Shown here: one piece after another, positions 1 to 64,000 of the stretch
How positions within the stretch are numbered: position 1 is the first letter of the stretch
Layout: the number at the start of each line of letters is the position of its first letter
Assembly: GCF_900182635.1 (NCBI RefSeq)
Contig: NZ_FXTD01000007.1
Location: 124,001 to 188,000 of the forward strand
Direction of reading: 5' to 3'
DNA length: 64,000 bases
DNA from: Halorubrum cibi
GTDB taxonomy: Archaea; Halobacteriota; Halobacteria; Halobacteriales; Haloferacaceae
Translations under genes and position numbers: made by a program
The notes under the pieces: model-generated
The model's input: the letters and a program-made list of their open reading frames with translations, nothing else
The model's database searches: none
Told to the model about the DNA's origin: nothing

Positions 1-737
1 CGTTGTTCGACGTCCTCTTTCGCGTCTCGGAGCTCCTGCAGGAACTCCTCTACGTCCTCGATCTCTGCCTGTTGTTCCGAGATCTCCGCCTCCTTGTCGG
101 CGATGGCCGCCTCGTAGCCCTCGACATCATGATCGAACCGATCGTCAATGGTCTCACGATGTTTTTTGGCTGATTGCTCATTGTCCCTCGCAATGCGACC
201 CATCGCACGACTGGCACCCTTCGCCCGGCGTTCGTAGCGATCGATCCGATCGAGTCCGAGCAGGTCATCGATGAGTTCTGCCCGAGCATCGTCGTCAAAC
301 AGGCTATCGACCTCGCCCTGCTGAACGTACACCGACCGGGAGAAACTGTCCTCATCCATCCCGACCACATCGACGACTTCCGAGGTGACATCACGAATCC
401 CTGAGATGGGCTCCGAGAGTGCGGGCGAGTCAAGCTCTGCGGTGTTTTGCCCCTCAGTATCGATCGCCCACGTGACGGTGTACGGTGTCTCTGCCACCTC
501 GAATGTCAACACGATCTCGCCTTCTCTCGCACCTCGCCTGACGATATCGTCGAGATTGAAATCGTTCGACCCGACGTTCCGGATATTCGAGAGGAAGAGT
601 CCGCCGAAAATCCCCATGAGCAGTGTCGTCTTCCCGGCACCGTTCTCCCCATGGACGAGCATCGTTCCCTCGGGGAAAGCGATCGACTCGTCCTCGTAAC
701 TCCGGATATTCTGTAGGTCTAGATCAGTGACTTTCAT
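1..737 (-). CDS. rad50: Rad50 double-strand break repair ATPase, N-terminal part (runs off the left edge)
   Basis: This is the N-terminal part of Rad50, the SMC-family ATPase that works with Mre11 in DNA end processing. The reverse-strand ATG at 735-737 opens a protein beginning MKVTDLDLQNIRSYEDESI. A Walker A motif GENGAGKTT follows at about residues 33-41, then the globular ATPase lobe with the Q-loop-like VYVQQGEVDSLF, then the start of a charged coiled coil. The Zn-hook and C-terminal lobe lie outside the window. The start overlaps the mre11 stop by 4 bp (ATGA), so the two are translationally coupled. This is an ordinary haloarchaeal core operon. Confidence 0.93.
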   Translation of the reverse strand, partial: MKVTDLDLQNIRSYEDESIAFPEGTMLVHGENGAGKTTLLMGIFGGLFLSNIRNVGSNDFNLDDIVRRGAREGEIVLTFEVAETPYTVTWAIDTEGQNTAELDSPALSEPISGIRDVTSEVVDVVGMDEDSFSRSVYVQQGEVDSLFDDDARAELIDDLLGLDRIDRYERRAKGASRAMGRIARDNEQSAKKHRETIDDRFDHDVEGYEAAIADKEAEISEQQAEIEDVEEFLQELRDAKEDVEQ

Positions 738-1927
738 TCGTCAACCTCCAACGATTCGACGCCCTCCGGCGTCTCTTCCGGTCCGGCATCATCAAACGCT
801 TCGCGCTGGGCATCACGGAGTGACTCAGCGAAGGTGTCCGCGACACGATTCACATTCGTGTCGAGTTCGTCTGCTTTCCGAACCTGCTGATCGACGTCGA
901 GCGCAACCGTCGAAAAGTCCTCATCCGCGAGTTTCTCTTCGATGGCCCCGTCGAGCCCCTGTAGCGACATGGCCTCGATCGATTCCACGTCAAGATCGAC
1001 GCGTCCGCGGTTGTCGTCGACGCTCACGACAGCCGCACCGGATTCACGCGCCATTTGTGTCACCTCGTTTGCGGTGACCGCCGCTCGGTCGCCGCTCAAC
1101 TCGATCTTGGCCACCGCCCCCTCGAGGTCGTGTCTCTCAAGCACGTCGCGGGCATGGGTTGCCCCGTCGTCCTCACCGAATGTGATCTCAAACACCTCAA
1201 ACGGCCGCGTCTCCAACTCAATCTGGCGGCGGTGAATCCCGCTGTTGTCGATATCTAGGAGTTGAACGACGCCCGTCTCTTCCTGATCTTTCCCGCCACG
1301 CTCTGTCGCACTCGCGTACCAGACATCAGTCCCGTCTACGACCGAACTCGCCGGTTGGTGGAGGTCGCCCAGCGCAAGCCCATCGAGTTCGATTCCGGCT
1401 CGATCAATAACCTCGGAAGCTGGGTAGACACGCCCCATTCCGTGAACAAGCGGCGTGAGGAGTTCGTGCATACACAGAATCGTCCACGCTGCCTCCGCAG
1501 GGGGTTCTTCGAGTTCTAAGTCGATATTGTCCCACACGCTCGGCCGCACGGCATCGATCCCGTACAGCGCAACCTCACCGACCATCGTGGGCTCTTTGCC
1601 AAGCCGAGCAGCAGCGCTCGTCCGCCGCAGCAGATCAAGCCACTGCTCGTCGTTTTTCCGTTCGTGATTGCCCACAATCCCGTAGAACGGAATTCCGTGT
1701 TCTTCAAGCGGTTTCAACGCATCAGCGGCCCGCATCACCGTTGGGAGCGACGGAACCGGATCGTCAAACAAGTCTCCTGTGTGAATTACGGCATCAACAT
1801 CACGATCGACTGCGACCTCAATCGCCTGCTCGAATGCGTTCGCAAAATCCTCACGTCGAATATCCGATCCATACTGTCGCTTCCCCAGATGGGTGTCACT
1901 GATGTGGAGGATACGTGTTCTAGGCAC
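734..1927 (-). CDS. mre11: Mre11 double-strand break repair nuclease
   Basis: This is the manganese-dependent phosphoesterase/nuclease partner of Rad50. The N-terminal calcineurin-like fold carries the expected metal-site motifs in order: ISDTHLG near residue 10, HTGDLFDDP near residue 50 and GNHERK near residue 87. The histidines of the C-terminal half of the site are seen in CMHELLTP and GDLHQP. At 397 aa the length is normal for haloarchaeal Mre11, and the C-terminus is acidic. It is the upstream gene of the mre11-rad50 operon and shares an ATGA overlap with rad50. A second, clearly different Mre11-like phosphoesterase lies at 14973-16289. Confidence 0.95.
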   Translation of the reverse strand: MPRTRILHISDTHLGKRQYGSDIRREDFANAFEQAIEVAVDRDVDAVIHTGDLFDDPVPSLPTVMRAADALKPLEEHGIPFYGIVGNHERKNDEQWLDLLRRTSAAARLGKEPTMVGEVALYGIDAVRPSVWDNIDLELEEPPAEAAWTILCMHELLTPLVHGMGRVYPASEVIDRAGIELDGLALGDLHQPASSVVDGTDVWYASATERGGKDQEETGVVQLLDIDNSGIHRRQIELETRPFEVFEITFGEDDGATHARDVLERHDLEGAVAKIELSGDRAAVTANEVTQMARESGAAVVSVDDNRGRVDLDVESIEAMSLQGLDGAIEEKLADEDFSTVALDVDQQVRKADELDTNVNRVADTFAESLRDAQREAFDDAGPEETPEGVESLEVDE

Positions 1928-2151
1928 TACCAGTAGATGTTAGCGTGGCTATATAAAAGTCGAGTAACCGGAGTGAAAGTGGATGACGGCAAGGCTCTAT
2001 TGTCGTGTTTAAGATGAGATGTAGAGTGACTTGTTGCGACTCTTAACGGCGGGATATCCGTTGCCACCCAGTGATCTGGTTTTCAAGATCGGAGCAGTCG
2101 TTGCCAACGCGAATCAGATAGCCGACTAGTGTGTTTGTTGCCGCAACGCCC

Positions 2152-3744
2152 CTAACAGAGCAAGAGGTATAGCCAGTATGGCAGTTCAATAATACCATCG
2201 TTGGGCTGCTGAATTGGTTCGATCCCACGGACGGTATCGCCCGCGAGGAGGAACCCAACTGGGGCGTCGTATGTGTCTTGGAATTCTTGGAGCGCGTCAA
2301 GGGCTGTCTCACGAGTCCGTGATCGGTACGCCAGCGCGATCGGGACCGGCGTCTCTCCAACCTCGAAGACGAAGTCGACTTCGCCCTCTCGGCCGCGCCA
2401 GTACTTCACAGCGGGCGTCGAGTCCGTTCCGTGTGCGGCGTTGACCCCGTAAGCAAACCGCATCGTGTGGTCAAAGGCTGCAATACGGGCAAGTTCCGCT
2501 TCTCGTTGGAAGTCGTTACGTACCGTTGATGGGGCACCGTCGGCCAGCGCATTCACGAGCCCGGTATCGCGGAGGTAGAGTCTAACGCCACGTGGGCGAC
2601 TGTTGTCGTACTCCGTGACGCCGGTGAGTACGTACAGTTCAGCGAGCGCCGGCAGGTAGCTGTCGGCGATTGTGCGGCGATCGACATCGAACAACTCGAC
2701 GAGCTCTTGGTATCGGAATGACTCTGTCGCGCGGTTCCGGGCTGCCAACGCGCACAACCGTTCGAGGTCCGCAATTGTTTGAATCGATTCGAAGCCGGGC
2801 ACGTCCTGGTACAGCGCGGTTCGGACGTTGTCCCGAAGTTGTGTGTAGTCGTCATCGCTCAGTTCACGTGCTGAGTCGACAGCGCCATCCTGTTCGTAAC
2901 TGATGATGCCACCCATCGCAAGGTACTCGACAACCTGTGATTGGATACGAGCCTCTGCGTCAGCGACTTTCTCATACTTCTCTTGTAGTTCTGTGATAAG
3001 CCCGGAGAGGTTGCCATCGTCTATTGCGGCCGGGAGGCTGTTGGTGCCCGCGCGTATCGAACTCGGGCTGACGCGGGTCTCTTCCTCTTCGAGGTCGGGA
3101 TAAAGCGTGAACAGATAATCTCGGAATTTTTCGGGGAGGATGGGTTGGACGTCGTATGCGTCTTGTGGGACGTCGCTGTCGGTGAGTTCTCGGGTTATCT
3201 GTACGTCAGCACTGGCAGTCAGCGCGAGGTGTCGATCCGACGGTTCGTCGATGAGGTCAGCGACAGCTGTTCCCCACCCGTCGATCGTTGGCTTGTTGGC
3301 GTGTTCGATCTGGTGGATGTCGTCAAGGAGGATGAACTGCGGCGCGTCGTCAGGCGCGCGTCCGTAGACACGGCTCTCATAATACCGGATGGCGCGTGCG
3401 AGTTGCTCGTCGGATTGGAGTTGATACAGCGGGTTCGCGTCGAACGGAAGATAGAGGAATTGCTCAGGGACGTCGCCGGCGTCGATGCGGTGGTGGATAA
3501 ACTGGTGGAGCAGCGTGGTTTTGCCGACGCCGCGACGCCCGACGAGTGCGAGGATGGGCTGGTCTTCGAACTGACTGCCGGACGCGTGTGGCCGTGCGAG
3601 ATGGTAGAAATCACTTTTGTGGCGCGCAGGAAGATCGAACGCGTCGGCTCCGTCGTCCCACCACGGATTGTGCTCGTGGAGGGATTCGACAAGGGCGTCG
3701 CCAGCATCGAGAGCCATAGGATGTTGTATCTCAAAGAGTACCAT
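2152..3744 (-). CDS. AAA+ ATPase, DUF4143-like
   Basis: This is a 530-aa ATPase of the AAA_14/DUF4143 type, common in archaea and of unknown exact role. Walker A GRRGVGKTT is at residues 69-77 and Walker B FILLDDIH at about 136-143. A winged-helix-like middle follows, then the usual YLRDTGLVNAL segment. The C-terminal part contains YWRGREGEVDFVFEV, which looks like the PD-(D/E)XK-type fold seen at the end of this family. An in-frame ATG at 3717 (MALDAGDALVESLHEH) is an equally good start. It stands alone between mre11 and the vWA gene. A decayed copy of its 3' end lies at 25861-26152. Confidence 0.85.
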   Translation of the reverse strand: MVLFEIQHPMALDAGDALVESLHEHNPWWDDGADAFDLPARHKSDFYHLARPHASGSQFEDQPILALVGRRGVGKTTLLHQFIHHRIDAGDVPEQFLYLPFDANPLYQLQSDEQLARAIRYYESRVYGRAPDDAPQFILLDDIHQIEHANKPTIDGWGTAVADLIDEPSDRHLALTASADVQITRELTDSDVPQDAYDVQPILPEKFRDYLFTLYPDLEEEETRVSPSSIRAGTNSLPAAIDDGNLSGLITELQEKYEKVADAEARIQSQVVEYLAMGGIISYEQDGAVDSARELSDDDYTQLRDNVRTALYQDVPGFESIQTIADLERLCALAARNRATESFRYQELVELFDVDRRTIADSYLPALAELYVLTGVTEYDNSRPRGVRLYLRDTGLVNALADGAPSTVRNDFQREAELARIAAFDHTMRFAYGVNAAHGTDSTPAVKYWRGREGEVDFVFEVGETPVPIALAYRSRTRETALDALQEFQDTYDAPVGFLLAGDTVRGIEPIQQPNDGIIELPYWLYLLLC

Positions 3745-4050
3745 CGCAATGGTTGTTACGATTGATTACTCTGCGTTGTAGCGTCCGCTTTGTGCGGTTG
3801 ATACGCGCTCTCTGTCTGTTTTCGCTCCTCTATATCAATAAGCCGCACCACGGTGTTGATTATCATTAATCGAATCGCTCTCAAATGCATTTTAACGAAG
3901 GAGTTAAAACACGATGGCGCATACTATTGCGTGTAAGTGTGACAAAAACGCCACTGCGATGGTGCTTATCTGATTACGCACGGCGGCGATGCGTGTACTG
4001 TGGTTGAGGGCCCGCGGGTTGCCCGGGTAAACGGCAGCCACCACACCACT
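3745..4050. other. Divergent intergenic region
   Basis: About 300 bp between the outward-facing ATPase and vWA genes. It is AT-richer than its surroundings and must hold the promoters of both. No RNA gene, repeat or conserved small reading frame was recognised. Confidence 0.4.
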
Positions 4051-6126
4051 ATGGACGATACATTTACCGACACACGACCCGGGGACCGGCTCGATATTGA
4101 CGCTGAATTCGTCACCATACGCACGATCGACTGCGACGGCGCGCCAGTGTCCCGACTCCTCGTTACCGACCAGACAGGTGATCAGCTCACCGTGCTAGCC
4201 ACACCAGACAGCCATTCGCTGTGGCCGCTCAAGACCGGTGCTATGTACGCGTTCTCACAGCTGCTCGCCGCCGACCCGGTCGATACCTCGTCGACGACGG
4301 CCCACAGCTGTCCGCATTGTGGCGATCAGCTCCGGGCCGGACAGGTACTCGACACTGCTGACTCCACAGTCGTGAGCGCGGCAGACACATTCGGGATCGA
4401 CGAGCGCTTCCTCATCCTCGACTCGACGTCGTCGCTCACACGCCTCTCTGCTGGTGCACAAGCCGACGACTGGGTGCCGATGCGTGATAAGCCGGTCACC
4501 GCACCCGACTACGTCTGTCCGTCCTGTGGTCGTCACGTCGATGAGTTCGAACTTCATCATGCCGAGCACGGTGCCGATGCTGAGATGCACGCAGATGCGA
4601 GTCCCGGGGGGCTGAACTGCATATCGAATTCCGAGACGGTCGGTCTCGCTACTGGTGGAGCGAAAGACGTGACGAATTTCCGGGAAAACGTTGTGAACGG
4701 ATACACTCCGGAACCGGACGCGATCAGCGACGAAGGGCTGTTTTACGACTACTACTTCGAGACGGGCGAGCGAACGGCGACAGAGTCACTGTTCGCACCA
4801 CGGTACGCAGCGGCAGTTACAGAGCATCCGATTTCTGGTGAGACCGAGCAGTACCTCTCGGTCGGACTCGACTCGACGCTGTCAGTCGACGAGTTCGAGC
4901 GGCCGCGACTCGACCTCGTGGCGGTGCTCGATGTCTCGGGATCGATGTCTAGTCAGTTCGACGAATACTACTACGACGAGCAGGGCCGCCAATGCGAGGC
5001 TGACACCGGCGGCCAGACGAAGATCGACGCCGCGACGCAGTCGCTGTGTGCGCTCACCGAACAGCTCCACGCGGAGGATCGACTCGGTGTCGTTCTCTAC
5101 AACCACCGCGCCCACGTGGCGAAACCCATCCGGGATGTGGGGGCGACGGACATGCCCGCGATTCGACAGCACATCCGTGAGATCGCAGCCGGCGGCAGCA
5201 CGAATATGGAAGACGGGTTCGCAGCCGCTGTCGATATGCTGGCCGATGGGACGACCAGTTCAGACGTTGAGCGCCGCGTCATCTTCATGACCGATATGAT
5301 GCCCAATACCGGTGAAACGGGCGCGAGTGAACTCACCGACCTGTTCGCTGACGCAGCCGCCGACGGTATTCACACGACGTTTATCGGCATGGGGTTGGAC
5401 GCAAACGCCGAACTGGCAGACGCGGTGTCGGGGATCCGCGGCGCGAACCACTACTTCATCCACTCCGCAGACGAGTTCGAACAGCGACTCGGCGACGAGT
5501 TCGCCTACATGGTGACACCACTCGTATACGACCTCGAGTTAGCACTAGACGCAGACGGGTACGAGATCGAGGCTGTCCACGGCTCTCCATCGAGCGATGC
5601 TGCCAGTGACCAACTTATGCACGTCGGGTCGCTGTTCCCGTCGGCCAAGCAAGACGGCGAGGCCCGCGGTGGGGTGCTCCTGATTCGACTCGCTCCAACA
5701 GACGGAGAGGGGAGCCTCGCACTACAGGCTTCGTGGACGGACCGCAACGGGGGCGAACACACCGAGTGCACGTCGGTCTCGCTGCCCGACGAAACAGGCT
5801 CGTTCACGCACAACGGTGTGCGGAAGGCCGTCGCACTCGCCCGGTATGCCCGAGAGCTTCGCGCATGGGCCCGCGACGTCCACGACGGCTCTGCCACCGG
5901 GACTGGCATCGACGACTGGCTGCTACCGGACCAACGTGGTGAGCACGAGCGCGAGTCGGTGCCACTAGTCGTCTCTGACCAGTACGCACACCGCTTCGCT
6001 ACGCTCCGCAGTTATTTGCTCGATGAAGTGGAGGCCGTGAACGACGAGTCGATGTCCCAAGAGCTGTCGTTGCTCGACACGCTTTGGCGGTCGAACGTAC
6101 AACAGGAGGCCGAGATCTCGAAATGA
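4051..6126 (+). CDS. von Willebrand factor A domain protein with zinc-ribbon Cys pairs
   Basis: This protein has about 691 residues from the ATG at 4051. An in-frame GTG at 4000 is possible, but the sequence before MDDTFTDTRPGD looks like leader. The N-terminal 80 residues look OB-like (VTIRTIDCDGAPVSRLLVTD). They are followed by two Cys pairs, CPHC at about residue 88 and CPSC at about 156, which probably bind one zinc. The vWA domain starts at about residue 290 with an intact MIDAS DVSGS (294-298) and later GGSTN and TDMMP. It is split by an insertion containing EYYYDEQGRQ. The C-terminus resembles the beta domain that follows vWA in archaeal proteins. The next gene begins about 65 bp downstream and is a likely partner. 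Substrate and role are unknown. Confidence 0.8.
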   Translation: MDDTFTDTRPGDRLDIDAEFVTIRTIDCDGAPVSRLLVTDQTGDQLTVLATPDSHSLWPLKTGAMYAFSQLLAADPVDTSSTTAHSCPHCGDQLRAGQVLDTADSTVVSAADTFGIDERFLILDSTSSLTRLSAGAQADDWVPMRDKPVTAPDYVCPSCGRHVDEFELHHAEHGADAEMHADASPGGLNCISNSETVGLATGGAKDVTNFRENVVNGYTPEPDAISDEGLFYDYYFETGERTATESLFAPRYAAAVTEHPISGETEQYLSVGLDSTLSVDEFERPRLDLVAVLDVSGSMSSQFDEYYYDEQGRQCEADTGGQTKIDAATQSLCALTEQLHAEDRLGVVLYNHRAHVAKPIRDVGATDMPAIRQHIREIAAGGSTNMEDGFAAAVDMLADGTTSSDVERRVIFMTDMMPNTGETGASELTDLFADAAADGIHTTFIGMGLDANAELADAVSGIRGANHYFIHSADEFEQRLGDEFAYMVTPLVYDLELALDADGYEIEAVHGSPSSDAASDQLMHVGSLFPSAKQDGEARGGVLLIRLAPTDGEGSLALQASWTDRNGGEHTECTSVSLPDETGSFTHNGVRKAVALARYARELRAWARDVHDGSATGTGIDDWLLPDQRGEHERESVPLVVSDQYAHRFATLRSYLLDEVEAVNDESMSQELSLLDTLWRSNVQQEAEISK

Positions 6127-6159
6127 CGCTGGTCTCAGCACTCGCCGCCTCACCCTTGG

Positions 6160-6169
6160 TGTATAACCA
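6160..6169 (+). promoter_or_regulatory. TATA-like box before the 6191 gene
   Basis: GTGTATAACC sits about 27 bp before the ATG at 6191. This spacing fits a leaderless or near-leaderless haloarchaeal transcript and favours 6191 over the upstream in-frame GTG at 6173. Confidence 0.4.
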
Positions 6170-6190
6170 ACTGTGGTCACGAGGCATCGT

Positions 6191-7582
6191 ATGACTCGGT
6201 CTACGCTCAGCCATTCATTGACCCCAGCGCTCACTGCGTGGCGAGATATGGTGTCTGAGAGCCCTATCTCCCCCGGCATCGATTTTACCGAGACGAACCG
6301 AACGCACGCATGCGAGCAGCAACTCGACGTGTTTCTCACTGACCCATCTCCCGAGACGTTTCGTGCCTTGTGGAACGCCAACACGTTGGCGAGTTATTGG
6401 GCTCCGAGTGCTGCTGTCCTGCTCGGTCCTGACTCCGCGATTGACTCACTATACGATGTGTTCGCTGAGATGACCGACGCCGATGCGTTCGATCCGACAT
6501 GGCTTGATCGACTCGCTGGGTCCGATCCTGGGTGGGGCATCCACGAACTATACGCTCGGCTCCAAGGTGGAGCCCATCCCATCCCCACGCTCGAAGCCCA
6601 AACCGTGCTCCGTTCACTCGGATATGACAACGTCGGGACGCCTGACGTTGTTGTAACCGCGATTTCGGAGTTTGCAGAGGACTACGAGTCGGTCGTGGGG
6701 CACGCCTCTGTTGGAACCTCGTACGAAGTGCCGCTGTACGCGGAAATTGACGAGTTTTTCAAACTCGTACAGACCGCTGACCGCGACACGATCAACGCCC
6801 AGCTCACCGGGCCACACGCAGCGTTGTTCCGCCCGCTCATCGGACACCGCGTCCACACCAGCAGCGCAGACCCAATTGAATGGGACGGCGTCGATGCGCT
6901 CATCGAATCACACGTGGATGCTCGTGACTCGGGTGCGTACGACGACCTCGAAACCGCTCACTGGGGCGGTACGCATATCGAATCGTGGAAATGGCAGTTC
7001 GCAGAATATTTCGAGGACGTAATTCGTGCCCAATTTGACCTCACAGAATTGACTCCAACAGAGATCCCGCAGTTCTTCGCAGCGATCGAAGAGCCTGACG
7101 CGGAGTTCGACGCGGTGTCGAACGTGCCTGCAAAAATGATGGGCGGACAGTTCCTCCGGCTGACGTGGCAGGACATCGTCGCGCACTGTCACGAGAATTC
7201 GGAGGATGCTGCTGCCGTGCTCAGCGATCTCTACAATGAAGACCTCCCAATTGTCGATCGGCTCAACGAGTTCTATGAGTTCTTCCATCACCTCACCACG
7301 CGAGCCGACAACGCTCGGGGCCCCGGATCACTCCTCCGTGCCGCGACGGCATTGCTAATGTACGCGTACCCGGATCGACACATCACGTTTCAGTACCGGC
7401 GCATGGATCACTTCTTCGCGGCGTACTCAACGCTTGATGGCCTTGACACCGGATTCAACGCTCGCCAATATCACGAAGTTGCTGTCGCGTGCCGCGAGCT
7501 CATGCGCAAAATCGATGCCCGTGCCGGTGACGCGTCAATGATCGACGTACAGACGCTCATCTATATCGCCGACGACGCTTGA
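6191..7582 (+). CDS. Uncharacterised protein downstream of the vWA gene
   Basis: This is a 463-aa acidic, mostly helical protein that I do not recognise with certainty. It has no Walker motif, transmembrane segment or metal-binding cluster. Segments such as YEVPLYAEIDEFF, TAHWGGTHIESWKW and YAYPDRHITFQYRRMDHFF recall regions that precede the AAA+ domain in McrB-like archaeal proteins, but no AAA+ domain follows. It could be a stand-alone target-recognition or adaptor protein. The start is taken at the ATG at 6191 because of the TATA-like box 27 bp upstream. It follows the vWA gene on the same strand. Confidence 0.65.
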   Translation: MTRSTLSHSLTPALTAWRDMVSESPISPGIDFTETNRTHACEQQLDVFLTDPSPETFRALWNANTLASYWAPSAAVLLGPDSAIDSLYDVFAEMTDADAFDPTWLDRLAGSDPGWGIHELYARLQGGAHPIPTLEAQTVLRSLGYDNVGTPDVVVTAISEFAEDYESVVGHASVGTSYEVPLYAEIDEFFKLVQTADRDTINAQLTGPHAALFRPLIGHRVHTSSADPIEWDGVDALIESHVDARDSGAYDDLETAHWGGTHIESWKWQFAEYFEDVIRAQFDLTELTPTEIPQFFAAIEEPDAEFDAVSNVPAKMMGGQFLRLTWQDIVAHCHENSEDAAAVLSDLYNEDLPIVDRLNEFYEFFHHLTTRADNARGPGSLLRAATALLMYAYPDRHITFQYRRMDHFFAAYSTLDGLDTGFNARQYHEVAVACRELMRKIDARAGDASMIDVQTLIYIADDA

Positions 7583-7708
7583 CGCACTGTTAGGGCCAGG
7601 GGCTCTCTCGGCTGTGAGTACTTTCCGATTGTTCGTTGGTTCTGACGTTGTCCCCTGACTCAATAACTCAAATGAGCTGTGATAGACGGTGATATTTTGG
7701 TCGCCGAG

Positions 7709-7717
7709 TTTATATGA
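7709..7717 (+). promoter_or_regulatory. TATA box of the zinc-finger helicase gene
   Basis: TTTATATGA is centred about 28 bp before the ATG at 7741, the spacing expected for a haloarchaeal promoter with a very short leader. A second AT run (AATATATAG) lies just downstream. Confidence 0.55.
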
Positions 7718-7740
7718 TTCGTGGGGAATATATAGTTTAG

Positions 7741-10629
7741 ATGAGTGTTTTGGAGTGTCCTAGTTGTGAAGATCGAACTACGACCTGTAGTGGCCTGCTG
7801 AAACACATTCGAGATGTCCATCTTCCAAGGGATCTCGAAGATCTTGAGATCTGTCCTGAGTGTAAGTCGAATATCTCTGAGGCCACCTTCACTCTACATC
7901 TGTCTTGTTTTATTGACATAGATCATTCCGAAGTTGAATTCCTTCGTGGAGGGCATCAGTATCTCTGCCAACTATGCGGGAACCGCGAGTCCGAGATAAG
8001 CCAGCTTACTTCTCATCTCAAAAATCATGCTCGCGCAGACGTGAGGAAATTCTTAGGCGCAGAGACGTACTGTGCGGGGTGTGACGACCAAATCAGTGCT
8101 GATGAAGAATTAAGCGATCATATCGGTTGTCTCGAAAATCATCTTGACTCTGACGGGAGGTATGACTGTCCGGGATGTGATTCAAAAGCAGATACGAAGA
8201 GCAAAATCTTCTGGCACATTTGGACAGACCACTGGGGCGGTACCAGCGAAGTTGAACAATGTCCCGGTTGTGGCCAATCCATCTCTCTTCACGAGATACG
8301 GAATCATCTGTCTTGCATTGATGAGTTTGAGTCTCACACGGTCATGGCATTGGCTTCGCCGCGTTACTCAGACTGTTTCATCTGCGACTACGCTGCATTC
8401 AACAAGAGAGCATTAGCAGAGCACATAAAAACGGAGCATGCTGGTTCGGATATCTCTTCTTCATGTCCGGACTGTGGTGAGCAGTCATACGACATTTCTG
8501 ACCAGAAATTCGAACGGCACTATCTTTCACTCGCCAAGGAAGCCGGCATAGATCTCGCCGTAGAAACATCAACAACGTATCTGCGATGCCCAGCGTGTAC
8601 CACCCGAGTGGACAAGCGTGACTCGCTTGTGGGGCACATCAACGATGAGCACGACGAGCTGTTTGAGATCGAGGGTGAGTGTAATGTCTGTAGTCAGCCG
8701 TTCTCGGGAAGCGATCATATTGCCTGTCTGGTGAATCTCGGGACAAAAATTGACGAGGCACCGATACCGCAACCGGCTAATCTCTCTCGGAGACAACCAC
8801 CCGCAAAGACACATACCAGTGTATCGTCTCTGGGAGCTTCAGAGACCGCTTATCGTAACGAGTTGCTCAACTTCGTCAGTTTAGAACGAGAACAAGAGCG
8901 AGAGACAGCATGGAACGAGTATAATGAACTACCACTCTACGAACTCACCCAGCACCGAAGTTGTATCGAGGAGTTAGTCCCACTCGGCAAGCAACACAAC
9001 CCTCACGTTAATGTTCAGTACGTGTTTGAGCGCCCTGTCCCAGAAGACGAGCACGAACCAGCCGAATTGACTGAACGGTTTGGGATCTTCCCTCGGCAAC
9101 AAGTGATACTGGGGAGCACGCACGGCGGTTCCGTACTCCCTATTGAAGCATCGGTAACATTCACTGATGATCAGACAATCGGAATTTCTCCGAAACAAGG
9201 GGACAACAGTTGGAGCGCAGTCCACACCGCTCTGACCAATGACGATGCAGATTTCCACATTGTGGATTTACTCAATCCAACTCCCTACGACAGAGAACGC
9301 GATGCGACAAAAGAGGCATTCAAAACTGACCGCATCAGAAAGCCACTCTCAGGGAAAGCCACGCTCACAGAGACCAATATCGGGAGTACAACTGCGTATT
9401 CCGGTCTCCTGAATAATCATCAGCGAACGGCGGTGGAGCGGGCATTAGGAGCGGATACTGTCTTCTGTATTCACGGTCCCCCAGGAACAGGGAAGACGCG
9501 AACGCTAACTGCCCTAATTGAGTTAGCCGTTGCTCGTGGCGATCGGGTTCTTGCCTGTGCACACTCGAACCCCGCTATCGATAATCTTCTCGTCGGCTCA
9601 TCACAGCCCGACGCTATTGACAAAGATAGCCTCCACGCCACAGTTCAAAACACGGACATCAAGATGGCCAGAGTTGGCTACCACTCCGAGAACGCTGTCG
9701 TTAATGCTCACTACTCACACGTCCCCCGAGCCGGCGCTGATATCATCGGATCGACGACGAATGCCGCTGCAGCCTTAGATGCTGATTCGTTTGATTTAGT
9801 CGTCGTCGACGAAGCGACTCAGGCAAGCCAACCGGCGACGTTAGTTCCATGGCTCAAAGGAACTCCGCTTGTTCTCGCCGGCGATCACAGACAACTTCCG
9901 CCATACTGCTCTAATGAGACCGCTAAAGACGAAGAACTACACATTTCTCTCTTCGAGCATCTATTCAATTTGTATGGGTCCGACGTGAGTGAGCGCCTAG
10001 ATATCCAATATCGCATGAACAGTGAAATTGCTAATTTCGCTAGTGAAGCGTTCTACGACCGCCCACTCCAACACGGCCCAGAGAATAATGATTGGACCAT
10101 CGGAGATCTCGAATCAATTATCGGACTCAACGTAGCCGGTGACGAGGAAACAACCGACCAGACCTCCTCGAAGTTCAATTCTGCAGAAGCCGACGTTGTT
10201 GCTCGGTCAGTGAAACACCTGCTAAGCTACGATGTTGATGCTACAGACATTGGTATCATAACGCCATACACCGCTCAGATACGCGAGATTCGAGAGGCAT
10301 TAGACGACAAGGAAATCCACGGCCGTAGCAACATCAAGATCGACACCATCGATAGTTTCCAAGGCTCTGAACGGGAGGCTATTATTGTCTCCTTCGTTCG
10401 ATCGAATCCCTACAATAGCAGCGGGTTTCTGACCTTCCCGGACGAGGGTAAACTCCGTCTGAACGTCGCGCTCACCCGGGCAAGACGCAGACTTGTGCTC
10501 GTCGGAAACTGGGAGACTCTTTCTACAGTTGCAGACCACAAATCTCCTGACGAGAGTTCTGCTGATGTATACGCTCAACTTCACGAGTATCTAAACGAAA
10601 TGGGGCGACTCCGGGACATCAGTCTATAG
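7741..10629 (+). CDS. Ten-zinc-finger / SF1 Upf1-like helicase fusion
   Basis: This is a 962-aa protein in two parts. Residues 6 to about 335 hold ten short zinc fingers, each starting with CxxC. Most odd-numbered fingers end in H-x3/4-H (as in HIRDVHL, HIKTEH, HINDEH). Most even-numbered ones end in H-x2/3-C (HLSCF, HIGCL, HLSCI, HIACL). The C-terminal part is an SF1 helicase of the Upf1/IGHMBP2/Dna2 class. It has Walker A GPPGTGKT (579-586), DEAT (690-693), GDHRQLPP (about 714-721), QYRM (about 756), a motif with FQGSEREAI (about 873-881) and NVALTRARRR (about 908). All motifs look intact. The likely activity is ATP-dependent 5'-3' unwinding of DNA or RNA, with the fingers choosing the substrate. 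A fragment of its last 34 codons is duplicated at 26156-26258. Confidence 0.88.
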   Translation: MSVLECPSCEDRTTTCSGLLKHIRDVHLPRDLEDLEICPECKSNISEATFTLHLSCFIDIDHSEVEFLRGGHQYLCQLCGNRESEISQLTSHLKNHARADVRKFLGAETYCAGCDDQISADEELSDHIGCLENHLDSDGRYDCPGCDSKADTKSKIFWHIWTDHWGGTSEVEQCPGCGQSISLHEIRNHLSCIDEFESHTVMALASPRYSDCFICDYAAFNKRALAEHIKTEHAGSDISSSCPDCGEQSYDISDQKFERHYLSLAKEAGIDLAVETSTTYLRCPACTTRVDKRDSLVGHINDEHDELFEIEGECNVCSQPFSGSDHIACLVNLGTKIDEAPIPQPANLSRRQPPAKTHTSVSSLGASETAYRNELLNFVSLEREQERETAWNEYNELPLYELTQHRSCIEELVPLGKQHNPHVNVQYVFERPVPEDEHEPAELTERFGIFPRQQVILGSTHGGSVLPIEASVTFTDDQTIGISPKQGDNSWSAVHTALTNDDADFHIVDLLNPTPYDRERDATKEAFKTDRIRKPLSGKATLTETNIGSTTAYSGLLNNHQRTAVERALGADTVFCIHGPPGTGKTRTLTALIELAVARGDRVLACAHSNPAIDNLLVGSSQPDAIDKDSLHATVQNTDIKMARVGYHSENAVVNAHYSHVPRAGADIIGSTTNAAAALDADSFDLVVVDEATQASQPATLVPWLKGTPLVLAGDHRQLPPYCSNETAKDEELHISLFEHLFNLYGSDVSERLDIQYRMNSEIANFASEAFYDRPLQHGPENNDWTIGDLESIIGLNVAGDEETTDQTSSKFNSAEADVVARSVKHLLSYDVDATDIGIITPYTAQIREIREALDDKEIHGRSNIKIDTIDSFQGSEREAIIVSFVRSNPYNSSGFLTFPDEGKLRLNVALTRARRRLVLVGNWETLSTVADHKSPDESSADVYAQLHEYLNEMGRLRDISL

Positions 10630-10691
10630 CTGCCGTTCACCAGCGGATTGTCAACACATACCATTAAGTTCAACAACATATAATTAGTTGT

Positions 10692-11129
10692 ATGGCTTCG
10701 AATGAGGATCGCTACGGTTACGGTCATCGCCAAGACCCAGCACACGATATCGGTGACTCAGCACCAGGAACAGTCGGTGACAGTGAAGGAACGTTCCATG
10801 ACCGGGCTCGCAAAGGGACGAACGTTATCGTTGACGGGAAAGTGACGTCGCAGGAAAAGCACAAGCGCTCATCCCAGCAGTCGGAGTCGCAATCGAAGTC
10901 GAAGCAGAATAAGACATCTCACAGCTCAAAGCCCGCCTCAATGTCAGAACTTGAGGGGACTGAAGTAACAGTCACTGTCGATCGTATCAGCGGGAGCGGG
11001 AACGCGATTGCTGAATACAAAGGGCGGCACATCCACGTTGAAAACGGAAACGCGGGCGAAGAATACCGCGTTCGCCTCCAAGCAGAAAATAGCTATTTCA
11101 TCGGCGAGCAAATCAAGGTCCAAAGCTGA
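10692..11129 (+). CDS. TRAM domain protein
   Basis: This is a 145-aa protein. The last 60 residues form a TRAM domain, a small beta-barrel that binds RNA (seen parts: VTVDRISGSGNAIAEYKG, NAGEEYRVRL). Stand-alone TRAM proteins are numerous in archaea and have been proposed as RNA chaperones. The first 50 residues carry a motif HDIGDSAPGTVGDSEG, and a Gln/Ser/Lys-rich linker follows. A very similar N-terminal motif occurs in the unrelated protein at 14498-14860. It begins 62 bp after the helicase gene, probably in one transcript. A frameshifted copy of gene and upstream region lies at 26321-26759. Confidence 0.82.
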   Translation: MASNEDRYGYGHRQDPAHDIGDSAPGTVGDSEGTFHDRARKGTNVIVDGKVTSQEKHKRSSQQSESQSKSKQNKTSHSSKPASMSELEGTEVTVTVDRISGSGNAIAEYKGRHIHVENGNAGEEYRVRLQAENSYFIGEQIKVQS

Positions 11130-11338
11130 ACTCATCACGCTGAGTACCGGGTCTACGATTACTCCGGGTCTGTACTTGTTCGAAACTCTGTGAGTGCCGA
11201 CATCTTTCCACTCTTACTCAGTACAATGTATGATTCTGATAGTACCTTAAATCGTCTCGCTACGCTCCAGTTTCGAGGTATGAGCCATTTGAGCGGATCG
11301 GAGGTGGGGCAGTCATAGAACCACCGGTGGTTGGTGTT

Positions 11339-11731
11339 TTAATCAGTTCCTTGAACTTGACGGCAAATGGTTTGGAGATCATCCCTAAACTGTTCTGTAG
11401 CACTAGGTTCATCGTATCGCGTATGAACACAGCGCTCTCTGACGGTAGACTCTGAGACATCGAATGCGGAAGCAACGCTCGTGAACGCCCGATCAAGGGC
11501 GCTTTCGGGCCCGGTCCTGTAGCGGTTGCCCACTTTCTTTTTTGCTGGTCCGCCAACGAACTTACAGAATTCCTGTGCTACGGCGACACGGTACTCTGCT
11601 TCGGTGATGTTCCCATTACCTTCGATCACATTGAGCGTGGCTGTGACGAGTTCTTCATCAAACTGTTCAATAAGATGGTCTCGAAGTCCGTGCAATTCGT
11701 CGAATTCAAATGGTGGGGTATTGTCGGTCAT
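11339..11731 (-). CDS. Small helical protein with HTH-like segment
   Basis: This is a 130-aa protein that I do not recognise. It is helical, with a segment reading FTSVASAFDVSESTVRER that has the spacing of a helix-turn-helix, so DNA binding is plausible. It stands alone, transcribed towards the TRAM gene, with 209 bp of gene-free sequence on its 3' side. Codon use and composition look like a real gene. Confidence 0.55.
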   Translation of the reverse strand: MTDNTPPFEFDELHGLRDHLIEQFDEELVTATLNVIEGNGNITEAEYRVAVAQEFCKFVGGPAKKKVGNRYRTGPESALDRAFTSVASAFDVSESTVRERCVHTRYDEPSATEQFRDDLQTICRQVQGTD

Positions 11732-11934
11732 GAGTGTATTCTCACATCCCCCTAAGAGGGGGACTAGTAACCACGTTTTGGTCAGTTGGCTTCTAACTCA
11801 GCGTCGCAACAATCGCACGGTTCGTTAGTAGCGATCTGTTCCGGGAACTCACAGATCGTTCAGTACAGAGCTCTCCGATTTTGCCCACCAACACCGACAC
11901 ATCATTATGACCTGCTAAATTATTAGAAATTCAG

Positions 11935-14322
11935 GTGAATCTATCCTATCATCATGCGAACCCAACTGGGGGAAATGAATCCTTTCTCTTGCGATTTCAG
12001 TCTACACAGACTGATGATCCAACAACCATCTTGGTTGATGCCGGTGCAGAACTTGAGTTTGATAGGATACTGAATCCTGGCGAAACAATTGACGCTGTCT
12101 GTCTCACTCACGCGCACTCGGATCATTACCAGTCTCTAAATCAGTGTGTAGACCCCAACACGTCAGTATACACCTCGCCAGCAACGGCGAAAATCATCGG
12201 CGACGTGTTCGATATCGCCACACAACAGACAGGCGTTGAAGCGGATGATTCGATGGTAGCGGCGATCGAACCGGTCGACGAGTGGACGTCGGTCGGATCA
12301 GAAGTAGCGTTTCATCCGATTCCTGCCGGCCACGTCCCAGGGGCAGTGGGGTACCTATTCCGATTTGAGAAGGATCAGGGTGTCGACACCGGGTATATTC
12401 TTGCGACGGGTGATTTTACACTCACCCGGGCGGGCGGCTATCCGGGACTCCCACTTGAGTCGATTCAAGACGTAGATGTTCTGTTTCTCACCGTGGCGAC
12501 GAGCAGCAACTTCTCTTCAGAGTTGTCTGAGGGGCTAGGTATTGCGCTACAGCAAGCACATAGCGGAATGCAGACACTCGTCACGACAAGCGGTATTGTG
12601 GGTGTTCACGTTGCGTATCTATTGGGCGCGTTGATTGAGCAATTTGAACTTGGAGTCCAAGTACGCGTCGTTGGGCAGGCCGCAAAGCTGTATGAGCGAT
12701 TGGGATACGAGGCAGACACTGTCCAACCTGTCCCGGAGTTTTCGCATACCGATGAGGCCTTAGGACGCGGGATAATCACGATCGCTGGCCCAGATGTTCC
12801 GAGTGAACGTAGTTCTGGCCGACTATATGGCGTGTTACGGGATCAGCCAGACGCGTGTGTCGTACAGCTGATTGGGTCCGGTCAATCTCCGATTCGGAGC
12901 GGACAGTGTACCGTTCATGACTTCCGCATCGTGAACCATCCGGAATACGACGCGCTAGAATCGGTACATGAGTCGGCTAACCCACAGCACACCGTTATCA
13001 CGCATACGCATCGCGGGGCTGGTAACCAATTCAATTATCTCGATAGTAACGTTTGGTCACCATCGGATGCTGGCGAGTACACGCTGTACGCGAATGGACA
13101 GTGGCGCGCACCGCCGTGGGCTCCCAACGGCGGTCGGACCCCAACACAAGCCACGACGCAAAGCGTCGGTGCATTAACTGAAACAGATCTCTTTTCCGAT
13201 ATTGATTTGCCCAGTCTATCACGTTCCCCAACGGTCGATCTTCCCGCTGAAGGCATTGACATCGAGCACGTGAAACAGGTACTGGCCCAGGAGACGGCGT
13301 ATACCGGCCCGACCACAACAGAGGCGTCTGCTAGCGCTCCCGGCTCCTCGACGGCAACTGCCCGCAAATCAGACTCACCCAGCATGACAACCTCAGATGA
13401 CGATCAGGACGATACGAAATCCGACTCGCAAGGCTCACCTGCCGAATCCGTAGGGCTTGTTCGCACCACTGGCGCATCATTCAATCAACTTGATGACTGG
13501 GTTGTGTCCGCAATACAATCCGGGGAGCTCTCAAAAGGAGATCTCAAAGAAATCGTACGGCGTAGTCAGCAGCCAGCGACATCGGCAGACGAAACCGAGT
13601 CACCTGATGATGAAAATACCGATAGCCCTGATGATGCCGATCACAGTACTTCACAATCTGTTTCAGCTCGTTCAACCGCTGAGTCTGATGATTCGGACGC
13701 TACTACGCCGGCAGACAGTGATGATGATGTGGATTCTCCTGATGCTCCATCCGTGTCGCCGGATTCGAAGCCGGAAACAGAAACAACCGAAACTCAACCC
13801 TCGTCGGAAATTCCGGAAACGGAAACGACCGAGTCTCAACCCGCACCAGAATCACCTACTACATCGCCTGAGCAGGAAGACCATCGGGCATTCTCTGTTG
13901 TGTTAGAGCCGCTAACAACTGCACTTGCCACTTACCTCATAGCAGAGACTAACGAAGGTCCGATAACCATCGCTGATGTCGCTACCGACGCGACGACAGC
14001 ATACATTGGTGACCGACTTCGTGGAACAGAGACTGAACCGGAGACCAGTGTCTCCTCACACTCGTCGATAGTGGATCAGGCCTTAGCTGGCGTAGTTGCG
14101 GATTCCGATGAGTTCAGTGATCTTGATTCGTTCAAAACCATGGCCTACGGAGAGCTCCTTGGAGATTTTGTCGGACTCGACACAGACGACCAGACACCAA
14201 CCGTGACGATCCGCGTTGACCCAGCACTCGTCGACGCCGTTACCGAACATCCTTCATCGACTGCTCAATCACGTGAAGACATCGTCGCTACCGCGGTTCG
14301 ATGGTACGTTGTGAGTACGTAG
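11935..14322 (+). CDS. Metallo-beta-lactamase fold protein with long acidic linker and RHH-like C-terminus
   Basis: This is a 795-aa protein from a GTG start. The N-terminal ~390 residues are a metallo-beta-lactamase fold of the RNase J/CPSF73-like class. The active-site motif THAHSDH holds H59, H61, D63 and H64. It is followed by AGHVPGAVGYLF and ATGDFTLTRAGGY, which supply further metal ligands, and by VITHTHRGAGNQF near residue 350. A linker of about 220 residues rich in Asp, Glu, Ser and Thr follows. It contains the near-tandem repeat ETETTETQP / ETETTESQP. The last 45 residues (VTIRVDPALVDAV, SREDIVATAVRWYV) look like a ribbon-helix-helix DNA-binding unit. A nuclease recruited to DNA is a reasonable inference. 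The substrate is unknown. Confidence 0.8.
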   Translation: MNLSYHHANPTGGNESFLLRFQSTQTDDPTTILVDAGAELEFDRILNPGETIDAVCLTHAHSDHYQSLNQCVDPNTSVYTSPATAKIIGDVFDIATQQTGVEADDSMVAAIEPVDEWTSVGSEVAFHPIPAGHVPGAVGYLFRFEKDQGVDTGYILATGDFTLTRAGGYPGLPLESIQDVDVLFLTVATSSNFSSELSEGLGIALQQAHSGMQTLVTTSGIVGVHVAYLLGALIEQFELGVQVRVVGQAAKLYERLGYEADTVQPVPEFSHTDEALGRGIITIAGPDVPSERSSGRLYGVLRDQPDACVVQLIGSGQSPIRSGQCTVHDFRIVNHPEYDALESVHESANPQHTVITHTHRGAGNQFNYLDSNVWSPSDAGEYTLYANGQWRAPPWAPNGGRTPTQATTQSVGALTETDLFSDIDLPSLSRSPTVDLPAEGIDIEHVKQVLAQETAYTGPTTTEASASAPGSSTATARKSDSPSMTTSDDDQDDTKSDSQGSPAESVGLVRTTGASFNQLDDWVVSAIQSGELSKGDLKEIVRRSQQPATSADETESPDDENTDSPDDADHSTSQSVSARSTAESDDSDATTPADSDDDVDSPDAPSVSPDSKPETETTETQPSSEIPETETTESQPAPESPTTSPEQEDHRAFSVVLEPLTTALATYLIAETNEGPITIADVATDATTAYIGDRLRGTETEPETSVSSHSSIVDQALAGVVADSDEFSDLDSFKTMAYGELLGDFVGLDTDDQTPTVTIRVDPALVDAVTEHPSSTAQSREDIVATAVRWYVVST

Positions 14323-14497
14323 TAATTCACATCTAAATTTTAAACTACATGTTGAAAATCAGACCTGCAAATTGGGTCGGAACACAATACCTCCGAGTAT
14401 GGTTAATATGAACGACTCCGATGAAGAAAATTACAATATCTGATGAGATTCGATCTCTCCCCCAAGTATTATCACACAAACATGTATTCTATTTAGC

Positions 14498-14860
14498 ATG
14501 GGGAAACGCCGACGGAAAGATAAGAACCACGATGTGGGCGATTCAATGCCAGGGACTGTCGGCGACAGTGACGGAACAGCCCACGACGGGCAAGATGGGC
14601 CTGCGTTTACTCCTGAAGACGTGAAGGTAACCGAACCCTCTGGTAGTCACTCAAAACAACAGGAAAAGAGTGAATCAAGTCGGCATGATGATAATGACAC
14701 ATCTGAGTCGGACAAAGAGTCGGTAGATTCACAGGAAAAATCGACTCGGATGAAATACGCCGAGAGGTACGGCAATTCGTGGCCAGAAGACCGAAAACGC
14801 CGCTTCCTCAGAGAACATGAAGTTTCTTCTGAAGAGATGGGTTGGAAACTGAAAGAGTAA
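14498..14860 (+). CDS. Small hydrophilic protein sharing an N-terminal motif with the TRAM protein
   Basis: This is a 120-aa, highly charged protein. After a basic start (MGKRRRKDKN) it has HDVGDSMPGTVGDSDG, matching HDIGDSAPGTVGDSEG of the TRAM protein at 10692-11129 almost residue for residue. The rest is a Ser/Glu/Asp-rich, probably disordered stretch and a helical tail (RFLREHEVSSEEMGWKL). It has no TRAM domain. The shared segment suggests a common docking or processing signal. It lies between the metallo-beta-lactamase gene and the convergent phosphoesterase gene. Confidence 0.6.
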   Translation: MGKRRRKDKNHDVGDSMPGTVGDSDGTAHDGQDGPAFTPEDVKVTEPSGSHSKQQEKSESSRHDDNDTSESDKESVDSQEKSTRMKYAERYGNSWPEDRKRRFLREHEVSSEEMGWKLKE

Positions 14861-14972
14861 CTATCGACACCGCGAGTGAAGCAACCTCATGTGACTAGAA
14901 GCTCGCACACTGAGTCCACCTGGCGGCTCCCTCATCTTAACCGAGTTTGGCTCAACACGCACCGAGTAGTGC

Positions 14973-16289
14973 TCACACAGTGTGTCGCGTCGTGGTGATT
15001 CCGCTGTCACTGATTGTGAGAACTGTCACGAACGCGTCGCGGTCACGGTACGGCCAGCTCACTCGAACTGCTGGCCCCGTGTACAGAACCGGGGTTCCAT
15101 CCTGCGTCTCGAACGTATACCCATTCTCGAAATCATCGTGTTTCGGTCGATGCTCGTCTCCGACGAGCACGCAATCGAACGACACACGAGACTCCGCAAC
15201 CAACTCATCGAGATCAATATCCGCAACGCTCTGGGACCGGTACGGTGTCATCCCTTCGTGGAGACACAATACGTTCGGCCCCGGTGAGGCCGCACCGAAC
15301 GCAATCCCGGATGGCCGCCACCCCAGCGAGTTGTAGGTCTCGACATCGTCGATTCCAACGTTCTCTGCCGACACACCATACGCATCAAGTGATCCGCCAG
15401 CAACTGCCGTTGGAGTCGTGTCCAATTCTATGAGGTTCCCATCGCTCACCTGCTCTTTCAGCCACGCAACCCCATCGACGGATTCCGAGTGCTGCGGGTT
15501 CGCTGCATTGTGATCGTGTGTGCCGATGATACAGTACACTGGGATGCCGAGTTGCGACAGGACATCCAAACTCGATGCTGCGGCATCAAGCGTCACCGCA
15601 TCCACCTCGTGATCTAGTACATCGCCAGTGTGGAGCACCGCGTCAACATCTTGCTCGATCGCAATTGTTCGAATCCGGTGGATTGTTTCTCGGCTCGAAA
15701 TCTCATCGATCCACGACACTGTCTTGCCACTGCCTGTCTCCGCGCGGTTCTCATACCCGAGGTGTGTATCACTCACGAACAGCACAGTCGTCTCTTCATC
15801 ACCGGTACTCTGACTCGCAGTTTGTCGTGCCTGCCGAACCCGCGCCGGGTCAAGCAACACATCCGCACCAGCATCGGAGCGATCAGCTGTCGGTTCAGCC
15901 GGTAACTCTGCCAGTAACGCAATCGCCTGATCAACCTCTTCGGTCGTCACCTTCACCGGAAGCACGTCCCCCGACTCCGGCGCAATCGGGAGTTTCGCAC
16001 CCGAGGGCACGTAGCGGCAATCAAACTTACGCGGCTCCGCGACCGTAATCGCCGAAAACTCCGTTACTCGTTTCCCGTTTCCATGTCGTCGTGCGTACTC
16101 CTTCCGCTTCCCCAGATTCCGGTCCTTCTGTTGCGCCCCGTAACAAGATGCCTCGTCAGCTAACAACTCTCCACCGTACAGAACGGACTTGACCGCCTCC
16201 TGCCATTCTGAATCCGCCTCGGAAGGGAGTGACCGATAGAGGACAGCCAGAGAATCGTAGAGCTCAGTCAATTCATTCCCAGCACTCAT
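14973..16289 (-). CDS. Mre11/SbcD-like metallophosphoesterase with extra N-terminal domain
   Basis: This is a 438-aa protein from the ATG at 16289 (MSAGNELTELYD). The first ~170 residues are an unassigned helical and basic region (RKEYARRHGNGKRVTEF). A calcineurin-like phosphoesterase follows, with VSDTHLGYE, HTGDVLDHEVD, IGTHDHN, CLHEGMTPYRS and VGDEHRPK. These match the order of Mre11/SbcD metal-site motifs, although GTHDHN stands in place of the usual GNHD. No Rad50/SbcC partner lies beside it. It is distinct from the mre11 gene at 734-1927. Cleavage of a special DNA end or of a nucleotide substrate is possible. Confidence 0.8.
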   Translation of the reverse strand: MSAGNELTELYDSLAVLYRSLPSEADSEWQEAVKSVLYGGELLADEASCYGAQQKDRNLGKRKEYARRHGNGKRVTEFSAITVAEPRKFDCRYVPSGAKLPIAPESGDVLPVKVTTEEVDQAIALLAELPAEPTADRSDAGADVLLDPARVRQARQTASQSTGDEETTVLFVSDTHLGYENRAETGSGKTVSWIDEISSRETIHRIRTIAIEQDVDAVLHTGDVLDHEVDAVTLDAAASSLDVLSQLGIPVYCIIGTHDHNAANPQHSESVDGVAWLKEQVSDGNLIELDTTPTAVAGGSLDAYGVSAENVGIDDVETYNSLGWRPSGIAFGAASPGPNVLCLHEGMTPYRSQSVADIDLDELVAESRVSFDCVLVGDEHRPKHDDFENGYTFETQDGTPVLYTGPAVRVSWPYRDRDAFVTVLTISDSGITTTRHTV

Positions 16290-16426
16290 TGTATACAAAC
16301 GTTCTCTTCCATGTGATAGCAATTGGCTTCTGTCACTGTCCCTCTCAAGACCTATCGAACATTTTGAGGGGCTTTGTTGAATCCACCTGCGGCAGGGATA
16401 CCCGAGGAGGTACCGTTGAATCGAAC

Positions 16427-17347
16427 TCAGTATGTTGTCATTCGCTCAAGCATTTGACCGTTGTATTTGTTCGAAAGTTCCTCTAGAACGGTCTCAATTG
16501 ATATGACACTCACACCATCAGCAGAGCCACCCCCTCTGACGAAATAATATGCGTCGACTTCATCTGCGGTATAGTTCCGAAGCGTCGTAAGGACGGCATC
16601 TTCGATTTGACTCTTATTTTTAACTTCGCCAATTATTGTCTTGCTCGATGCCTCGCCCAGTATATCGACACCTTGGTTCGTCCCTGTACTCCCACCAGTC
16701 TGAATTAGCGGGAAGAATTCCGGGATGACTTCTCGAATATATTCCTCGCACAGTAATTCTGTCTGATCACTGGTGTATGATGTAGGACTCAACTCAGGAA
16801 GATCGTCTCCATTGTATAGTGCCTCAAGCTGAGGAGCAAAGGTATTCCAAGGCGAGAACGTGTTTGGTGTCTCGTATTCGTTAAGTCGGTATTCGGAGCC
16901 CGAGATCACTTGAGGCTCACCACTCATAGGAACGATCTTGTACAGATAATCTGCTGCTGATTGATCGAACGCATCTTGCGCTTCCGATTCCTGCCCAACA
17001 GGGAATGTCCTATAGCCGCCTTCGTCGGCGTGGAACCCATATAATGGAGTCGTTCCGGGTTCTACAACCGCAATTTTTCGGTGTTCAGATGTAATCGGAT
17101 GTCCTTCCGATGTCTTCTTATTAGGAATGTTGATTTTCTTTGCCACTCGGAGGGAGCACAGCTGTGGCTCAGAAGATTCTGCACAGTCACGCATCAACTC
17201 AAGCTGATTTGCGCCACGCTGCTTGTAGTCCTCACTATCGTAGCTTGCTTTGTTATCGTAGTGACCGACAATCCAACCCCGGTCAAAGAACTCAGCCATA
17301 CGCTCACCGCCTCCACTACATGCCAAGCAAGCACATGCTGCTTTCAT
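16427..17347 (-). CDS. Probable restriction-endonuclease-like (Mrr/PD-(D/E)XK) protein
   Basis: This is a 306-aa protein. The C-terminal third contains GVDILGEASSKTIIGEVKNK, which has the D...(E/Q)xK spacing of the PD-(D/E)XK nuclease core as found in Mrr-like enzymes. The N-terminal two thirds are unassigned. An N-terminal cluster ACACLACSGGGER is Cys-rich; an alternative start at the following Met (MAEFFDRGW) would remove it. It lies next to a second PD-(D/E)XK gene on the same strand, 146 bp away, and was probably acquired as part of the same defence or DNA-processing set. Confidence 0.6.
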   Translation of the reverse strand: MKAACACLACSGGGERMAEFFDRGWIVGHYDNKASYDSEDYKQRGANQLELMRDCAESSEPQLCSLRVAKKINIPNKKTSEGHPITSEHRKIAVVEPGTTPLYGFHADEGGYRTFPVGQESEAQDAFDQSAADYLYKIVPMSGEPQVISGSEYRLNEYETPNTFSPWNTFAPQLEALYNGDDLPELSPTSYTSDQTELLCEEYIREVIPEFFPLIQTGGSTGTNQGVDILGEASSKTIIGEVKNKSQIEDAVLTTLRNYTADEVDAYYFVRGGGSADGVSVISIETVLEELSNKYNGQMLERMTTY

Positions 17348-17493
17348 CTTGAATACACCAATTTACTTGTCATATACCGGAATGAAAACTGTGGCGCACA
17401 AATTATCAAAATTAAGACACCATACCTTCATCGCCCTCCGATTACAAATCAGTAGGGAAAACCATGCTTCGCAATAAGTAGACCGACGACTAC

Positions 17494-18873
17494 CTATTCT
17501 CTCTTAGACAGACCACCGAGGAACTCACCGATAGGATCTTCATCGAACACATCTTGATACACCTCTTCAAACACATCGTTCATCACTATCGGAAGTTCAC
17601 AATAGGGACCACAGAACTCAGAGACAGCAGTGTCTAGCTGGTCGAAGTATGAGCCAACCAAATTATTCGGATCAAGCGGGTAGTCTTTGGTAACGAGCGC
17701 CGATGCACTCCCTAGTCGTATATCGTCAACACCGATCTTCGTTAGTGCGTCGTGGATTCGATCGTTGTACGTGGAGAGGCACTTCTCAGCAAACAACGTG
17801 TTAAACGAGTGCCCGCTGTCCTGCGTTTCAGTATGGACGTTTCGGGCGGGTGGCAGCCGAAGCCTGAATCGAAGCGTTTGGTTTCGGAGTAGCTCAGTCG
17901 TCGGTGAATGGCGGTAGAATAACTGAATTGTGCTGGTGCTGTTCAGCGGGTCTTGGTCCCAATACGCCGGGAAGAGCTTCTGATACTCTGGGTTGCTCGA
18001 TACTGAAGTGGTCCACCCAGATTCTTCAATGTTGTACTTACTGACGAGTTTATCGACCCAGTTGTCCTGTAGATAGGTGCTTACATCATCGAAGTCGCTT
18101 TCGAACTGGCTGTTCGCCTGCTCTACTTGCTGAATCAGGTCGCTGTGCTCGAAATACACGTTGAGGCGTTCATTGAGTTCGTCCTCGTCAATAGCTGAGT
18201 CCATACCCTCTGTCTCTTTCAGCGACTGAATAAAATCTGTGAACTGAATAACACTCCGGTTCGGATACTCAAAGAGCGACGCCTGTGTCCCGGCCTCAAA
18301 ACTCTCCGCGAGGTCCGCCCATGAAACAGCCTCAAATATGGACTCTGTCGGACTGTCAGCAGCCTCGCGTTTCAGGTATACGTATTTTGTCGATTCTAGT
18401 TTCTCAATCTCTATGGTATCTGCGTCAAACCAACTGAAATCCCACGTGTCCGCCTCAGCGTACTTGCGAGTTTGTTCTGTCCCTTCTTCTGCACCGACCT
18501 TCAATTCAAGAAACACCGCCCAGCGTGGATGGTCACCCAACGCACTCCCACCAGCAATAATCAGGTCAATCCGCCCTTCTCCTTCGTCGCCCGCAATCCA
18601 CACTTCATCTTCAATCTCGATGTGCTGGCCAGATAAATTGAACTCATAGAAATCAATGCACTCGAAAAACTGACTGAGTAGCGTGTATCTGAATCCGTGC
18701 GATTTCCGCGGATCTAAGAAGTATTGTAGCGTATCTTGGTATTTTTTCTCTCTTGACGCAGAGAGTATCGAATAGATACCTTGCGGACGTTGTGTCCGCC
18801 GGTCAAGTTCCATATACTGCTGTACAAACTTCTCTAACTCCTCACGCTCAAGCTCCGGAGAATCATCAGCCAT
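17494..18873 (-). CDS. PD-(D/E)XK nuclease family protein (PDDEXK_4 type)
   Basis: This is a 459-aa protein. Residues ~95-140 hold a clear nuclease core. GRIDLIIAGGS gives the acidic residue, AVFLELKVGAEEGT gives the ExK, and EQTRKYAE is the conserved helix that follows in the PDDEXK_4 family. This family is common in prokaryotic accessory regions and rarely has a known substrate. The remaining ~300 residues are helical without recognised motifs. The ATG at 18873 is well supported. Its neighbours are the Mrr-like gene downstream and a small Cys4 protein gene divergently upstream. Confidence 0.75.
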   Translation of the reverse strand: MADDSPELEREELEKFVQQYMELDRRTQRPQGIYSILSASREKKYQDTLQYFLDPRKSHGFRYTLLSQFFECIDFYEFNLSGQHIEIEDEVWIAGDEGEGRIDLIIAGGSALGDHPRWAVFLELKVGAEEGTEQTRKYAEADTWDFSWFDADTIEIEKLESTKYVYLKREAADSPTESIFEAVSWADLAESFEAGTQASLFEYPNRSVIQFTDFIQSLKETEGMDSAIDEDELNERLNVYFEHSDLIQQVEQANSQFESDFDDVSTYLQDNWVDKLVSKYNIEESGWTTSVSSNPEYQKLFPAYWDQDPLNSTSTIQLFYRHSPTTELLRNQTLRFRLRLPPARNVHTETQDSGHSFNTLFAEKCLSTYNDRIHDALTKIGVDDIRLGSASALVTKDYPLDPNNLVGSYFDQLDTAVSEFCGPYCELPIVMNDVFEEVYQDVFDEDPIGEFLGGLSKRE

Positions 18874-19029
18874 GGGTACGCTACGTTCCTACCGGTTCTT
18901 CAAACTGATTGGCACTGTTAACGAGCCAGGACGTTCGTTCTCGTCCCGCCTCTGTATTCTCCTGTACGGTAACGGGGCTAGAAACCCAGACACGAATGCT
19001 TTTGCGTGGGGTTTGAGAACTCCCGGGTC

Positions 19030-19383
19030 ATGACAAATCACATAGAGCCCACCGAGGAGTATGACGGGCGAATCAGAGTGAAACTCCTTGATGACCATGC
19101 CGATACACGAGTGATCCCGTGTTCATCCTACACAGAGGCAATAACGCTCGTCAAAGAACATCAACACGAGGTTACCACCGCGAAAATCATCGACCGAGAG
19201 CAAGAAGTGGTCTTCAGCTCAGCCGACATGGACATCGACGTCTGGGAGTCGATTTGGAAAAACGAAAAACGTCGCCAATCGGTCAACGTCGAGGACCGCG
19301 ACTGCCCGTACGATAACATCTCCTGCTTTTTCGATGACCTCTGTGTCCAATGTAAGATGGACAAATTACAGGACGAGTTCTAA
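19030..19383 (+). CDS. Small protein with C-terminal Cys4 cluster
   Basis: This is a 117-aa protein starting MTNHIEPTEEY. The first ~80 residues form a small alpha/beta domain. The C-terminal tail has CPYDNISCFFDDLCVQCKMD, a C-x6-C-x5-C-x2-C arrangement that would bind one zinc. I do not recognise a function. About 40 bp upstream of the ATG are shared with a second copy at 27918-28145, in which the gene is cut by a stop before the Cys4 tail. It lies about 150 bp from the divergent PD-(D/E)XK gene. Confidence 0.65.
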   Translation: MTNHIEPTEEYDGRIRVKLLDDHADTRVIPCSSYTEAITLVKEHQHEVTTAKIIDREQEVVFSSADMDIDVWESIWKNEKRRQSVNVEDRDCPYDNISCFFDDLCVQCKMDKLQDEF

Positions 19384-19638
19384 CCCATTTAGCAGAGGCG
19401 AGGGTATTACCAACGTTGTTCGAAGCAATCGAGCAACGTATTGAGTCGCTTTGGTGAATGTTCTATTTGCTCAATCTGAGCAGCGGCCACACAGACTGAT
19501 CGTTAACTGGCCGTTATCCGGGCCGTCGAGAAGTTGCTATCAGTGCCGCTCATAACTAGCCGAAATGTTACCAGCCGAGTCACAACGGCCCATCGCTACT
19601 TGCGGAGAAATCGTCTGTAATGGCGTCTTACAAGCCTG

Positions 19639-20151
19639 CTATCCGCGTTCTGCAACAGACAGATATAATGCGTAATTTCCCGTTTTCTCACCAGTCTCCC
19701 GGTCCTCAGTCTCCTTCAGGTTAATCTCAACCCGACGACTGTAGTCCTCCATATCGACAACCCAGCGGAATAGCCCTGCGATGGTTTCAATGAATTGGGG
19801 ATCGCCGGTAATTCGAATATTTGAGATATCTGTCGGGTATGTGCTCCCCTCAAAGTCGCTCGGCTTTTCCATCATCGCTCGCTTCATCTCGGCCCCCGAC
19901 GGTCGATCTCGATCCTTCAGCCAATCCATCGCTTCCGATTTCGGTATACTTCCTGATTTTGTCGTTGGAAGCGACTCTAGTTTTGTTTTTGTGGACTCCC
20001 CACCGTCGGCAACACCAAGGTTCTCCTCAGCCTCATTTTCGAACGATTCTGACTTCCCATCCTGTATTTCGTACTCTGCGCCGCAATTTTCACACTGACC
20101 ACTCCCATTCTGTGGGGTTATCATACTCCCACAGTCGTCACAAAAGTACAT
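19639..20151 (-). CDS. Zinc-ribbon protein with small C-terminal domain
   Basis: This is a 170-aa protein from the ATG at 20151. The first 30 residues (MYFCDDCGSM, CENCGAEYEI) form a two-CxxC zinc ribbon like that at the N-terminus of RNA polymerase subunit M/TFS proteins. An acidic linker follows, then an uncharacterised C-terminal domain (ITGDPQFIETIAGLFRWVV, RRVEINLKETEDRETGEKTG). It is not a TFS because the acidic DE dipeptide of the second ribbon is missing. An upstream GTG-type start would add 18 residues. The function is unknown. Confidence 0.6.
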   Translation of the reverse strand: MYFCDDCGSMITPQNGSGQCENCGAEYEIQDGKSESFENEAEENLGVADGGESTKTKLESLPTTKSGSIPKSEAMDWLKDRDRPSGAEMKRAMMEKPSDFEGSTYPTDISNIRITGDPQFIETIAGLFRWVVDMEDYSRRVEINLKETEDRETGEKTGNYALYLSVAERG

Positions 20152-20410
20152 GGAACAGGTACATATCCCGAATCTGATAAAGTTGTCTGAGGAATATGGG
20201 ATCACAAAAACACATGATGGAGAGACTCATGTCCCGACTACTCTCTCAGTTAGTATCAGAAGCGTTTGGTGTCGTTGGAACGCTCATCCATGCTCTGACC
20301 GGAATTGCGAGATAATTCAACACAAAAAGGAGGTTACCGGTGCCGTCAGCGACGGTTCTTGAGCGCAGCAGGTCGGGTCAGAACCTCCTACTTCGTTTGA
20401 ACAAGCGCAT

Positions 20411-20612
20411 CACGAAAACTCCGGCCGTTCAGCATACCCGATCGGATCGCGTGACCCAGCATTCCGGAACGCCTCAAGCCGGAACGCACACGCATCACAC
20501 GTCCCACACGCCGGCTCCGTGCCCCAATCTTAATCGTCTGCTGAAACACGTCGTAAAAGGCCGAGCGGCAATAGGATATCTTTGGAAATGAGCCGAGTGT
20601 GCGCGAATAAAC
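20411..20612 (-). pseudogene. queC remnant 1 (3' end plus internal piece)
   Basis: The sequence matches the complementary strand of the intact queC at 38285-38974. First comes the last ~110 bp of the gene (AERPEFS-stop, [18 protein letters not shown] equivalents), then, after loss of roughly 115 bp, the stretch equivalent to 38510-38610. The reading frame is destroyed. It has the same orientation as the intact gene. It marks the left side of the HicA/HicB module. Confidence 0.8.
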
Positions 20613-20640
20613 TGCCGACGAGTCGGCGTCGAGCCGATCG

Positions 20641-20892
20641 TCACCGGTGCTCGTCGATCCACTCACACCACGCGTGGAAGTCGTCGGCTCCGCACTGATC
20701 AGCAATCGACTGCAGCGTTCCAGTCGGGATTTCGTCTTCTGACGCCATCGGAACAGTCACGATCCGGACTTCATCCGTATCTGGTGATTCATACCGCATT
20801 TTCAGGTGACTACCGACACGACCGACACGCTTGTACCCGAAGTCGTGGAGGACAGACGCAATCTCGCGCCCGGAGAAGTTCGTCCGGACCAT
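20641..20892 (-). CDS. hicA: HicA-type mRNA interferase toxin
   Basis: This is an 83-aa protein with the small dsRBD-like fold of HicA/YcfA toxins. It contains REIASVLHDFGYKRV, then GSHLKMRY with the catalytic-type histidine at residue 29, and IVTVPMASEDEIPTGTLQSI. HicA toxins cleave mRNA and are blocked by HicB. Its start directly abuts the stop of the antitoxin gene (20893), so the pair is co-translated in the order antitoxin then toxin. It lies between queC remnants 1 and 2. Confidence 0.85.
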   Translation of the reverse strand: MVRTNFSGREIASVLHDFGYKRVGRVGSHLKMRYESPDTDEVRIVTVPMASEDEIPTGTLQSIADQCGADDFHAWCEWIDEHR

Positions 20893-21153
20893 TCACCGCA
20901 TAAATTCGGGAAGCTCCTTGTCACCGGGCTCCGTCTCTTCGAGGTCCCACTCTTCGATATCCTCATCAGTGACGGGTTCGCCGCCGCCTTCGTGAAGTTC
21001 GATCGCCTCCGCAAGCATCCGGAGCGCTTCCGCTTTCGTCTCGCCGAAGGAGGCGACACCGGTCTCGATATCTCTCGCAGTGATCGAGCCGTCATCCTCG
21101 TGAATGAACTCGACGCCTTCCCCGTTGGATGCGTCGCGTGTCGCACTCGCCAT
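20893..21153 (-). CDS. hicB: HicB-type antitoxin
   Basis: This is an 86-aa protein from the ATG at 21153 (MASATRDASNGEG). It has the HicB core: a strand pair (VEFIHEDDGSITARDIETGV), then ASFGETKAEALRMLAEAIEL and an acidic C-terminus. An upstream extension of the frame runs into queC remnant 2 and is not part of the gene. It neutralises the adjacent HicA toxin. The lack of a separate DNA-binding domain is usual for the short haloarchaeal form. Confidence 0.83.
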   Translation of the reverse strand: MASATRDASNGEGVEFIHEDDGSITARDIETGVASFGETKAEALRMLAEAIELHEGGGEPVTDEDIEEWDLEETEPGDKELPEFMR

Positions 21154-21256
21154 ACTCTTTCTTCGTGGACCGCTCGAATAAGCGTTCTGTCGGCTGCGAC
21201 CGAGAGGGTGAACACACAGCCCCGCTACAAAAGCAGGACGCGGACTGGCCGATGAA

Positions 21257-21410
21257 TACGAAAATTCCGGCCGCTCAGCATAGCCAATCGGATCACGTGA
21301 CACGGTATTCCGGAACGCCTCAAGCCGCATAGATATCACACGTCCCACACGCCGGCACCTCATCCCGATAACACGACTACCTGATGTCGTCCGGTACACC
21401 AAGCTACGGT
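21257..21410 (-). pseudogene. queC remnant 2 (3' end)
   Basis: This is a second copy of the queC 3' end in the same orientation as the intact gene, with a small internal deletion where the Cys-rich motif would be. Similarity continues to the segment equivalent to 38285-38460 and then stops. No queC stop codon is kept at its end. It separates the HicA/HicB module from the HTH/TumE-like module. Confidence 0.78.
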
Positions 21411-21484
21411 AAAACAGAATTAATTCAGTAGACCACAGATATATGTCGCTACGAACCGACGTCTGTACTAACGAGGCGACACGA

Positions 21485-22054
21485 ATGGACGTTACTGACA
21501 TCCCTGAGGAAGCGTACGACGGTGCGGAATCGCCGCCGGACCTCACCGAACTTGAGTCACCTGAGACGCTTCTCAAAGACGGACCGACCCGCGAACGGCT
21601 CCTTGATGTCATCACCGGGCTTCGAACTCCCACAAAGGTCTCCGAGATCGCTGACCTCGCTGACTGCGGGACTGAGACTGCCCGAGACTATCTCGCGTGG
21701 TTCGATGAGATGGGCATGGTCCATCGCCATGACGGGCGGCCCGTCCGGTACGAGCGCAACGACGCGTACTTTCAGTGGCGACGCATCGACCGTCTCCGCG
21801 ACGAATACTCCGAGCAGGAAATCGTTGACCTCCTTGCAGACACACTCGACGAGATCGACGCGTACAGAACACAGTTCGACGCAGCCGATCCGAACGACGT
21901 CTCTCTCGTCGACGCCAGTCAAGACAGAGCAACTGAAGACGCGTGGGAGGCACTCTCTGAGTGGAAGACGCTTGAACAGCGAGCAGCGCTCCTCGACGCG
22001 GCGCGACGTGACCACCCGCCCTCCGGTAGCACTCCCAGTCACATCGATGCCTGA
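21485..22054 (+). CDS. HTH protein, probable antitoxin partner of the TumE-like gene
   Basis: This is a 189-aa protein from the ATG at 21485 (MDVTDIPEEAYD). An upstream in-frame ATG at 21443 is possible. Residues ~50-95 form a winged helix-turn-helix (TPTKVSEIADLADCGTETAR, LAWFDEMGMVHRHDGRPVRY). A helical C-terminus follows. Such HTH proteins commonly precede the TumE-like gene in haloarchaea. Here the stop overlaps the next start by 8 bp. A role as DNA-binding antitoxin and autoregulator is inferred from this arrangement. Confidence 0.75.
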   Translation: MDVTDIPEEAYDGAESPPDLTELESPETLLKDGPTRERLLDVITGLRTPTKVSEIADLADCGTETARDYLAWFDEMGMVHRHDGRPVRYERNDAYFQWRRIDRLRDEYSEQEIVDLLADTLDEIDAYRTQFDAADPNDVSLVDASQDRATEDAWEALSEWKTLEQRAALLDAARRDHPPSGSTPSHIDA

Positions 22055-22484
22055 GCAGCCGGGCGATCCACCCAGTACTGGCCCAATCGATGCTGCAATT
22101 CTCGACCGGATTGCTGCTCACCTCCTCCGAAGCGCCCGATTCGAGAGTATCCATACACGGCCCGCGTATGCGCCAAACGCTGTCGTTGCTGACTACGACC
22201 TCGGGTACTTTCCTAGCGGAGTTACACGTGCGTCACTTCGAATCCGATGGTTCGAGACCGACGACTTCAGCATCCACTACGCCGAGCAGTATCAGACGAA
22301 CAATTCGTGGGAGTGTCGATGGGATCGCCACCCCAACGATCACAACACCCGCGAGCATTTTCACCCGCCTCCGGATGCAGCAACACCAGGCGACGATGCT
22401 GAGTATCCACCCGAGTGGCGAGACGCGCTCGCCACCGTACTCGCTCGTCTTGACGAACGGATCGAGGCCTTCTGGGACGAGTAA
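22047..22484 (+). CDS. TumE-like (DUF6516-type) putative toxin
   Basis: This is a 145-aa protein starting MPEQPGDPPS. It matches in pattern the haloarchaeal proteins annotated as TumE-family toxins, with ADYDLGYFPSGVTRASLRIR, then WECRWDRHPNDHNTREHFHP and a helical tail (WRDALATVLARLDERIEAFW). The His/Asp/Arg-rich centre may be the active site. It overlaps the HTH gene by 8 bp. The toxin role is from family knowledge and was not shown here. It sits between queC remnants 2 and 3. Confidence 0.7.
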   Translation: MPEQPGDPPSTGPIDAAILDRIAAHLLRSARFESIHTRPAYAPNAVVADYDLGYFPSGVTRASLRIRWFETDDFSIHYAEQYQTNNSWECRWDRHPNDHNTREHFHPPPDAATPGDDAEYPPEWRDALATVLARLDERIEAFWDE

Positions 22485-22498
22485 AATCGACTCGTGAG

Positions 22499-22603
22499 TT
22501 ACGAAAACTCCGGCCGTTCAGCATACCCGATCGGATCGCGTGACCCAGCATTCCGGAACGCCTCAAGCCGGAACGCACACGCGTCACACAACCCACACGC
22601 CGG
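22499..22603 (-). pseudogene. queC remnant 3 (3' end, ~105 bp)
   Basis: This is a third copy of the queC 3' end in the same orientation, keeping a TAA stop and ending abruptly after the bases equivalent to 38391. The sequence is nearly identical to remnant 1 over about 100 bp. It lies 15 bp after the TumE-like gene and directly beside gene fragments of other origin. Confidence 0.8.
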
Positions 22604-22608
22604 AATGG

Positions 22609-22803
22609 TCAGTTACCGTGTTGGGTGACGCAGTACGGGAGGCCCTTCACTCCAACGGCCTCTACATCCGGTGCTTTCACGACGGCTTGTCCTTTGTCGA
22701 AGTTCGGAAGATCCTTCTTGAACTCGGAAGGGATCGACGGCACGTCATCCACGACCTCCGCCTTCAGGCCGAGGAAGATGTTCGTATTGATTTGCTTGAT
22801 CAC
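22609..22803 (-). pseudogene. Possible C-terminal fragment of a HerA/DUF87-type ATPase
   Basis: This reverse-strand stretch encodes a 60-residue tail (SIPSEFKKDLPNFDKGQAVV, then APDVEAVGVKGLPYCVTQHG) that resembles the C-terminus of archaeal HerA-like/DUF87 ATPases. No ATPase domain is present, because the opposite end meets the HNH-like fragment. It is probably a gene remnant left by recombination. The assignment is tentative. Confidence 0.3.
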
Positions 22804-22935
22804 GTTCTACCACGTAGCCGAGAAGGGGCAGATGCCATCGAAAATCTTCGAACACTCTGTAGTTCGTGTCATCAGGCTCGTCATGCGCGCTTCTTCGCAA
22901 AGACAGACGCGAGCCAGGGGGATGGTGTCATTTAA
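22777..22935 (+). pseudogene. HNH endonuclease C-terminal fragment
   Basis: A 50-residue stretch reads DHVLPRSREGADAIENLRTL and CSSCHQARHARFF. This is the typical end of an HNH nuclease (D-H...P-x-S...N-L-x3-C-x2-C-H). The first half of the HNH finger (the CxxC) is missing. The reading frame upstream passes through unrelated sequence and queC remnant 3, so it is best seen as a broken gene. It overlaps the convergent methyltransferase gene by 4 bp. Confidence 0.55.
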
Positions 22936-25277
22936 GAACTAATCCGCTCTGTAACTCGCTGTAGCACCTCTTGATAGACTTGTTCTTGCTCTTGTTGTGA
23001 CAACCCCATCACGTCTCCCATCACGATCTCGTCGATGGCACGTTGTGAATCAACGACTGTCTCAATAGAGACTGCGTTCGGATCGGCCGTCCCAAGTTGT
23101 GCTCGGAGCGGCTGAATGCCCTCCGATTTTAGCATTTCAGCGGCCGCCTGTAATCCGGCACGATCGGACGCTGTTAGTTTGTCTAAGTCAATCATCGGTA
23201 ATTCACCCACCGACTTCATTTCGAGCAAGCCCCCATTCCGGACCACCCCGTGGAGTTCTAGGAGGAGTGTTTCGAGGGTGGAATTCAGGAGTGCGAATAG
23301 GATATTTTGGGTGACTTTCTCATGTGGATCAATACAAACGAACCGCTTGTGCGTGTGCGCATTTGTGTTATTTATATAAATGGAATGTCGATCATGGATG
23401 CCATATGGAAGTGTCATCTCTGAGAGCTTAGGTTGTATATAGTACCAGGGACCAGGTGCGGAGTTTACCCGCTTTTCCTTGGTGGTATCCTCCATCTCGG
23501 CAAGTTCGGATTCTACTTTCTCAATATACTCTCTAGCCTCCGGTTCAAGTGTTGATTCATCTGCTGCCGCATGAAACAGTGATTTGTCGATATCTTCATC
23601 GGTGAGTACATATTCGTCGTGGTCTTTTGGGCCCTTCAATAACGGATACTGATACGCTGGTTCAATATTCTCTTGTTGCCACTCCTCATCGGATAGATAG
23701 AATCTCTTGTTGTTCCCGGTGGTCCTCCCATACGATACTTCAGCAAAATCCTGTAGTTGGGCCAGATGATGGTGATTGCTGATTTTCGTGGTAATTGCTG
23801 TAGACTGCATGAACTGGCTCCAATTAGCTTCGGGATCCACCTTGCCTTGCTGTCGCGTCACCGATTCGAACGCGGGAGTCCCAGATGCGTCATCATCCCT
23901 TATCTTGGATAGTATCTGGCCGACGCCCCCGTGTTCATCGATCCAAGCGATGCTCTCAGTCAATCTGCCGAACACGATCTCATTGTGGTTTCGTACCGCT
24001 TGATCTTCTGTGCGCTCTAATAGAACAATCACTGAACTCACATCTGCTCCCGTAATGAAGTCGTTCGATCCGTGTCCGATGACGGCCGTTATCTCATACT
24101 CATCTAGCAGGAACTGCTTTAGCTCAACCCCGTACTGAGTATGCATCCACGCCGCTGGGATGAGGAGCGCAAACCGATCTCCATCATCTAACAATGTCGT
24201 GGCATGCGTGATAAAATGCGAATACAACGGTGACTTTCTCTCTATCGACGTATCACTGTCCTCTTGAAATCTGTCGATTGTGCTTTGATACGCCGCCGTG
24301 CTATCAGATATTTGGGTGTATGGCGGATTACAGACGATGCTATCAATGTTTGGCAGTTCTTCCCGAGAGAGTTGAAGAAAATCAGTCTCTCGGAGTTCGT
24401 AGGGTTGCCTATAGAGTATCATCGTTGTCTTCGCCATCAGTGTCGACAACGGGCTCCTGTCGACGCCAACAACCGACTTCTCATCAGTACCTATCTTCCA
24501 GTTCGGGTGGAATGACGACGAGAGTATTCCCGGACCAATCCCCGGATCAAGGACTGTATCATCCCCTCTGACAGCCCACCATCGGAGTAGTTTCCCGGGT
24601 CCTGGCGGTGTCCGGAACTGTCCAAGTGTTAGTCGATCTGTCTTTGGTAACAGAACGGCGTACACGCGTCCAATATCTTCCGCAGGTTGGGTAGACTCGT
24701 TGAGCTCCTCACGCACCGCGAGAATATGTTCGACAGTGCCGTAGTTGAGCTGCGAGATAAGATCATCGAGAATACACCACCCAATCTCAACATCGTGGGC
24801 CCACACCCCCTCCAAAAGAAATCCAATATCTCGCTTGGCAGACAGCGATGGCAGCTCTCCCTGATGAGTATATCGTTCGTACAGTGTTGCTTTCAACAGC
24901 AAATACAACGCCGCCTGTCGTGCGATGAGCGTCCGTGTATGCGACTGCTCGACCGAGTCAAATCCATGCTTTTCACACCACGCAGCAAGTTGCTCTTGGA
25001 ATTCCTCTCGTTGACGAGTATCTAGTTTTTCGACGATCTCCTCGGCGACCTCTTTGAGTATCTTAACGAGTCCGTCAATATCGGCCTGTTCATCATAGGG
25101 TGGGGCTGGGTAGTCCGAGGTGGACTCAGGAATGTTTGTCTCGAATGGGTTAATTCCGGAATCCAAATCATGTGCTTTCCCTGCGCTGAGTCCCTCATCA
25201 GGAGTCTGCCCGTTTTTCGGAACGGTATTAGATGGAGCCGTAAGCGGCGTGTTCGATATGGTATGATCGCTCGTCAT
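22932..25277 (-). CDS. N6-adenine DNA methyltransferase (Eco57I/TaqI-like)
   Basis: This is a 781-aa protein. Residues ~218-320 carry the N6-adenine methyltransferase motifs: LGQFRTPPG (motif X), TVLDPGIGPGIL (motif I, SAM binding), VVGVDRSP (motif II) and SIVCNPPY (catalytic NPPY, 317-320). Later the protein has AEVSYGRTTGNNKRFYLSDE and LNSTLETLLLEL, typical of the target-recognition half of Eco57I-type enzymes. No nuclease domain is visible and no restriction gene adjoins it except the HNH fragment, so it may be an orphan methylase. A strong TATA box precedes it. Confidence 0.85.
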   Translation of the reverse strand: MTSDHTISNTPLTAPSNTVPKNGQTPDEGLSAGKAHDLDSGINPFETNIPESTSDYPAPPYDEQADIDGLVKILKEVAEEIVEKLDTRQREEFQEQLAAWCEKHGFDSVEQSHTRTLIARQAALYLLLKATLYERYTHQGELPSLSAKRDIGFLLEGVWAHDVEIGWCILDDLISQLNYGTVEHILAVREELNESTQPAEDIGRVYAVLLPKTDRLTLGQFRTPPGPGKLLRWWAVRGDDTVLDPGIGPGILSSSFHPNWKIGTDEKSVVGVDRSPLSTLMAKTTMILYRQPYELRETDFLQLSREELPNIDSIVCNPPYTQISDSTAAYQSTIDRFQEDSDTSIERKSPLYSHFITHATTLLDDGDRFALLIPAAWMHTQYGVELKQFLLDEYEITAVIGHGSNDFITGADVSSVIVLLERTEDQAVRNHNEIVFGRLTESIAWIDEHGGVGQILSKIRDDDASGTPAFESVTRQQGKVDPEANWSQFMQSTAITTKISNHHHLAQLQDFAEVSYGRTTGNNKRFYLSDEEWQQENIEPAYQYPLLKGPKDHDEYVLTDEDIDKSLFHAAADESTLEPEAREYIEKVESELAEMEDTTKEKRVNSAPGPWYYIQPKLSEMTLPYGIHDRHSIYINNTNAHTHKRFVCIDPHEKVTQNILFALLNSTLETLLLELHGVVRNGGLLEMKSVGELPMIDLDKLTASDRAGLQAAAEMLKSEGIQPLRAQLGTADPNAVSIETVVDSQRAIDEIVMGDVMGLSQQEQEQVYQEVLQRVTERISS

Positions 25278-25296
25278 AACATCTGTTCCTATGCCC

Positions 25297-25306
25297 TATA
25301 TATAAA
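25297..25306 (-). promoter_or_regulatory. TATA box of the methyltransferase gene
   Basis: On the reverse strand TTTATATATA is centred about 25 bp before the ATG at 25277. It is preceded by a purine-rich BRE-like stretch, and the spacing suits a near-leaderless transcript. Confidence 0.6.
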
Positions 25307-25505
25307 ATCTCGTGCTAGAATAGTCAAAAATAACATTCCAAGCCCAATATAATTATAAAAACGTCTAGAATAGGTGAATTGATTGACAAAGATTCAAGTA
25401 CGCATACAACACCCGATCAAACATTCTGACGAGGTCTCCCCCAACCTCCGACTACCTCAGAACCATTCAGTAGGTTAAGCGGTTCTGTAGCCATTTCCCA
25501 GAGGG

Positions 25506-25515
25506 TATTTTAAAG
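25506..25515 (+). promoter_or_regulatory. TATA-like box of the PadR gene
   Basis: TATTTTAAAG is centred about 26 bp before the ATG at 25536, again implying a short or absent leader. Confidence 0.5.
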
Positions 25516-25535
25516 TAGATACTAAATTCTAAATT

Positions 25536-25832
25536 ATGTACGATCTGACTGGCTTCCAGCGTGATCTACTGTACGTTATCTCAGGCCTTGACAGTCCACA
25601 TGGACTCGCCATTAAAGACGAACTCGAAGAGTACTATGAAACAGAGATCCACCACGGACGCCTCTACCCTAATTTGGACACCCTCGTCGAAAAGGGACTT
25701 GTCGAAAAAGGTGAAAAAGACCGTCGAACTAACGTCTACGCCGTCACTCGTCGCGGGACACGAGAAATCACTGCCCGGGGAGAGTGGGAGGCTCAATATA
25801 TCGACCATCCGGAGTCGGTGACCAACGACTGA
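25536..25832 (+). CDS. PadR-family transcriptional regulator
   Basis: This is a 98-aa winged-helix protein. It has TGFQRDLLYVISGLDSPHGL, then IHHGRLYPNLDTLVEKGLVE, the hallmark PadR recognition region, and a wing (RRTNVYAVTRRG). The same domain, very similar in sequence, is embedded in the large protein at 56163-58676. A T-run just after the stop may end transcription. The target is unknown, but the methyltransferase gene is divergent upstream. Confidence 0.88.
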   Translation: MYDLTGFQRDLLYVISGLDSPHGLAIKDELEEYYETEIHHGRLYPNLDTLVEKGLVEKGEKDRRTNVYAVTRRGTREITARGEWEAQYIDHPESVTND

Positions 25833-25850
25833 CGTCAAGGTTTTTTTGGC
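25833..25850 (+). terminator. Possible T-run terminator after padR
   Basis: A run of seven T (AAGGTTTTTTTGG) lies within 20 bp of the padR stop. Archaeal termination often uses such runs. The run also lies close to the edge of the duplicated fragment that follows. Confidence 0.35.
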
Positions 25851-25860
25851 AAAAACACCC

Positions 25861-26152
25861 CTAACAGAGCAAGAGGTACAGCCAGTATGGCAGTTCAATA
25901 ATGCCGTCGCTGGGTTGCTGAATTGGTTCGGCCCCACGGACAGTGTCGCCCGCGAGGAGGAACCCAACTGGGGCGTCGTATGTGTCTTGGAATTCCTGAA
26001 GCGCTTCAAGCGTGGTCTCACGGGTCCGTGACCGATATGCGAGTCCGATTGGGACCGGCGTCTCTCCAACCTTGAAGACGAAGTCGACTTCGCCCTCTCG
26101 GCCGCGCCAGTACTGAACAGCGGGCGTTGGGTCAGTTCCCTGTGCGGCGTTC
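25861..26152 (-). pseudogene. Remnant of the AAA+/DUF4143-like ATPase 3' end
   Basis: This is about 290 bp closely matching the last part of the ATPase gene at 2152-3744. It includes its TAG stop and the segments encoding IELPYWLYLLLC and the VDFVFEVGETPVPI region. The ATPase domain is absent. The fragment ends abruptly at its upstream side and is fused to a helicase fragment on the other strand. Confidence 0.82.
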
Positions 26153-26155
26153 CAC

Positions 26156-26258
26156 AGTAGCAGATCATAAATCTCCTAACCAGAGCTCTGCTGACGTGTA
26201 CGTTCAACTTCACGAGTATCTAAACGAAATGGGGCGACTCCGGGACATCAGTCTATAG
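26156..26258 (+). pseudogene. Remnant of the zinc-finger helicase 3' end
   Basis: This encodes the last 34 codons of the helicase at 7741-10629 (YVQLHEYLNEMGRLRDISL and stop), with a few base changes. It begins within 5 bp of the ATPase remnant. The downstream intergenic sequence and the TRAM gene copy follow in the same order as at 10530-11130. Confidence 0.85.
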
Positions 26259-26320
26259 CTGCCGTTCACCAGCGGATTGTCAACACATACCATTAAGTTC
26301 AACAACATATAATTACTCGT

Positions 26321-26759
26321 ATGGCTTCGAATGAGGACCGCTACGGCTACGGTCACCGCCAAGACCCAAGCACACGATATCGGTGACTCAGCACCAGGGA
26401 CAGTCGGTGACAGTGAAGGAACGTTCCATGACCGGGCTCGCAAAGGGACGAACGTTATCGTTGACGGGAAAGTGACGTCGCAGGAAAAGCACAAGCGCTC
26501 ATCCCAGCAGTCGGAGTCGCAATCGAAGTCGAAGCAGAACAAGACATCCAACAGCTCAACATCCACCTCAATGTCTCAACTCGATGGGACTGAAGTAACA
26601 GTCACTGTCGACCGTATCAGTGGGAGTGGGAACGCGATTGCTGAGTACAAAGGTCGACATATCCACGTTGAAAACGGAAACGCGGGCGAAGAATATCGTG
26701 TTCGGCTCCAAGCAGAAAATAGCTATTTCATTGGCGAGCAAATCAGGGTCCAAAGCTGA
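26321..26759 (+). pseudogene. TRAM protein copy with early frameshift
   Basis: This is a near-identical copy of the TRAM gene at 10692-11129. The original ATG is kept at 26321, but one extra A near 26368 (GACCCAAGCAC against GACCCAGCAC) shifts the frame after about 16 codons. The TRAM part could still be made from an ATG at 26331 in the other frame (MRTATATVTAKTQAHDIGDS), giving 142 aa with the whole motif and TRAM domain. It may therefore be broken, or rescued with a new N-terminus. The TRAM domain itself shows few substitutions, which hints at recent copying or retained function. Confidence 0.75.
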
Positions 26760-27021
26760 CCCCTTTGGGCTGAGCAATGGCGCAACGCTTATTCTACTGA
26801 TCTGTTGAACTCTCGTACGCTAATACTGTGGAATCATCTAACTAAGCGTGTGTAGCCAGTTGTTGCTGTAGACGATATTAACAGACATCACATGCCTGAA
26901 AGCGAAACTGGGCATCTTGATCATTACCCAACAGGGTAAAGCGAGGAGATTCACAACAAGTACTACGTTGAGTGGATATACGATAACGGCCAGACTCTCC
27001 AACAGAGTCAAACGGATGGCT

Positions 27022-27687
27022 TTAGCTAGAACTTATTTCAGTTCCGATGTGAATATCACCTGACCAGTGTTTTGTAACTCTGCTCAGCCACAGCGCCAGA
27101 GCCTCTTCCCGTTCAGTTTCAGTAATTTCTCGACCAATTAGGTCTCTCGTTAGTGGCGCGTACTTTGAATTCGGATCAATACCAGCCTCATGTAGCAACG
27201 CGACACGTAGGTAGACTTCGTCAAGCGTGTCCGCATCATGATAAATATATGCATGGAGCCCATCTTTAGAATGTATACTTCGAATCTCCGTAGTCTCCAT
27301 ACTATCGTAGGTAGGGTCTGAAATTTCGCGTTCGATCAGAAGGAATTTGTATCCCGGTATGGTTCCCCATTCATATAATTCAAGCTCAACACGGCTGCGA
27401 TCTTCATCAGAGTAACTCATTCCACCAGAAGTCTTGAGTCTCCAAGGTGAGTCGTCAAAAACGTTCTTTTTGCGGTTTTCCCCATCCCTTCGAGAATCTG
27501 GCCCCATTATCCCACAGAGATTTTGGGCAAGATTCCACTGTTCAAGCACGTCATTCCAAATTGTTTCAACGACTTCTGGATGCGCACCGAGCTGATCGCT
27601 TATTTCTTCGGTAGTGTTTCCCATTTTCCGGAGCGCAAGTATCTTTGCTTGCTGCTCAGAGAGTGGTGTGTGTTCCTGAAGATGCAT
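27022..27687 (-). CDS. HTH protein with uncharacterised C-terminal domain
   Basis: This is a 221-aa protein from the ATG at 27687 (MHLQEHTPLSEQQ). Residues 8-55 form a LuxR/sigma-4-like helix-turn-helix (LSEQQAKILALRKMGNTTEE, ISDQLGAHPEVVETIW). The rest is an alpha/beta domain (GTIPGYKFLLIEREISDP, LHAYIYHDADTLDEVYLRVA) with no known role. The arrangement is that of a haloarchaeal DNA-binding regulator. An in-frame GTG upstream would add 36 poorly conserved-looking residues. Confidence 0.65.
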   Translation of the reverse strand: MHLQEHTPLSEQQAKILALRKMGNTTEEISDQLGAHPEVVETIWNDVLEQWNLAQNLCGIMGPDSRRDGENRKKNVFDDSPWRLKTSGGMSYSDEDRSRVELELYEWGTIPGYKFLLIEREISDPTYDSMETTEIRSIHSKDGLHAYIYHDADTLDEVYLRVALLHEAGIDPNSKYAPLTRDLIGREITETEREEALALWLSRVTKHWSGDIHIGTEISSS

Positions 27688-27917
27688 TGTATATTTGCCC
27701 TGTTCTGTAAACTGATCGTGGTGATTCATTGCGCTGAAGCTAGCCCTCATGTATTGACTTAAACTATTGTAAATCGATCCACTGTAACAGTACACTTAGT
27801 CGTAAAGTCGCAAGACTGAACCTTCCCGTTTTAGCCCAATCTCTTAGTCATAAGTCCCGTAACAGACAGACATCCGGGCACCAATGCTTTTGCGTGGGGT
27901 TTGAGAACTCCCGTGTC

Positions 27918-28145
27918 ATGACAAATTACATAGAGCCCACCGAGGAGTATGGCGGGCGAATCAGAGTGAAACTCCTTGATGACCATGCCGATACACGAGT
28001 GATCCCGTGTTCATCCTACACGGAGGCGATAACGCTCGTCAAAGAACATCAACACGAGGTCACCACCGCGAAAATCATCGACCGAGAGCAAGACGTGGTC
28101 TTCAGCTCAGCCGACATGGACATCGACGTCTGGGAGTCAATTTAA
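27918..28145 (+). pseudogene. Truncated copy of the Cys4 small protein
   Basis: This is nearly identical to 19030-19260, including about 40 bp before the ATG. A TAA stop appears after WESI, followed by an A-run, so the Cys4 tail is lost. Similarity continues for about 50 bp past the stop and then ends at a break. It is probably not functional. Confidence 0.78.
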
Positions 28146-28246
28146 AAAAAACAAAAGCGTCGCCTATCAGTCAACGTCGAAGAACGCGACTGCCCGCGTT
28201 CGGACTGTGTCTTAATATAGGTTGAGACTATTCGTTCTATGTCGAA

Positions 28247-28273
28247 TCAGCTCGTGGGTTACGAGAACTCCAC
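28247..28273. repeat. Short sequence resembling the end of queC remnant 3
   Basis: CTCGTGGGTTACGAGAACTCC here resembles CTCGTGAGTTACGAAAACTCC at the left edge of queC remnant 3 (22493-22513), after which similarity is lost. It may be a further scar of the same recombination process, but it is very short. Confidence 0.3.
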
Positions 28274-28340
28274 GACGACGACATCCCGACACTGCCGCTG
28301 AGTAGGAACTTTGAGGGGGAGAAGCGGAGAGTGGAGAGTC

Positions 28341-28625
28341 ATGAGTCCGACCGTCCAAGAACTTCAAAACGCGATTCGAGTGGCGACGGGCCGCTTCGAA
28401 CGGGAAATCAAGGCCTCGTTCACGAAGGAGGAGCTACAAGCGATTTGTGAGGCACTCGGAGTCGATGTTGACAAGGCGGGTCGATCATCAACATCGCAGA
28501 TGCGTCGACTCATCCGGGCGCACGTCGGCATCGCAGAGTCGCTAGAGGCGGCCGACGACTCTACCTTCCGGAAGGCCGATCTCCAAGCGATCGCTGACGG
28601 AGTCGGGGCATCGTTCGAATCGTAG
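28341..28625 (+). CDS. Small protein with two similar halves
   Basis: This is a 94-aa protein of unknown function. It contains SFTKEELQAICEALGVD and, later, TFRKADLQAIADGVGAS. These look like an internal duplication of a short helical SAP-like or HeH-like unit that could bind DNA. It has the composition of a real gene but stands alone. Confidence 0.5.
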   Translation: MSPTVQELQNAIRVATGRFEREIKASFTKEELQAICEALGVDVDKAGRSSTSQMRRLIRAHVGIAESLEAADDSTFRKADLQAIADGVGASFES

Positions 28626-28732
28626 TCATCAATCGCCCAATCAAGAATCCGAGAGACGCCGCGAGAGCGATTTGATTACCTATTGCGGCCGGAATCACTC
28701 AAAGTGATTCCAACGGGAGCACTCTGTATTGT

Positions 28733-29197
28733 TTATTCTTCTTTTTGCGAATCAGATTCTTCCGAAAGCGGGGTTCCGAGTGACCGCTGCTTATCCTCCT
28801 GAACGTCAGGTTCTTGCACCAATTCGGACATGCTTTTGTTACCATATCTTTGAGCGACTCTCTTGACTCGCCCCTGCGTACTCTGGAACGAATCATCGAG
28901 ATATGATTTTGTGCGCTCAAATCCACTCACATACCGCTTCCCTTTCTCCGTTTCTTCGACGTCTCGGGACTGTCCCCCCTCATCCGTCTCAACGATTCCC
29001 ATGTCGATGTACCGTTTGATGCTTCGTGAGAGACCTTCGTTGAACGGCCCTCGCTCTTTGAGGACGGAATCTACGTCAGTATCTCCCGATTCACGACGAT
29101 AGCGATCGAGCAGTTTATGATACTTTCCACGCCCTTCGATCTCTCCACCCGTCTCGTGTAAGAGGAGCAACTCTGGATGGTGGTCCTCGTCACTCAT
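28733..29197 (-). CDS. Winged-helix protein of the SMC-like operon
   Basis: This is a 154-aa protein with an N-terminal winged-helix-like region (ELLLLHETGGEIEGRGKYHK, SIKRYIDMGIVETDEGGQSR). A charged, probably extended C-terminus follows. Its ATG overlaps the stop of the SMC-like gene by 4 bp, so both are made from one mRNA. The position recalls kleisin or winged-helix partners (KITE/ScpB-like) of SMC proteins. That role is inferred from arrangement only. Confidence 0.6.
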   Translation of the reverse strand: MSDEDHHPELLLLHETGGEIEGRGKYHKLLDRYRRESGDTDVDSVLKERGPFNEGLSRSIKRYIDMGIVETDEGGQSRDVEETEKGKRYVSGFERTKSYLDDSFQSTQGRVKRVAQRYGNKSMSELVQEPDVQEDKQRSLGTPLSEESDSQKEE

Positions 29198-30909
29198 AGG
29201 TACTCATCAAGAGTTGTCGATTCAGTGTGAATACGGTCTAATTGGATGATCTGCGACTGATCGTCTTGGAAGTGAGATTGAACTCGATCAAGTGGAGAGG
29301 TCATAATGCACTGGATATCTGTATTCCGTAAATATCGTGCGGCCGCGTCCTGAATGTCCGATTCAAGATTCGTAAGCGGCTCGTCAAGGACTAAGACCTC
29401 CCAGTTATGTACATCCTCGTTTTCCTGAGCGAACTGTGCCACTGTAAGACCGAATGCAAGATTAACCAATCGTTTCTCACCACTACTGAGGCGGTCATAC
29501 GGACGAATGCCTTCTGACCCTGTTCCCGGGAATTCCAATTCGCCATCTGGAGTCAACCCAACCTCTGTGCCGAGATCAGGAGCAATTTCTTGGTACACTT
29601 GCGAAATCCGGTCTGAGAAGGTGTCTCGAATTTCTTCGAACGCCTCCGTTTCAAGTACCTCAATGCGGTGTTCCGCAGCGGATATCGACTCGTCGATAGC
29701 GTCTACAAGATGTCTTCGTCTCTCTAGCTGGGCGCTGAGTTCTTCTTTCTGAGCTTCAAATTCTTCTAGATCTTCTCGTTTTTGAGTGAGCTCTGCCTCT
29801 GTCGTTTCTTGGAGTTGCTCAATATCGTACTCCGCCTGCTTGAGAGCAGTCCTGACAAACTGGTTGAGGTCACGCAACTCGGGTTCAGATTTCTTGAGCT
29901 CGGTGATTTCAGCCTTGGCCTCTGAGAGCTCTTCCTCCAGGTCCCCAATCTCTTCTTTCAGGACCTCAATTCTATCATCAGCATTCTCGACTTTCTCTCG
30001 AAGCTGCTCACGTAGTTCCGTGAGGTCACGTTCACGGCCACACTGGGGACACCTGTTCGGTAACCGGTTTCGCGCTGTCGATTCTTCAACCAGCCGTCCG
30101 CACACGGGACAGGTGAACTCTTGGATGGCGTCGATGATTAGATCGTTCACCTTCTGCGTGTATCTGGATGTATCACCGAGCTCACGCCGCTTCTGCTTCA
30201 GTTGGTCTTCAAGTGCTCGTCGCCGATCGTAGAGTTCATCTAGCCGTTCTGCGACCTCGTCTTTCCTCTGCAGCCGAGCGCTGATACTTTCAATCTCCCC
30301 CGACTCAATCAACTCTTCAAGTTCTTCAATATCTTCAATCCGGTTTCGAGTTTGAGAGATAGGTAGTGAATTTAGATCCTCCTCCAGTTGCCTGATGCTT
30401 GGTTCTCGTTCCCCACGTCTTCGAATCTCTCGAAGATGGACCAAATCATGCTTTGCACGGCGATGCCGTTCAATTTCGACCTGACTCTCAGCACTGAGTA
30501 ACGCCCTGATCCTATTGAGTAACTCCTCCGCAGACAGAGCACTAATTGGCTGAGATGCTGGATTTGCAGGAATAAACTGAATGCGAACATCCTCCTCTGG
30601 GCCGACATTTGATTCCACACCCTCATCAGCATCAAGCGACTTGCCATCGCTTTCGTAGGTGTGGTTCCGCCCTCGAAATACTGTATCGGCGTTGTCGAAG
30701 TACGCATTCACAGTGCTGCGCTGACCCGGCGTAACCCCAAATGTTCCAGAACGTCCGTACAGCGCATAAAGGATCGCGTTGAACGTGAGTGTTTTCCCAG
30801 ATCGGTTCCCGCCAGAGAGAAGCAAGTCATCTCCCGCGATCGACTCCTGGTTGATTGTCGGACTCTCCTCGATTGCGAAGTTCTTGACTTCAAGTCTACT
30901 GATTTTCAT
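29194..30909 (-). CDS. Archaeal SMC/Rad50-like ATPase with zinc hook
   Basis: This is a 571-aa protein. Walker A GGNRSGKT is at residues 33-40. The first coiled coil leads to a central CPVCGRLV / CPQCGRE pair of CxxC motifs at about residues 265-295, in the place of a Rad50 zinc hook. The return coil is followed by the ABC signature LSSGEKR and Walker B VLVLDEPLTNLES. The coils are short for Rad50, matching the class called archaea-specific SMC-related proteins. It is the middle gene of a three-gene operon, overlapping the membrane-protein gene by 14 bp and the winged-helix gene by 4 bp. No nuclease partner is present. Confidence 0.82.
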   Translation of the reverse strand: MKISRLEVKNFAIEESPTINQESIAGDDLLLSGGNRSGKTLTFNAILYALYGRSGTFGVTPGQRSTVNAYFDNADTVFRGRNHTYESDGKSLDADEGVESNVGPEEDVRIQFIPANPASQPISALSAEELLNRIRALLSAESQVEIERHRRAKHDLVHLREIRRRGEREPSIRQLEEDLNSLPISQTRNRIEDIEELEELIESGEIESISARLQRKDEVAERLDELYDRRRALEDQLKQKRRELGDTSRYTQKVNDLIIDAIQEFTCPVCGRLVEESTARNRLPNRCPQCGRERDLTELREQLREKVENADDRIEVLKEEIGDLEEELSEAKAEITELKKSEPELRDLNQFVRTALKQAEYDIEQLQETTEAELTQKREDLEEFEAQKEELSAQLERRRHLVDAIDESISAAEHRIEVLETEAFEEIRDTFSDRISQVYQEIAPDLGTEVGLTPDGELEFPGTGSEGIRPYDRLSSGEKRLVNLAFGLTVAQFAQENEDVHNWEVLVLDEPLTNLESDIQDAAARYLRNTDIQCIMTSPLDRVQSHFQDDQSQIIQLDRIHTESTTLDEYL

Positions 30910-31423
30910 ATTTTTCTTCGTACGGGACGGACATCTGTTTTGCGAGACGATTCAACTCACGGTATGATCGGATTGAGAGCACGCGAAGAATAACAATAGC
31001 GAGTACAACACCGCTGATTCCTCCCACGAATCCAGCAACCAGATACCCTGTAATGGGCACTGCGATTGCGAGTGCGATTCCAGCAAGAATAGCTACATGA
31101 TGGCTATAACCTAACTCGTCGAAGTCATCAATCGATTCTTGAATTTCCTGCGGGGCAGAGTCATAGAAGTCGCTTTCTCCGGTAATCCTATCTATCGTCT
31201 CTGTGGAACGCTTCAGATTCCCTCCCGCCCAGTAATCATTGAGCCAGTCGTTGGCGGCAACGACACTGAACATCAGTACGAGCGCTGGAGCGGCTGCTAC
31301 TGCAAGTGCGATTCGATCTGTGGAAATCAAGGGAATATCCCAGTATAAGAAGACGAATAGAGTATAGAGGTACACAGCTACCGCACCCCATCCCCCGTTC
31401 TTTACTTGGGAAGTAATCCCCAT
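30896..31423 (-). CDS. Multi-spanning membrane protein, first gene of the SMC-like operon
   Basis: This is a 175-aa protein with about four transmembrane segments in two pairs (AVAVYLYTLFVFLYW, ALAVAAAPALVLMFSVVAA; HHVAILAGIALAIAVPITGY, VAGFVGGISGVVLAIVILRV). A polar segment of about 45 residues separates the pairs. The C-terminus is charged. No family is recognised. The coupling to an SMC-like ATPase would suit a membrane effector or anchor. Confidence 0.65.
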   Translation of the reverse strand: MGITSQVKNGGWGAVAVYLYTLFVFLYWDIPLISTDRIALAVAAAPALVLMFSVVAANDWLNDYWAGGNLKRSTETIDRITGESDFYDSAPQEIQESIDDFDELGYSHHVAILAGIALAIAVPITGYLVAGFVGGISGVVLAIVILRVLSIRSYRELNRLAKQMSVPYEEKYENQ

Positions 31424-31504
31424 TATGACACCGTTCCATCAGCTAATCTCACGGATAATAAACGGTATGGTAATTAACATACAACTCATAAGGATGAAAT
31501 TCAC

Positions 31505-31735
31505 ATCTCTGTTTTGTTGAATCCGAAGACGGCGTCGAAGTCGTTGCTTGATCACTTGTCCAAGATTGTAGACGATGGCAGCCAACACCCGCTCACGGAA
31601 CTCGCGGTTTCACACACGAGGGTGGACAGTAGGCCCGAATCAACGCTTGATAGCCGAAAAGACAGTCTCGATCATCCAGCGCTGGCTGTATAACTTGCTG
31701 TCCAACCGTACGTCGTGTTCCCTCGATTCGGTTGG
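31505..31735 (-). mobile_element. Transposase remnant (IS4/IS5-like)
   Basis: Read on the reverse strand with frameshifts and stops, this encodes the last part of a DDE transposase: SQRWMIETVFSAIKR, then a region ending in REFRERVLAAIVYNLGQVIK and QRLRRRLRI. The catalytic E-region helix (RWMIETVFSAIK) is recognisable. Upstream parts and both clear ends are missing, so it is a dead fragment. Confidence 0.65.
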
Positions 31736-31741
31736 TTACGG

Positions 31742-31930
31742 CTAGTGGGATTCAGTTTCGTCTGTCTCAACCCGCCCGTGCCGTTCATCGATCTCATCGA
31801 GCATATCGAGTGTCTTGCGGATCGATGCCCGAACCGCGTCGCTTCGGTTGACGAACTTTCCCTCGTCACCGACGTGTTCGTCGAGGTCATCAAGCAGTTC
31901 TTGAGGGATTTCGACGCTGACCTTCGGCAT
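31742..31930 (-). CDS. Ribbon-helix-helix (CopG-like) DNA-binding protein
   Basis: This is a 62-aa protein from the ATG at 31930. The strand-helix-helix core is PKVSVEIPQELLDDLDEHVG plus FVNRSDAVRASIRKTLDML, a clear RHH domain of the CopG/NikR type. It may be an orphan antitoxin or a small repressor. It lies beside the transposase remnant with no toxin gene next to it. Confidence 0.7.
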   Translation of the reverse strand: MPKVSVEIPQELLDDLDEHVGDEGKFVNRSDAVRASIRKTLDMLDEIDERHGRVETDETESH

Positions 31931-32268
31931 ACGCTTGTATTCGCAGAGGAATATCTTCAGCGTGTCGCACAGCACACTAGACTCACTCACAGTTCCCTCT
32001 ACAATACGCTCTATAGCGAGGTCGAAACTTCACTTTGCGTCTAATCGAGTTGGTCACTCGTTATTCTGCGATTAGAACCAACGAGACGCTAATGTAGATG
32101 GCTACTGCAACTCTCTGACTTTGGTCGTGATGATAGAGACTGGAAGGGGACCAAACCATCCACTCATTTTATGACCCACCCTTAGCACACAAAGTAAGAT
32201 ATCTTCTGTTGAGGATTCCAACAGAATCAAATAAGATGATCTCTGGTTATAGATTTAGTAAATAAAAG
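31931..32268. other. AT-rich gene-free stretch
   Basis: About 340 bp between the RHH gene and the membrane-anchored protein gene. No coding pattern, RNA or repeat was recognised. It should contain the promoter for the 32269-38027 module. Confidence 0.4.
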
Positions 32269-33231
32269 ATGAGTGTTCTAATGGATCTGATCTGGGTTAT
32301 CTTTCGCTATGTGATAACCACTTTCGTTCGCAGTATTGTGAGGTATCTTAGCGCTCTCGGAGCGATTCCGAGTTTCATTGCACCTATAGCATCCGCAGTA
32401 CTAGCCTATCTGACCTGGCGAGTATATCAGGAGCAAAATGATCTGATCGAAGACCAGACTCACGCTAGCGAAGAAGCACAACGTGCCTCCGTACAAAGTC
32501 TTGAAGTTGCTGGCAAGGATCGCAGCGAACTTAGCGTAATTGTGAAAAACTCGGGAGGAGGTGCGGCAAAAAATCTTCACGGTAAAGTTGAATTCGTTCC
32601 TCATGATGATATTACGCTCGAATCTGAGCCATTCCGGTCACGCGCGGTGCGACAATCGAGCAGCGGACTGACCGAAGAGAACGGCGACCTTGAGTGGGTA
32701 CCTTCAGCAGGCAATGAACTCGCTTCTGGGGAATCTGAAGTCATTATCGAGATTCTCTGTTTCGGGAAAATCAAGGAAGAAGATGATCCTGTGGCATTCT
32801 CTCGGATGATGTCTATTATTGAGAAAACGTATATTATTGAGGCCCTGAGAAATATCAAAAAAGAATTGACAGCAGACCAATTGAAAGAACTTTGCGAGGA
32901 AGGGTGGAACCCGAGCCTCTGTGAGTTAGCGGGAGATCCGGAGTACGCAGCATTAGTCGGAGAATTTGAAATGAACGACCTACAGCGTATTCAAGTCACA
33001 ATCGTCGATCAGTTCGATGTAGATGAAAACAGGTTATGTATGGAGAGATCGTTCGATTTCAACGTAAGCCTCGAATACCAAGATGAATTCGGTAAATACG
33101 AGACACCTATTCTCGAACTTTTTCTTGAAATCGACAAGGGCATCGAACTCAAAAAAATACTGTCCAAGGATTACTCTCGTCAACGTCGTGAGAGTGATCC
33201 TCGAGGCCACGAGCTCGATCGTCTCTCTTAG
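32269..33231 (+). CDS. Membrane-anchored protein upstream of the 1424-aa helicase
   Basis: This is a 320-aa protein with two N-terminal hydrophobic segments (VIFRYVITTFVRSIV and IPSFIAPIASAVLAYLTWRV). A soluble part follows, including ELSVIVKNSGGGAAKNLHG, which looks like a small beta-sandwich, and an acidic helical tail. No enzyme motif is seen. The gene is AT-rich and lies 90 bp before the helicase on the same strand, so it probably belongs to the same module. Confidence 0.6.
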   Translation: MSVLMDLIWVIFRYVITTFVRSIVRYLSALGAIPSFIAPIASAVLAYLTWRVYQEQNDLIEDQTHASEEAQRASVQSLEVAGKDRSELSVIVKNSGGGAAKNLHGKVEFVPHDDITLESEPFRSRAVRQSSSGLTEENGDLEWVPSAGNELASGESEVIIEILCFGKIKEEDDPVAFSRMMSIIEKTYIIEALRNIKKELTADQLKELCEEGWNPSLCELAGDPEYAALVGEFEMNDLQRIQVTIVDQFDVDENRLCMERSFDFNVSLEYQDEFGKYETPILELFLEIDKGIELKKILSKDYSRQRRESDPRGHELDRLS

Positions 33232-33321
33232 GCTGCAAATGTGGAGTATATTGTGATTTTCTAGCGACAAATAGTTGATGAGAATACTTTAGTAATCATC
33301 AGTCAACCACATAGTTAAATC

Positions 33322-36300
33322 GTGAGACACGCAGACAAGGCCACTGATCTATCGAATTCCTCGCTTGGTGACCTACCTCGGGCGATAATTCAAGGAGCAA
33401 TAAATAATCGCCAAGTTAGGGAGTACCACGACTACCAGGAGGGCAACTCCATCGTGGAATCAGTCCGGTATGCAAACCGGGACAGACCACGACCCAAACG
33501 TCAGCATTATTCTGAGTTCGAATCCGAGTACTCAGACATAGATATACCGACATATCTAGACATCCTCGGATTTGGTGATAAGCAAGAAACGCTTCGTTTC
33601 CAACTCGAGGCGTGGCGACAAATTCGGAACGCCCACGAGTCCGCCCGGAGAACTGGAACTGACCAGGGTGTTGTTCTATCTGCTCCGACAGGGTTCGGAA
33701 AAACGGGCGGTATCATGGGTGAAATGCTCCATAAAATTGCGGCTGAGGATACAGAAGTCGATTCCGCTGTTTGTGTCTATCCGAGTCGCGCACTGCTTAG
33801 AGATCAACTGAGCACGATGCTGGAACGAGCGGTAAACCTCAGCCAATTGGAGGGCTACCAACAACCCGGTATTGGTATTTGGTCGAGCGATGTACCGTTT
33901 ACAAGGAGGGCAGTTGCGGACTCAGGCAAGGATCATCTCAAATCTTCCTCCAGTACAACCCCATCAGGAAGTCAGTTGAGAATTCTTAGTCACTGGGATG
34001 AATCAAAAAATGATACCGGGCTCTATGTCGACCAAATCGATTCGACAGAGTACCTTGCGGGGTATGAGGAGGGAAGCAAGGACTATATCACTCGAACAGC
34101 TGACGGTGAATTTGAATTTGATTCTCGCCAACTCACGCTTCACAGGCAGGGGGTCAGACTACTTACCGAGGATGAACGTCCGCAAGTCATCTTCACGACA
34201 CTGGAGTCATTCGAGAATATTGGACTAAAGCCTCACTACGATATCCTCGCACAGACCGATTTCTTCGTTTTTGACGAAATTCACCAATATACTGGCGTTC
34301 GCGGCTCACATGCTTCACATATTATTCAAAATATTCAGTGGATGCGTGAACAGCATGATGAGGGATCGGGAGCGGCAACATTCATCGGTGCTAGCGCCAC
34401 AGTCGCCGATCCGCCCCAATTTGCATCGGATCTATTCGGGTTCAATACCTCTGGAACGGACAGCGAAATGCGGTATGTCAGAAATAGAGAAATAGACATC
34501 GACCAAGATAATAACGACAAACAGCATTTTTATTTTATGATTACTCCGGGAGGTGAAAATTCCCCAGGGGTTGCCTCACAATACATTCAACAAGCCCTTC
34601 TGAGTGGCCACTCCCTGCTCAAAGAGGACGATAGCGTCTCGAAATCACTCACGTTCATAGATAGTACAAGCCAAGTCGAACGGCTCTCTCAACAGATCAA
34701 AGATGCGAAACAGAAACTTCTGTATCGGAAGCACATTAACCTGGATGAGACCGATGCCGCAGGCGATTGGAAGAATATAGCAGATGTTGCAAACAGAAAC
34801 TTCAGAAAAGATTTTAACGGACCGGTAGCGATCCATGCGGATTCTGATGACAATCTTAATGATCTAATAGGTAATGAAATCATCAATTCCACGAGTTTTC
34901 TTGAGGTAGGGATGGATATTGACGATCTTGAGTTTATTGGACAATATCGACCTCCGTCAGACTTGGCAACTTTCAAACAGCGTGCCGGGAGGGGTGGACG
35001 ATCGAAAAAAGACGATACGCACGTTCAGGTTTTTCTTTCAAGATACGCTGGGGACCAGAACTTTTTCTATCGGGCAGATCGATTCTTATCTGGCGATGTT
35101 CATACACCACTAAACCCCCACAACGAGGTAATTAGGTGGGTTCACGACCGTTATCGTGAGATCTATACTGGCATTCACGAACTTTACGATGACATCGGAG
35201 GGGGGTGGTATAATAACCGACACGAATCGAGATTCATACAGAAGGTCTTCTGCGACGAGATCGGGTACGAACGTTACCACCGGTTCCTCACAGAGCCTGA
35301 TAACGAGTTAAATGATCTGTTGGACATTAGTCCAGTAGCGCCTAAACTGTTCAAAAATAATGGAAGTCTAAGTACAGTGGAGTCCGCGTTAAATAGGAAA
35401 AAGGCAGAAATTCGGGCAGACCTCCGAGAGAAACGAGCGCTCATTGGTGGAGGGAACGAAGCAACGATTCCAAATACTCGTATTCAACGAGTTCGAGAGT
35501 TAGCCGAAAAAGTTCGTTCACAGATAGATATTGTTCGGAAAGGGTCGTTCGAAGGCAGCGAAAATTTCGAAGAAATCTATTTGAATTTGTCAAATATCAC
35601 AGAGGAAGACATCGATGATGCAATCCAAACAGTCAACGAAGGGATTGACGCACTAGGGCCCATTCTGTTTAAAGCTAGTGAGGAACAGAAAGAGGAATTG
35701 ATTACAGTTAGTGAGGTCGGAAATATCCAAGAGTCCCTCGATGTCCTCAAAGAAGGAGACCTTGCTCAGGAACTCAAACAGCGAGACATCATCGATCAGC
35801 TCTTACAATCTCTAGAAGGGATCAAATCGTATCTCACGGTCCGTGACATGGGCACAGCACATGGCAGTCTCTCTGCATACAAAGGCTTGCTCCAGAGTGC
35901 ATATTTCTTCAATCGGGCCTGTCAGATTCACGAAAACGAGTATGAGAAGCCGGTTCGGATCAGTGAAGAGCATCGGGATAATCCGGACGCCGAGATATGG
36001 TATGTACCAGATGATTACTTCGATAACGCAGGCCGATACTTTAGCTTGTCCCAAGTCCGAGATACTGGATCTCAAAACCAGTCACAAGAATCGATTGACG
36101 TGCTCTTTGGCAAGTACTTACCGTTCAAAGCAGAGTATCTCGAGTCAGGCTCGGCACAAGCTTATCTACCAGAGGTTCGTCAGCGAGATGGATCGGCCGA
36201 GATCCAGTTTTCCGAAGAAAGTACGTATGTTCAGCAGGACATCCATATTCCGAATACGATCGAGCTCGAAGAGTTAACCGACTTTTCTGGGGATGAGGCA

Positions 36301-37596
36301 GACGAGATCTTCCCACTCCACCCCGATACCTTCCACCCGATAACAAACGAGCAGATGGCTGACTTTGCGGATGTAAAGTATGGGAAGGCGTATGCTCAGC
36401 CTATTGTGAGCACTCAGATGGAATTCATCTCCAGTCAACGGAGTTATGAACAGGGTTCACTGAGTGCAGGACTAGTCGAAGGGGAAGCACTCCTAAAAGG
36501 CGTTGAGCTGGAGGTCAGTTTGTACCAACGTAGAGATGGCGAGTTTGTCAGAGCAAGCGATGATGACCCACCAATTCAGCGACTTGGCACCGACTCTGAC
36601 TTTGGATTCATTCTACAGACTAGCGGTATCCGTTGGGATGTCTCTGAATTTTTGACCGATATCTTTGAATCTGAACGGGGAACAAAAATTCTCGAATTTG
36701 TTCGTCGTCATAAGCCGTTCGATGATATTGACGAAGAGCGAGCGGCCAAGGCGACTGCAGCACACTTCCTCACATTGCTAATTGCTGACGTAACTGGTTC
36801 GGATCCAAGAGGCCTGATGTACGGGATAGGGTCAAATAACGAGGTTCACGTATTCGACAAATCCCAGGGAGGGCAGGGTATTATTGAGCTATTTAACGAT
36901 GAAATGCGAGAGAATCCGACTGCGGTAGTCAACTCCATATACCGACTAGCTCACAATAGTCAGATCCTCAGCGATCGGCTTTGGGCTTCAGACGAAAGCG
37001 CCGATGATACTGGGCGTGCTCCATGGGAGATCTTCCAAGAAGACATCTCGATAACCGCTCTTCAGGATGCTAAGCATAGGGAGGACGTCATGGACCAGAT
37101 TAAGCAAGTCAGTAGCCAAATTCTGGATATCACCTTCGACCCCAGCCTCAATCGGATTGCAGAGGAGGTCGCATCCGGGATTGAGCGTATTCACTATCTC
37201 GCTGAAGATAATCCATTCGAGTCAGAGTTGTACTTGATCAAGCATGACATGGCACAGGCACGTCAAGAGGGTGAACCCGAAAGCTATGTCACAGAGTCGG
37301 TTCAATCAGATTTCGAGGAAGTCTTTGAGCACGAGAATATCGTGGCTGAAACCGTTCGTGACCTTCTCTATCCTCCGGACGTGGACTCTGGAAAGGCAAA
37401 CCTCCACCTCGAAGAGAGTATCCTCGAAGTAGACCAGTCGAACGCAATCAGCAACACCTTTGCAGAGAATTTGGTAGAGCACATTATTTCCGATATCCCA
37501 GTTGGAGAGCGACACAAACTGCGTGAGGATGGACGCTACTGGGCAAGACTGGATGATGATCAAGTAGAGTATCTCTCATGGGGTGATGAACTGTGA
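33322..37596 (+). CDS. SF2 DEAD/DEAH-type helicase, DpdJ-like paralogue
   Basis: This is a 1424-aa protein from a GTG start. The motor has Walker A SAPTGFGKT (120-128), motif II DEIH (318-321), SATVAD (motif III) and a second RecA domain with TSFLEVGMDI and KQRAGRGGR. The long C-terminal half ends with a helicase-associated region containing EVHVFDKSQGGQGIIELF, like the DUF1998/MZB family but without its Cys cluster. It is clearly paralogous to the DpdJ-like helicase at 41620-45663. They share APTGFGKT, FDE[IV]H-Y-TG, EIWYVP-YFD-AG-YF and SQGGQG. The stop overlaps the next small gene by 4 bp. It is probably an ATP-dependent DNA translocase of a defence system. Confidence 0.8.
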   Translation: MRHADKATDLSNSSLGDLPRAIIQGAINNRQVREYHDYQEGNSIVESVRYANRDRPRPKRQHYSEFESEYSDIDIPTYLDILGFGDKQETLRFQLEAWRQIRNAHESARRTGTDQGVVLSAPTGFGKTGGIMGEMLHKIAAEDTEVDSAVCVYPSRALLRDQLSTMLERAVNLSQLEGYQQPGIGIWSSDVPFTRRAVADSGKDHLKSSSSTTPSGSQLRILSHWDESKNDTGLYVDQIDSTEYLAGYEEGSKDYITRTADGEFEFDSRQLTLHRQGVRLLTEDERPQVIFTTLESFENIGLKPHYDILAQTDFFVFDEIHQYTGVRGSHASHIIQNIQWMREQHDEGSGAATFIGASATVADPPQFASDLFGFNTSGTDSEMRYVRNREIDIDQDNNDKQHFYFMITPGGENSPGVASQYIQQALLSGHSLLKEDDSVSKSLTFIDSTSQVERLSQQIKDAKQKLLYRKHINLDETDAAGDWKNIADVANRNFRKDFNGPVAIHADSDDNLNDLIGNEIINSTSFLEVGMDIDDLEFIGQYRPPSDLATFKQRAGRGGRSKKDDTHVQVFLSRYAGDQNFFYRADRFLSGDVHTPLNPHNEVIRWVHDRYREIYTGIHELYDDIGGGWYNNRHESRFIQKVFCDEIGYERYHRFLTEPDNELNDLLDISPVAPKLFKNNGSLSTVESALNRKKAEIRADLREKRALIGGGNEATIPNTRIQRVRELAEKVRSQIDIVRKGSFEGSENFEEIYLNLSNITEEDIDDAIQTVNEGIDALGPILFKASEEQKEELITVSEVGNIQESLDVLKEGDLAQELKQRDIIDQLLQSLEGIKSYLTVRDMGTAHGSLSAYKGLLQSAYFFNRACQIHENEYEKPVRISEEHRDNPDAEIWYVPDDYFDNAGRYFSLSQVRDTGSQNQSQESIDVLFGKYLPFKAEYLESGSAQAYLPEVRQRDGSAEIQFSEESTYVQQDIHIPNTIELEELTDFSGDEADEIFPLHPDTFHPITNEQMADFADVKYGKAYAQPIVSTQMEFISSQRSYEQGSLSAGLVEGEALLKGVELEVSLYQRRDGEFVRASDDDPPIQRLGTDSDFGFILQTSGIRWDVSEFLTDIFESERGTKILEFVRRHKPFDDIDEERAAKATAAHFLTLLIADVTGSDPRGLMYGIGSNNEVHVFDKSQGGQGIIELFNDEMRENPTAVVNSIYRLAHNSQILSDRLWASDESADDTGRAPWEIFQEDISITALQDAKHREDVMDQIKQVSSQILDITFDPSLNRIAEEVASGIERIHYLAEDNPFESELYLIKHDMAQARQEGEPESYVTESVQSDFEEVFEHENIVAETVRDLLYPPDVDSGKANLHLEESILEVDQSNAISNTFAENLVEHIISDIPVGERHKLREDGRYWARLDDDQVEYLSWGDEL

Positions 37597-38027
37597 GCGC
37601 CCCAGACGCACATAGCACCTGTACCGTCCCGGAGTTCGAACAATTTGCCCGTCTTATTGGGGAGGCACACGAAGTCGGAGATAAAGTGGCAGTAGTCACT
37701 GAATCCTCAGAAATCGCGGTGATTACAAGAAAGGGGGCTCGAGATAATATAAACACTATCGCCGGCGAACTCGATATCGAGATTTTTCTGTCAAAAGAAG
37801 CATCAGAGGATGCTGCACTCGAGGATATTCGTAATGAGGTCGAAATTACAATCGTCGAGAGAATACCGGGCGAAATGGCGGCAGACGAGAGTTCTATTTT
37901 CATCAACAACGGTGCGCTCACAGAATCAAGAGATGAAATCGTCAACACGAAAAGGCAGCACCTCTGTTCGCACGATAAGGATCCTGCGAATTTAATACGG
38001 ACTCTTCTACAATCAGCCACAGATTGA
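37593..38027 (+). CDS. Small protein coupled to the 1424-aa helicase
   Basis: This is a 144-aa protein starting at a GTG that overlaps the helicase stop (GTGA). It is predicted alpha/beta, with KVAVVTESSEIAVITRKGAR and, near the end, ESSIFINNGALTES. The last phrase faintly recalls the strand after the HKD motif in PLD proteins, and the paralogous helicase at 41620 also has a PLD gene after it. No HxK is present, however. The function is unknown. Confidence 0.55.
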   Translation: MSAPDAHSTCTVPEFEQFARLIGEAHEVGDKVAVVTESSEIAVITRKGARDNINTIAGELDIEIFLSKEASEDAALEDIRNEVEITIVERIPGEMAADESSIFINNGALTESRDEIVNTKRQHLCSHDKDPANLIRTLLQSATD

Positions 38028-38284
38028 ATCCCCGGTTGAGATGGCAACGATTCTTGCTCATCGTACCGGATATTTGGCTTTGTACAAATCCTATACTGGT
38101 GATATGATATTGAGTGAGATCAACGGTCGAGAAAGATCGTATCTTAGAACCGGTAATTTGCCATCTTGGAGGATTAACAAGTTTATTCAATCGATTATTG
38201 ATAACAATATAGACAAAATAGTTTTACATGCCATAACCATCAGACATGAATTGTTCTAGAAGAACACGATGAGGAATAGCGGAA

Positions 38285-38974
38285 CTACGAAAACTCTGGT
38301 CGCTCAGCATACTTGATCGGATCGCGTGACCCGGCATTTCGGAACGCCTCAAGCCGGAACGCACACGCATCACACGTCCCACACGCTGGCTCCTCGTCGC
38401 GGTAACACGACCACGTCATCTCATACGGCACGCCGAGCTCCAAGCCGCGCTCCGCGATCTCCGTTTTCGACCACTCGACGAACGGCGCTTTCAACTCGAT
38501 CTCCGTCTCCGGCTTTGTGCCGACATCGATCACGTTCTGAAACGCGTCGAAGAAATCCGGGCGACAATCAGGGTACCCGGAGAAATCCTCCGAGTGCGCG
38601 CCGATAAACAGCGCTTCCGAGTCGGTTGCCTCCGCGTACGATGTCGCCATCGACAACAGGTTCGCGTTGCGGAATGGGACGTACGACGTCGGAATCTCAT
38701 CACTCTCAAGATCCGCGTCGGCCACGTCCATCTCCTCATCCGTCAGGCTCGACGCGCCGATTTGAGAGAGATGGCCCGTTTCGATGTGGAGGAAGTCAGC
38801 CGCATCAACCTCTTCAGCGAGCGCTTTCGCACACTCGTACTCTTTGTCTTCGGTGCGTTGCCCGTACGACGTATGGAGGAAGTACGGCTCGTACCCCTGC
38901 TCAATCGCCTCGTAGACAGCTGTCGCACTATCCATCCCGCCGGACACCAGAATGACCGCGCTTTTGTTGCTCAT
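38285..38974 (-). CDS. queC: QueC, 7-cyano-7-deazaguanine (preQ0) synthase
   Basis: QueC converts 7-carboxy-7-deazaguanine to preQ0 with ATP and ammonia, the last step of preQ0 synthesis. This 229-aa protein has the PP-loop VSGGMDSAT (SGGMDS 11-16) and the C-terminal zinc site C190, C198, C201, C204 ([18 protein letters not shown]). The length is normal. It is the last gene of queD-queE-queC. preQ0 feeds archaeosine in tRNA and, by inference here, the DNA-modifying genes to the right. Several broken copies of its 3' end are scattered between 20.4 and 22.6 kb. Confidence 0.96.
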   Translation of the reverse strand: MSNKSAVILVSGGMDSATAVYEAIEQGYEPYFLHTSYGQRTEDKEYECAKALAEEVDAADFLHIETGHLSQIGASSLTDEEMDVADADLESDEIPTSYVPFRNANLLSMATSYAEATDSEALFIGAHSEDFSGYPDCRPDFFDAFQNVIDVGTKPETEIELKAPFVEWSKTEIAERGLELGVPYEMTWSCYRDEEPACGTCDACAFRLEAFRNAGSRDPIKYAERPEFS

Positions 38975-39068
38975 GTCTGCTTGGTTGCGTCGAATCGATT
39001 ATCGCTCTGTTCACCACACCGCACTCGCGGCACCGCGCTCTTCCGACCGTCCTCTGAGAGTGACGTGC

Positions 39069-39845
39069 TCATGTTCCTGGGGCGTCGTTCCACAGGTCCA
39101 CGTGCAGTCGAGGCGTGTACCGGTAGCCGTACTCCATCGCTAACTCGGCGACCTCGCTTCGCGTCCCATCGAGTTGCTCGCGCGTCATGCCCTCCGGCAT
39201 CAACAACACGTCATCATCCGCCACGGTCGTCGCCGTCGCTTCTCTCACCCGATCAACCAGGTCCGTGATCTCTGGGAGGTCCGACTCGTCGGTCACGACG
39301 AACTTGAGCTGCGTCTCGTACGCATCGACCATCTGGGACAACGCATCCATATCGATCCGATTCTGTTCGTGTTTCTCCTCCCACTCGCCCTCCCCCTTCG
39401 GGTCACGCTCCGATGTCGGCGTACTACTCGCCAGCTTTGGGCTGATACTCGCCAGGTCGATCGGCGCGTCCCGGTAGATTGTCCCATTTGTCTCTACCGT
39501 CGTGTGATACCCCTCTGCGGCGAGCCGTTCGAGGAGTTCGACAGACTCCTCATGGATGAGTGGCTCCCCACCCGTGAGCACGATGTGATTCGCCTGCTCG
39601 TGGGACTGCACCTCCTCGACGATCGAATCGACGTCGCGCCACGCCCCGGTCGGCTCCCACGACGTATGATACGAATCACAGAACCAACACCGGAGGTTAC
39701 ACCCAGACGTCCGCACAAAGACAGAGGGAACTCCTGCGAGCGTTCCTTCCCCCTGTAACGAGTAGAACACCTCGTTGATCGGGAGGCCCTCACCAGCCGC
39801 GTCAGCGTCCGTTGTGGGCTCCTCGACGTCACTTGCGACCGGCAT
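39069..39845 (-). CDS. queE: QueE, 7-carboxy-7-deazaguanine synthase
   Basis: This radical SAM enzyme converts 6-carboxytetrahydropterin to 7-carboxy-7-deazaguanine. The protein is 258 aa. The cluster motif GCNLRCWFC puts C49, C53 and C56 in the CX3CX2C pattern. QGEGTLAGVPSVFVRTSG before it and LTGGEPLIH after it are typical of QueE. Its ATG overlaps the queD stop by one base, and queC follows about 95 bp downstream. Confidence 0.95.
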   Translation of the reverse strand: MPVASDVEEPTTDADAAGEGLPINEVFYSLQGEGTLAGVPSVFVRTSGCNLRCWFCDSYHTSWEPTGAWRDVDSIVEEVQSHEQANHIVLTGGEPLIHEESVELLERLAAEGYHTTVETNGTIYRDAPIDLASISPKLASSTPTSERDPKGEGEWEEKHEQNRIDMDALSQMVDAYETQLKFVVTDESDLPEITDLVDRVREATATTVADDDVLLMPEGMTREQLDGTRSEVAELAMEYGYRYTPRLHVDLWNDAPGT

Positions 39846-40306
39846 TAGTAGGTCGCACAGAGCTCGCCAGTTTCGCTCACCGACACCGACACGTCCGAGA
39901 CGGTGTCTGGGAACGCCTCAAGCATCCGTTGTTCGAGGAGGACGCTCATCACCTCTGCCGTTGGTGGGTGATCGAGGACGACGAGGGCGTCGCCGTCGCC
40001 CGACGCTTCGAACGCGTCGACGAGCGGATCGCCTTCTTCGACGAGGAATCGATGATCCCACGCGTCGATGACGTCCGTCACGTCGCCTTTGTCGACGACC
40101 CATCCCTCTTCGGTGAGTTCGCCGCTTACCTCGACGGTGATCTCGTAGTTGTGGCCGTGTGGCCGCGAGCACTTCCCGTCGTGGTGGAGGATGCGGTGGC
40201 CCGAGCTAATTCGGATGGGGTTGTCCGCTCCAATGTGGAGTGTGCGCTGCCCTGCTTCCCGAAGCACATCTGCTTCGGATTCGTCTCTAGATATACTCCG
40301 AGCCAT
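39845..40306 (-). CDS. queD: QueD, 6-carboxytetrahydropterin synthase
   Basis: QueD makes 6-carboxytetrahydropterin from dihydroneopterin triphosphate. The protein is 153 aa. The zinc ligands are H37, H50 and H52 (SSGHR, PHGHNY), with the catalytic Cys nearby (C46 in GKCSRPHGH). WDHRFLVEEGDP and PPTAEVMS complete the PTPS/QueD pattern. It is the first gene of the que operon, with a TATA box 26 bp upstream. GTP cyclohydrolase is not in the window. Confidence 0.94.
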   Translation of the reverse strand: MARSISRDESEADVLREAGQRTLHIGADNPIRISSGHRILHHDGKCSRPHGHNYEITVEVSGELTEEGWVVDKGDVTDVIDAWDHRFLVEEGDPLVDAFEASGDGDALVVLDHPPTAEVMSVLLEQRMLEAFPDTVSDVSVSVSETGELCATY

Positions 40307-40327
40307 ACTCGAAGAATATTCGGGGAA

Positions 40328-40336
40328 TATATAAAT
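40328..40336 (-). promoter_or_regulatory. TATA box of the queD-queE-queC operon
   Basis: On the reverse strand ATTTATATA is centred about 26 bp before the queD ATG at 40306. This predicts a leaderless transcript, so no riboswitch leader is possible on this mRNA. Confidence 0.6.
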
Positions 40337-40486
40337 ATTGAGTTTCGTTACTCTATCGATGGAACAGCAGCATCACTCACGATCGTCTCTCCGCCGACTC
40401 TCTCGTTGCCCCCCAGTATCCACCCTGGCCGAACCGCAAGACTGCACCACGCGTAACTGTTCAGTCACACACGGTGGTGACCGCTG

Positions 40487-41146
40487 ATGCAGACTGAAGA
40501 TACTCGCGCGATTTTTACTGCCGTGTTCGCCGGCTCAATCGTCCTCGCAAACGTCCTCGCAGCGAAACTGACGTGGATCGAGCTGCCGGGGCTGGGCGGT
40601 GTCGCCGTCCCCGCTGGGTTCGTTGCGTTCGGCGTCGCGTACCTCGCCTCGGACTTGCTCGTCGAGTATCACGGGAAAGAGTACGCTGCGACTGTGGTCA
40701 ACGGCACCGTCGTCACGCTCGTCATCGCGTATGCGCTCGTCTTCCTCGCCATTTGGATGCCATCCGCCCCCTTCTACGGTGGGCAAGACGCGTTCGTCTC
40801 GACGCTTGGCGGCTCGGCATCGATCATCCTCGCCTCCGTCGTCGCGCTCGCGTTCGCCCAGCATCTCGATGTCCGGTTATTCGCCAATTTGAAGGACCGG
40901 ACCGCTGGTCGGCATCGCTGGCTCCGAAATTGCGGCTCCACTGCAATTAGTCAGGGCGTGGACACGGTCGTGTTCATCACGCTCGGGTTCGCTATCTTTC
41001 CGGCGCTCGGCCTCGGTGGGGACCCGACGTGGGGTTGGGCGCTCGTGTCGATCGTCGCTGGGCAGTACATCGTGAAGCTGCTTGTGGCGCTGATTGATAC
41101 GCTCCCGTTCTACGCTGTTACGGAGTTCGTGGAACGGCCGGCTTAG
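40487..41146 (+). CDS. YhhQ/VUT-family queuosine-precursor transporter
   Basis: This is a 219-aa integral membrane protein with about six hydrophobic segments. It shows family marks such as ANVLAAKLTWIELPG, AGFVAFGVAYLASDLLVEYH and GSTAISQGVDTVVFITLGF. Members import preQ0, preQ1 or related 7-deazapurines. It is divergent from the que operon and shares about 180 bp of upstream sequence with it. Salvage beside a complete late biosynthetic set is redundant for tRNA alone and would fit high demand for preQ0. Confidence 0.9.
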   Translation: MQTEDTRAIFTAVFAGSIVLANVLAAKLTWIELPGLGGVAVPAGFVAFGVAYLASDLLVEYHGKEYAATVVNGTVVTLVIAYALVFLAIWMPSAPFYGGQDAFVSTLGGSASIILASVVALAFAQHLDVRLFANLKDRTAGRHRWLRNCGSTAISQGVDTVVFITLGFAIFPALGLGGDPTWGWALVSIVAGQYIVKLLVALIDTLPFYAVTEFVERPA

Positions 41147-41201
41147 CTAGGTGTTGAATGTGCCTCTGTGATAAATAATAGACCAATTCCCACAGACGGA
41201 G

Positions 41202-41648
41202 TTAATTTCCTAGATCTAACTCCTTTGTGAGGTACGTCTCTACGTTCCCGTAGTCGTTTTCAAGAACCTCGCAGAGCTCTAGATTGGTCAGTAGCCCCCC
41301 TCGGGTAATATTCGCAGATCCGACGTAGACGTACTTCTCGGTGATCACTGCTTTCGCATGGAGGTCGCTAATCTGGTGAACGTTGACGTTCTCAATATCC
41401 GTGAGTCGAGAGAGTGCGTAGTCGTTACTCGATTCGTCAGGCCGGACGTAGACGTCGAGTTGGGTGTTCAACGCTCTAATCGCAGCAGTCAACTTCATTC
41501 TGCGTTCGTTGACATCCTTCGTGAGTGGGAGATGTACGTCGACATCGCTTAACCACGGTGAACAGATCACGACATGCTCACTGTATGTGAGTGCGTGGCC
41601 GAGCAGATATCGGAGGCCGCTAGAGGGTAAGGAAAATGCTCGTCCCAT
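41202..41648 (-). CDS. dpdK: PLD-family protein, DpdK-like
   Basis: This is a 148-aa protein with one phospholipase D half-site: DLHAKAVITEKYVYVGSANI, with H97 and K99 of HxK, and S111 and N113 of the following GSAN. The Asp that follows HxK in the classical HKD motif is replaced. Such single-motif proteins act as dimers, often as nucleases. Its ATG at 41648 lies inside the 3' end of the helicase gene (29-bp overlap). A longer start at 41711 exists. PLD genes directly after a large helicase occur in both the Dpd (DpdK) and DISARM (DrmC) systems. The queC/dpdA context here favours Dpd. Confidence 0.7.
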   Translation of the reverse strand: MGRAFSLPSSGLRYLLGHALTYSEHVVICSPWLSDVDVHLPLTKDVNERRMKLTAAIRALNTQLDVYVRPDESSNDYALSRLTDIENVNVHQISDLHAKAVITEKYVYVGSANITRGGLLTNLELCEVLENDYGNVETYLTKELDLGN

Positions 41649-44600
41649 CGTACTCACCTCCCGGTAGGACTTCACGGTCAAATAGCTCATCACCGAGGTC
41701 TTCATGCTCAACCCGCTGAATCAGCTCTTCACGGAGTTCCTCTAAGAGGACGTAACTAAGCGTGTCCGATTGGTCGTGGCCTGAGATACATTCCGACAGT
41801 TGTAGATTCTCGACGCAGCCGTCGATATTCGGTGAAAAGAAGAGCGCCTTCACCCGATCGTGATTGTCGAAGTCCGTAAGGTGCTTGTTCACTTCTTCCT
41901 CGGGATACGTGTCATTACCATCTATTCGAGCCGATGCGACCACGTGTTTCACGGTACACGCACGTCGTACGGATATGTTCTCTTCACGAACGAGCTGACG
42001 GGCTCGATCGATGGACGACTGTACTTCTTCTACGACTTGCTCGACGACGTGTTCAAACACTGGCACCCTGTCCGATGCACGGACGATTTCCTCGATTTTC
42101 GCCCGACCGATATCGGAAGTGGAGACCTTGTCGATGAAATCTTCGTCTGCCCAGAGTCGTTCGCAGATCACCTGCGGATCGTACGTGATCCGAGTCGCTG
42201 ATTCGAGTGTAGTTCCCGGGTCCTCTTGGAAGTCCTCAAAGACCATGTCCACGAGTCCCTGTCCGCCCTGCGACCGCTCGAAGACGTAGACAACCTCTTC
42301 CTCGGAGTCTACGCCATAAAACAACGATCCCGGAGTTACCCCAGCCACGTCGGCAACCAATTGGGTGAAAAAGTGGGCGGCCGTGTGTACACCAATCTCC
42401 CGTAGTCCGACCTCGGAGCGATTCTTGTATCGATCGACTCGTGAGATGACATCCGGGTCGTCAATCCGTTCGAGGTAACCCGACACGTCGAACGTAATAC
42501 CGCGCGTGTCTAGTTCGAATCCGAGTGTCTGTTCGGGAGCCTCGATGGAGCGTTCTATTCGATCACCGCCCGTGAAGATGTATTCGTCCGCCGAGCGAGC
42601 ATACGTCGCCGGCGTGATCTCTAAAGATGCACCGCTGAGTCTGATCTCGCCTGAAACGTCTGAGAGAGTCGAAATCTCCCGCGATTCAGCATCACCGCCG
42701 AGGACAACGTCCGTTTCGACATCGGGGCTGGCATGGATCTTACCGTAGGCCGAGTCGTTATGACGCAAGCAGCTATCCTGGTCGAGAATCTGAAGACACT
42801 GCGGACAGTATCTGACGATGTTCAGTGCCTTCGATCCGCTCAGATCAGTGACTTCGTCGAGTCTGATCGAGTCGGGAATGATGAGGCCGTCCCGTCGTTC
42901 GCCAGGTACGTCTTCGAAAACGAACCGGACCGTATCGTCTTCAACTACTGTTTCGGGGACGAACGCTTGCAGACGGCCGGCTTCTTGTTTGTATTCACTT
43001 CTGAAGGGGGCATACGAATGAACTAACGTATCAATTGACTGGTCGCTCCCGTCGGTATCGTTCTTTCCATGGAATACGGTGAAATACTGCCCCGCGTCAT
43101 CGAAGTAGTTCTCGGGAACATACCATACCTCCCCGCCGAGAGAATCATTGTTAACCTGTAGAAAACGATCGTAGTAGTACGCACCGCGGAGGAGATGCTT
43201 GACATAGTAGAGACTGAGGAAATTGGATTGGATCGACTGGTAGTCGTAGAGCTCCTCAAGAGATTGTTTGAGGTAGTAAATCCGTTTTCTCTCACGGACA
43301 AGCGCGCCCGCTCTTCCGTCGTCGGCCGCGTCCGCAACACGTTCGACTGCGTCCTCGAGGTCACCGACATCGTAATTGAGTCGTGGAAGATTTATCTCGT
43401 CACGATCGTAGGCGTTCTTTATTCTGAGGACACTTGCCTTAGAGTCGTAGAGTAGAGGAAGTACGTCACGGAAGCGATCGAGCTCTGCCATCGGGTCAGG
43501 ATTCGAATCCGCAATGGTGTCTCTAGACTGCACGAGGACTTCTTCCAACCTGTCGAGAACTGACTCCTCAACAAGTGGGTCATCATGTTCTCGACACCGT
43601 TCCACGAGGACCACTCGCTCTTGGACGTATGCCAGTATGTCCTCACGGACGCCTTCAACCATCTCTCTCGCCGTATTTCCGGTAGAGGAGTCACCGTCAA
43701 GTCCGAGATCGCCCAGTTTTCGCTGTATTTCCGCCTCTCTGCTCTCGATTTTAGCCAACACGTGTGTAATCGGCTCCTGTCCGGTCAACGGTGAGAATGA
43801 ATCGGTCATCCCAAGCTCACGGGACAGTACCGCCTGGGGATCGGAGATCAGGTTATGATACGATTCCCAGCCAAGTTCATCGACCAGATACTCCTTGTGA
43901 AACTCCGTCTTTTCTTGACTCGTGGAGTAGTGGTGGCGGTCACGGACGCGTGATGAAACCTCGTAGAACTCACGGTATCGCTCGTGAATCCAATCAATTA
44001 CCTCATTGTCAGACTTCAGTGGTGTCCTGATCTCGGAGCCGAGGAATCGATCAGCTCGGTAGAACATGTTCGCGTCGCTCGTGAGATCCGATAGGAAGAC
44101 GAAGATGAACGAGTCCGTTCCCGACTCACGGGCAGCACGCCCGACGCGCTGAACGAACGATGAGAGGTTCCACGGCGTCCGATACTGCGTAACGATCGAA
44201 ATATCCCCGACGTCGATACCGACCTCAAGGAAGTTCGTCGACAGGAGTACGTCGCTTTGTACGACTGAGGCATCGAACCCAACGTCGGAGAAGACGGACG
44301 AGAAATTCAGAGATCCGTCCACAAATTCCCGGTCCATCCCGTTAGCAACTTCGCGCCAGTCCCCTGGCTCATCAATGTCGGTGTGATAGCGCCACAGACC
44401 TCGATGTCGGTCCGCGTCTTCTAGCTGCGAGCGCTTCTGATTAACTTGGCTGATACTATCGATAAACGAGAGGACCTTTCCGCGTGGTTCACCCTTCTGT
44501 TGGAGCATTGCGTGACCAAGAAGCAGGATCTGTTGGATGAACATAGACGAGACACCGGGCCCGTCCTCCGTCGCCTTCAGGAAGAAGTAATGCTCCTTAT

Positions 44601-45663
44601 CGTTGTGATCGGTAGCGAAGTCTTCATCGGGTGGAGAAACAGCTCTAATCCGACCGTCCGGAATCGGGAAAATCTTGGCTGCAAACTGCTCGGCGTCGTC
44701 GACGGTCGCACTCGCTCCTAGCCAGAGCGTTGAGTGATCCGTAATCTCCTCGATGTTCTCGATGATGTTTGCTGCGTGTGCGCCACGAATCCCAGTATAA
44801 AGGTGTACTTCGTCGAAGACGATTGCATCTATGTCATCGATGAGACTGTAGTTCGGTTTCAATCCGAACAGCTCTAGCGATTCGAGTGTCGTAAGAACGA
44901 TGTCCGGTCCACCACTCTGCCTGATGTCCTCCCTGTTCAGGACGACTTCTCGATCGCTAAATCGGTGCGATTCGTCGTGTTCACAGACGAGGTCGTAGTG
45001 ACTTCCTCCCCCTTCGTACTGAAACGCATGCGGATCTTGGTGATCACCGCACCAACAGTTGGCAAGTCTGAACCGCTTTCTCCGACCCGTTCCCTCGAAC
45101 AGTGCATCTTCCGTGGAAACGTCCTCGGGCTTGTACGCTGTGTCTCCCGACCAAACGCCGACCGACAGCTGCTCGTCGGTCGTCGTTTTGATCGTGTGGA
45201 GGTGTTCGAGGACACGGCCTAATTGGTCCTGTAACAACGCTTTACTGGGGTATACTAGGGCAACCCGATCGAGATCGTCGTCCTGTAATAACTGGTACAG
45301 CGGACCGAGGAACGCTTCCGTTTTTCCGAATCCGGTTGGTGCAGAGAATATTGCACCTTGGGAATCACCTCCCCCTCGTCGTTCGTTGAGGTCGCGGACG
45401 ATGTCCCAGCTCGTCTGTTGGAAGTTCAGAGGTTCAAATCCAAAAATGTCGATAATGTTCTCGATGAACTCGTCATCGCCGTCGTATTCTCCCGGACTTC
45501 GGCGCTTCTGCGGCTCCTGAACGTATTTGAGCGCGGAGGTGACCCGTGGAGGGTCCTCTGTATCTGGGCCGAAAATCTGCGTATTTTCGAGAATCCCGTG
45601 AACGAGGGGTTCTACATCATCGTCGACGCGCGATCGATCCGAATTCGAATCAAAATATTTCAT
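41620..45663 (-). CDS. dpdJ: SF2 helicase, DpdJ-like
   Basis: This is a 1347-aa protein from the ATG at 45663 (MKYFDSNSDRSR). Walker A is SAPTGFGKT (107-115), followed by VALVYPSKALLQDQL, motif II FDEVHLYTG, LGASATVDD, and a second motor domain with STNFLEVGIDVGD and VQRVGRAAR. A C-terminal region with VYVFERSQGGQGLVDM follows. Length and domain order fit DpdJ of the bacterial 7-deazaguanine DNA systems, where a PLD gene (DpdK) follows as here. It is paralogous over its whole length to 33322-37596. It faces the 46036 operon divergently. Confidence 0.7.
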   Translation of the reverse strand: MKYFDSNSDRSRVDDDVEPLVHGILENTQIFGPDTEDPPRVTSALKYVQEPQKRRSPGEYDGDDEFIENIIDIFGFEPLNFQQTSWDIVRDLNERRGGGDSQGAIFSAPTGFGKTEAFLGPLYQLLQDDDLDRVALVYPSKALLQDQLGRVLEHLHTIKTTTDEQLSVGVWSGDTAYKPEDVSTEDALFEGTGRRKRFRLANCWCGDHQDPHAFQYEGGGSHYDLVCEHDESHRFSDREVVLNREDIRQSGGPDIVLTTLESLELFGLKPNYSLIDDIDAIVFDEVHLYTGIRGAHAANIIENIEEITDHSTLWLGASATVDDAEQFAAKIFPIPDGRIRAVSPPDEDFATDHNDKEHYFFLKATEDGPGVSSMFIQQILLLGHAMLQQKGEPRGKVLSFIDSISQVNQKRSQLEDADRHRGLWRYHTDIDEPGDWREVANGMDREFVDGSLNFSSVFSDVGFDASVVQSDVLLSTNFLEVGIDVGDISIVTQYRTPWNLSSFVQRVGRAARESGTDSFIFVFLSDLTSDANMFYRADRFLGSEIRTPLKSDNEVIDWIHERYREFYEVSSRVRDRHHYSTSQEKTEFHKEYLVDELGWESYHNLISDPQAVLSRELGMTDSFSPLTGQEPITHVLAKIESREAEIQRKLGDLGLDGDSSTGNTAREMVEGVREDILAYVQERVVLVERCREHDDPLVEESVLDRLEEVLVQSRDTIADSNPDPMAELDRFRDVLPLLYDSKASVLRIKNAYDRDEINLPRLNYDVGDLEDAVERVADAADDGRAGALVRERKRIYYLKQSLEELYDYQSIQSNFLSLYYVKHLLRGAYYYDRFLQVNNDSLGGEVWYVPENYFDDAGQYFTVFHGKNDTDGSDQSIDTLVHSYAPFRSEYKQEAGRLQAFVPETVVEDDTVRFVFEDVPGERRDGLIIPDSIRLDEVTDLSGSKALNIVRYCPQCLQILDQDSCLRHNDSAYGKIHASPDVETDVVLGGDAESREISTLSDVSGEIRLSGASLEITPATYARSADEYIFTGGDRIERSIEAPEQTLGFELDTRGITFDVSGYLERIDDPDVISRVDRYKNRSEVGLREIGVHTAAHFFTQLVADVAGVTPGSLFYGVDSEEEVVYVFERSQGGQGLVDMVFEDFQEDPGTTLESATRITYDPQVICERLWADEDFIDKVSTSDIGRAKIEEIVRASDRVPVFEHVVEQVVEEVQSSIDRARQLVREENISVRRACTVKHVVASARIDGNDTYPEEEVNKHLTDFDNHDRVKALFFSPNIDGCVENLQLSECISGHDQSDTLSYVLLEELREELIQRVEHEDLGDELFDREVLPGGEYDGTSIFLTL

Positions 45664-46035
45664 CGAGTGAGATACCACGTGTGGTTCGGATATCAAGTTC
45701 AATCTTCCGGCGTAGGTTGGAATAACTGCGAACTAAATATCTTGTTAATAATAAACGTGGAATACAGAAAAGGGGAAGGAAGCAGTTTCTGTAGATTTCC
45801 ACGACCATTACGGCCTCACGGTGTGGTTTTCAGCAAACTCTTACCGGCGCGCCAGTATCTACCGTGATTCTTTGACCCGTGACTTTACATCAGAGTCGCG
45901 TAAATCGTGAGATAACGTTGACAAACCGACCGTCAAATCTAGCGATCCGGGTCCGGCATCGGAACGCCATGAGATCTCGCCTTCTTACTGTTGTCGAGTA
46001 CGTGAACCCGAAGGTAAGATCAGATACCATATAAA
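45664..46035. other. Divergent promoter region of the Dpd-like locus
   Basis: About 370 bp between two large divergent helicase genes. It is AT-rich near the right side (AACTAAATATCTTGTTAATA). It holds no recognisable gene and presumably controls both arms of the locus. Confidence 0.4.
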
Positions 46036-49000
46036 ATGAATTCACCACAAGACAGACTCAACGCTGCCACCGATAGAGCAGCTGAGATCACCTGGTGGAA
46101 CCGTGCCATGACCAAGCTCAACGATGTCGATGGAGTGGAGGGGGCTCAGTCGTTTGTTTCTGATCAGACAATCGAGCGTAAGGGTCCTTTTGTCGAATTC
46201 GTCGATGCACCCGCGTTCCACAGTCAGACCGCTGCCGAGTTTCTCGACGGTCTTGATTACCACGACGACATTGTGGATGCTATTCGGCGAGAAGTGTTCG
46301 GCGGCGATCCCGACGGTCAGCTCTACCAACACCAAGCGGAGACGATCAAAGCGATAGAAACCGAGCCCGGTGACAATGTTCTCGCGGTTCCGACCGCATC
46401 CGGAAAGACTGAATCGTTCTTCCTTCCGATCCTCAACACCTGTCTTTCCGCCGATAGCCCCGGACTGAAGGCGGCGATCCTCTATCCCATGAAGACGTTG
46501 GGATCCGATCAGTTCAACCGCTTTATCACATACCTCGATCACATCAATCGGGATCGTGCCCCGGAAGATCGAATCACAATCGGCATCTGGGACTCCGATA
46601 CGCCGGCTCGTGTCGGGGCTCGGGACTTCGAGATGGAGGAGGGGACGTACGTACGCGGACTAATAGACCCACGAAATCCGGACGAGAAACTGCGGATACT
46701 GAGCGATTCCGCGGTTGGAACGGCGGATAACTCCTACTCGTGGATTAAGGTAACTCGTGATTCTATCCGACAGGGAGTGGATATCCTCCTCACGAACCCG
46801 GAAGCATTGGATTACATGTTCGTCAACGATAAGGAGGAGACAAGAAATATTCTCGGAGACCAGCCAGGTCAGCAGCCGCTAGAGCATATCGTTTTTGACG
46901 AAGCCCACGTGTGGAGCGGAATTCAAGGGGCAGCGATTTCAATGCTCTCGCGGCGTCTAAAAGAGTTCTATGCGGACAACGATCCGCAAGTTACGATGGT
47001 GTCCGCGACAGTAGACAATCCCACGGAACTCGCTGCCTCGCTCACCGGTAGCGATGAGGATTCAATCAACAGCGTTGAGTTCACGGGCCGAAAGTTCCGC
47101 CCTCAAACTACTCCTGATTTCGGCCGACTCCCGGGAAGCAGTCTCGACGAGATCGTGGCTGCGCTCGCAGTCGCCCGAATCGGTGTAGCCGACCCAGATA
47201 GATTTATCGCCGAGCATGGTCTGCAGAGCGCCGTTGAATCCCTCAGAGAGGTCGGGTTACTGGCCCAGGACTCTATCGAACCTTCATCCTCAGCCCCGGG
47301 GTGGGCGTTCCAACCACTTTACGACGCAGCAGCCGAATATACTGAAACCAACGATATAGCAGATGTTGGCGAAACCGTGCGAACGGAGGAGGGTAGAGAC
47401 GCTCTCGTTGAGGCCGCCATCGAGTCCGGTGGATTTGCGAGTGGGTGGCTTGAGTTTGTGCTTGAAGAACTCCCCGAAGTGGCAGCTTTCACCGAGTGGT
47501 TCGACCGGGATACAACGGGTGAGGTAGGATTCCGATCCTACGAGGGCCTCGTCGCGGAGGTGGAGCGGGAAGGGGTTTCGGACCCGGAAGGCGTTCTCGA
47601 TACGATCATGGCCTTCGGTCGACTCGCAGGAATTGTCACTGAGAAATACCACGTATTCCTCAAGCCACCACACCGGGTCCACTGGTGCCGTGAGTGCGGG
47701 GCACTCTCAAGAGACAACCGGTGTCGTAAATGCGGTGCCGCACCAATCCCTGAGGTACAGTTCTGTCGCAAAGGGACATGTCACGAACCGTACGTCGCGG
47801 TCGACAATGAGGAAGAAGAGAAAACGTTCGCACCGATACGCGGTGATGGTACTGGTGGTTGCCCGGGATGCGGAGGATCGCCCCGATTAACTGATATCGG
47901 TGTTCCCACGTCTTCGCTTCTCTCGTACATGTTATCGGAGGTATGCCGTGTCGCACCGTCCAATAAGACGCTCGTGTTCTCGGACTCGCACAGCGCTGCT
48001 GAGAGTGTGGGCGAAGAAATCATTGGAACCGAGTATGGACTGATGGCCCAGACGGTCTACCTCCAAGAGTTGCTAGAGGCTGGTGGTGAAGCCGACCAGT
48101 ACGAGCTTTTCAAGTCGGTTGCCGATACCCTCCGCGAGGAGTACTGGGAGCCGCTAGTTCAGGAGAATCTCGACGAGGACGCGGAAGCTTACAACTTCCT
48201 CGTCCCGTTGAGGGAGGATATCGAAGCTCACGCATATCTCTCCAACTGCGAGGCGCTACTCGATAGCGCGCTTGTGACCGCTGATGCCGTCATGGGGTTC
48301 GATGATCCAACGGACCTCACAATCGCACATGCACTCTACAAGCGGTTCGTGCTCGGCGACGCCTCGTTCCAATACGCCGGCGTAAAGATCGACGGGTTAT
48401 CTCGGGAGAAGGTTCTCGACCGACTCGACAGCGATCTCGAAACCAGCCGTGCCCGGATCGATAACGTCCTCAACGACGTCCTAAGTCGGTTTCTTGAGAG
48501 TGGAATCGTCTCCGTCGCCAGTCACGAATCCCTCAAGCGCGGAGTCGATCGAGCCAACATTACAGATGACGAGAAGCGTGCCAAAGTGGGGAACTACTTC
48601 GATGAGGCAAGAGATTCCCTCGAGCAAAGCGGGTTGGTCGAACCGCCGGCAGAGAGCGGAGTGTTCACTCGGAACGTTCGAGAGGACGAGTCGAATCTCA
48701 TTTTGATTCCCGACTCGGCGTTCTGTACGGAGTGTTACGCGTCGTTCCCCACTACGGAATCGGGTGACGCTCCCGATACCTGTTTGGAGTGTGGAAAACC
48801 GATAGAGACGTATTCCCGGTTCTCCCGAACGGATGAGGGAAAATTCGTGGCGACTCCCGGATACGCCGATGTCGAGTCCGGATGGGACTACGCTGTTGAC
48901 CATTGGGCCCACGACGTGACCGAACCGATTCAGGGAGGGGACGAACCGGAGTTCGTCACGGTCGGCATACACAAAGGGAACATCTCGCCAGCAATCCGTG

Positions 49001-50772
49001 GTGCTATCGAAGAGGGATTCCGCAAGGATCCGCCGGAGGTGAATGTAGTCAGTTCAACGCCGACGATGGAGCTCGGGGTCGATATCGGGAGCCTCGATAC
49101 GGTGGCACAAGTCGGCGTTCCACCGACGCTCACGAACTACGTCCAACGATCCGGGCGAACTGGTCGGACGCGAGGTAGTTCGTCACTCGTGATGACGGTG
49201 ATCCGTGGACAACACCCAGTCGACGGCCACTACTACGCCAATTTGGATAGTTATCTCGGAGAATTTGAGCCCGTTCGGATTCCTGATCCGGAGGACTTCG
49301 ACGAGGTACTCGCGGGACACGTCGTCACAGAGGTATTCGCATACCTTGCTCGAAATCCGCACGAAGACCAAGTGTTTGAGTTGACCTATCGGCTCTCGGA
49401 GCCGGAGCTTGAGAATTTGGAGAAGTTTGTCACCTCCGTTGAGGACAAACTACAGATCCTCCAAGAGTTCATTCAAGAGGAGATGGACGATGTCCTACGA
49501 GAATATCTCTCCGGTATTTTTGGCCAACGTGGAGTCGAGGTGTACGAAGAGGTTTTCTTCGGTGACGGCCCGCTCTCCCTATCACGGCGTGTTGACCAGA
49601 CGTTTTCGCGGCTCCGCGGGATGTCCACAGGTGCGGCGACAAACCGAGATCTCACAAGCAACACGTCACGTCTCGATCAGTGGCTGAGTAAGCTCGGGTA
49701 TCTCGCCAACTACCGAAGTTTCGGTCAGAACTTCCCCGTTCAATTCAGCGGTCAGCGGGAAGAGATCTCTTTCGAAGGGAGTGGCCGACTGTACGACATG
49801 TATCCCGGAGAAGAGAACGAGCTCGGGGGAATGGTGTCGCTACACGGAACAGAATACATCGTCGATGACGTCCGGGGAACACAGAAACCGCTCACTGATG
49901 TCGCCGTCTGTGACAACGAGGAGTGTGATCGGCGGTTCCGGAGCTTCGATCCTGACGAGACTATCTGTCCACATTGCGACTCCGACCTCACGACCACACA
50001 AATTCACGGCATCTCGTCAGTTGAGTGCTCGGTAGCCAAGGGAGGACAACGTTCCTATCGGACGTTCGCACAGATGTCGACGTACGTTCGTTCGACAGAC
50101 GCAGAGCGCGACCGTCAGGAGACGAAGCTATTTGGTTTAGATTGCGATATCGAATACGGACAATTCGAGCTGACGGACTTCGTTTATGCTTTCGAGCGCG
50201 GGCATTCGATGAGCCCTTCGACCGAGATACTGCGATCCCAGGCGTTGATCGAGAAAGAGGACGGTGGCGGCTCCACTGACGGACTCTCGTGGCGCGAGCG
50301 GCTCGAAAAGTCACAGGAAGAGACGTACCGTCCGGTGGGGCAACAACATCACACGCAGGGACTGCGCCTCGAGTTTGAGCGTGATGCGATCGCCGAACGG
50401 TTCGAACGGGTGACCCATCCTACGGCCTCATGGCCACAACTGTTGACCAGCCTCGAACAAGCACTTGATCGGGCTATTCCGGTTGTCGTCAAGTGTGACC
50501 GGTCCGACTATCGAGTCAAGGCGTCGATCACCGAAGACGCAGTTGAAGTATACATCGTGGACGGTCGCCAGGGTGGTAACGGCATCGGCTGGCACGTTCA
50601 TGAGAGCCTTGAGGAAGTCGCAGACAACGTCGTCGATGTCGGTGATTGTGACCGATGCGTCGACTACTGTGACGAGTGTCTGTTGCTCTCGCGGACGCCG
50701 AGCCACTATCTCGAAAATGATCTGCTTGATCACCGGACACTTACTGCCGTCGTCGATGGAGGTGAGCAGTGA
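46036..50772 (+). CDS. SF2 helicase with zinc ribbons and DUF1998/MZB C-terminus
   Basis: This is a 1578-aa protein. Walker A PTASGKT is at 119-125 and DEAH at 288-291, followed by VSATVDNP. The second RecA domain has SSTPTMELGVDIGSLD and YVQRSGRTGR. Three pairs of Cys motifs lie inside (WCRECGALSRDNRCRKCG; CTECYASF...CLECGK; CDNEECDRRF...CPHCDS). The C-terminus has VDGRQGGNGIGWHV and the CDRCVDYCDECLLL cluster of the DUF1998/MZB domain, as in MrfA and DrmA-like DNA translocases. It heads an operon of five genes with 4-11 bp overlaps. It is likely a DNA translocase sensing or processing unmodified DNA. Confidence 0.8.
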   Translation: MNSPQDRLNAATDRAAEITWWNRAMTKLNDVDGVEGAQSFVSDQTIERKGPFVEFVDAPAFHSQTAAEFLDGLDYHDDIVDAIRREVFGGDPDGQLYQHQAETIKAIETEPGDNVLAVPTASGKTESFFLPILNTCLSADSPGLKAAILYPMKTLGSDQFNRFITYLDHINRDRAPEDRITIGIWDSDTPARVGARDFEMEEGTYVRGLIDPRNPDEKLRILSDSAVGTADNSYSWIKVTRDSIRQGVDILLTNPEALDYMFVNDKEETRNILGDQPGQQPLEHIVFDEAHVWSGIQGAAISMLSRRLKEFYADNDPQVTMVSATVDNPTELAASLTGSDEDSINSVEFTGRKFRPQTTPDFGRLPGSSLDEIVAALAVARIGVADPDRFIAEHGLQSAVESLREVGLLAQDSIEPSSSAPGWAFQPLYDAAAEYTETNDIADVGETVRTEEGRDALVEAAIESGGFASGWLEFVLEELPEVAAFTEWFDRDTTGEVGFRSYEGLVAEVEREGVSDPEGVLDTIMAFGRLAGIVTEKYHVFLKPPHRVHWCRECGALSRDNRCRKCGAAPIPEVQFCRKGTCHEPYVAVDNEEEEKTFAPIRGDGTGGCPGCGGSPRLTDIGVPTSSLLSYMLSEVCRVAPSNKTLVFSDSHSAAESVGEEIIGTEYGLMAQTVYLQELLEAGGEADQYELFKSVADTLREEYWEPLVQENLDEDAEAYNFLVPLREDIEAHAYLSNCEALLDSALVTADAVMGFDDPTDLTIAHALYKRFVLGDASFQYAGVKIDGLSREKVLDRLDSDLETSRARIDNVLNDVLSRFLESGIVSVASHESLKRGVDRANITDDEKRAKVGNYFDEARDSLEQSGLVEPPAESGVFTRNVREDESNLILIPDSAFCTECYASFPTTESGDAPDTCLECGKPIETYSRFSRTDEGKFVATPGYADVESGWDYAVDHWAHDVTEPIQGGDEPEFVTVGIHKGNISPAIRGAIEEGFRKDPPEVNVVSSTPTMELGVDIGSLDTVAQVGVPPTLTNYVQRSGRTGRTRGSSSLVMTVIRGQHPVDGHYYANLDSYLGEFEPVRIPDPEDFDEVLAGHVVTEVFAYLARNPHEDQVFELTYRLSEPELENLEKFVTSVEDKLQILQEFIQEEMDDVLREYLSGIFGQRGVEVYEEVFFGDGPLSLSRRVDQTFSRLRGMSTGAATNRDLTSNTSRLDQWLSKLGYLANYRSFGQNFPVQFSGQREEISFEGSGRLYDMYPGEENELGGMVSLHGTEYIVDDVRGTQKPLTDVAVCDNEECDRRFRSFDPDETICPHCDSDLTTTQIHGISSVECSVAKGGQRSYRTFAQMSTYVRSTDAERDRQETKLFGLDCDIEYGQFELTDFVYAFERGHSMSPSTEILRSQALIEKEDGGGSTDGLSWRERLEKSQEETYRPVGQQHHTQGLRLEFERDAIAERFERVTHPTASWPQLLTSLEQALDRAIPVVVKCDRSDYRVKASITEDAVEVYIVDGRQGGNGIGWHVHESLEEVADNVVDVGDCDRCVDYCDECLLLSRTPSHYLENDLLDHRTLTAVVDGGEQ

Positions 50773-51698
50773 GTCTACAAGCAGTCCAAAACCGGATGAA
50801 CGACGCTGATGTCGCGTTCATCCACGACCCAGATGGAAACGTCCATTATTGGAAACTGCGATCGCTCCCCGCGATTAATTATCTCGGTACGGAACACGCC
50901 ACGTACCCGACTTCGTGGCGTCAGCTCAAGCACACGTGGCAACACGATCGTGGGGGTAGACAATACGACTTTCCCGGGTATGATTATCACGTTAGCGGGG
51001 GAATACAGCTTCCTCCGTCAGAGGACCTCTGTGTCGTCACGACGAGCTACTACGAAAAGAACACGCAGTACACGATGAATGACCTCGTCAATCGATACGC
51101 GAGTTCCGAGGGATCATTGATCGTCGTCGCTGACGAGCGTCGCTTCCAACCATCTGGTGGCCTTCGCCCCCTCTACCACGAGCCGTTCTGTCGACATATC
51201 GGGCGGTATGACCGCGTTTATGAGGCATTTGTCGAGCATTACGAGAGCGAAGGCTGGGGGATGCCGCTTCGAGACACAAAAAATCTCTTTGTACAAGACA
51301 ACGCGAACCTCTATGAGCTGGTCGAAGGTGATGCGGTCGAGACGACGTCCGAATTGTTTGACGAACTTACGGAAGCGCCGTACCTTCCACTCTACGAGAC
51401 CTTCTCAAACATTTTCGCACGCCGGGACGAACTCGGGGTCTCACCTTTGGAGAGCGACGACGTTATCGAGGCCTTCGGAGGCTGGCTCCGAAGGCGAATC
51501 GAGTGGGACAAATCGACTGCATCGGAGATTGCACACGACCTGAATCGGTCAGTTTCGATGGAAGGAACAACCTTTGACCCCTCCTACGCGAAACGTAGTC
51601 CAAAGATCCGTTTGGCCCGTGAGGCGGCGGAGGATCTCACCCCCGAGACAAGCCCGATAGACGCACGGTATCACGACTGGCTAATGCACCCACTATGA
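50769..51698 (+). CDS. Uncharacterised protein of the Dpd-like operon
   Basis: This is a 309-aa protein starting at a GTG that overlaps the helicase stop (GTGA). The N-terminal part has PDGNVHYWKLRSLPAINYLG and SLIVVADERRFQPSGGLRPL. The C-terminal part is helical. No catalytic motif is recognised. The strict coupling to the helicase suggests a direct partner of it. Confidence 0.65.
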   Translation: MSLQAVQNRMNDADVAFIHDPDGNVHYWKLRSLPAINYLGTEHATYPTSWRQLKHTWQHDRGGRQYDFPGYDYHVSGGIQLPPSEDLCVVTTSYYEKNTQYTMNDLVNRYASSEGSLIVVADERRFQPSGGLRPLYHEPFCRHIGRYDRVYEAFVEHYESEGWGMPLRDTKNLFVQDNANLYELVEGDAVETTSELFDELTEAPYLPLYETFSNIFARRDELGVSPLESDDVIEAFGGWLRRRIEWDKSTASEIAHDLNRSVSMEGTTFDPSYAKRSPKIRLAREAAEDLTPETSPIDARYHDWLMHPL

Positions 51699-52528
51699 GC
51701 GAAACAGCACCCTACATTCTGAACACGGTACAGACTCCTGCCCCGTTGCGAACCGTTTACTGGTCGATAAAGCGGGGACACACTACCAAAGATGAACTCA
51801 AAAGCGACACCGTACTTAGTGACGACCTTCTGAACCAAGGGATAAACGGGTTGCGCGCAATTGGACTCGTCGGCCGTCAAGAGCCCGACTACTACGCCGT
51901 TGACCTCCCGTGGGAGACTGGCGATGAAGAACTCGACTTCCGGCTTGGTGTGCTATATAATCTCACGTCGGAAGCAGAGGAAGCAGACTGGGGAAGACAG
52001 TCCGTTGTCCTGCTCAACTATCAATACCTCCTTCAGGAAGAAATTCAGGCGTTCGATTCCGACGATCCCTCCCTGTACAAGAAGATCAACCGGCGGCACC
52101 GCGAGCGTGGATACGTTCCTCGGTCTCAACAGGGAGAGATCGATTTAAACGAACACAAGTTCGTCAACTGGTCCCGGCTCGTTGACTTTCTTAACCTCGT
52201 TCACAAGGCCAACGGCAGAAGACATACCGTCTACCCAAGCCCGGATATGATTCATGAGTCGATACAACTTGCAGTGGGCGAAGTTGGGACGAACGGACGC
52301 GTGACAATTACAGAGTATATCGATTGGTTGGGGGAAAATCTCTTTCTTATTGAGCTTACAGCCGACGGGAACGTACCAGCCTCCCTCTCACGGGTTCTTT
52401 TCAACCTAGTGCGAGAGGAGGAGATTAGAATTGTCGAATCGGGTGACGCTGCTACCGTCGATCTGAATGGAGTCCCTCGCCGGGAGGGAATCGACAGAGA
52501 CGCGAACTCGATTGAGGTGATTCAATGA
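51695..52528 (+). CDS. HTH-like protein of the Dpd-like operon (DpdG-like by position and size)
   Basis: This is a 277-aa protein with ATGA overlaps at both ends. The N-terminus looks like a winged helix (ELKSDTVLSDDLLNQGINGL, RAIGLVGRQEPDYYAVDLPW). The middle and end are helical, again with a possible winged helix (ITEYIDWLGENLFLIELTAD). Size and place directly before a ~1000-aa ATPase match DpdG before DpdH in bacterial clusters. That is synteny-based inference only. Confidence 0.6.
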   Translation: MSETAPYILNTVQTPAPLRTVYWSIKRGHTTKDELKSDTVLSDDLLNQGINGLRAIGLVGRQEPDYYAVDLPWETGDEELDFRLGVLYNLTSEAEEADWGRQSVVLLNYQYLLQEEIQAFDSDDPSLYKKINRRHRERGYVPRSQQGEIDLNEHKFVNWSRLVDFLNLVHKANGRRHTVYPSPDMIHESIQLAVGEVGTNGRVTITEYIDWLGENLFLIELTADGNVPASLSRVLFNLVREEEIRIVESGDAATVDLNGVPRREGIDRDANSIEVIQ

Positions 52529-55452
52529 GTCAAATCGTGAAACCAGACGAATCAGACTCGGCACGTTGTCCACACTTCGACGAAGTCGATGAAGAGACGC
52601 TTCGTCGATTGTTCAGTAAGGTCGCTGCAGTTCGTTCTGAGGATTACGACCTCTTCCAATTCACGCACCGGCCCATGGAAGTCTTCCGCGGTACAGCCGC
52701 GGGAGGTGAAACGTGGGGCGAGGATCGCATCTATCAAGAATTCTCTGAAAATCGGGTCGGGAATTTTGCCGTCGTCATCGAAGGAGAAGTCGGTACCGGT
52801 AAATCGGAACTCTGTGCGTACCTCTCTCACCAGCTCCGACTTGACGGTCGTCCCATGCTTCACATCGACAAAGACGACGATCTGATGTCGATCCTTTCCG
52901 AGCGGATTCCGGAGTTCTACCAGGAGCAGTTCGGTGAAGAGCTCTCGGGAGCGTCTGAGTTCAAGCGCCTACGTGACGACATCGTCGATATCCCGCAGAC
53001 CGTAGCAGACAATGCCACCTCGGGAGCGACGCTCACACTGCGCAGGCAGGGGTACGACGTTGCTCCCGACGGTGAGCAGACCGACAAGATACGTGATTAC
53101 ATCGCCGAGAAACTGAATCGTCTCGTTGAGCGGGGCGAGTATGCTCAGAAGATTCAGTTCATCGGAGAAAACGAATACAGACAGCGTGATGAACTGAAAA
53201 TTTTCAACGAGGATATTGGCGTTTCAGAAGCCGTCAAAGCGTTCAACAACGCTCTCTGGCAGGTAATCAGGGAGAACTACGACACCTCTTCGCTTGGAGA
53301 CGTACTTGACCAAGTCGGACAACAGTTCGAGGATACTCGGCCAGTCATCGTCTTCGAGGACTTCTCTATCGCCGCGATGGAAGCAGAGCGACTCCGAAAG
53401 TACATGGAGCGCGACAAGTCCGCGGACAATTGGGACTTTATTGTTGCGGGAACCCGTGACTCTACAGAGGTTTTACACACTCGGACGGCGGAGGATCGCT
53501 TCGAGTTCTTCCAGACAAATGAACAGGATTCGAATACGGTGCTATTCCTGAACGAGGATTCCGCAGTCGACTTTGTGCGCCCGTATCTCGGATATATCAA
53601 ATCACACGACGGTAGCGTTCAATACGACCGGGACACCGACGATGGAACGTTCAATCTCAAAGAAGCCCCAGAGGGGTCAATCTGCGCCGATTGTGGCTTC
53701 TGTGAGGAATCGTTCCGTGATTTATTCCCATTCAACCAGACGTTCCTTCGACGGATCTATGCCGGTTTCGACGAGAGCCAGCAGTCCCCGCGTGAATTTA
53801 TTATGACAATCTTCGAGGTGCTACAGGATTACCACGAAGGATTTATCCAAGCTCCGTCGTCCGCAGATGTCCTTCGGTCATTCAAAAACAGCGTCTCGGT
53901 CGCGGACGCGGTTTATGAAGACGCTGAGGAGTACGCTGACCTCGCCAAATGGTACGGGCGTGAGCGTGGAGACCACATCGTTGTCAGCCGAAAGTTTATC
54001 GACGCGTTTGGTTTCAAGACGTCTGACTTACCTAGCGAGATAATAGTTGATGATTATGATGTCGAAATTGCATCGACCGGTAATACACCAGAAACGGAGG
54101 CCTGTCCGAATTGTGGGGCTGAAGCATGGATTAATAACTCTGATGAGACTCGTACCTGTTCGAAGTGCGGATATAGTACAGGGGGTACCATGGGTCCATC
54201 GCCGACCGAACAGGAAATAGAGAGACAAAAAGGACAGATCGATTCGTGGATAGAGGACCCAGAGAGATACATCGAAACGGACGAATTCATCAAACGTGCT
54301 CTCCGCGACCTCTTGGAAGAGATCACTGACGACTTCCGTCTGATCGAGGGTACCTCACTGCGCTACATGCTTAGTAGTCAGAAGTCACCATTCGTTTATC
54401 CGGATTCGAATCACGCACCGGATCCTGACCAGATCATTCTTGAGCGGGATGATTTTCGTCGTTCAGATCTTCGTCGGCTCGTCGAGTTCGGGGTACGTCG
54501 AGACATGGATCCGAGATCAGCCGACTATTCGGCACAGTTGGAAGCCGCCGGTACCCAACTTACCGGATACGCTGAAGAGTGGCGTGACAAAATCATCGAA
54601 ACACAACTGAACAGCGACAGCGTGTTCTACAAGCGGCACGCTCGTTACGATTTCACTGACTTCCTTCTCGCAACGTATTCGACGCTAACACTTCTCGATG
54701 ATCCGTGGCACGAAGTGACTGCCGAGCGGCTGAACGAGCGGTACCAATCTGATGACGAGCTCACGGTTGACCGGCAACTGCTCTCGGGACTTGAGGAAGT
54801 ACTTGGACATGAGGAGATTAAGACAGTCAAGAAAGCGATGGAGGACGCAAAGTACGTTGAAGATGTGCTTGGCTCGTTGCTAGGCGTTTCCGCCAGCACT
54901 CTCGACGTACCGGAGGTCCGTGACCGGTTGGAACAAAACCCGCCTTTCGAAGTTCTGGGGATGCTCGGTCGCCAATACATCGGAAATATCGAATCACGTG
55001 TCCGATTCGAATCAGGTCATAACGTACGTGACCTTGCCGACAAGATGTACGATGTCAGGAAGGCGCTCAACGACACAACGGATCACGGCTATCAGCGCGA
55101 GGCCGTTGAATACGTATCAGAGATGTTGTCGGATACGGACATACAATCCGTTAGTGATCGGTACAAGAAACTGAAGACGTACGATGCGGTTGATCCAGAT
55201 CTCACGGAACAGCTCGGGCAGGTGTGTAATCACACTCAATCAGAGTTGGATGATGCCGTGAGTGCAGCTGAGCTTGCCAATAGGCTGTATGGTGGAAAGC
55301 CATTCGCTAGAACTACGGCAACTCTGGCTAGTCTGAAACTTGACAACGATGTAGTGGTGATGAATTTTAGAGAAGTCCCGCTAACAGGGACTAGTGGCAC
55401 CGATAAGCTCGGAGAGGAGTTCACGGAGGTGAGTATTCACTATGTCGACTGA
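52525..55452 (+). CDS. Large AAA-type ATPase with zinc ribbon (DpdH-like by position and size)
   Basis: This is a 975-aa protein. Walker A GEVGTGKS is at residues 87-94 and a Walker B-like PVIVFEDFSIAAME near 270. A Cys cluster CADCGFCEES lies near residue 390, and a zinc ribbon CPNCGAEAW...CSKCGYS near 530-555. The C-terminal ~400 residues are helical. The ATPase would couple to the helicase and nuclease-like parts of the locus. Bacterial Dpd clusters encode a similar-sized ATPase, DpdH, after DpdG. The start overlaps the previous stop (ATGA) and the stop overlaps the next start by 11 bp. Confidence 0.7.
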   Translation: MSQIVKPDESDSARCPHFDEVDEETLRRLFSKVAAVRSEDYDLFQFTHRPMEVFRGTAAGGETWGEDRIYQEFSENRVGNFAVVIEGEVGTGKSELCAYLSHQLRLDGRPMLHIDKDDDLMSILSERIPEFYQEQFGEELSGASEFKRLRDDIVDIPQTVADNATSGATLTLRRQGYDVAPDGEQTDKIRDYIAEKLNRLVERGEYAQKIQFIGENEYRQRDELKIFNEDIGVSEAVKAFNNALWQVIRENYDTSSLGDVLDQVGQQFEDTRPVIVFEDFSIAAMEAERLRKYMERDKSADNWDFIVAGTRDSTEVLHTRTAEDRFEFFQTNEQDSNTVLFLNEDSAVDFVRPYLGYIKSHDGSVQYDRDTDDGTFNLKEAPEGSICADCGFCEESFRDLFPFNQTFLRRIYAGFDESQQSPREFIMTIFEVLQDYHEGFIQAPSSADVLRSFKNSVSVADAVYEDAEEYADLAKWYGRERGDHIVVSRKFIDAFGFKTSDLPSEIIVDDYDVEIASTGNTPETEACPNCGAEAWINNSDETRTCSKCGYSTGGTMGPSPTEQEIERQKGQIDSWIEDPERYIETDEFIKRALRDLLEEITDDFRLIEGTSLRYMLSSQKSPFVYPDSNHAPDPDQIILERDDFRRSDLRRLVEFGVRRDMDPRSADYSAQLEAAGTQLTGYAEEWRDKIIETQLNSDSVFYKRHARYDFTDFLLATYSTLTLLDDPWHEVTAERLNERYQSDDELTVDRQLLSGLEEVLGHEEIKTVKKAMEDAKYVEDVLGSLLGVSASTLDVPEVRDRLEQNPPFEVLGMLGRQYIGNIESRVRFESGHNVRDLADKMYDVRKALNDTTDHGYQREAVEYVSEMLSDTDIQSVSDRYKKLKTYDAVDPDLTEQLGQVCNHTQSELDDAVSAAELANRLYGGKPFARTTATLASLKLDNDVVVMNFREVPLTGTSGTDKLGEEFTEVSIHYVD

Positions 55453-56143
55453 ACAATCTGAAAATTTGCCCGACAAAAGTTTCGAGGAAAGCATCGAAGA
55501 GATCTACCAACAGTATCGTCACCGACAGCTTGCTTCCCGATTGGAGGATATCGCCGAAACAATGGAGGAAACGATACTCCAACGGATCCTGGCTGAAGAG
55601 TTCCTTCAGACTAATCTCGAAATCGACGAAGATGCCAAACAAGCCGTTGCCGAAGCACGAGAGTTGTTGGAAAAAGACGATTTCGAGGCACTCGGTGACC
55701 GCATCGATGCGCTCAGATCGAAGGTTGAAGACCAGAAACGCCGGGTGAGTAACGAGATTCACGAGATTCGAATCGGAATGCAGAGTCGCGTGAACGGAAT
55801 GAGGCGACTCAACGAGCGTGTCGAACGTGTGAGCGAAGTCAGACTCGAAGCGGTCCACGAACTCCTCTCCGATTGGGATTGGAAAGGACAAGTCTACCGA
55901 GACGATGAGTGGAGCTTTGAAAGACTCAAGCAGCGGGCTGCAGACTACGGAAAGGACATGCGGGAGTACTTCGAAGAGTGCCGCGAAGAGATATTCGGCC
56001 CGTACGTTGGGACGCCGTTAGAACCGATCGTTGAGGGATTGCTATCCGATAAACAACTCTTTCTCGACGAGCTTACCGACAAGCAAATCGACTTGTTGCG
56101 CGATTCCGACCTCGAAGATTACGTGGAGCTCTCGTTGTCGTAG
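55442..56143 (+). CDS. Coiled-coil protein, last gene of the operon (DpdI-like by position)
   Basis: This is a 233-aa protein, mostly helical and charged, with probable coiled coil between residues ~30 and 150 (QQYRHRQLASRLEDIAETME, ALRSKVEDQKRRVSNEIHEI). It has no enzymatic motif. It overlaps the ATPase gene by 11 bp, so the two products are probably made in fixed ratio. The order G-H-I of bacterial clusters suggests DpdI, which is itself uncharacterised. Confidence 0.6.
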   Translation: MSTEQSENLPDKSFEESIEEIYQQYRHRQLASRLEDIAETMEETILQRILAEEFLQTNLEIDEDAKQAVAEARELLEKDDFEALGDRIDALRSKVEDQKRRVSNEIHEIRIGMQSRVNGMRRLNERVERVSEVRLEAVHELLSDWDWKGQVYRDDEWSFERLKQRAADYGKDMREYFEECREEIFGPYVGTPLEPIVEGLLSDKQLFLDELTDKQIDLLRDSDLEDYVELSLS

Positions 56144-56162
56144 GCATCAAGCGGCTATTCCG

Positions 56163-58676
56163 CTACCCGAGTTCTGCTTTGATACGCAAAGCCGTTCCGT
56201 CGTCAAGTCCCGAGACGGAACGGAGGTCATCGAGCGAGGCATTTTCTAGATCCGCAGTCGTCATATACCCGGATTCCATGAGAGCCTCCGCGTCGGCTTT
56301 CGTCGCACCTCCCACTCCAATAAGCTGATCAATGTCGTGCGCTTTCTCTGACTCACCACTTACACACTCGTCTTCTTCATCTTCCTCAAGCGGCCGCTGA
56401 ACACCAGATCCCTCAATGGGAACGATTGTGAGGTCTTTCGTACTACTCAATTGATGAGCGTATCCGTGATCGGTTTCCCATCGCTTGAGTCTGACCTCAT
56501 TTAACCGGAGTTTATCCCCAATCTGAAAATCAATCTCAATGTCGTGCTTGTTCCAGATCGTGAAGTCGATTCGCTTCCCGTTCGATAGCTTGATGTCGAC
56601 GATTGAATCGCGCTTCCCAGATGAAATATCTCGAATTTTCATCACTTCTGCAACTACGTTAGAGAGACGTCCTTCTGGTACTTCACCGAGGTCGTCCGAG
56701 ACTGTGTCCGACTCTTCGACGCCCCATTCGAAGTCATCTCCTTCGGTTAGCTCACTGTCAGAGTCCTGTTTGCCATCCTCTGTGGCCGAACCCTGAGGAA
56801 TATTTTCTGTGTAAGTATTATCTCGTTGCTCTCTCTTACTGGGTGTGTCGTCCTTAGTGGTCTCTGATGTCGTCCTATCTTCGGGTTCAGGAGTGCGTGT
56901 TTGATTTTCGTTAGTGGCGACTCGATTCTGTTGCCAGTGATATCGAGCTTCAATGTGATTGGCACCGAAGTCCGTCAGCTCGTATCGATTGCTCCGTTCG
57001 TCCTGTGCCGACTTCTCAAGGAAGCCTGCTTCCACGAGCGTGTCCAGGTTGGGATAAAGACGACCATGGTGAATCGTTCCGTCGTAGTACTCCTCTAGTT
57101 CCCGTTTAATTTCGAGTCCTTTCGGTGCTTCCAATCCATTGATCACGACCAACAAATCACGTCGAAAACCGCTGAGTTCGGCGAATGCCTCAGAGGACAC
57201 CTCCGAATCCCGCTGATCGGCCGTCAAATCTCCGTCTTCTGGCTGTTCCGACGCCGTATCCTTCGCAGGAGAATCTGTATCTGAATCGTCATCGTATTCC
57301 GCAGATTGACCTCTGTCGTGATCTGACTCTACCGCACCGTGTTCCTCCTTTGCAGCATCAACGGCAGCATCCCAGTTTTTGAAATACTGGTAGACGGGAG
57401 AGGCGGACATTTCACCCAAATCGTTCATATCCGATGTACTAGGTCGACCGTCCACCTTCTCGATTAAGCCAACGAGGGCATCGACGACTTCCTGTCTCGA
57501 GTACGTTTGTTGATTTGGTTGGGCTGATGAACTCTCGTTCGTCCGATCAAACGACGCTTGATCCACGGCAGTCGACCACGACCCGAACGCCGTCTCATAA
57601 TCTTCAGGACTGTACTTCCCGTCAGTTCGCATTCTCCCTCGAGTTACCTTCCGGGAGAAGCGCTCATTTAGCGCGAGGAGTTCGTCCAATAGCTCTGTAC
57701 GCTCCGGTGATCCATTGCTTGTATCTGAAGTCTCAGTCGAATCGGTACCCTCAGAGCGAGACTTCTCATCCGAGTGACTGTCAGAATTATCAGCACTTTT
57801 GAGGGTAATATCGATAACGGCACCATCAGCCAAGGTTACCTCTTCCTGTATTGTTTGATACTCAGAGTGGTTGACCTCCATCTTGACCGATTCGGAGGCT
57901 TCGGAAACAGAGATACTACACCGCCCAGTTTGCGAAGTTCGTCCGTCAACTGAGAGTGTTGTACCAGTGACTTTGACCCTTGCGTCGGAGACTGGTTCTC
58001 CATCGATATTAGAAACGAGTATCTCAACGGTTACAGACATATTTGAGTTTGAATTCGACGAATTCCCCTTGGAATCCCTATTACGGCCGGACTGGTTTAG
58101 TACATTAGCAGATTGTTCGGATCTGTTGGGAGGCTTGTTTGCGTCGTTTTCTGTAACTTCTTTGTTTGTTCGCTCTACTTGCTCATCACCAGATGATTCA
58201 TTCGATTTCTTTGCCTTCTTTGCTGAGATCTCAGAGATGTGTTTTGAAGCCTCGTTTAAACTCCCACCTTTCTGTGTGTACATATCGTACGTCTCATCGT
58301 CTGTTTGGACAATAATTCGGTCTTTTAGAACGCCCTGAGATATCTCGACATCTCGAATATCCTCGAACCGGACGGAGAACGTTTCATCACCGCTTCCTTG
58401 ACCGACGACATAGAGGAGACGCTCGTCAGTTACGAGGAGGACTGTCCGATAGCTCGAATGAGGGCTTATTGTCTCATCGGAGTCCTCATTACCGACTGTA
58501 ACTCCTTTAGTGAGATTCTGAAGGGCATAGTCCACACGCTCACCGTCGTGAAGTCGATTAATAAGCGAATTATCGTTGAAATACCCCGCAGATAGTATTC
58601 CGCCACTACCCGTCCCTTCTAGTAGTGACTGGTCGACGTTACCTTTCGATTGCTTCGAGATTCTGTCTGCGTCCAT
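56163..58676 (-). CDS. Multidomain protein: PH-like, Ig-like, PadR, OB-fold and helix-hairpin-helix
   Basis: This protein has about 837 residues from the ATG at 58676. Domains in order: a PH-like domain (TVLLVTDERLLYVVGQGSG, RFEDIRDVEISQGVL); an acidic linker; an Ig/carboxypeptidase-regulatory-like beta domain (GEPVSDARVKVTGTTLSVDG); two HNR-like helical repeats (YETAFGSWSTAVDQA, YQYFKNWDAAVDAAKEE); a PadR winged helix (SGFRRDLLVVINGLEAPKGL, IHHGRLYPNLDTLVEAGFLE); an OB-fold (RDSIVDIKLSNGKRIDFTIW); and a C-terminal helix-hairpin-helix pair (IGVGGATKADAEALMESGYM). All are scaffold or DNA-binding folds, so it may recognise DNA for the locus. It converges with the helicase operon and diverges from the dpdA operon. 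Confidence 0.75.
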   Translation of the reverse strand: MDADRISKQSKGNVDQSLLEGTGSGGILSAGYFNDNSLINRLHDGERVDYALQNLTKGVTVGNEDSDETISPHSSYRTVLLVTDERLLYVVGQGSGDETFSVRFEDIRDVEISQGVLKDRIIVQTDDETYDMYTQKGGSLNEASKHISEISAKKAKKSNESSGDEQVERTNKEVTENDANKPPNRSEQSANVLNQSGRNRDSKGNSSNSNSNMSVTVEILVSNIDGEPVSDARVKVTGTTLSVDGRTSQTGRCSISVSEASESVKMEVNHSEYQTIQEEVTLADGAVIDITLKSADNSDSHSDEKSRSEGTDSTETSDTSNGSPERTELLDELLALNERFSRKVTRGRMRTDGKYSPEDYETAFGSWSTAVDQASFDRTNESSSAQPNQQTYSRQEVVDALVGLIEKVDGRPSTSDMNDLGEMSASPVYQYFKNWDAAVDAAKEEHGAVESDHDRGQSAEYDDDSDTDSPAKDTASEQPEDGDLTADQRDSEVSSEAFAELSGFRRDLLVVINGLEAPKGLEIKRELEEYYDGTIHHGRLYPNLDTLVEAGFLEKSAQDERSNRYELTDFGANHIEARYHWQQNRVATNENQTRTPEPEDRTTSETTKDDTPSKREQRDNTYTENIPQGSATEDGKQDSDSELTEGDDFEWGVEESDTVSDDLGEVPEGRLSNVVAEVMKIRDISSGKRDSIVDIKLSNGKRIDFTIWNKHDIEIDFQIGDKLRLNEVRLKRWETDHGYAHQLSSTKDLTIVPIEGSGVQRPLEEDEEDECVSGESEKAHDIDQLIGVGGATKADAEALMESGYMTTADLENASLDDLRSVSGLDDGTALRIKAELG

Positions 58677-58887
58677 TTGGTTACTGATATTACCGCGACA
58701 TGCCCTTCGCTTCCGTATTATGGTAGAATAGTTCACGAGTTCTTGAAAGCATAACGGTAGAGGTTGTGACACGTAATTGCCGATAGTATATAATAAATTT
58801 CTGAAACATAGGGTTTTCGACGGAAATAGATGATTTAGTTATCCCTAGGGGACACACTTTTGACTGGTCGGGATCGATACGGATGCA

Positions 58888-59346
58888 ATGCCCACGCTCC
58901 TCGTTCAGTCCTGTTCGGCTACCAAAAATGATGTGACTAAACCTACCCGAGCTATCGAAGTGTATGATGGCTATTTTTTTAGAATTATCAAAAAAGCAAT
59001 AAGAGAGGGCGCGTTTCGCTCAGATATAGAACTTCGAATACTCTCTGCGGAGCACGGAATACTCCACGCTGACGATGAAATCACCAACTATGACCGTCGT
59101 ATGACGCCCTCTCGGGCTAGCGAATTACGCGATTACGTTACAGAAGACCTACGTCACTGTATCTCAAATGGTGATTATGAGACTGTCATCATGAACATGG
59201 GGTCTGTCTACACTCAAGCTGTTGGCGATATTTCCAACGATAATAATGTCGATATAACCTATGTCAAGGGTGATGGGATCGGAACAAAAGGTCGGAAGTT
59301 GAAACAAGTGGTACGTAATGATATGAGCAGCGAGGTGACTGCTTGA
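58888..59346 (+). CDS. DUF6884 (YaaA-like fold) protein, first gene of the dpdA operon
   Basis: This is a 152-aa protein starting MPTLLVQSCSATK. The pattern VQSCSATKND...AIEVYDGYFFRIIKKA...RILSAEHGILHADD...YDRRMTP is that of DUF6884, a family with a YaaA-like fold. Bacterial DpdC, which turns preQ0 in DNA into the amide form, belongs to the related DUF328/YaaA group. Taking over that step here is an inference. Its stop shares one base with the dpdA start. Confidence 0.75.
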   Translation: MPTLLVQSCSATKNDVTKPTRAIEVYDGYFFRIIKKAIREGAFRSDIELRILSAEHGILHADDEITNYDRRMTPSRASELRDYVTEDLRHCISNGDYETVIMNMGSVYTQAVGDISNDNNVDITYVKGDGIGTKGRKLKQVVRNDMSSEVTA

Positions 59347-60584
59347 TGGAATCTCGGTCAGAGCAGTTCAGAAACGACATCTTTGAGATCTCTGCTGAGG
59401 CGGGTGACGCTCGAAGTGGAGTTTTACAGATCGGCGACACGAAACTATCGACTCCGAACCTTCTCCCAGTTGTTAACTTCTATGCCGGGGGAACAGACGC
59501 AAGTCTGTATGGTGGCGGTATCCACCGAACTATCAAGGAGTTCATGAACGGAGATGAAGTCGTAAACGGTGGTGATTACAGCCGATATTTCGATGGTGTA
59601 ATGACATCTGTTGCGTCGCTTACGGACTACGGCATCTCGAGAGAGCGTTACGAAGACTACATTTCTGCCCCGATCAGGGAACGCGATGTGTTCGATTTTG
59701 ACGGCACTCTCTTTCTTGACTCAGGTGGATTCAAATTCCTCGGGGATCGGACACTCGATGGTAGCGATTTTGAGGTCGAGGTCGATCAGAAGGCAATCGT
59801 TGAGATACAGAGACGGCTCGGGGGAGACGTCCTTGTAAACCTCGATCATCCTATTGCCCCGGACGATGACTACCCGACTCGCGTTGAGAAAGCGCGACTG
59901 ACTGCGGAAAACGTCGACGAGTTTCTCGACTTAACCAGCCGAGACGACACACGATATCTGACACTCCACGGGTACAATTACTCAATGCTCGATACGTTTC
60001 TCACAGAAGTTGAGAAAGTCATCGGCCGGGACCGTGTCCATCGTGAATTCGACGGGGTCGCTTTGGGGAGTCTCGTTCCACTCAAAGACAATAAGGGTAA
60101 ACTGATCACCGCAGTCAGCGATTGTCGTGAGGTTTTGAGGGACTGGGGATTCGAGGAGCTGCCTCTCCATGTCCTCGGCATCTCGTCAAGTGCGATCCCT
60201 CTCTTGGCCGCAGTTGGTGCAGACACGTTCGATTCATCATCGTACATTCACTCGGCGATTAACGGGAAATACGATACGTCGCTGTACAATTCGGAGCCCG
60301 TAGATGATGTCGATTTTACTGAATGTGACTGCCAGGTCTGTAGTGATGATATGTTAGTGAGGCGTATGAAGGGAGATGCGGAGTATCAGAAAGACAAGCT
60401 TGGCGCTGTTGCGATGCACAACCTAATCATTCAAAAAGAGGAGATAAAGAGAATCCAATCCGCGATTCAAAGTCCAGGAGATGACGCGTTGATTTCGTAT
60501 ATCGAACAGTCACTCGGACGAGAGAAGTCGATGCAACAGCACGCACATCGCGTTGTGAACGAATCACTTGGAGGATACTTCTGA
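59346..60584 (+). CDS. dpdA: DpdA-like DNA-guanine transglycosylase
   Basis: This is a 412-aa TGT-fold protein from the ATG at 59346. A TTG one codon earlier is less likely. TGT marks: SGVLQIGDTKLSTPNLLPVV near the N-terminus, FLDSGGFK with D125 as the probable general acid/base, GVALGSLVPL near 240, and ADTFDSSSY with D296 in the nucleophile position. The zinc site is CDCQVC (C327, C329, C332) plus H358. Unlike tRNA enzymes it has no PUA domain and has an insertion FYAGGTDASLYGGG after the first motif, as in DpdA. The reaction would be replacement of guanine in DNA by preQ0. It is coupled to the DUF6884 gene before it and to the GHKL gene after it. Confidence 0.85.
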   Translation: MESRSEQFRNDIFEISAEAGDARSGVLQIGDTKLSTPNLLPVVNFYAGGTDASLYGGGIHRTIKEFMNGDEVVNGGDYSRYFDGVMTSVASLTDYGISRERYEDYISAPIRERDVFDFDGTLFLDSGGFKFLGDRTLDGSDFEVEVDQKAIVEIQRRLGGDVLVNLDHPIAPDDDYPTRVEKARLTAENVDEFLDLTSRDDTRYLTLHGYNYSMLDTFLTEVEKVIGRDRVHREFDGVALGSLVPLKDNKGKLITAVSDCREVLRDWGFEELPLHVLGISSSAIPLLAAVGADTFDSSSYIHSAINGKYDTSLYNSEPVDDVDFTECDCQVCSDDMLVRRMKGDAEYQKDKLGAVAMHNLIIQKEEIKRIQSAIQSPGDDALISYIEQSLGREKSMQQHAHRVVNESLGGYF

Positions 60585-62135
60585 ATGTCAACAACCAAAA
60601 TACCGCAAGTCAACGAAGTAAACGAATTTTTAGAGATCGCTAGCGATTTCGAGGATCCGCTTGAGGTGATCCGTGAATCGCTGTCGAACAGTTATGATGC
60701 CGGTGCGACCGAAGTCGAGATCACTATTCGAGATCGACCAATTGGATCTGAAATTGTTATCGAAGACGACGGCGAGGGGATGGACCACGCAGATCTCGAG
60801 TCGTTCTTCGATCTCGGCAATTCCACGAAGCGCGGCCGTCAAAACGGATCGATCGGCTACAAAGGTCACGGAACGAAGATTTTCTACAAGAGCGAAGAAG
60901 TCCTCGTCAATACCACGAAGAACGGGCTCAACTTACGCGCACAGATGGAGCAACCGTGGGAAAAGCTCAATAACCGAACTATGCCTGAGTATGTGCTGAA
61001 CGAGGAGGCAGTCAAAGAGGGCAACTCCGGGACGCACATTCGTATTACCGGATTCAAATCCGGTCATGGGTTTTCGCCGACATCACTCACCTACAATAAG
61101 ATAGAACACTACCTGAAGTGGAAGACGCTCGCCGGATCTACAGGCCACTTCTTTACAGATGATTTCCGAGAAATGGAGATAACGGTCATCCTCGGCGACG
61201 AAATCGATGACACACGAGATCGACTGGTAATGAACAACAAGCTTGAGTTCCCGACCGAGCAGCGAGAGCCCGGGGAGGGTCAGTTCTCGGAATCTCGGAT
61301 GTGTAAGCACTACCCACCCCGGGAACTCATCGTTGAGACTGAGAACGGAGATACAACAACCGTAGAAGTAGTTGGGATGGTGGGTGGCAAGGACGCTCGC
61401 AACGAGCTCCCTACTTACGGAAAGCACTCGGCACAGTTCGGCGTCTGGCTGGCAAAAGACCACATCAAGGTTGAGCGGGTCAACGACACGATCTCGCACG
61501 ACAACGAGTTCCTCCACTTCTTTTTCATCGCAAACTGCCAAGACCTCGAGTTGTCCGCGAACCGAGAAAAGATCCGAAACAAATCTAGCCCAGTGTATCA
61601 GGCCATCGTAGAGGAACTCAGCCACTACCTTTCGAAGATTGCGTCAGATCCGTGGTTCAAAGACTACTTGTCTCACCGTCGTAAGGCGAAACTCACTCGC
61701 CGCGCAGAGTCTCAGCAATCATCGATCGAAAAACGCGAACAACGGATTCACGAGCGGAATCGATTCACGCCATCGAACGACGCCGAAGTCGTTCTCGGGT
61801 TGGAGCGCTCGAACCGCTTTGGGGCTGAGCCAGAGATTACGGTTGAAGATTACGACCCGAGTGCAGAGGTCAACGCGTTAGTTCGTCAGGATACGAACCT
61901 CTATGCGAGCTCTATCCATCGCCGGCTCACGGATCACTTTGAGGCAGATAAGCCGCTTGAGAGCGTCGATAAAATCATTTGTTGGTCGTACGGCGACCGA
62001 GACGATTTGAGCGAGCTTGAGCGTTCAGGATATCATAGCGGAGAGATTTCGATTGATTTCGAAAACGACCGACTGATCTATAACAACGGTCGTCGGCATA
62101 ATATCCATATCGTCATGGTTCAAGACAGACTGTAG
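60585..62135 (+). CDS. GHKL (Hsp90/MORC-like) ATPase
   Basis: This is a 516-aa protein. The N-terminal ATP-binding site has the GHKL boxes: ESLSNSYDAGA (E31, N35, D38), DDGEGMDH (D61, G63, G65) and GYKGHGTK (91-98). A second domain (NCQDLELSANREKIRNKSSP) resembles the transducer part of MutL/Hsp90/MORC proteins, with a following charged helical region (SHRRKAKLTRRAESQQSSIE). It starts immediately after the dpdA stop and lies between two transglycosylase genes. GHKL ATPases act as ATP-driven clamps on DNA in MutL and MORC. A clamp or sensor role here is inferred. Confidence 0.8.
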   Translation: MSTTKIPQVNEVNEFLEIASDFEDPLEVIRESLSNSYDAGATEVEITIRDRPIGSEIVIEDDGEGMDHADLESFFDLGNSTKRGRQNGSIGYKGHGTKIFYKSEEVLVNTTKNGLNLRAQMEQPWEKLNNRTMPEYVLNEEAVKEGNSGTHIRITGFKSGHGFSPTSLTYNKIEHYLKWKTLAGSTGHFFTDDFREMEITVILGDEIDDTRDRLVMNNKLEFPTEQREPGEGQFSESRMCKHYPPRELIVETENGDTTTVEVVGMVGGKDARNELPTYGKHSAQFGVWLAKDHIKVERVNDTISHDNEFLHFFFIANCQDLELSANREKIRNKSSPVYQAIVEELSHYLSKIASDPWFKDYLSHRRKAKLTRRAESQQSSIEKREQRIHERNRFTPSNDAEVVLGLERSNRFGAEPEITVEDYDPSAEVNALVRQDTNLYASSIHRRLTDHFEADKPLESVDKIICWSYGDRDDLSELERSGYHSGEISIDFENDRLIYNNGRRHNIHIVMVQDRL

Positions 62136-62208
62136 CGGATCCGATTGAAGCTGGCTCACTGCGGAACGACCGAACTTATCACATCCCATCGTCAATGACG
62201 TGTAGAGA

Positions 62209-64000
62209 ATGGCATCGTTTGAGACCGACGCGACTGACGATGCTGGCAACGCACGTCGCGGTACAATCCACACACCGCACGGCGACGTTCAGACACCGGC
62301 GTTCTTCCCTGTAGTCAATTTTATCGGTGGGCCCAACGAGAAATCCGGCGGAATTTGGAGTCGGTTACGGAATCATCTCTTTGGGGAACCCGAGTTTCAG
62401 GGCGCGATGTTCCAAGCGATGAGTTTCTTGGATTTCAACATCACTCCCGAATCGCTTGAGAACTGGCGCTCGGAGCCAATTCACGATCACTTTACTGACC
62501 ATGAGCCAGTCAAGCCATATCACTCACAACCGGAGAGTTTCACTAAGCCGTTATTTGTAGACTCAGGTGGCTTCAAACTCTTGAACTCGGATACGTTCGG
62601 TGACCCTCCAACAGAGGGAGGAGATGATAATGACTGGGCCATCTATACGAACCCCGAGAGTATCCTCGATTTACAGCTTGACTATGGTGCTGATATCATC
62701 GCTACTCTAGACTATCCGATCCCACCGAATCTGAACGAGGAGGAGACGACTCAACGAATGGAAGACAGTATTGACAGTGCCATACGCTGTCTTGAACTCT
62801 TAGAGGATCAGCCAAATCCGCCTGCGGTATATGTCGCTATTCACGGTCACGACTACGAAACGATCAACTGGTACGTCGGGACGTTCCTTGACCGTGCGAC
62901 GCACATTGACAAGTCATTCGAGGGATTTGCAATCGGGTCACTCGTCCCGCTTCGAACGAACGTCGAAATGCTGGTTGACATCGTACAAGGTGCGAAGGAT
63001 GCGATTCCTGCGGACCGGGAAGATAACCTCGGGCTTCATTTATTCGGGATTAGTGGGAAGTTCACGGCGCTCCTGACGCTTCTTGGTGCGGATTCATTTG
63101 ACTCGTCAAGCTACATGCAAGCAGCACAGTTCAAGAAGTTCATCAACCGAGAGATCGGAGTTTCAGACGAGGAACTCGTTCGGAACCCGAACGCTTCGAC
63201 ACACGACTTAGGTGATTTTGGTGTCGATGTTGACCGGACAGCCGACGCACGATGGGCAGCGGACTGGTCGAAATTCACTGCGGATCAGATTCCCGACGAT
63301 TGGGGGTGTCAATGTCCCGCATGCGAGCATCTACGGCGGATAGGTTTCGATCAGCTACAGGGCACGATGTACGACAGCGAGTCGTATGACCGAGACGGCG
63401 AGTATATGAAGAGCGATTTTTACGCACTGATGAGCTATCATAACTTCTGTGTCTACCAAGACGAAATGAATCACGTGCGGGAGCTGATCAGCGACGGTGG
63501 CGGGGAGTTGCTTGAATACGTTGCCAAAATGGCTCGCAACGATGTCGGGAACATCAAGCGGGCATTAAAACGGGCAACCGTACGAGATCGAGAGTTGGCA
63601 CAGCAACTCCGAGAACGCGGCTACAATCGGTTAGTCGCCGATCAGAGCGACGCGGAGCAGGAACGGCTTGATTTGGATATCCCAGTCGATGATCAAGAGA
63701 TTTCACTTGAGCACACACCGGAAGACTTCAACATTCTTGACCGGAAGGACTACCGGGTCGGCGACGAGCGCGTACTGCTCGTTATCCCCTGTAGCCAAAC
63801 CAAGCCGTATTCTAATTCTCGAACGCACCGCGTCGTCGCAGATGCAACCGCTGAGTGGAACGACCAAATTCACAAAGTGACTGTCTCCGGCATGTACGGT
63901 CCCGTACCTGAACAGTACGAGAATCTCTCGCAGATCAAATCGTACGAGTACGTGCTGACAAACGCTGAGAAACAGCGCCAACAACTCGTCGTGAACCGTT
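62209..64000 (+). CDS. Second DpdA-like transglycosylase with ArcS-type (DUF5591-like) C-terminus, partial
   Basis: The first 597 residues are in the window. The N-terminal TGT fold has ARRGTIHTPHGDVQTPAFFP, FVDSGGFKLL (D118), FAIGSLVPLR (240-249) and ADSFDSSSY (D298 at the nucleophile place). The zinc site is CQCPAC (C367, C369, C372) plus H411. After a helical linker comes VLLVIPCSQTKPYSNSRTH (residues 522-540), the start of a DUF5591-like domain as in archaeosine synthase ArcS. The gene begins 73 bp after the GHKL gene. Fusion of base exchange with an ArcS-like module suggests insertion and further change of the base by one protein. Confidence 0.82.
   Translation, partial: MASFETDATDDAGNARRGTIHTPHGDVQTPAFFPVVNFIGGPNEKSGGIWSRLRNHLFGEPEFQGAMFQAMSFLDFNITPESLENWRSEPIHDHFTDHEPVKPYHSQPESFTKPLFVDSGGFKLLNSDTFGDPPTEGGDDNDWAIYTNPESILDLQLDYGADIIATLDYPIPPNLNEEETTQRMEDSIDSAIRCLELLEDQPNPPAVYVAIHGHDYETINWYVGTFLDRATHIDKSFEGFAIGSLVPLRTNVEMLVDIVQGAKDAIPADREDNLGLHLFGISGKFTALLTLLGADSFDSSSYMQAAQFKKFINREIGVSDEELVRNPNASTHDLGDFGVDVDRTADARWAADWSKFTADQIPDDWGCQCPACEHLRRIGFDQLQGTMYDSESYDRDGEYMKSDFYALMSYHNFCVYQDEMNHVRELISDGGGELLEYVAKMARNDVGNIKRALKRATVRDRELAQQLRERGYNRLVADQSDAEQERLDLDIPVDDQEISLEHTPEDFNILDRKDYRVGDERVLLVIPCSQTKPYSNSRTHRVVADATAEWNDQIHKVTVSGMYGPVPEQYENLSQIKSYEYVLTNAEKQRQQLVVNR

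What the first reader, a model, noticed from the sequence alone, without database searches (positions are those of the whole stretch)
7741..10629. Ten zinc fingers fused to a Upf1-like helicase
Fingers of mostly alternating C2H2-like and C2HC-like endings run for over 300 residues in front of an intact SF1 motor. Long finger arrays are rare in archaea. The alternation suggests paired units, perhaps reading a nucleic acid like a eukaryotic array or forming a large binding surface.
Basis: seen in the sequence. Interest (0 to 1): 0.65.

Follow-up and report, generated by a model that had tools for sequence, protein, structure and literature searches.

The report
Ten-finger archaeal UPF1-like helicase
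A salt-loving archaeon carries, in a gene island that looks like an anti-virus arsenal, a UPF1-type helicase with ten zinc fingers arranged as five matched pairs; the same ten-finger layout is kept in three distant relatives, so it is real and under selection, but what the fingers grip is not yet known.

Summary
Window 7741-10629 (+) encodes 962 aa: ten zinc fingers (residues 6-329), then a stalk/1B-like region and an intact SF1 motor of the UPF1/IGHMBP2 type. I found three diverged homologues (42-45% identical overall, about 30% in the array) on a Halalkaliarchaeum plasmid and in two unnamed haloarchaeal genomes. All have ten fingers in the same order; 38 of 40 zinc ligands are invariant against 17 of 290 other residues. 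Odd fingers are C2H2, even fingers mostly C2HC. Linkers are shorter within pairs than between pairs, so the paired-unit idea is supported. The four proteins form one clade by motor sequence (99/99); finger-less relatives carry a different short N-terminal domain. The type is rare: four genomes among three fully searched families (441 genomes) plus order and phylum samples. Context is a mobile, defence-like island (vWA, metallo-beta-lactamase, AAA and TRAM-like genes). In a near-identical island of another species this gene is replaced by a 42% identical ten-finger helicase in the opposite orientation. Most likely it is an accessory helicase of an anti-mobile-element module, the array selecting substrate or partner. 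That function, and sequence reading by the fingers, are inferred. New variant of a known kind.

The parts
7741..10629 (+). Ten-finger UPF1-like helicase gene, 962 aa
   Evidence: ORF; full-length homologues
7756..8727 (+). Zinc-finger array, residues 6-329: five C2H2/C2HC pairs
   Evidence: ligands 38/40 invariant in four homologues; zf-Di19 over cut-off in all four
7756..7908 (+). Pair 1: finger 1 C2H2 (7756-7821), finger 2 C2HC (7852-7908)
7966..8130 (+). Pair 2: finger 3 C2H2 (7966-8028), finger 4 C2HC (8071-8130; C2H2-like in G489)
8167..8316 (+). Pair 3: finger 5 C2H2 (8167-8232, conserved H-I/L-W), finger 6 C2HC (8260-8316)
8374..8529 (+). Pair 4: finger 7 C2H2 (8374-8439), finger 8 (8464-8529; last Cys is Ser here, Cys in the three homologues)
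8587..8727 (+). Pair 5: finger 9 C2H2 (8587-8652), finger 10 C2HC (8680-8727)
8797..9375 (+). Stalk / 1B-like region before the motor (residues 353-545), shared with finger-less relatives
   Evidence: tblastn hits begin here in relatives; domain name by analogy with UPF1, not modelled
9409..10509 (+). SF1 motor, AAA_11 + AAA_12, IGHMBP2/UPF1 type
   Evidence: Pfam; best solved relatives IGHMBP2 and Upf1
4000..6126 (+). vWA-domain protein of the same module
   Evidence: VWA; 94% identical and syntenic in G489
6173..7582 (+). 469-aa protein, no Pfam domain; homologous to parts of haloarchaeal plasmid AAA ATPases
10692..11129 (+). Small TRAM-like protein next to the helicase; homologues or TRAM proteins sit beside many relatives of the helicase
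   Evidence: weak TRAM match 0.005, below cut-off; homologues adjacent; strong TRAM in Halorarius and G779 neighbours
11339..11731 (-). 130-aa protein with a weak helix-turn-helix match
   Evidence: 95% identical in G489
11935..14322 (+). Metallo-beta-lactamase-fold protein, HAHSDH motif, putative nuclease
   Evidence: Lactamase_B_2 2e-10; neighbour of the ten-finger helicase in AArc-CO, G489 and this window
2152..3744 (-). AAA_14 / DUF4143 ATPase, divergent neighbour of vWA
   Evidence: 95% identical in G489

Best explanation
It is an accessory UPF1/IGHMBP2-like SF1 helicase whose N-terminal region was exchanged once, on the lineage of four known proteins, for a ten-finger array built of five C2H2/C2HC pairs. 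The gene belongs to a mobile, defence-like module (vWA, AAA ATPase, 469-aa protein, TRAM-like protein, metallo-beta-lactamase protein). Shown: the array, its conservation, the intact motor motifs, one clade by motor phylogeny, the island context, and replacement of the gene by a diverged ten-finger helicase in an otherwise near-identical island. Inferred: the fingers form an extended binding surface that holds a foreign nucleic acid or a viral or partner protein; the motor then translocates on or remodels single-stranded RNA or DNA, with the TRAM-like protein as an RNA-binding helper; the metallo-beta-lactamase protein or another island nuclease finishes the target.
For: Ligand and layout conservation. 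Motor closest to IGHMBP2/UPF1, a clade used by known or candidate anti-phage proteins: MkoA and Hhe models match the motor, and CnuH of CoCoNuTs is UPF1-like (PMC11090510). One clade by motor, 99/99. Neighbours vWA, MBL and TRAM-like recur with the helicase or its finger-less relatives in several haloarchaeal plasmids. G489 island: flanks 92-95% identical, the helicase block 7617-10582 replaced by a 42% identical ten-finger helicase in the other orientation, with the old 3' end left behind. The window also carries restriction-type and 7-deazaguanine-type DNA-modification genes. TRAM proteins are RNA chaperones in archaea (PMC5572242, PMC6705878, abstracts only).
Against: No experiment, expression or virus data. 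The window's TRAM match is below Pfam's cut-off. MBL homologues also occur without the helicase, and G779 has no vWA or MBL within the stretch read. Structure prediction without an alignment failed (pLDDT 33-36). The motor is below the TIGR00376 equivalog cut-off.
Confidence: 0.5

Rival explanations
1. The array is a protein-binding scaffold that docks the helicase to island partners or to a viral protein, and does not touch nucleic acid.
For: Long, variable linkers (8-28 residues), no TGEKP linkers, contact positions not specially conserved; even fingers are C2HC with H-x2-C, and C2HC fingers of several kinds bind proteins (family knowledge); conserved hydrophobics such as the H-I/L-W in finger 5.
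Against: Best matches of the array profile to solved structures are nucleic-acid-binding arrays such as CTCF and TFIIIA, although any C2H2 profile would tend to do this.
Confidence: 0.35
2. A plasmid or island maintenance helicase (replication, recombination or repair of the mobile element), not defence.
For: IGHMBP2/DNA2-type motor; a finger-less relative lies beside orc1/cdc6 and an integrase in Salinigranum.
Against: Rare and swappable within the island, neighbours are restriction-like, no fixed link to replication genes in the four ten-finger loci.
Confidence: 0.25
3. An RNA-surveillance or mRNA-decay helper analogous to UPF1, acting with the TRAM-like protein on host transcripts.
For: UPF1-type motor; TRAM-like neighbour.
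Against: Patchy presence (four genomes) argues against a general host role.
Confidence: 0.15

Closest known systems
UPF1 / IGHMBP2 (SMUBP-2) SF1B helicases
   Same: Motor motifs and order; best solved relatives; stalk/1B-like region before motif I inferred.
   Different: Ten-finger N-terminal array in place of UPF1's CH domain or IGHMBP2's C-terminal R3H/AN1 (own knowledge); below the TIGR00376 cut-off.
ZNFX1 (NFX1-type zinc finger helicase)
   Same: UPF1-like motor plus many zinc fingers in one protein; ZNFX1 is among the solved matches (9q9z).
   Different: ZNFX1 fingers are NFX1 type and C-terminal (own knowledge); here C2H2/C2HC and N-terminal.
Finger-less haloarchaeal plasmid 'AAA domain-containing' helicases (Salinigranum, Halobacterium pHSAL2, Haloplanus and others)
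   Same: Motor and stalk/1B-like region, 36-48% identical over the aligned part; several have a TRAM-like or vWA/MBL neighbour.
   Different: About 140 aa of another N-terminal domain with no fingers.
CoCoNuT CnuH and Mokosh MkoA
   Same: UPF1-like motor in a prokaryotic defence setting.
   Different: No CnuB GTPase or coiled-coil nuclease, no PLD or kinase found among the neighbours scanned.
Eukaryotic C2H2 arrays (CTCF, TFIIIA, KRAB type)
   Same: Tandem fingers; most odd fingers have the classical C-x2-C-x12-H spacing.
   Different: C2H2/C2HC alternation, long linkers, fixed number of ten across deep divergence.
AFV1p06 and other archaeal viral C2H2 proteins (PMC3541406)
   Same: Classical zinc-finger fold in the archaeal world; AFV1p06 binds DNA.
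   Different: Single finger in a small protein against ten in a helicase.

Membership tests
UPF1/IGHMBP2-like SF1 helicase | SF1 motor motifs (Walker A, DEAx, GDxxQLPP, motif VI) and AAA_11/AAA_12 | tested here: met
   Pfam 3e-36 and 4e-48; IGHMBP2 top solved match, 1e-71
UPF1/IGHMBP2-like SF1 helicase | TIGR00376 IGHMBP2-family equivalog score | tested here: not met
   304.9 bits against cut-off 348.9
UPF1/IGHMBP2-like SF1 helicase | 5'-3' unwinding activity | not testable with these tools
   needs an assay
C2H2-type zinc finger array | Conserved zinc ligands with finger-like spacing | tested here: met
   38/40 invariant; zf-Di19 over cut-off in all four proteins
C2H2-type zinc finger array | Short TGEKP-type linkers of DNA-reading arrays | tested here: not met
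   linkers 8-28 residues
C2H2-type zinc finger array | Zinc binding and DNA/RNA recognition | not testable with these tools
   needs purified protein
Mokosh (MkoA) | Partner PLD nuclease or kinase domain with MkoA architecture | tested here: not met
   model matches the motor only; no PLD or kinase in neighbours scanned
CoCoNuT Type II/III | CnuB McrB-like GTPase with coiled-coil nuclease beside CnuH | tested here: not met
   none among neighbours scanned by Pfam
ZNFX1 | C-terminal NFX1-type fingers | tested here: not met
   fingers are N-terminal and C2H2/C2HC

The most novel reading that the evidence does not exclude
An archaeal defence helicase in which a stable array of five C2H2/C2HC finger pairs acts as a recognition module for invading RNA or DNA, a prokaryotic counterpart of zinc-finger antiviral helicases such as ZNFX1, with whole-gene replacement at a fixed island position as a source of specificity.
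Probability: 0.22. Interest if true: 0.8.

Novelty: new variant of a known kind. Interest (0 to 1): 0.55.

Why it matters
C2H2 fingers are described as almost exclusively eukaryotic and scarce in archaea (PMC3541406). A ten-finger array kept in order over deep divergence in archaea, fused to a UPF1-type motor, gives a testable case of long finger arrays outside eukaryotes and may bear on the prokaryotic roots of zinc-finger antiviral helicases. I found no paper on this architecture in the library searched.

Tried and rejected
Structure prediction of the array and of the motor half from single sequences: unusable (pLDDT 33 and 36), so no fold search was made; the homologues came from sources that the predictor does not accept. 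Viral contig scans with full and array alignments: no relatives. Phage records: no match to residues 1-545. Genome contigs: only the C-terminal 91 residues, at a contig end. zf-Di19 family survey of the order: weak single fingers only, none over cut-off, and it missed even this gene, so it says nothing about rarity. Weak profile hits looked at in three genomes: one is a tyrosine-recombinase-like protein with C-terminal fingers, one an Hsp70-like protein with two fingers, one a 306-aa protein with Cys-rich C-terminus; none is a ten-finger helicase. Literature search for archaeal UPF1-like zinc-finger helicases: none found. Idea that contact positions would be hypervariable: not seen with four sequences.

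Full report
Observation. The ORF at 7741-10629 (+) encodes 962 residues. Residues 6-329 hold ten zinc-finger units; residues about 353-545 precede the motor and are shared with finger-less relatives; residues 557-923 are an intact SF1 motor (AAA_11 3e-36, AAA_12 4e-48). The closest solved motors are IGHMBP2, yeast and human Upf1, DNA2, SEN1 and ZNFX1. The IGHMBP2-family model scores 304.9 bits, under its cut-off of 348.9, so this is a relative and not an equivalog. The window lies on a 227-kb contig of a 3.18-Mb haloarchaeal genome; its only named match in genome contigs is Halorubrum halophilum.

Homologues. A plasmid of Halalkaliarchaeum sp. AArc-CO holds a full-length homologue (44.6%). Its public annotation starts about 152 residues too late and hides the first four fingers, because the frame runs back to a Met codon at L020:10001. 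Profile searches added G489 (same genus) and G779 (another family). Three families were searched in full as held (170, 146 and 125 genomes), plus samples of the order (392) and the phylum (393): four ten-finger helicases in all. Phage records and viral contigs gave none.

The array is conserved. In the four-way alignment (identity to the window array 28-31%), 38 of 40 ligands are invariant against 17 of 290 other positions. The two exceptions are single proteins: Ser for Cys in finger 8 of the window, and finger 4 of G489, where a His follows in place of the Cys. Odd fingers are C2H2 and even fingers C2HC. With Cys and His masked, the odd/even split still gives the largest similarity contrast of all 126 five-five splits, though the margin over the next split is small. 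Linkers average 10-15 residues within pairs and 17-20 between pairs; in G779 the first within-pair linker is 28. Together this supports five paired units. Fingers at the same place in different proteins resemble each other more than fingers at different places, so the array arose before these proteins split and has kept its number.

Origin. A tree of the region after the array puts the four ten-finger proteins together (99/99), apart from 14 other haloarchaeal relatives. All eleven plasmid relatives inspected have about 140 residues of another N-terminal domain without fingers. The simplest reading is a single exchange of the N-terminal domain.

Context. In the window the order is AAA_14 ATPase (-), vWA, 469-aa protein, helicase, TRAM-like protein, HTH-like protein (-), metallo-beta-lactamase protein. 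In G489 the flanks are 92-95% identical, but the block 7617-10582 is replaced by the G489 helicase in the opposite orientation. The last 48 bases of the window-type helicase remain next to its TRAM-like gene, so the replacement happened in an island that once had the window type. AArc-CO has a metallo-beta-lactamase gene just upstream and a TRAM-like homologue just downstream. Finger-less relatives in two Halobaculum plasmids lie beside vWA and metallo-beta-lactamase genes, and DL31 has a broken relative beside the latter. TRAM-like homologues lie beside the helicase relatives of Halobacterium, Halalkalicoccus and Natrinema; clear TRAM proteins lie beside those of Halorarius and G779. Related vWA genes elsewhere sit with ATPases, helicases and, once, a CRISPR ring nuclease. 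The link is not strict: MBL homologues also occur without the helicase, and G779 lacks vWA and MBL in the 20 kb read.

Function. The motor clade, the patchy and mobile occurrence, the swap of diverged versions at one place, and the restriction-like neighbours fit an anti-mobile-element role best; I put this at about one half. The TRAM-like neighbour hints at RNA, since archaeal TRAM proteins are RNA chaperones (PMC5572242, PMC6705878, abstracts only). Whether the fingers touch nucleic acid or protein is open: linkers are not of the DNA-reading type, and contact positions show no special pattern with four sequences. Structure prediction failed for want of an admissible alignment.

Novelty. UPF1-like helicases in prokaryotic defence are known (CoCoNuTs, PMC11090510; Mokosh models), and zinc-finger UPF1-like helicases are known in eukaryotes (ZNFX1). 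A ten-finger, paired array at the N-terminus of such a helicase in archaea was not found in the literature searched. I rate it a new variant of a known kind.

Noticed in passing
window 25854-26759: Second, broken copy of the module: the end of the AAA_14 gene (copy of 2145-2442, 90%) is joined directly to the helicase 3' end plus the TRAM-like gene (copy of 10521-11129, 93%), with everything between missing.
   Followed up: partly
window 33322-62135: DNA-modification type island: QueC, QueE-like radical SAM, Vut_1 transporter, TGT/DpdA-like protein, a DpdJ-like helicase, two further large DEAD helicases (one with MZB), HATPase protein. May be a Dpd-like or BRIGADE system, the latter reported only in halophilic archaea (PMC12458937).
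   Followed up: partly
window 17494-25277: PD-(D/E)XK nuclease and Eco57I/N6-type methylase genes, further restriction-like content.
   Followed up: no
window 20412-20518, 21225-21405, 22500-22603, 38256-38439: Short DNA segments of about 100-180 bp repeated in the window at 75-97% identity, perhaps insertion remnants.
   Followed up: no
L046:4509-5696: Tyrosine-recombinase-like protein with C-terminal zinc fingers resembling fingers 9-10 of the array; similar hits in 401-aa open frames of G668, G831 and G698.
   Followed up: partly
L047:3406-5091: Hsp70-like protein with two C2H2-like fingers inserted.
   Followed up: no
L020:10001-10457: Public annotation of the AArc-CO homologue (WP_259532887.1) starts about 152 codons late and omits fingers 1-4.
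   Followed up: yes
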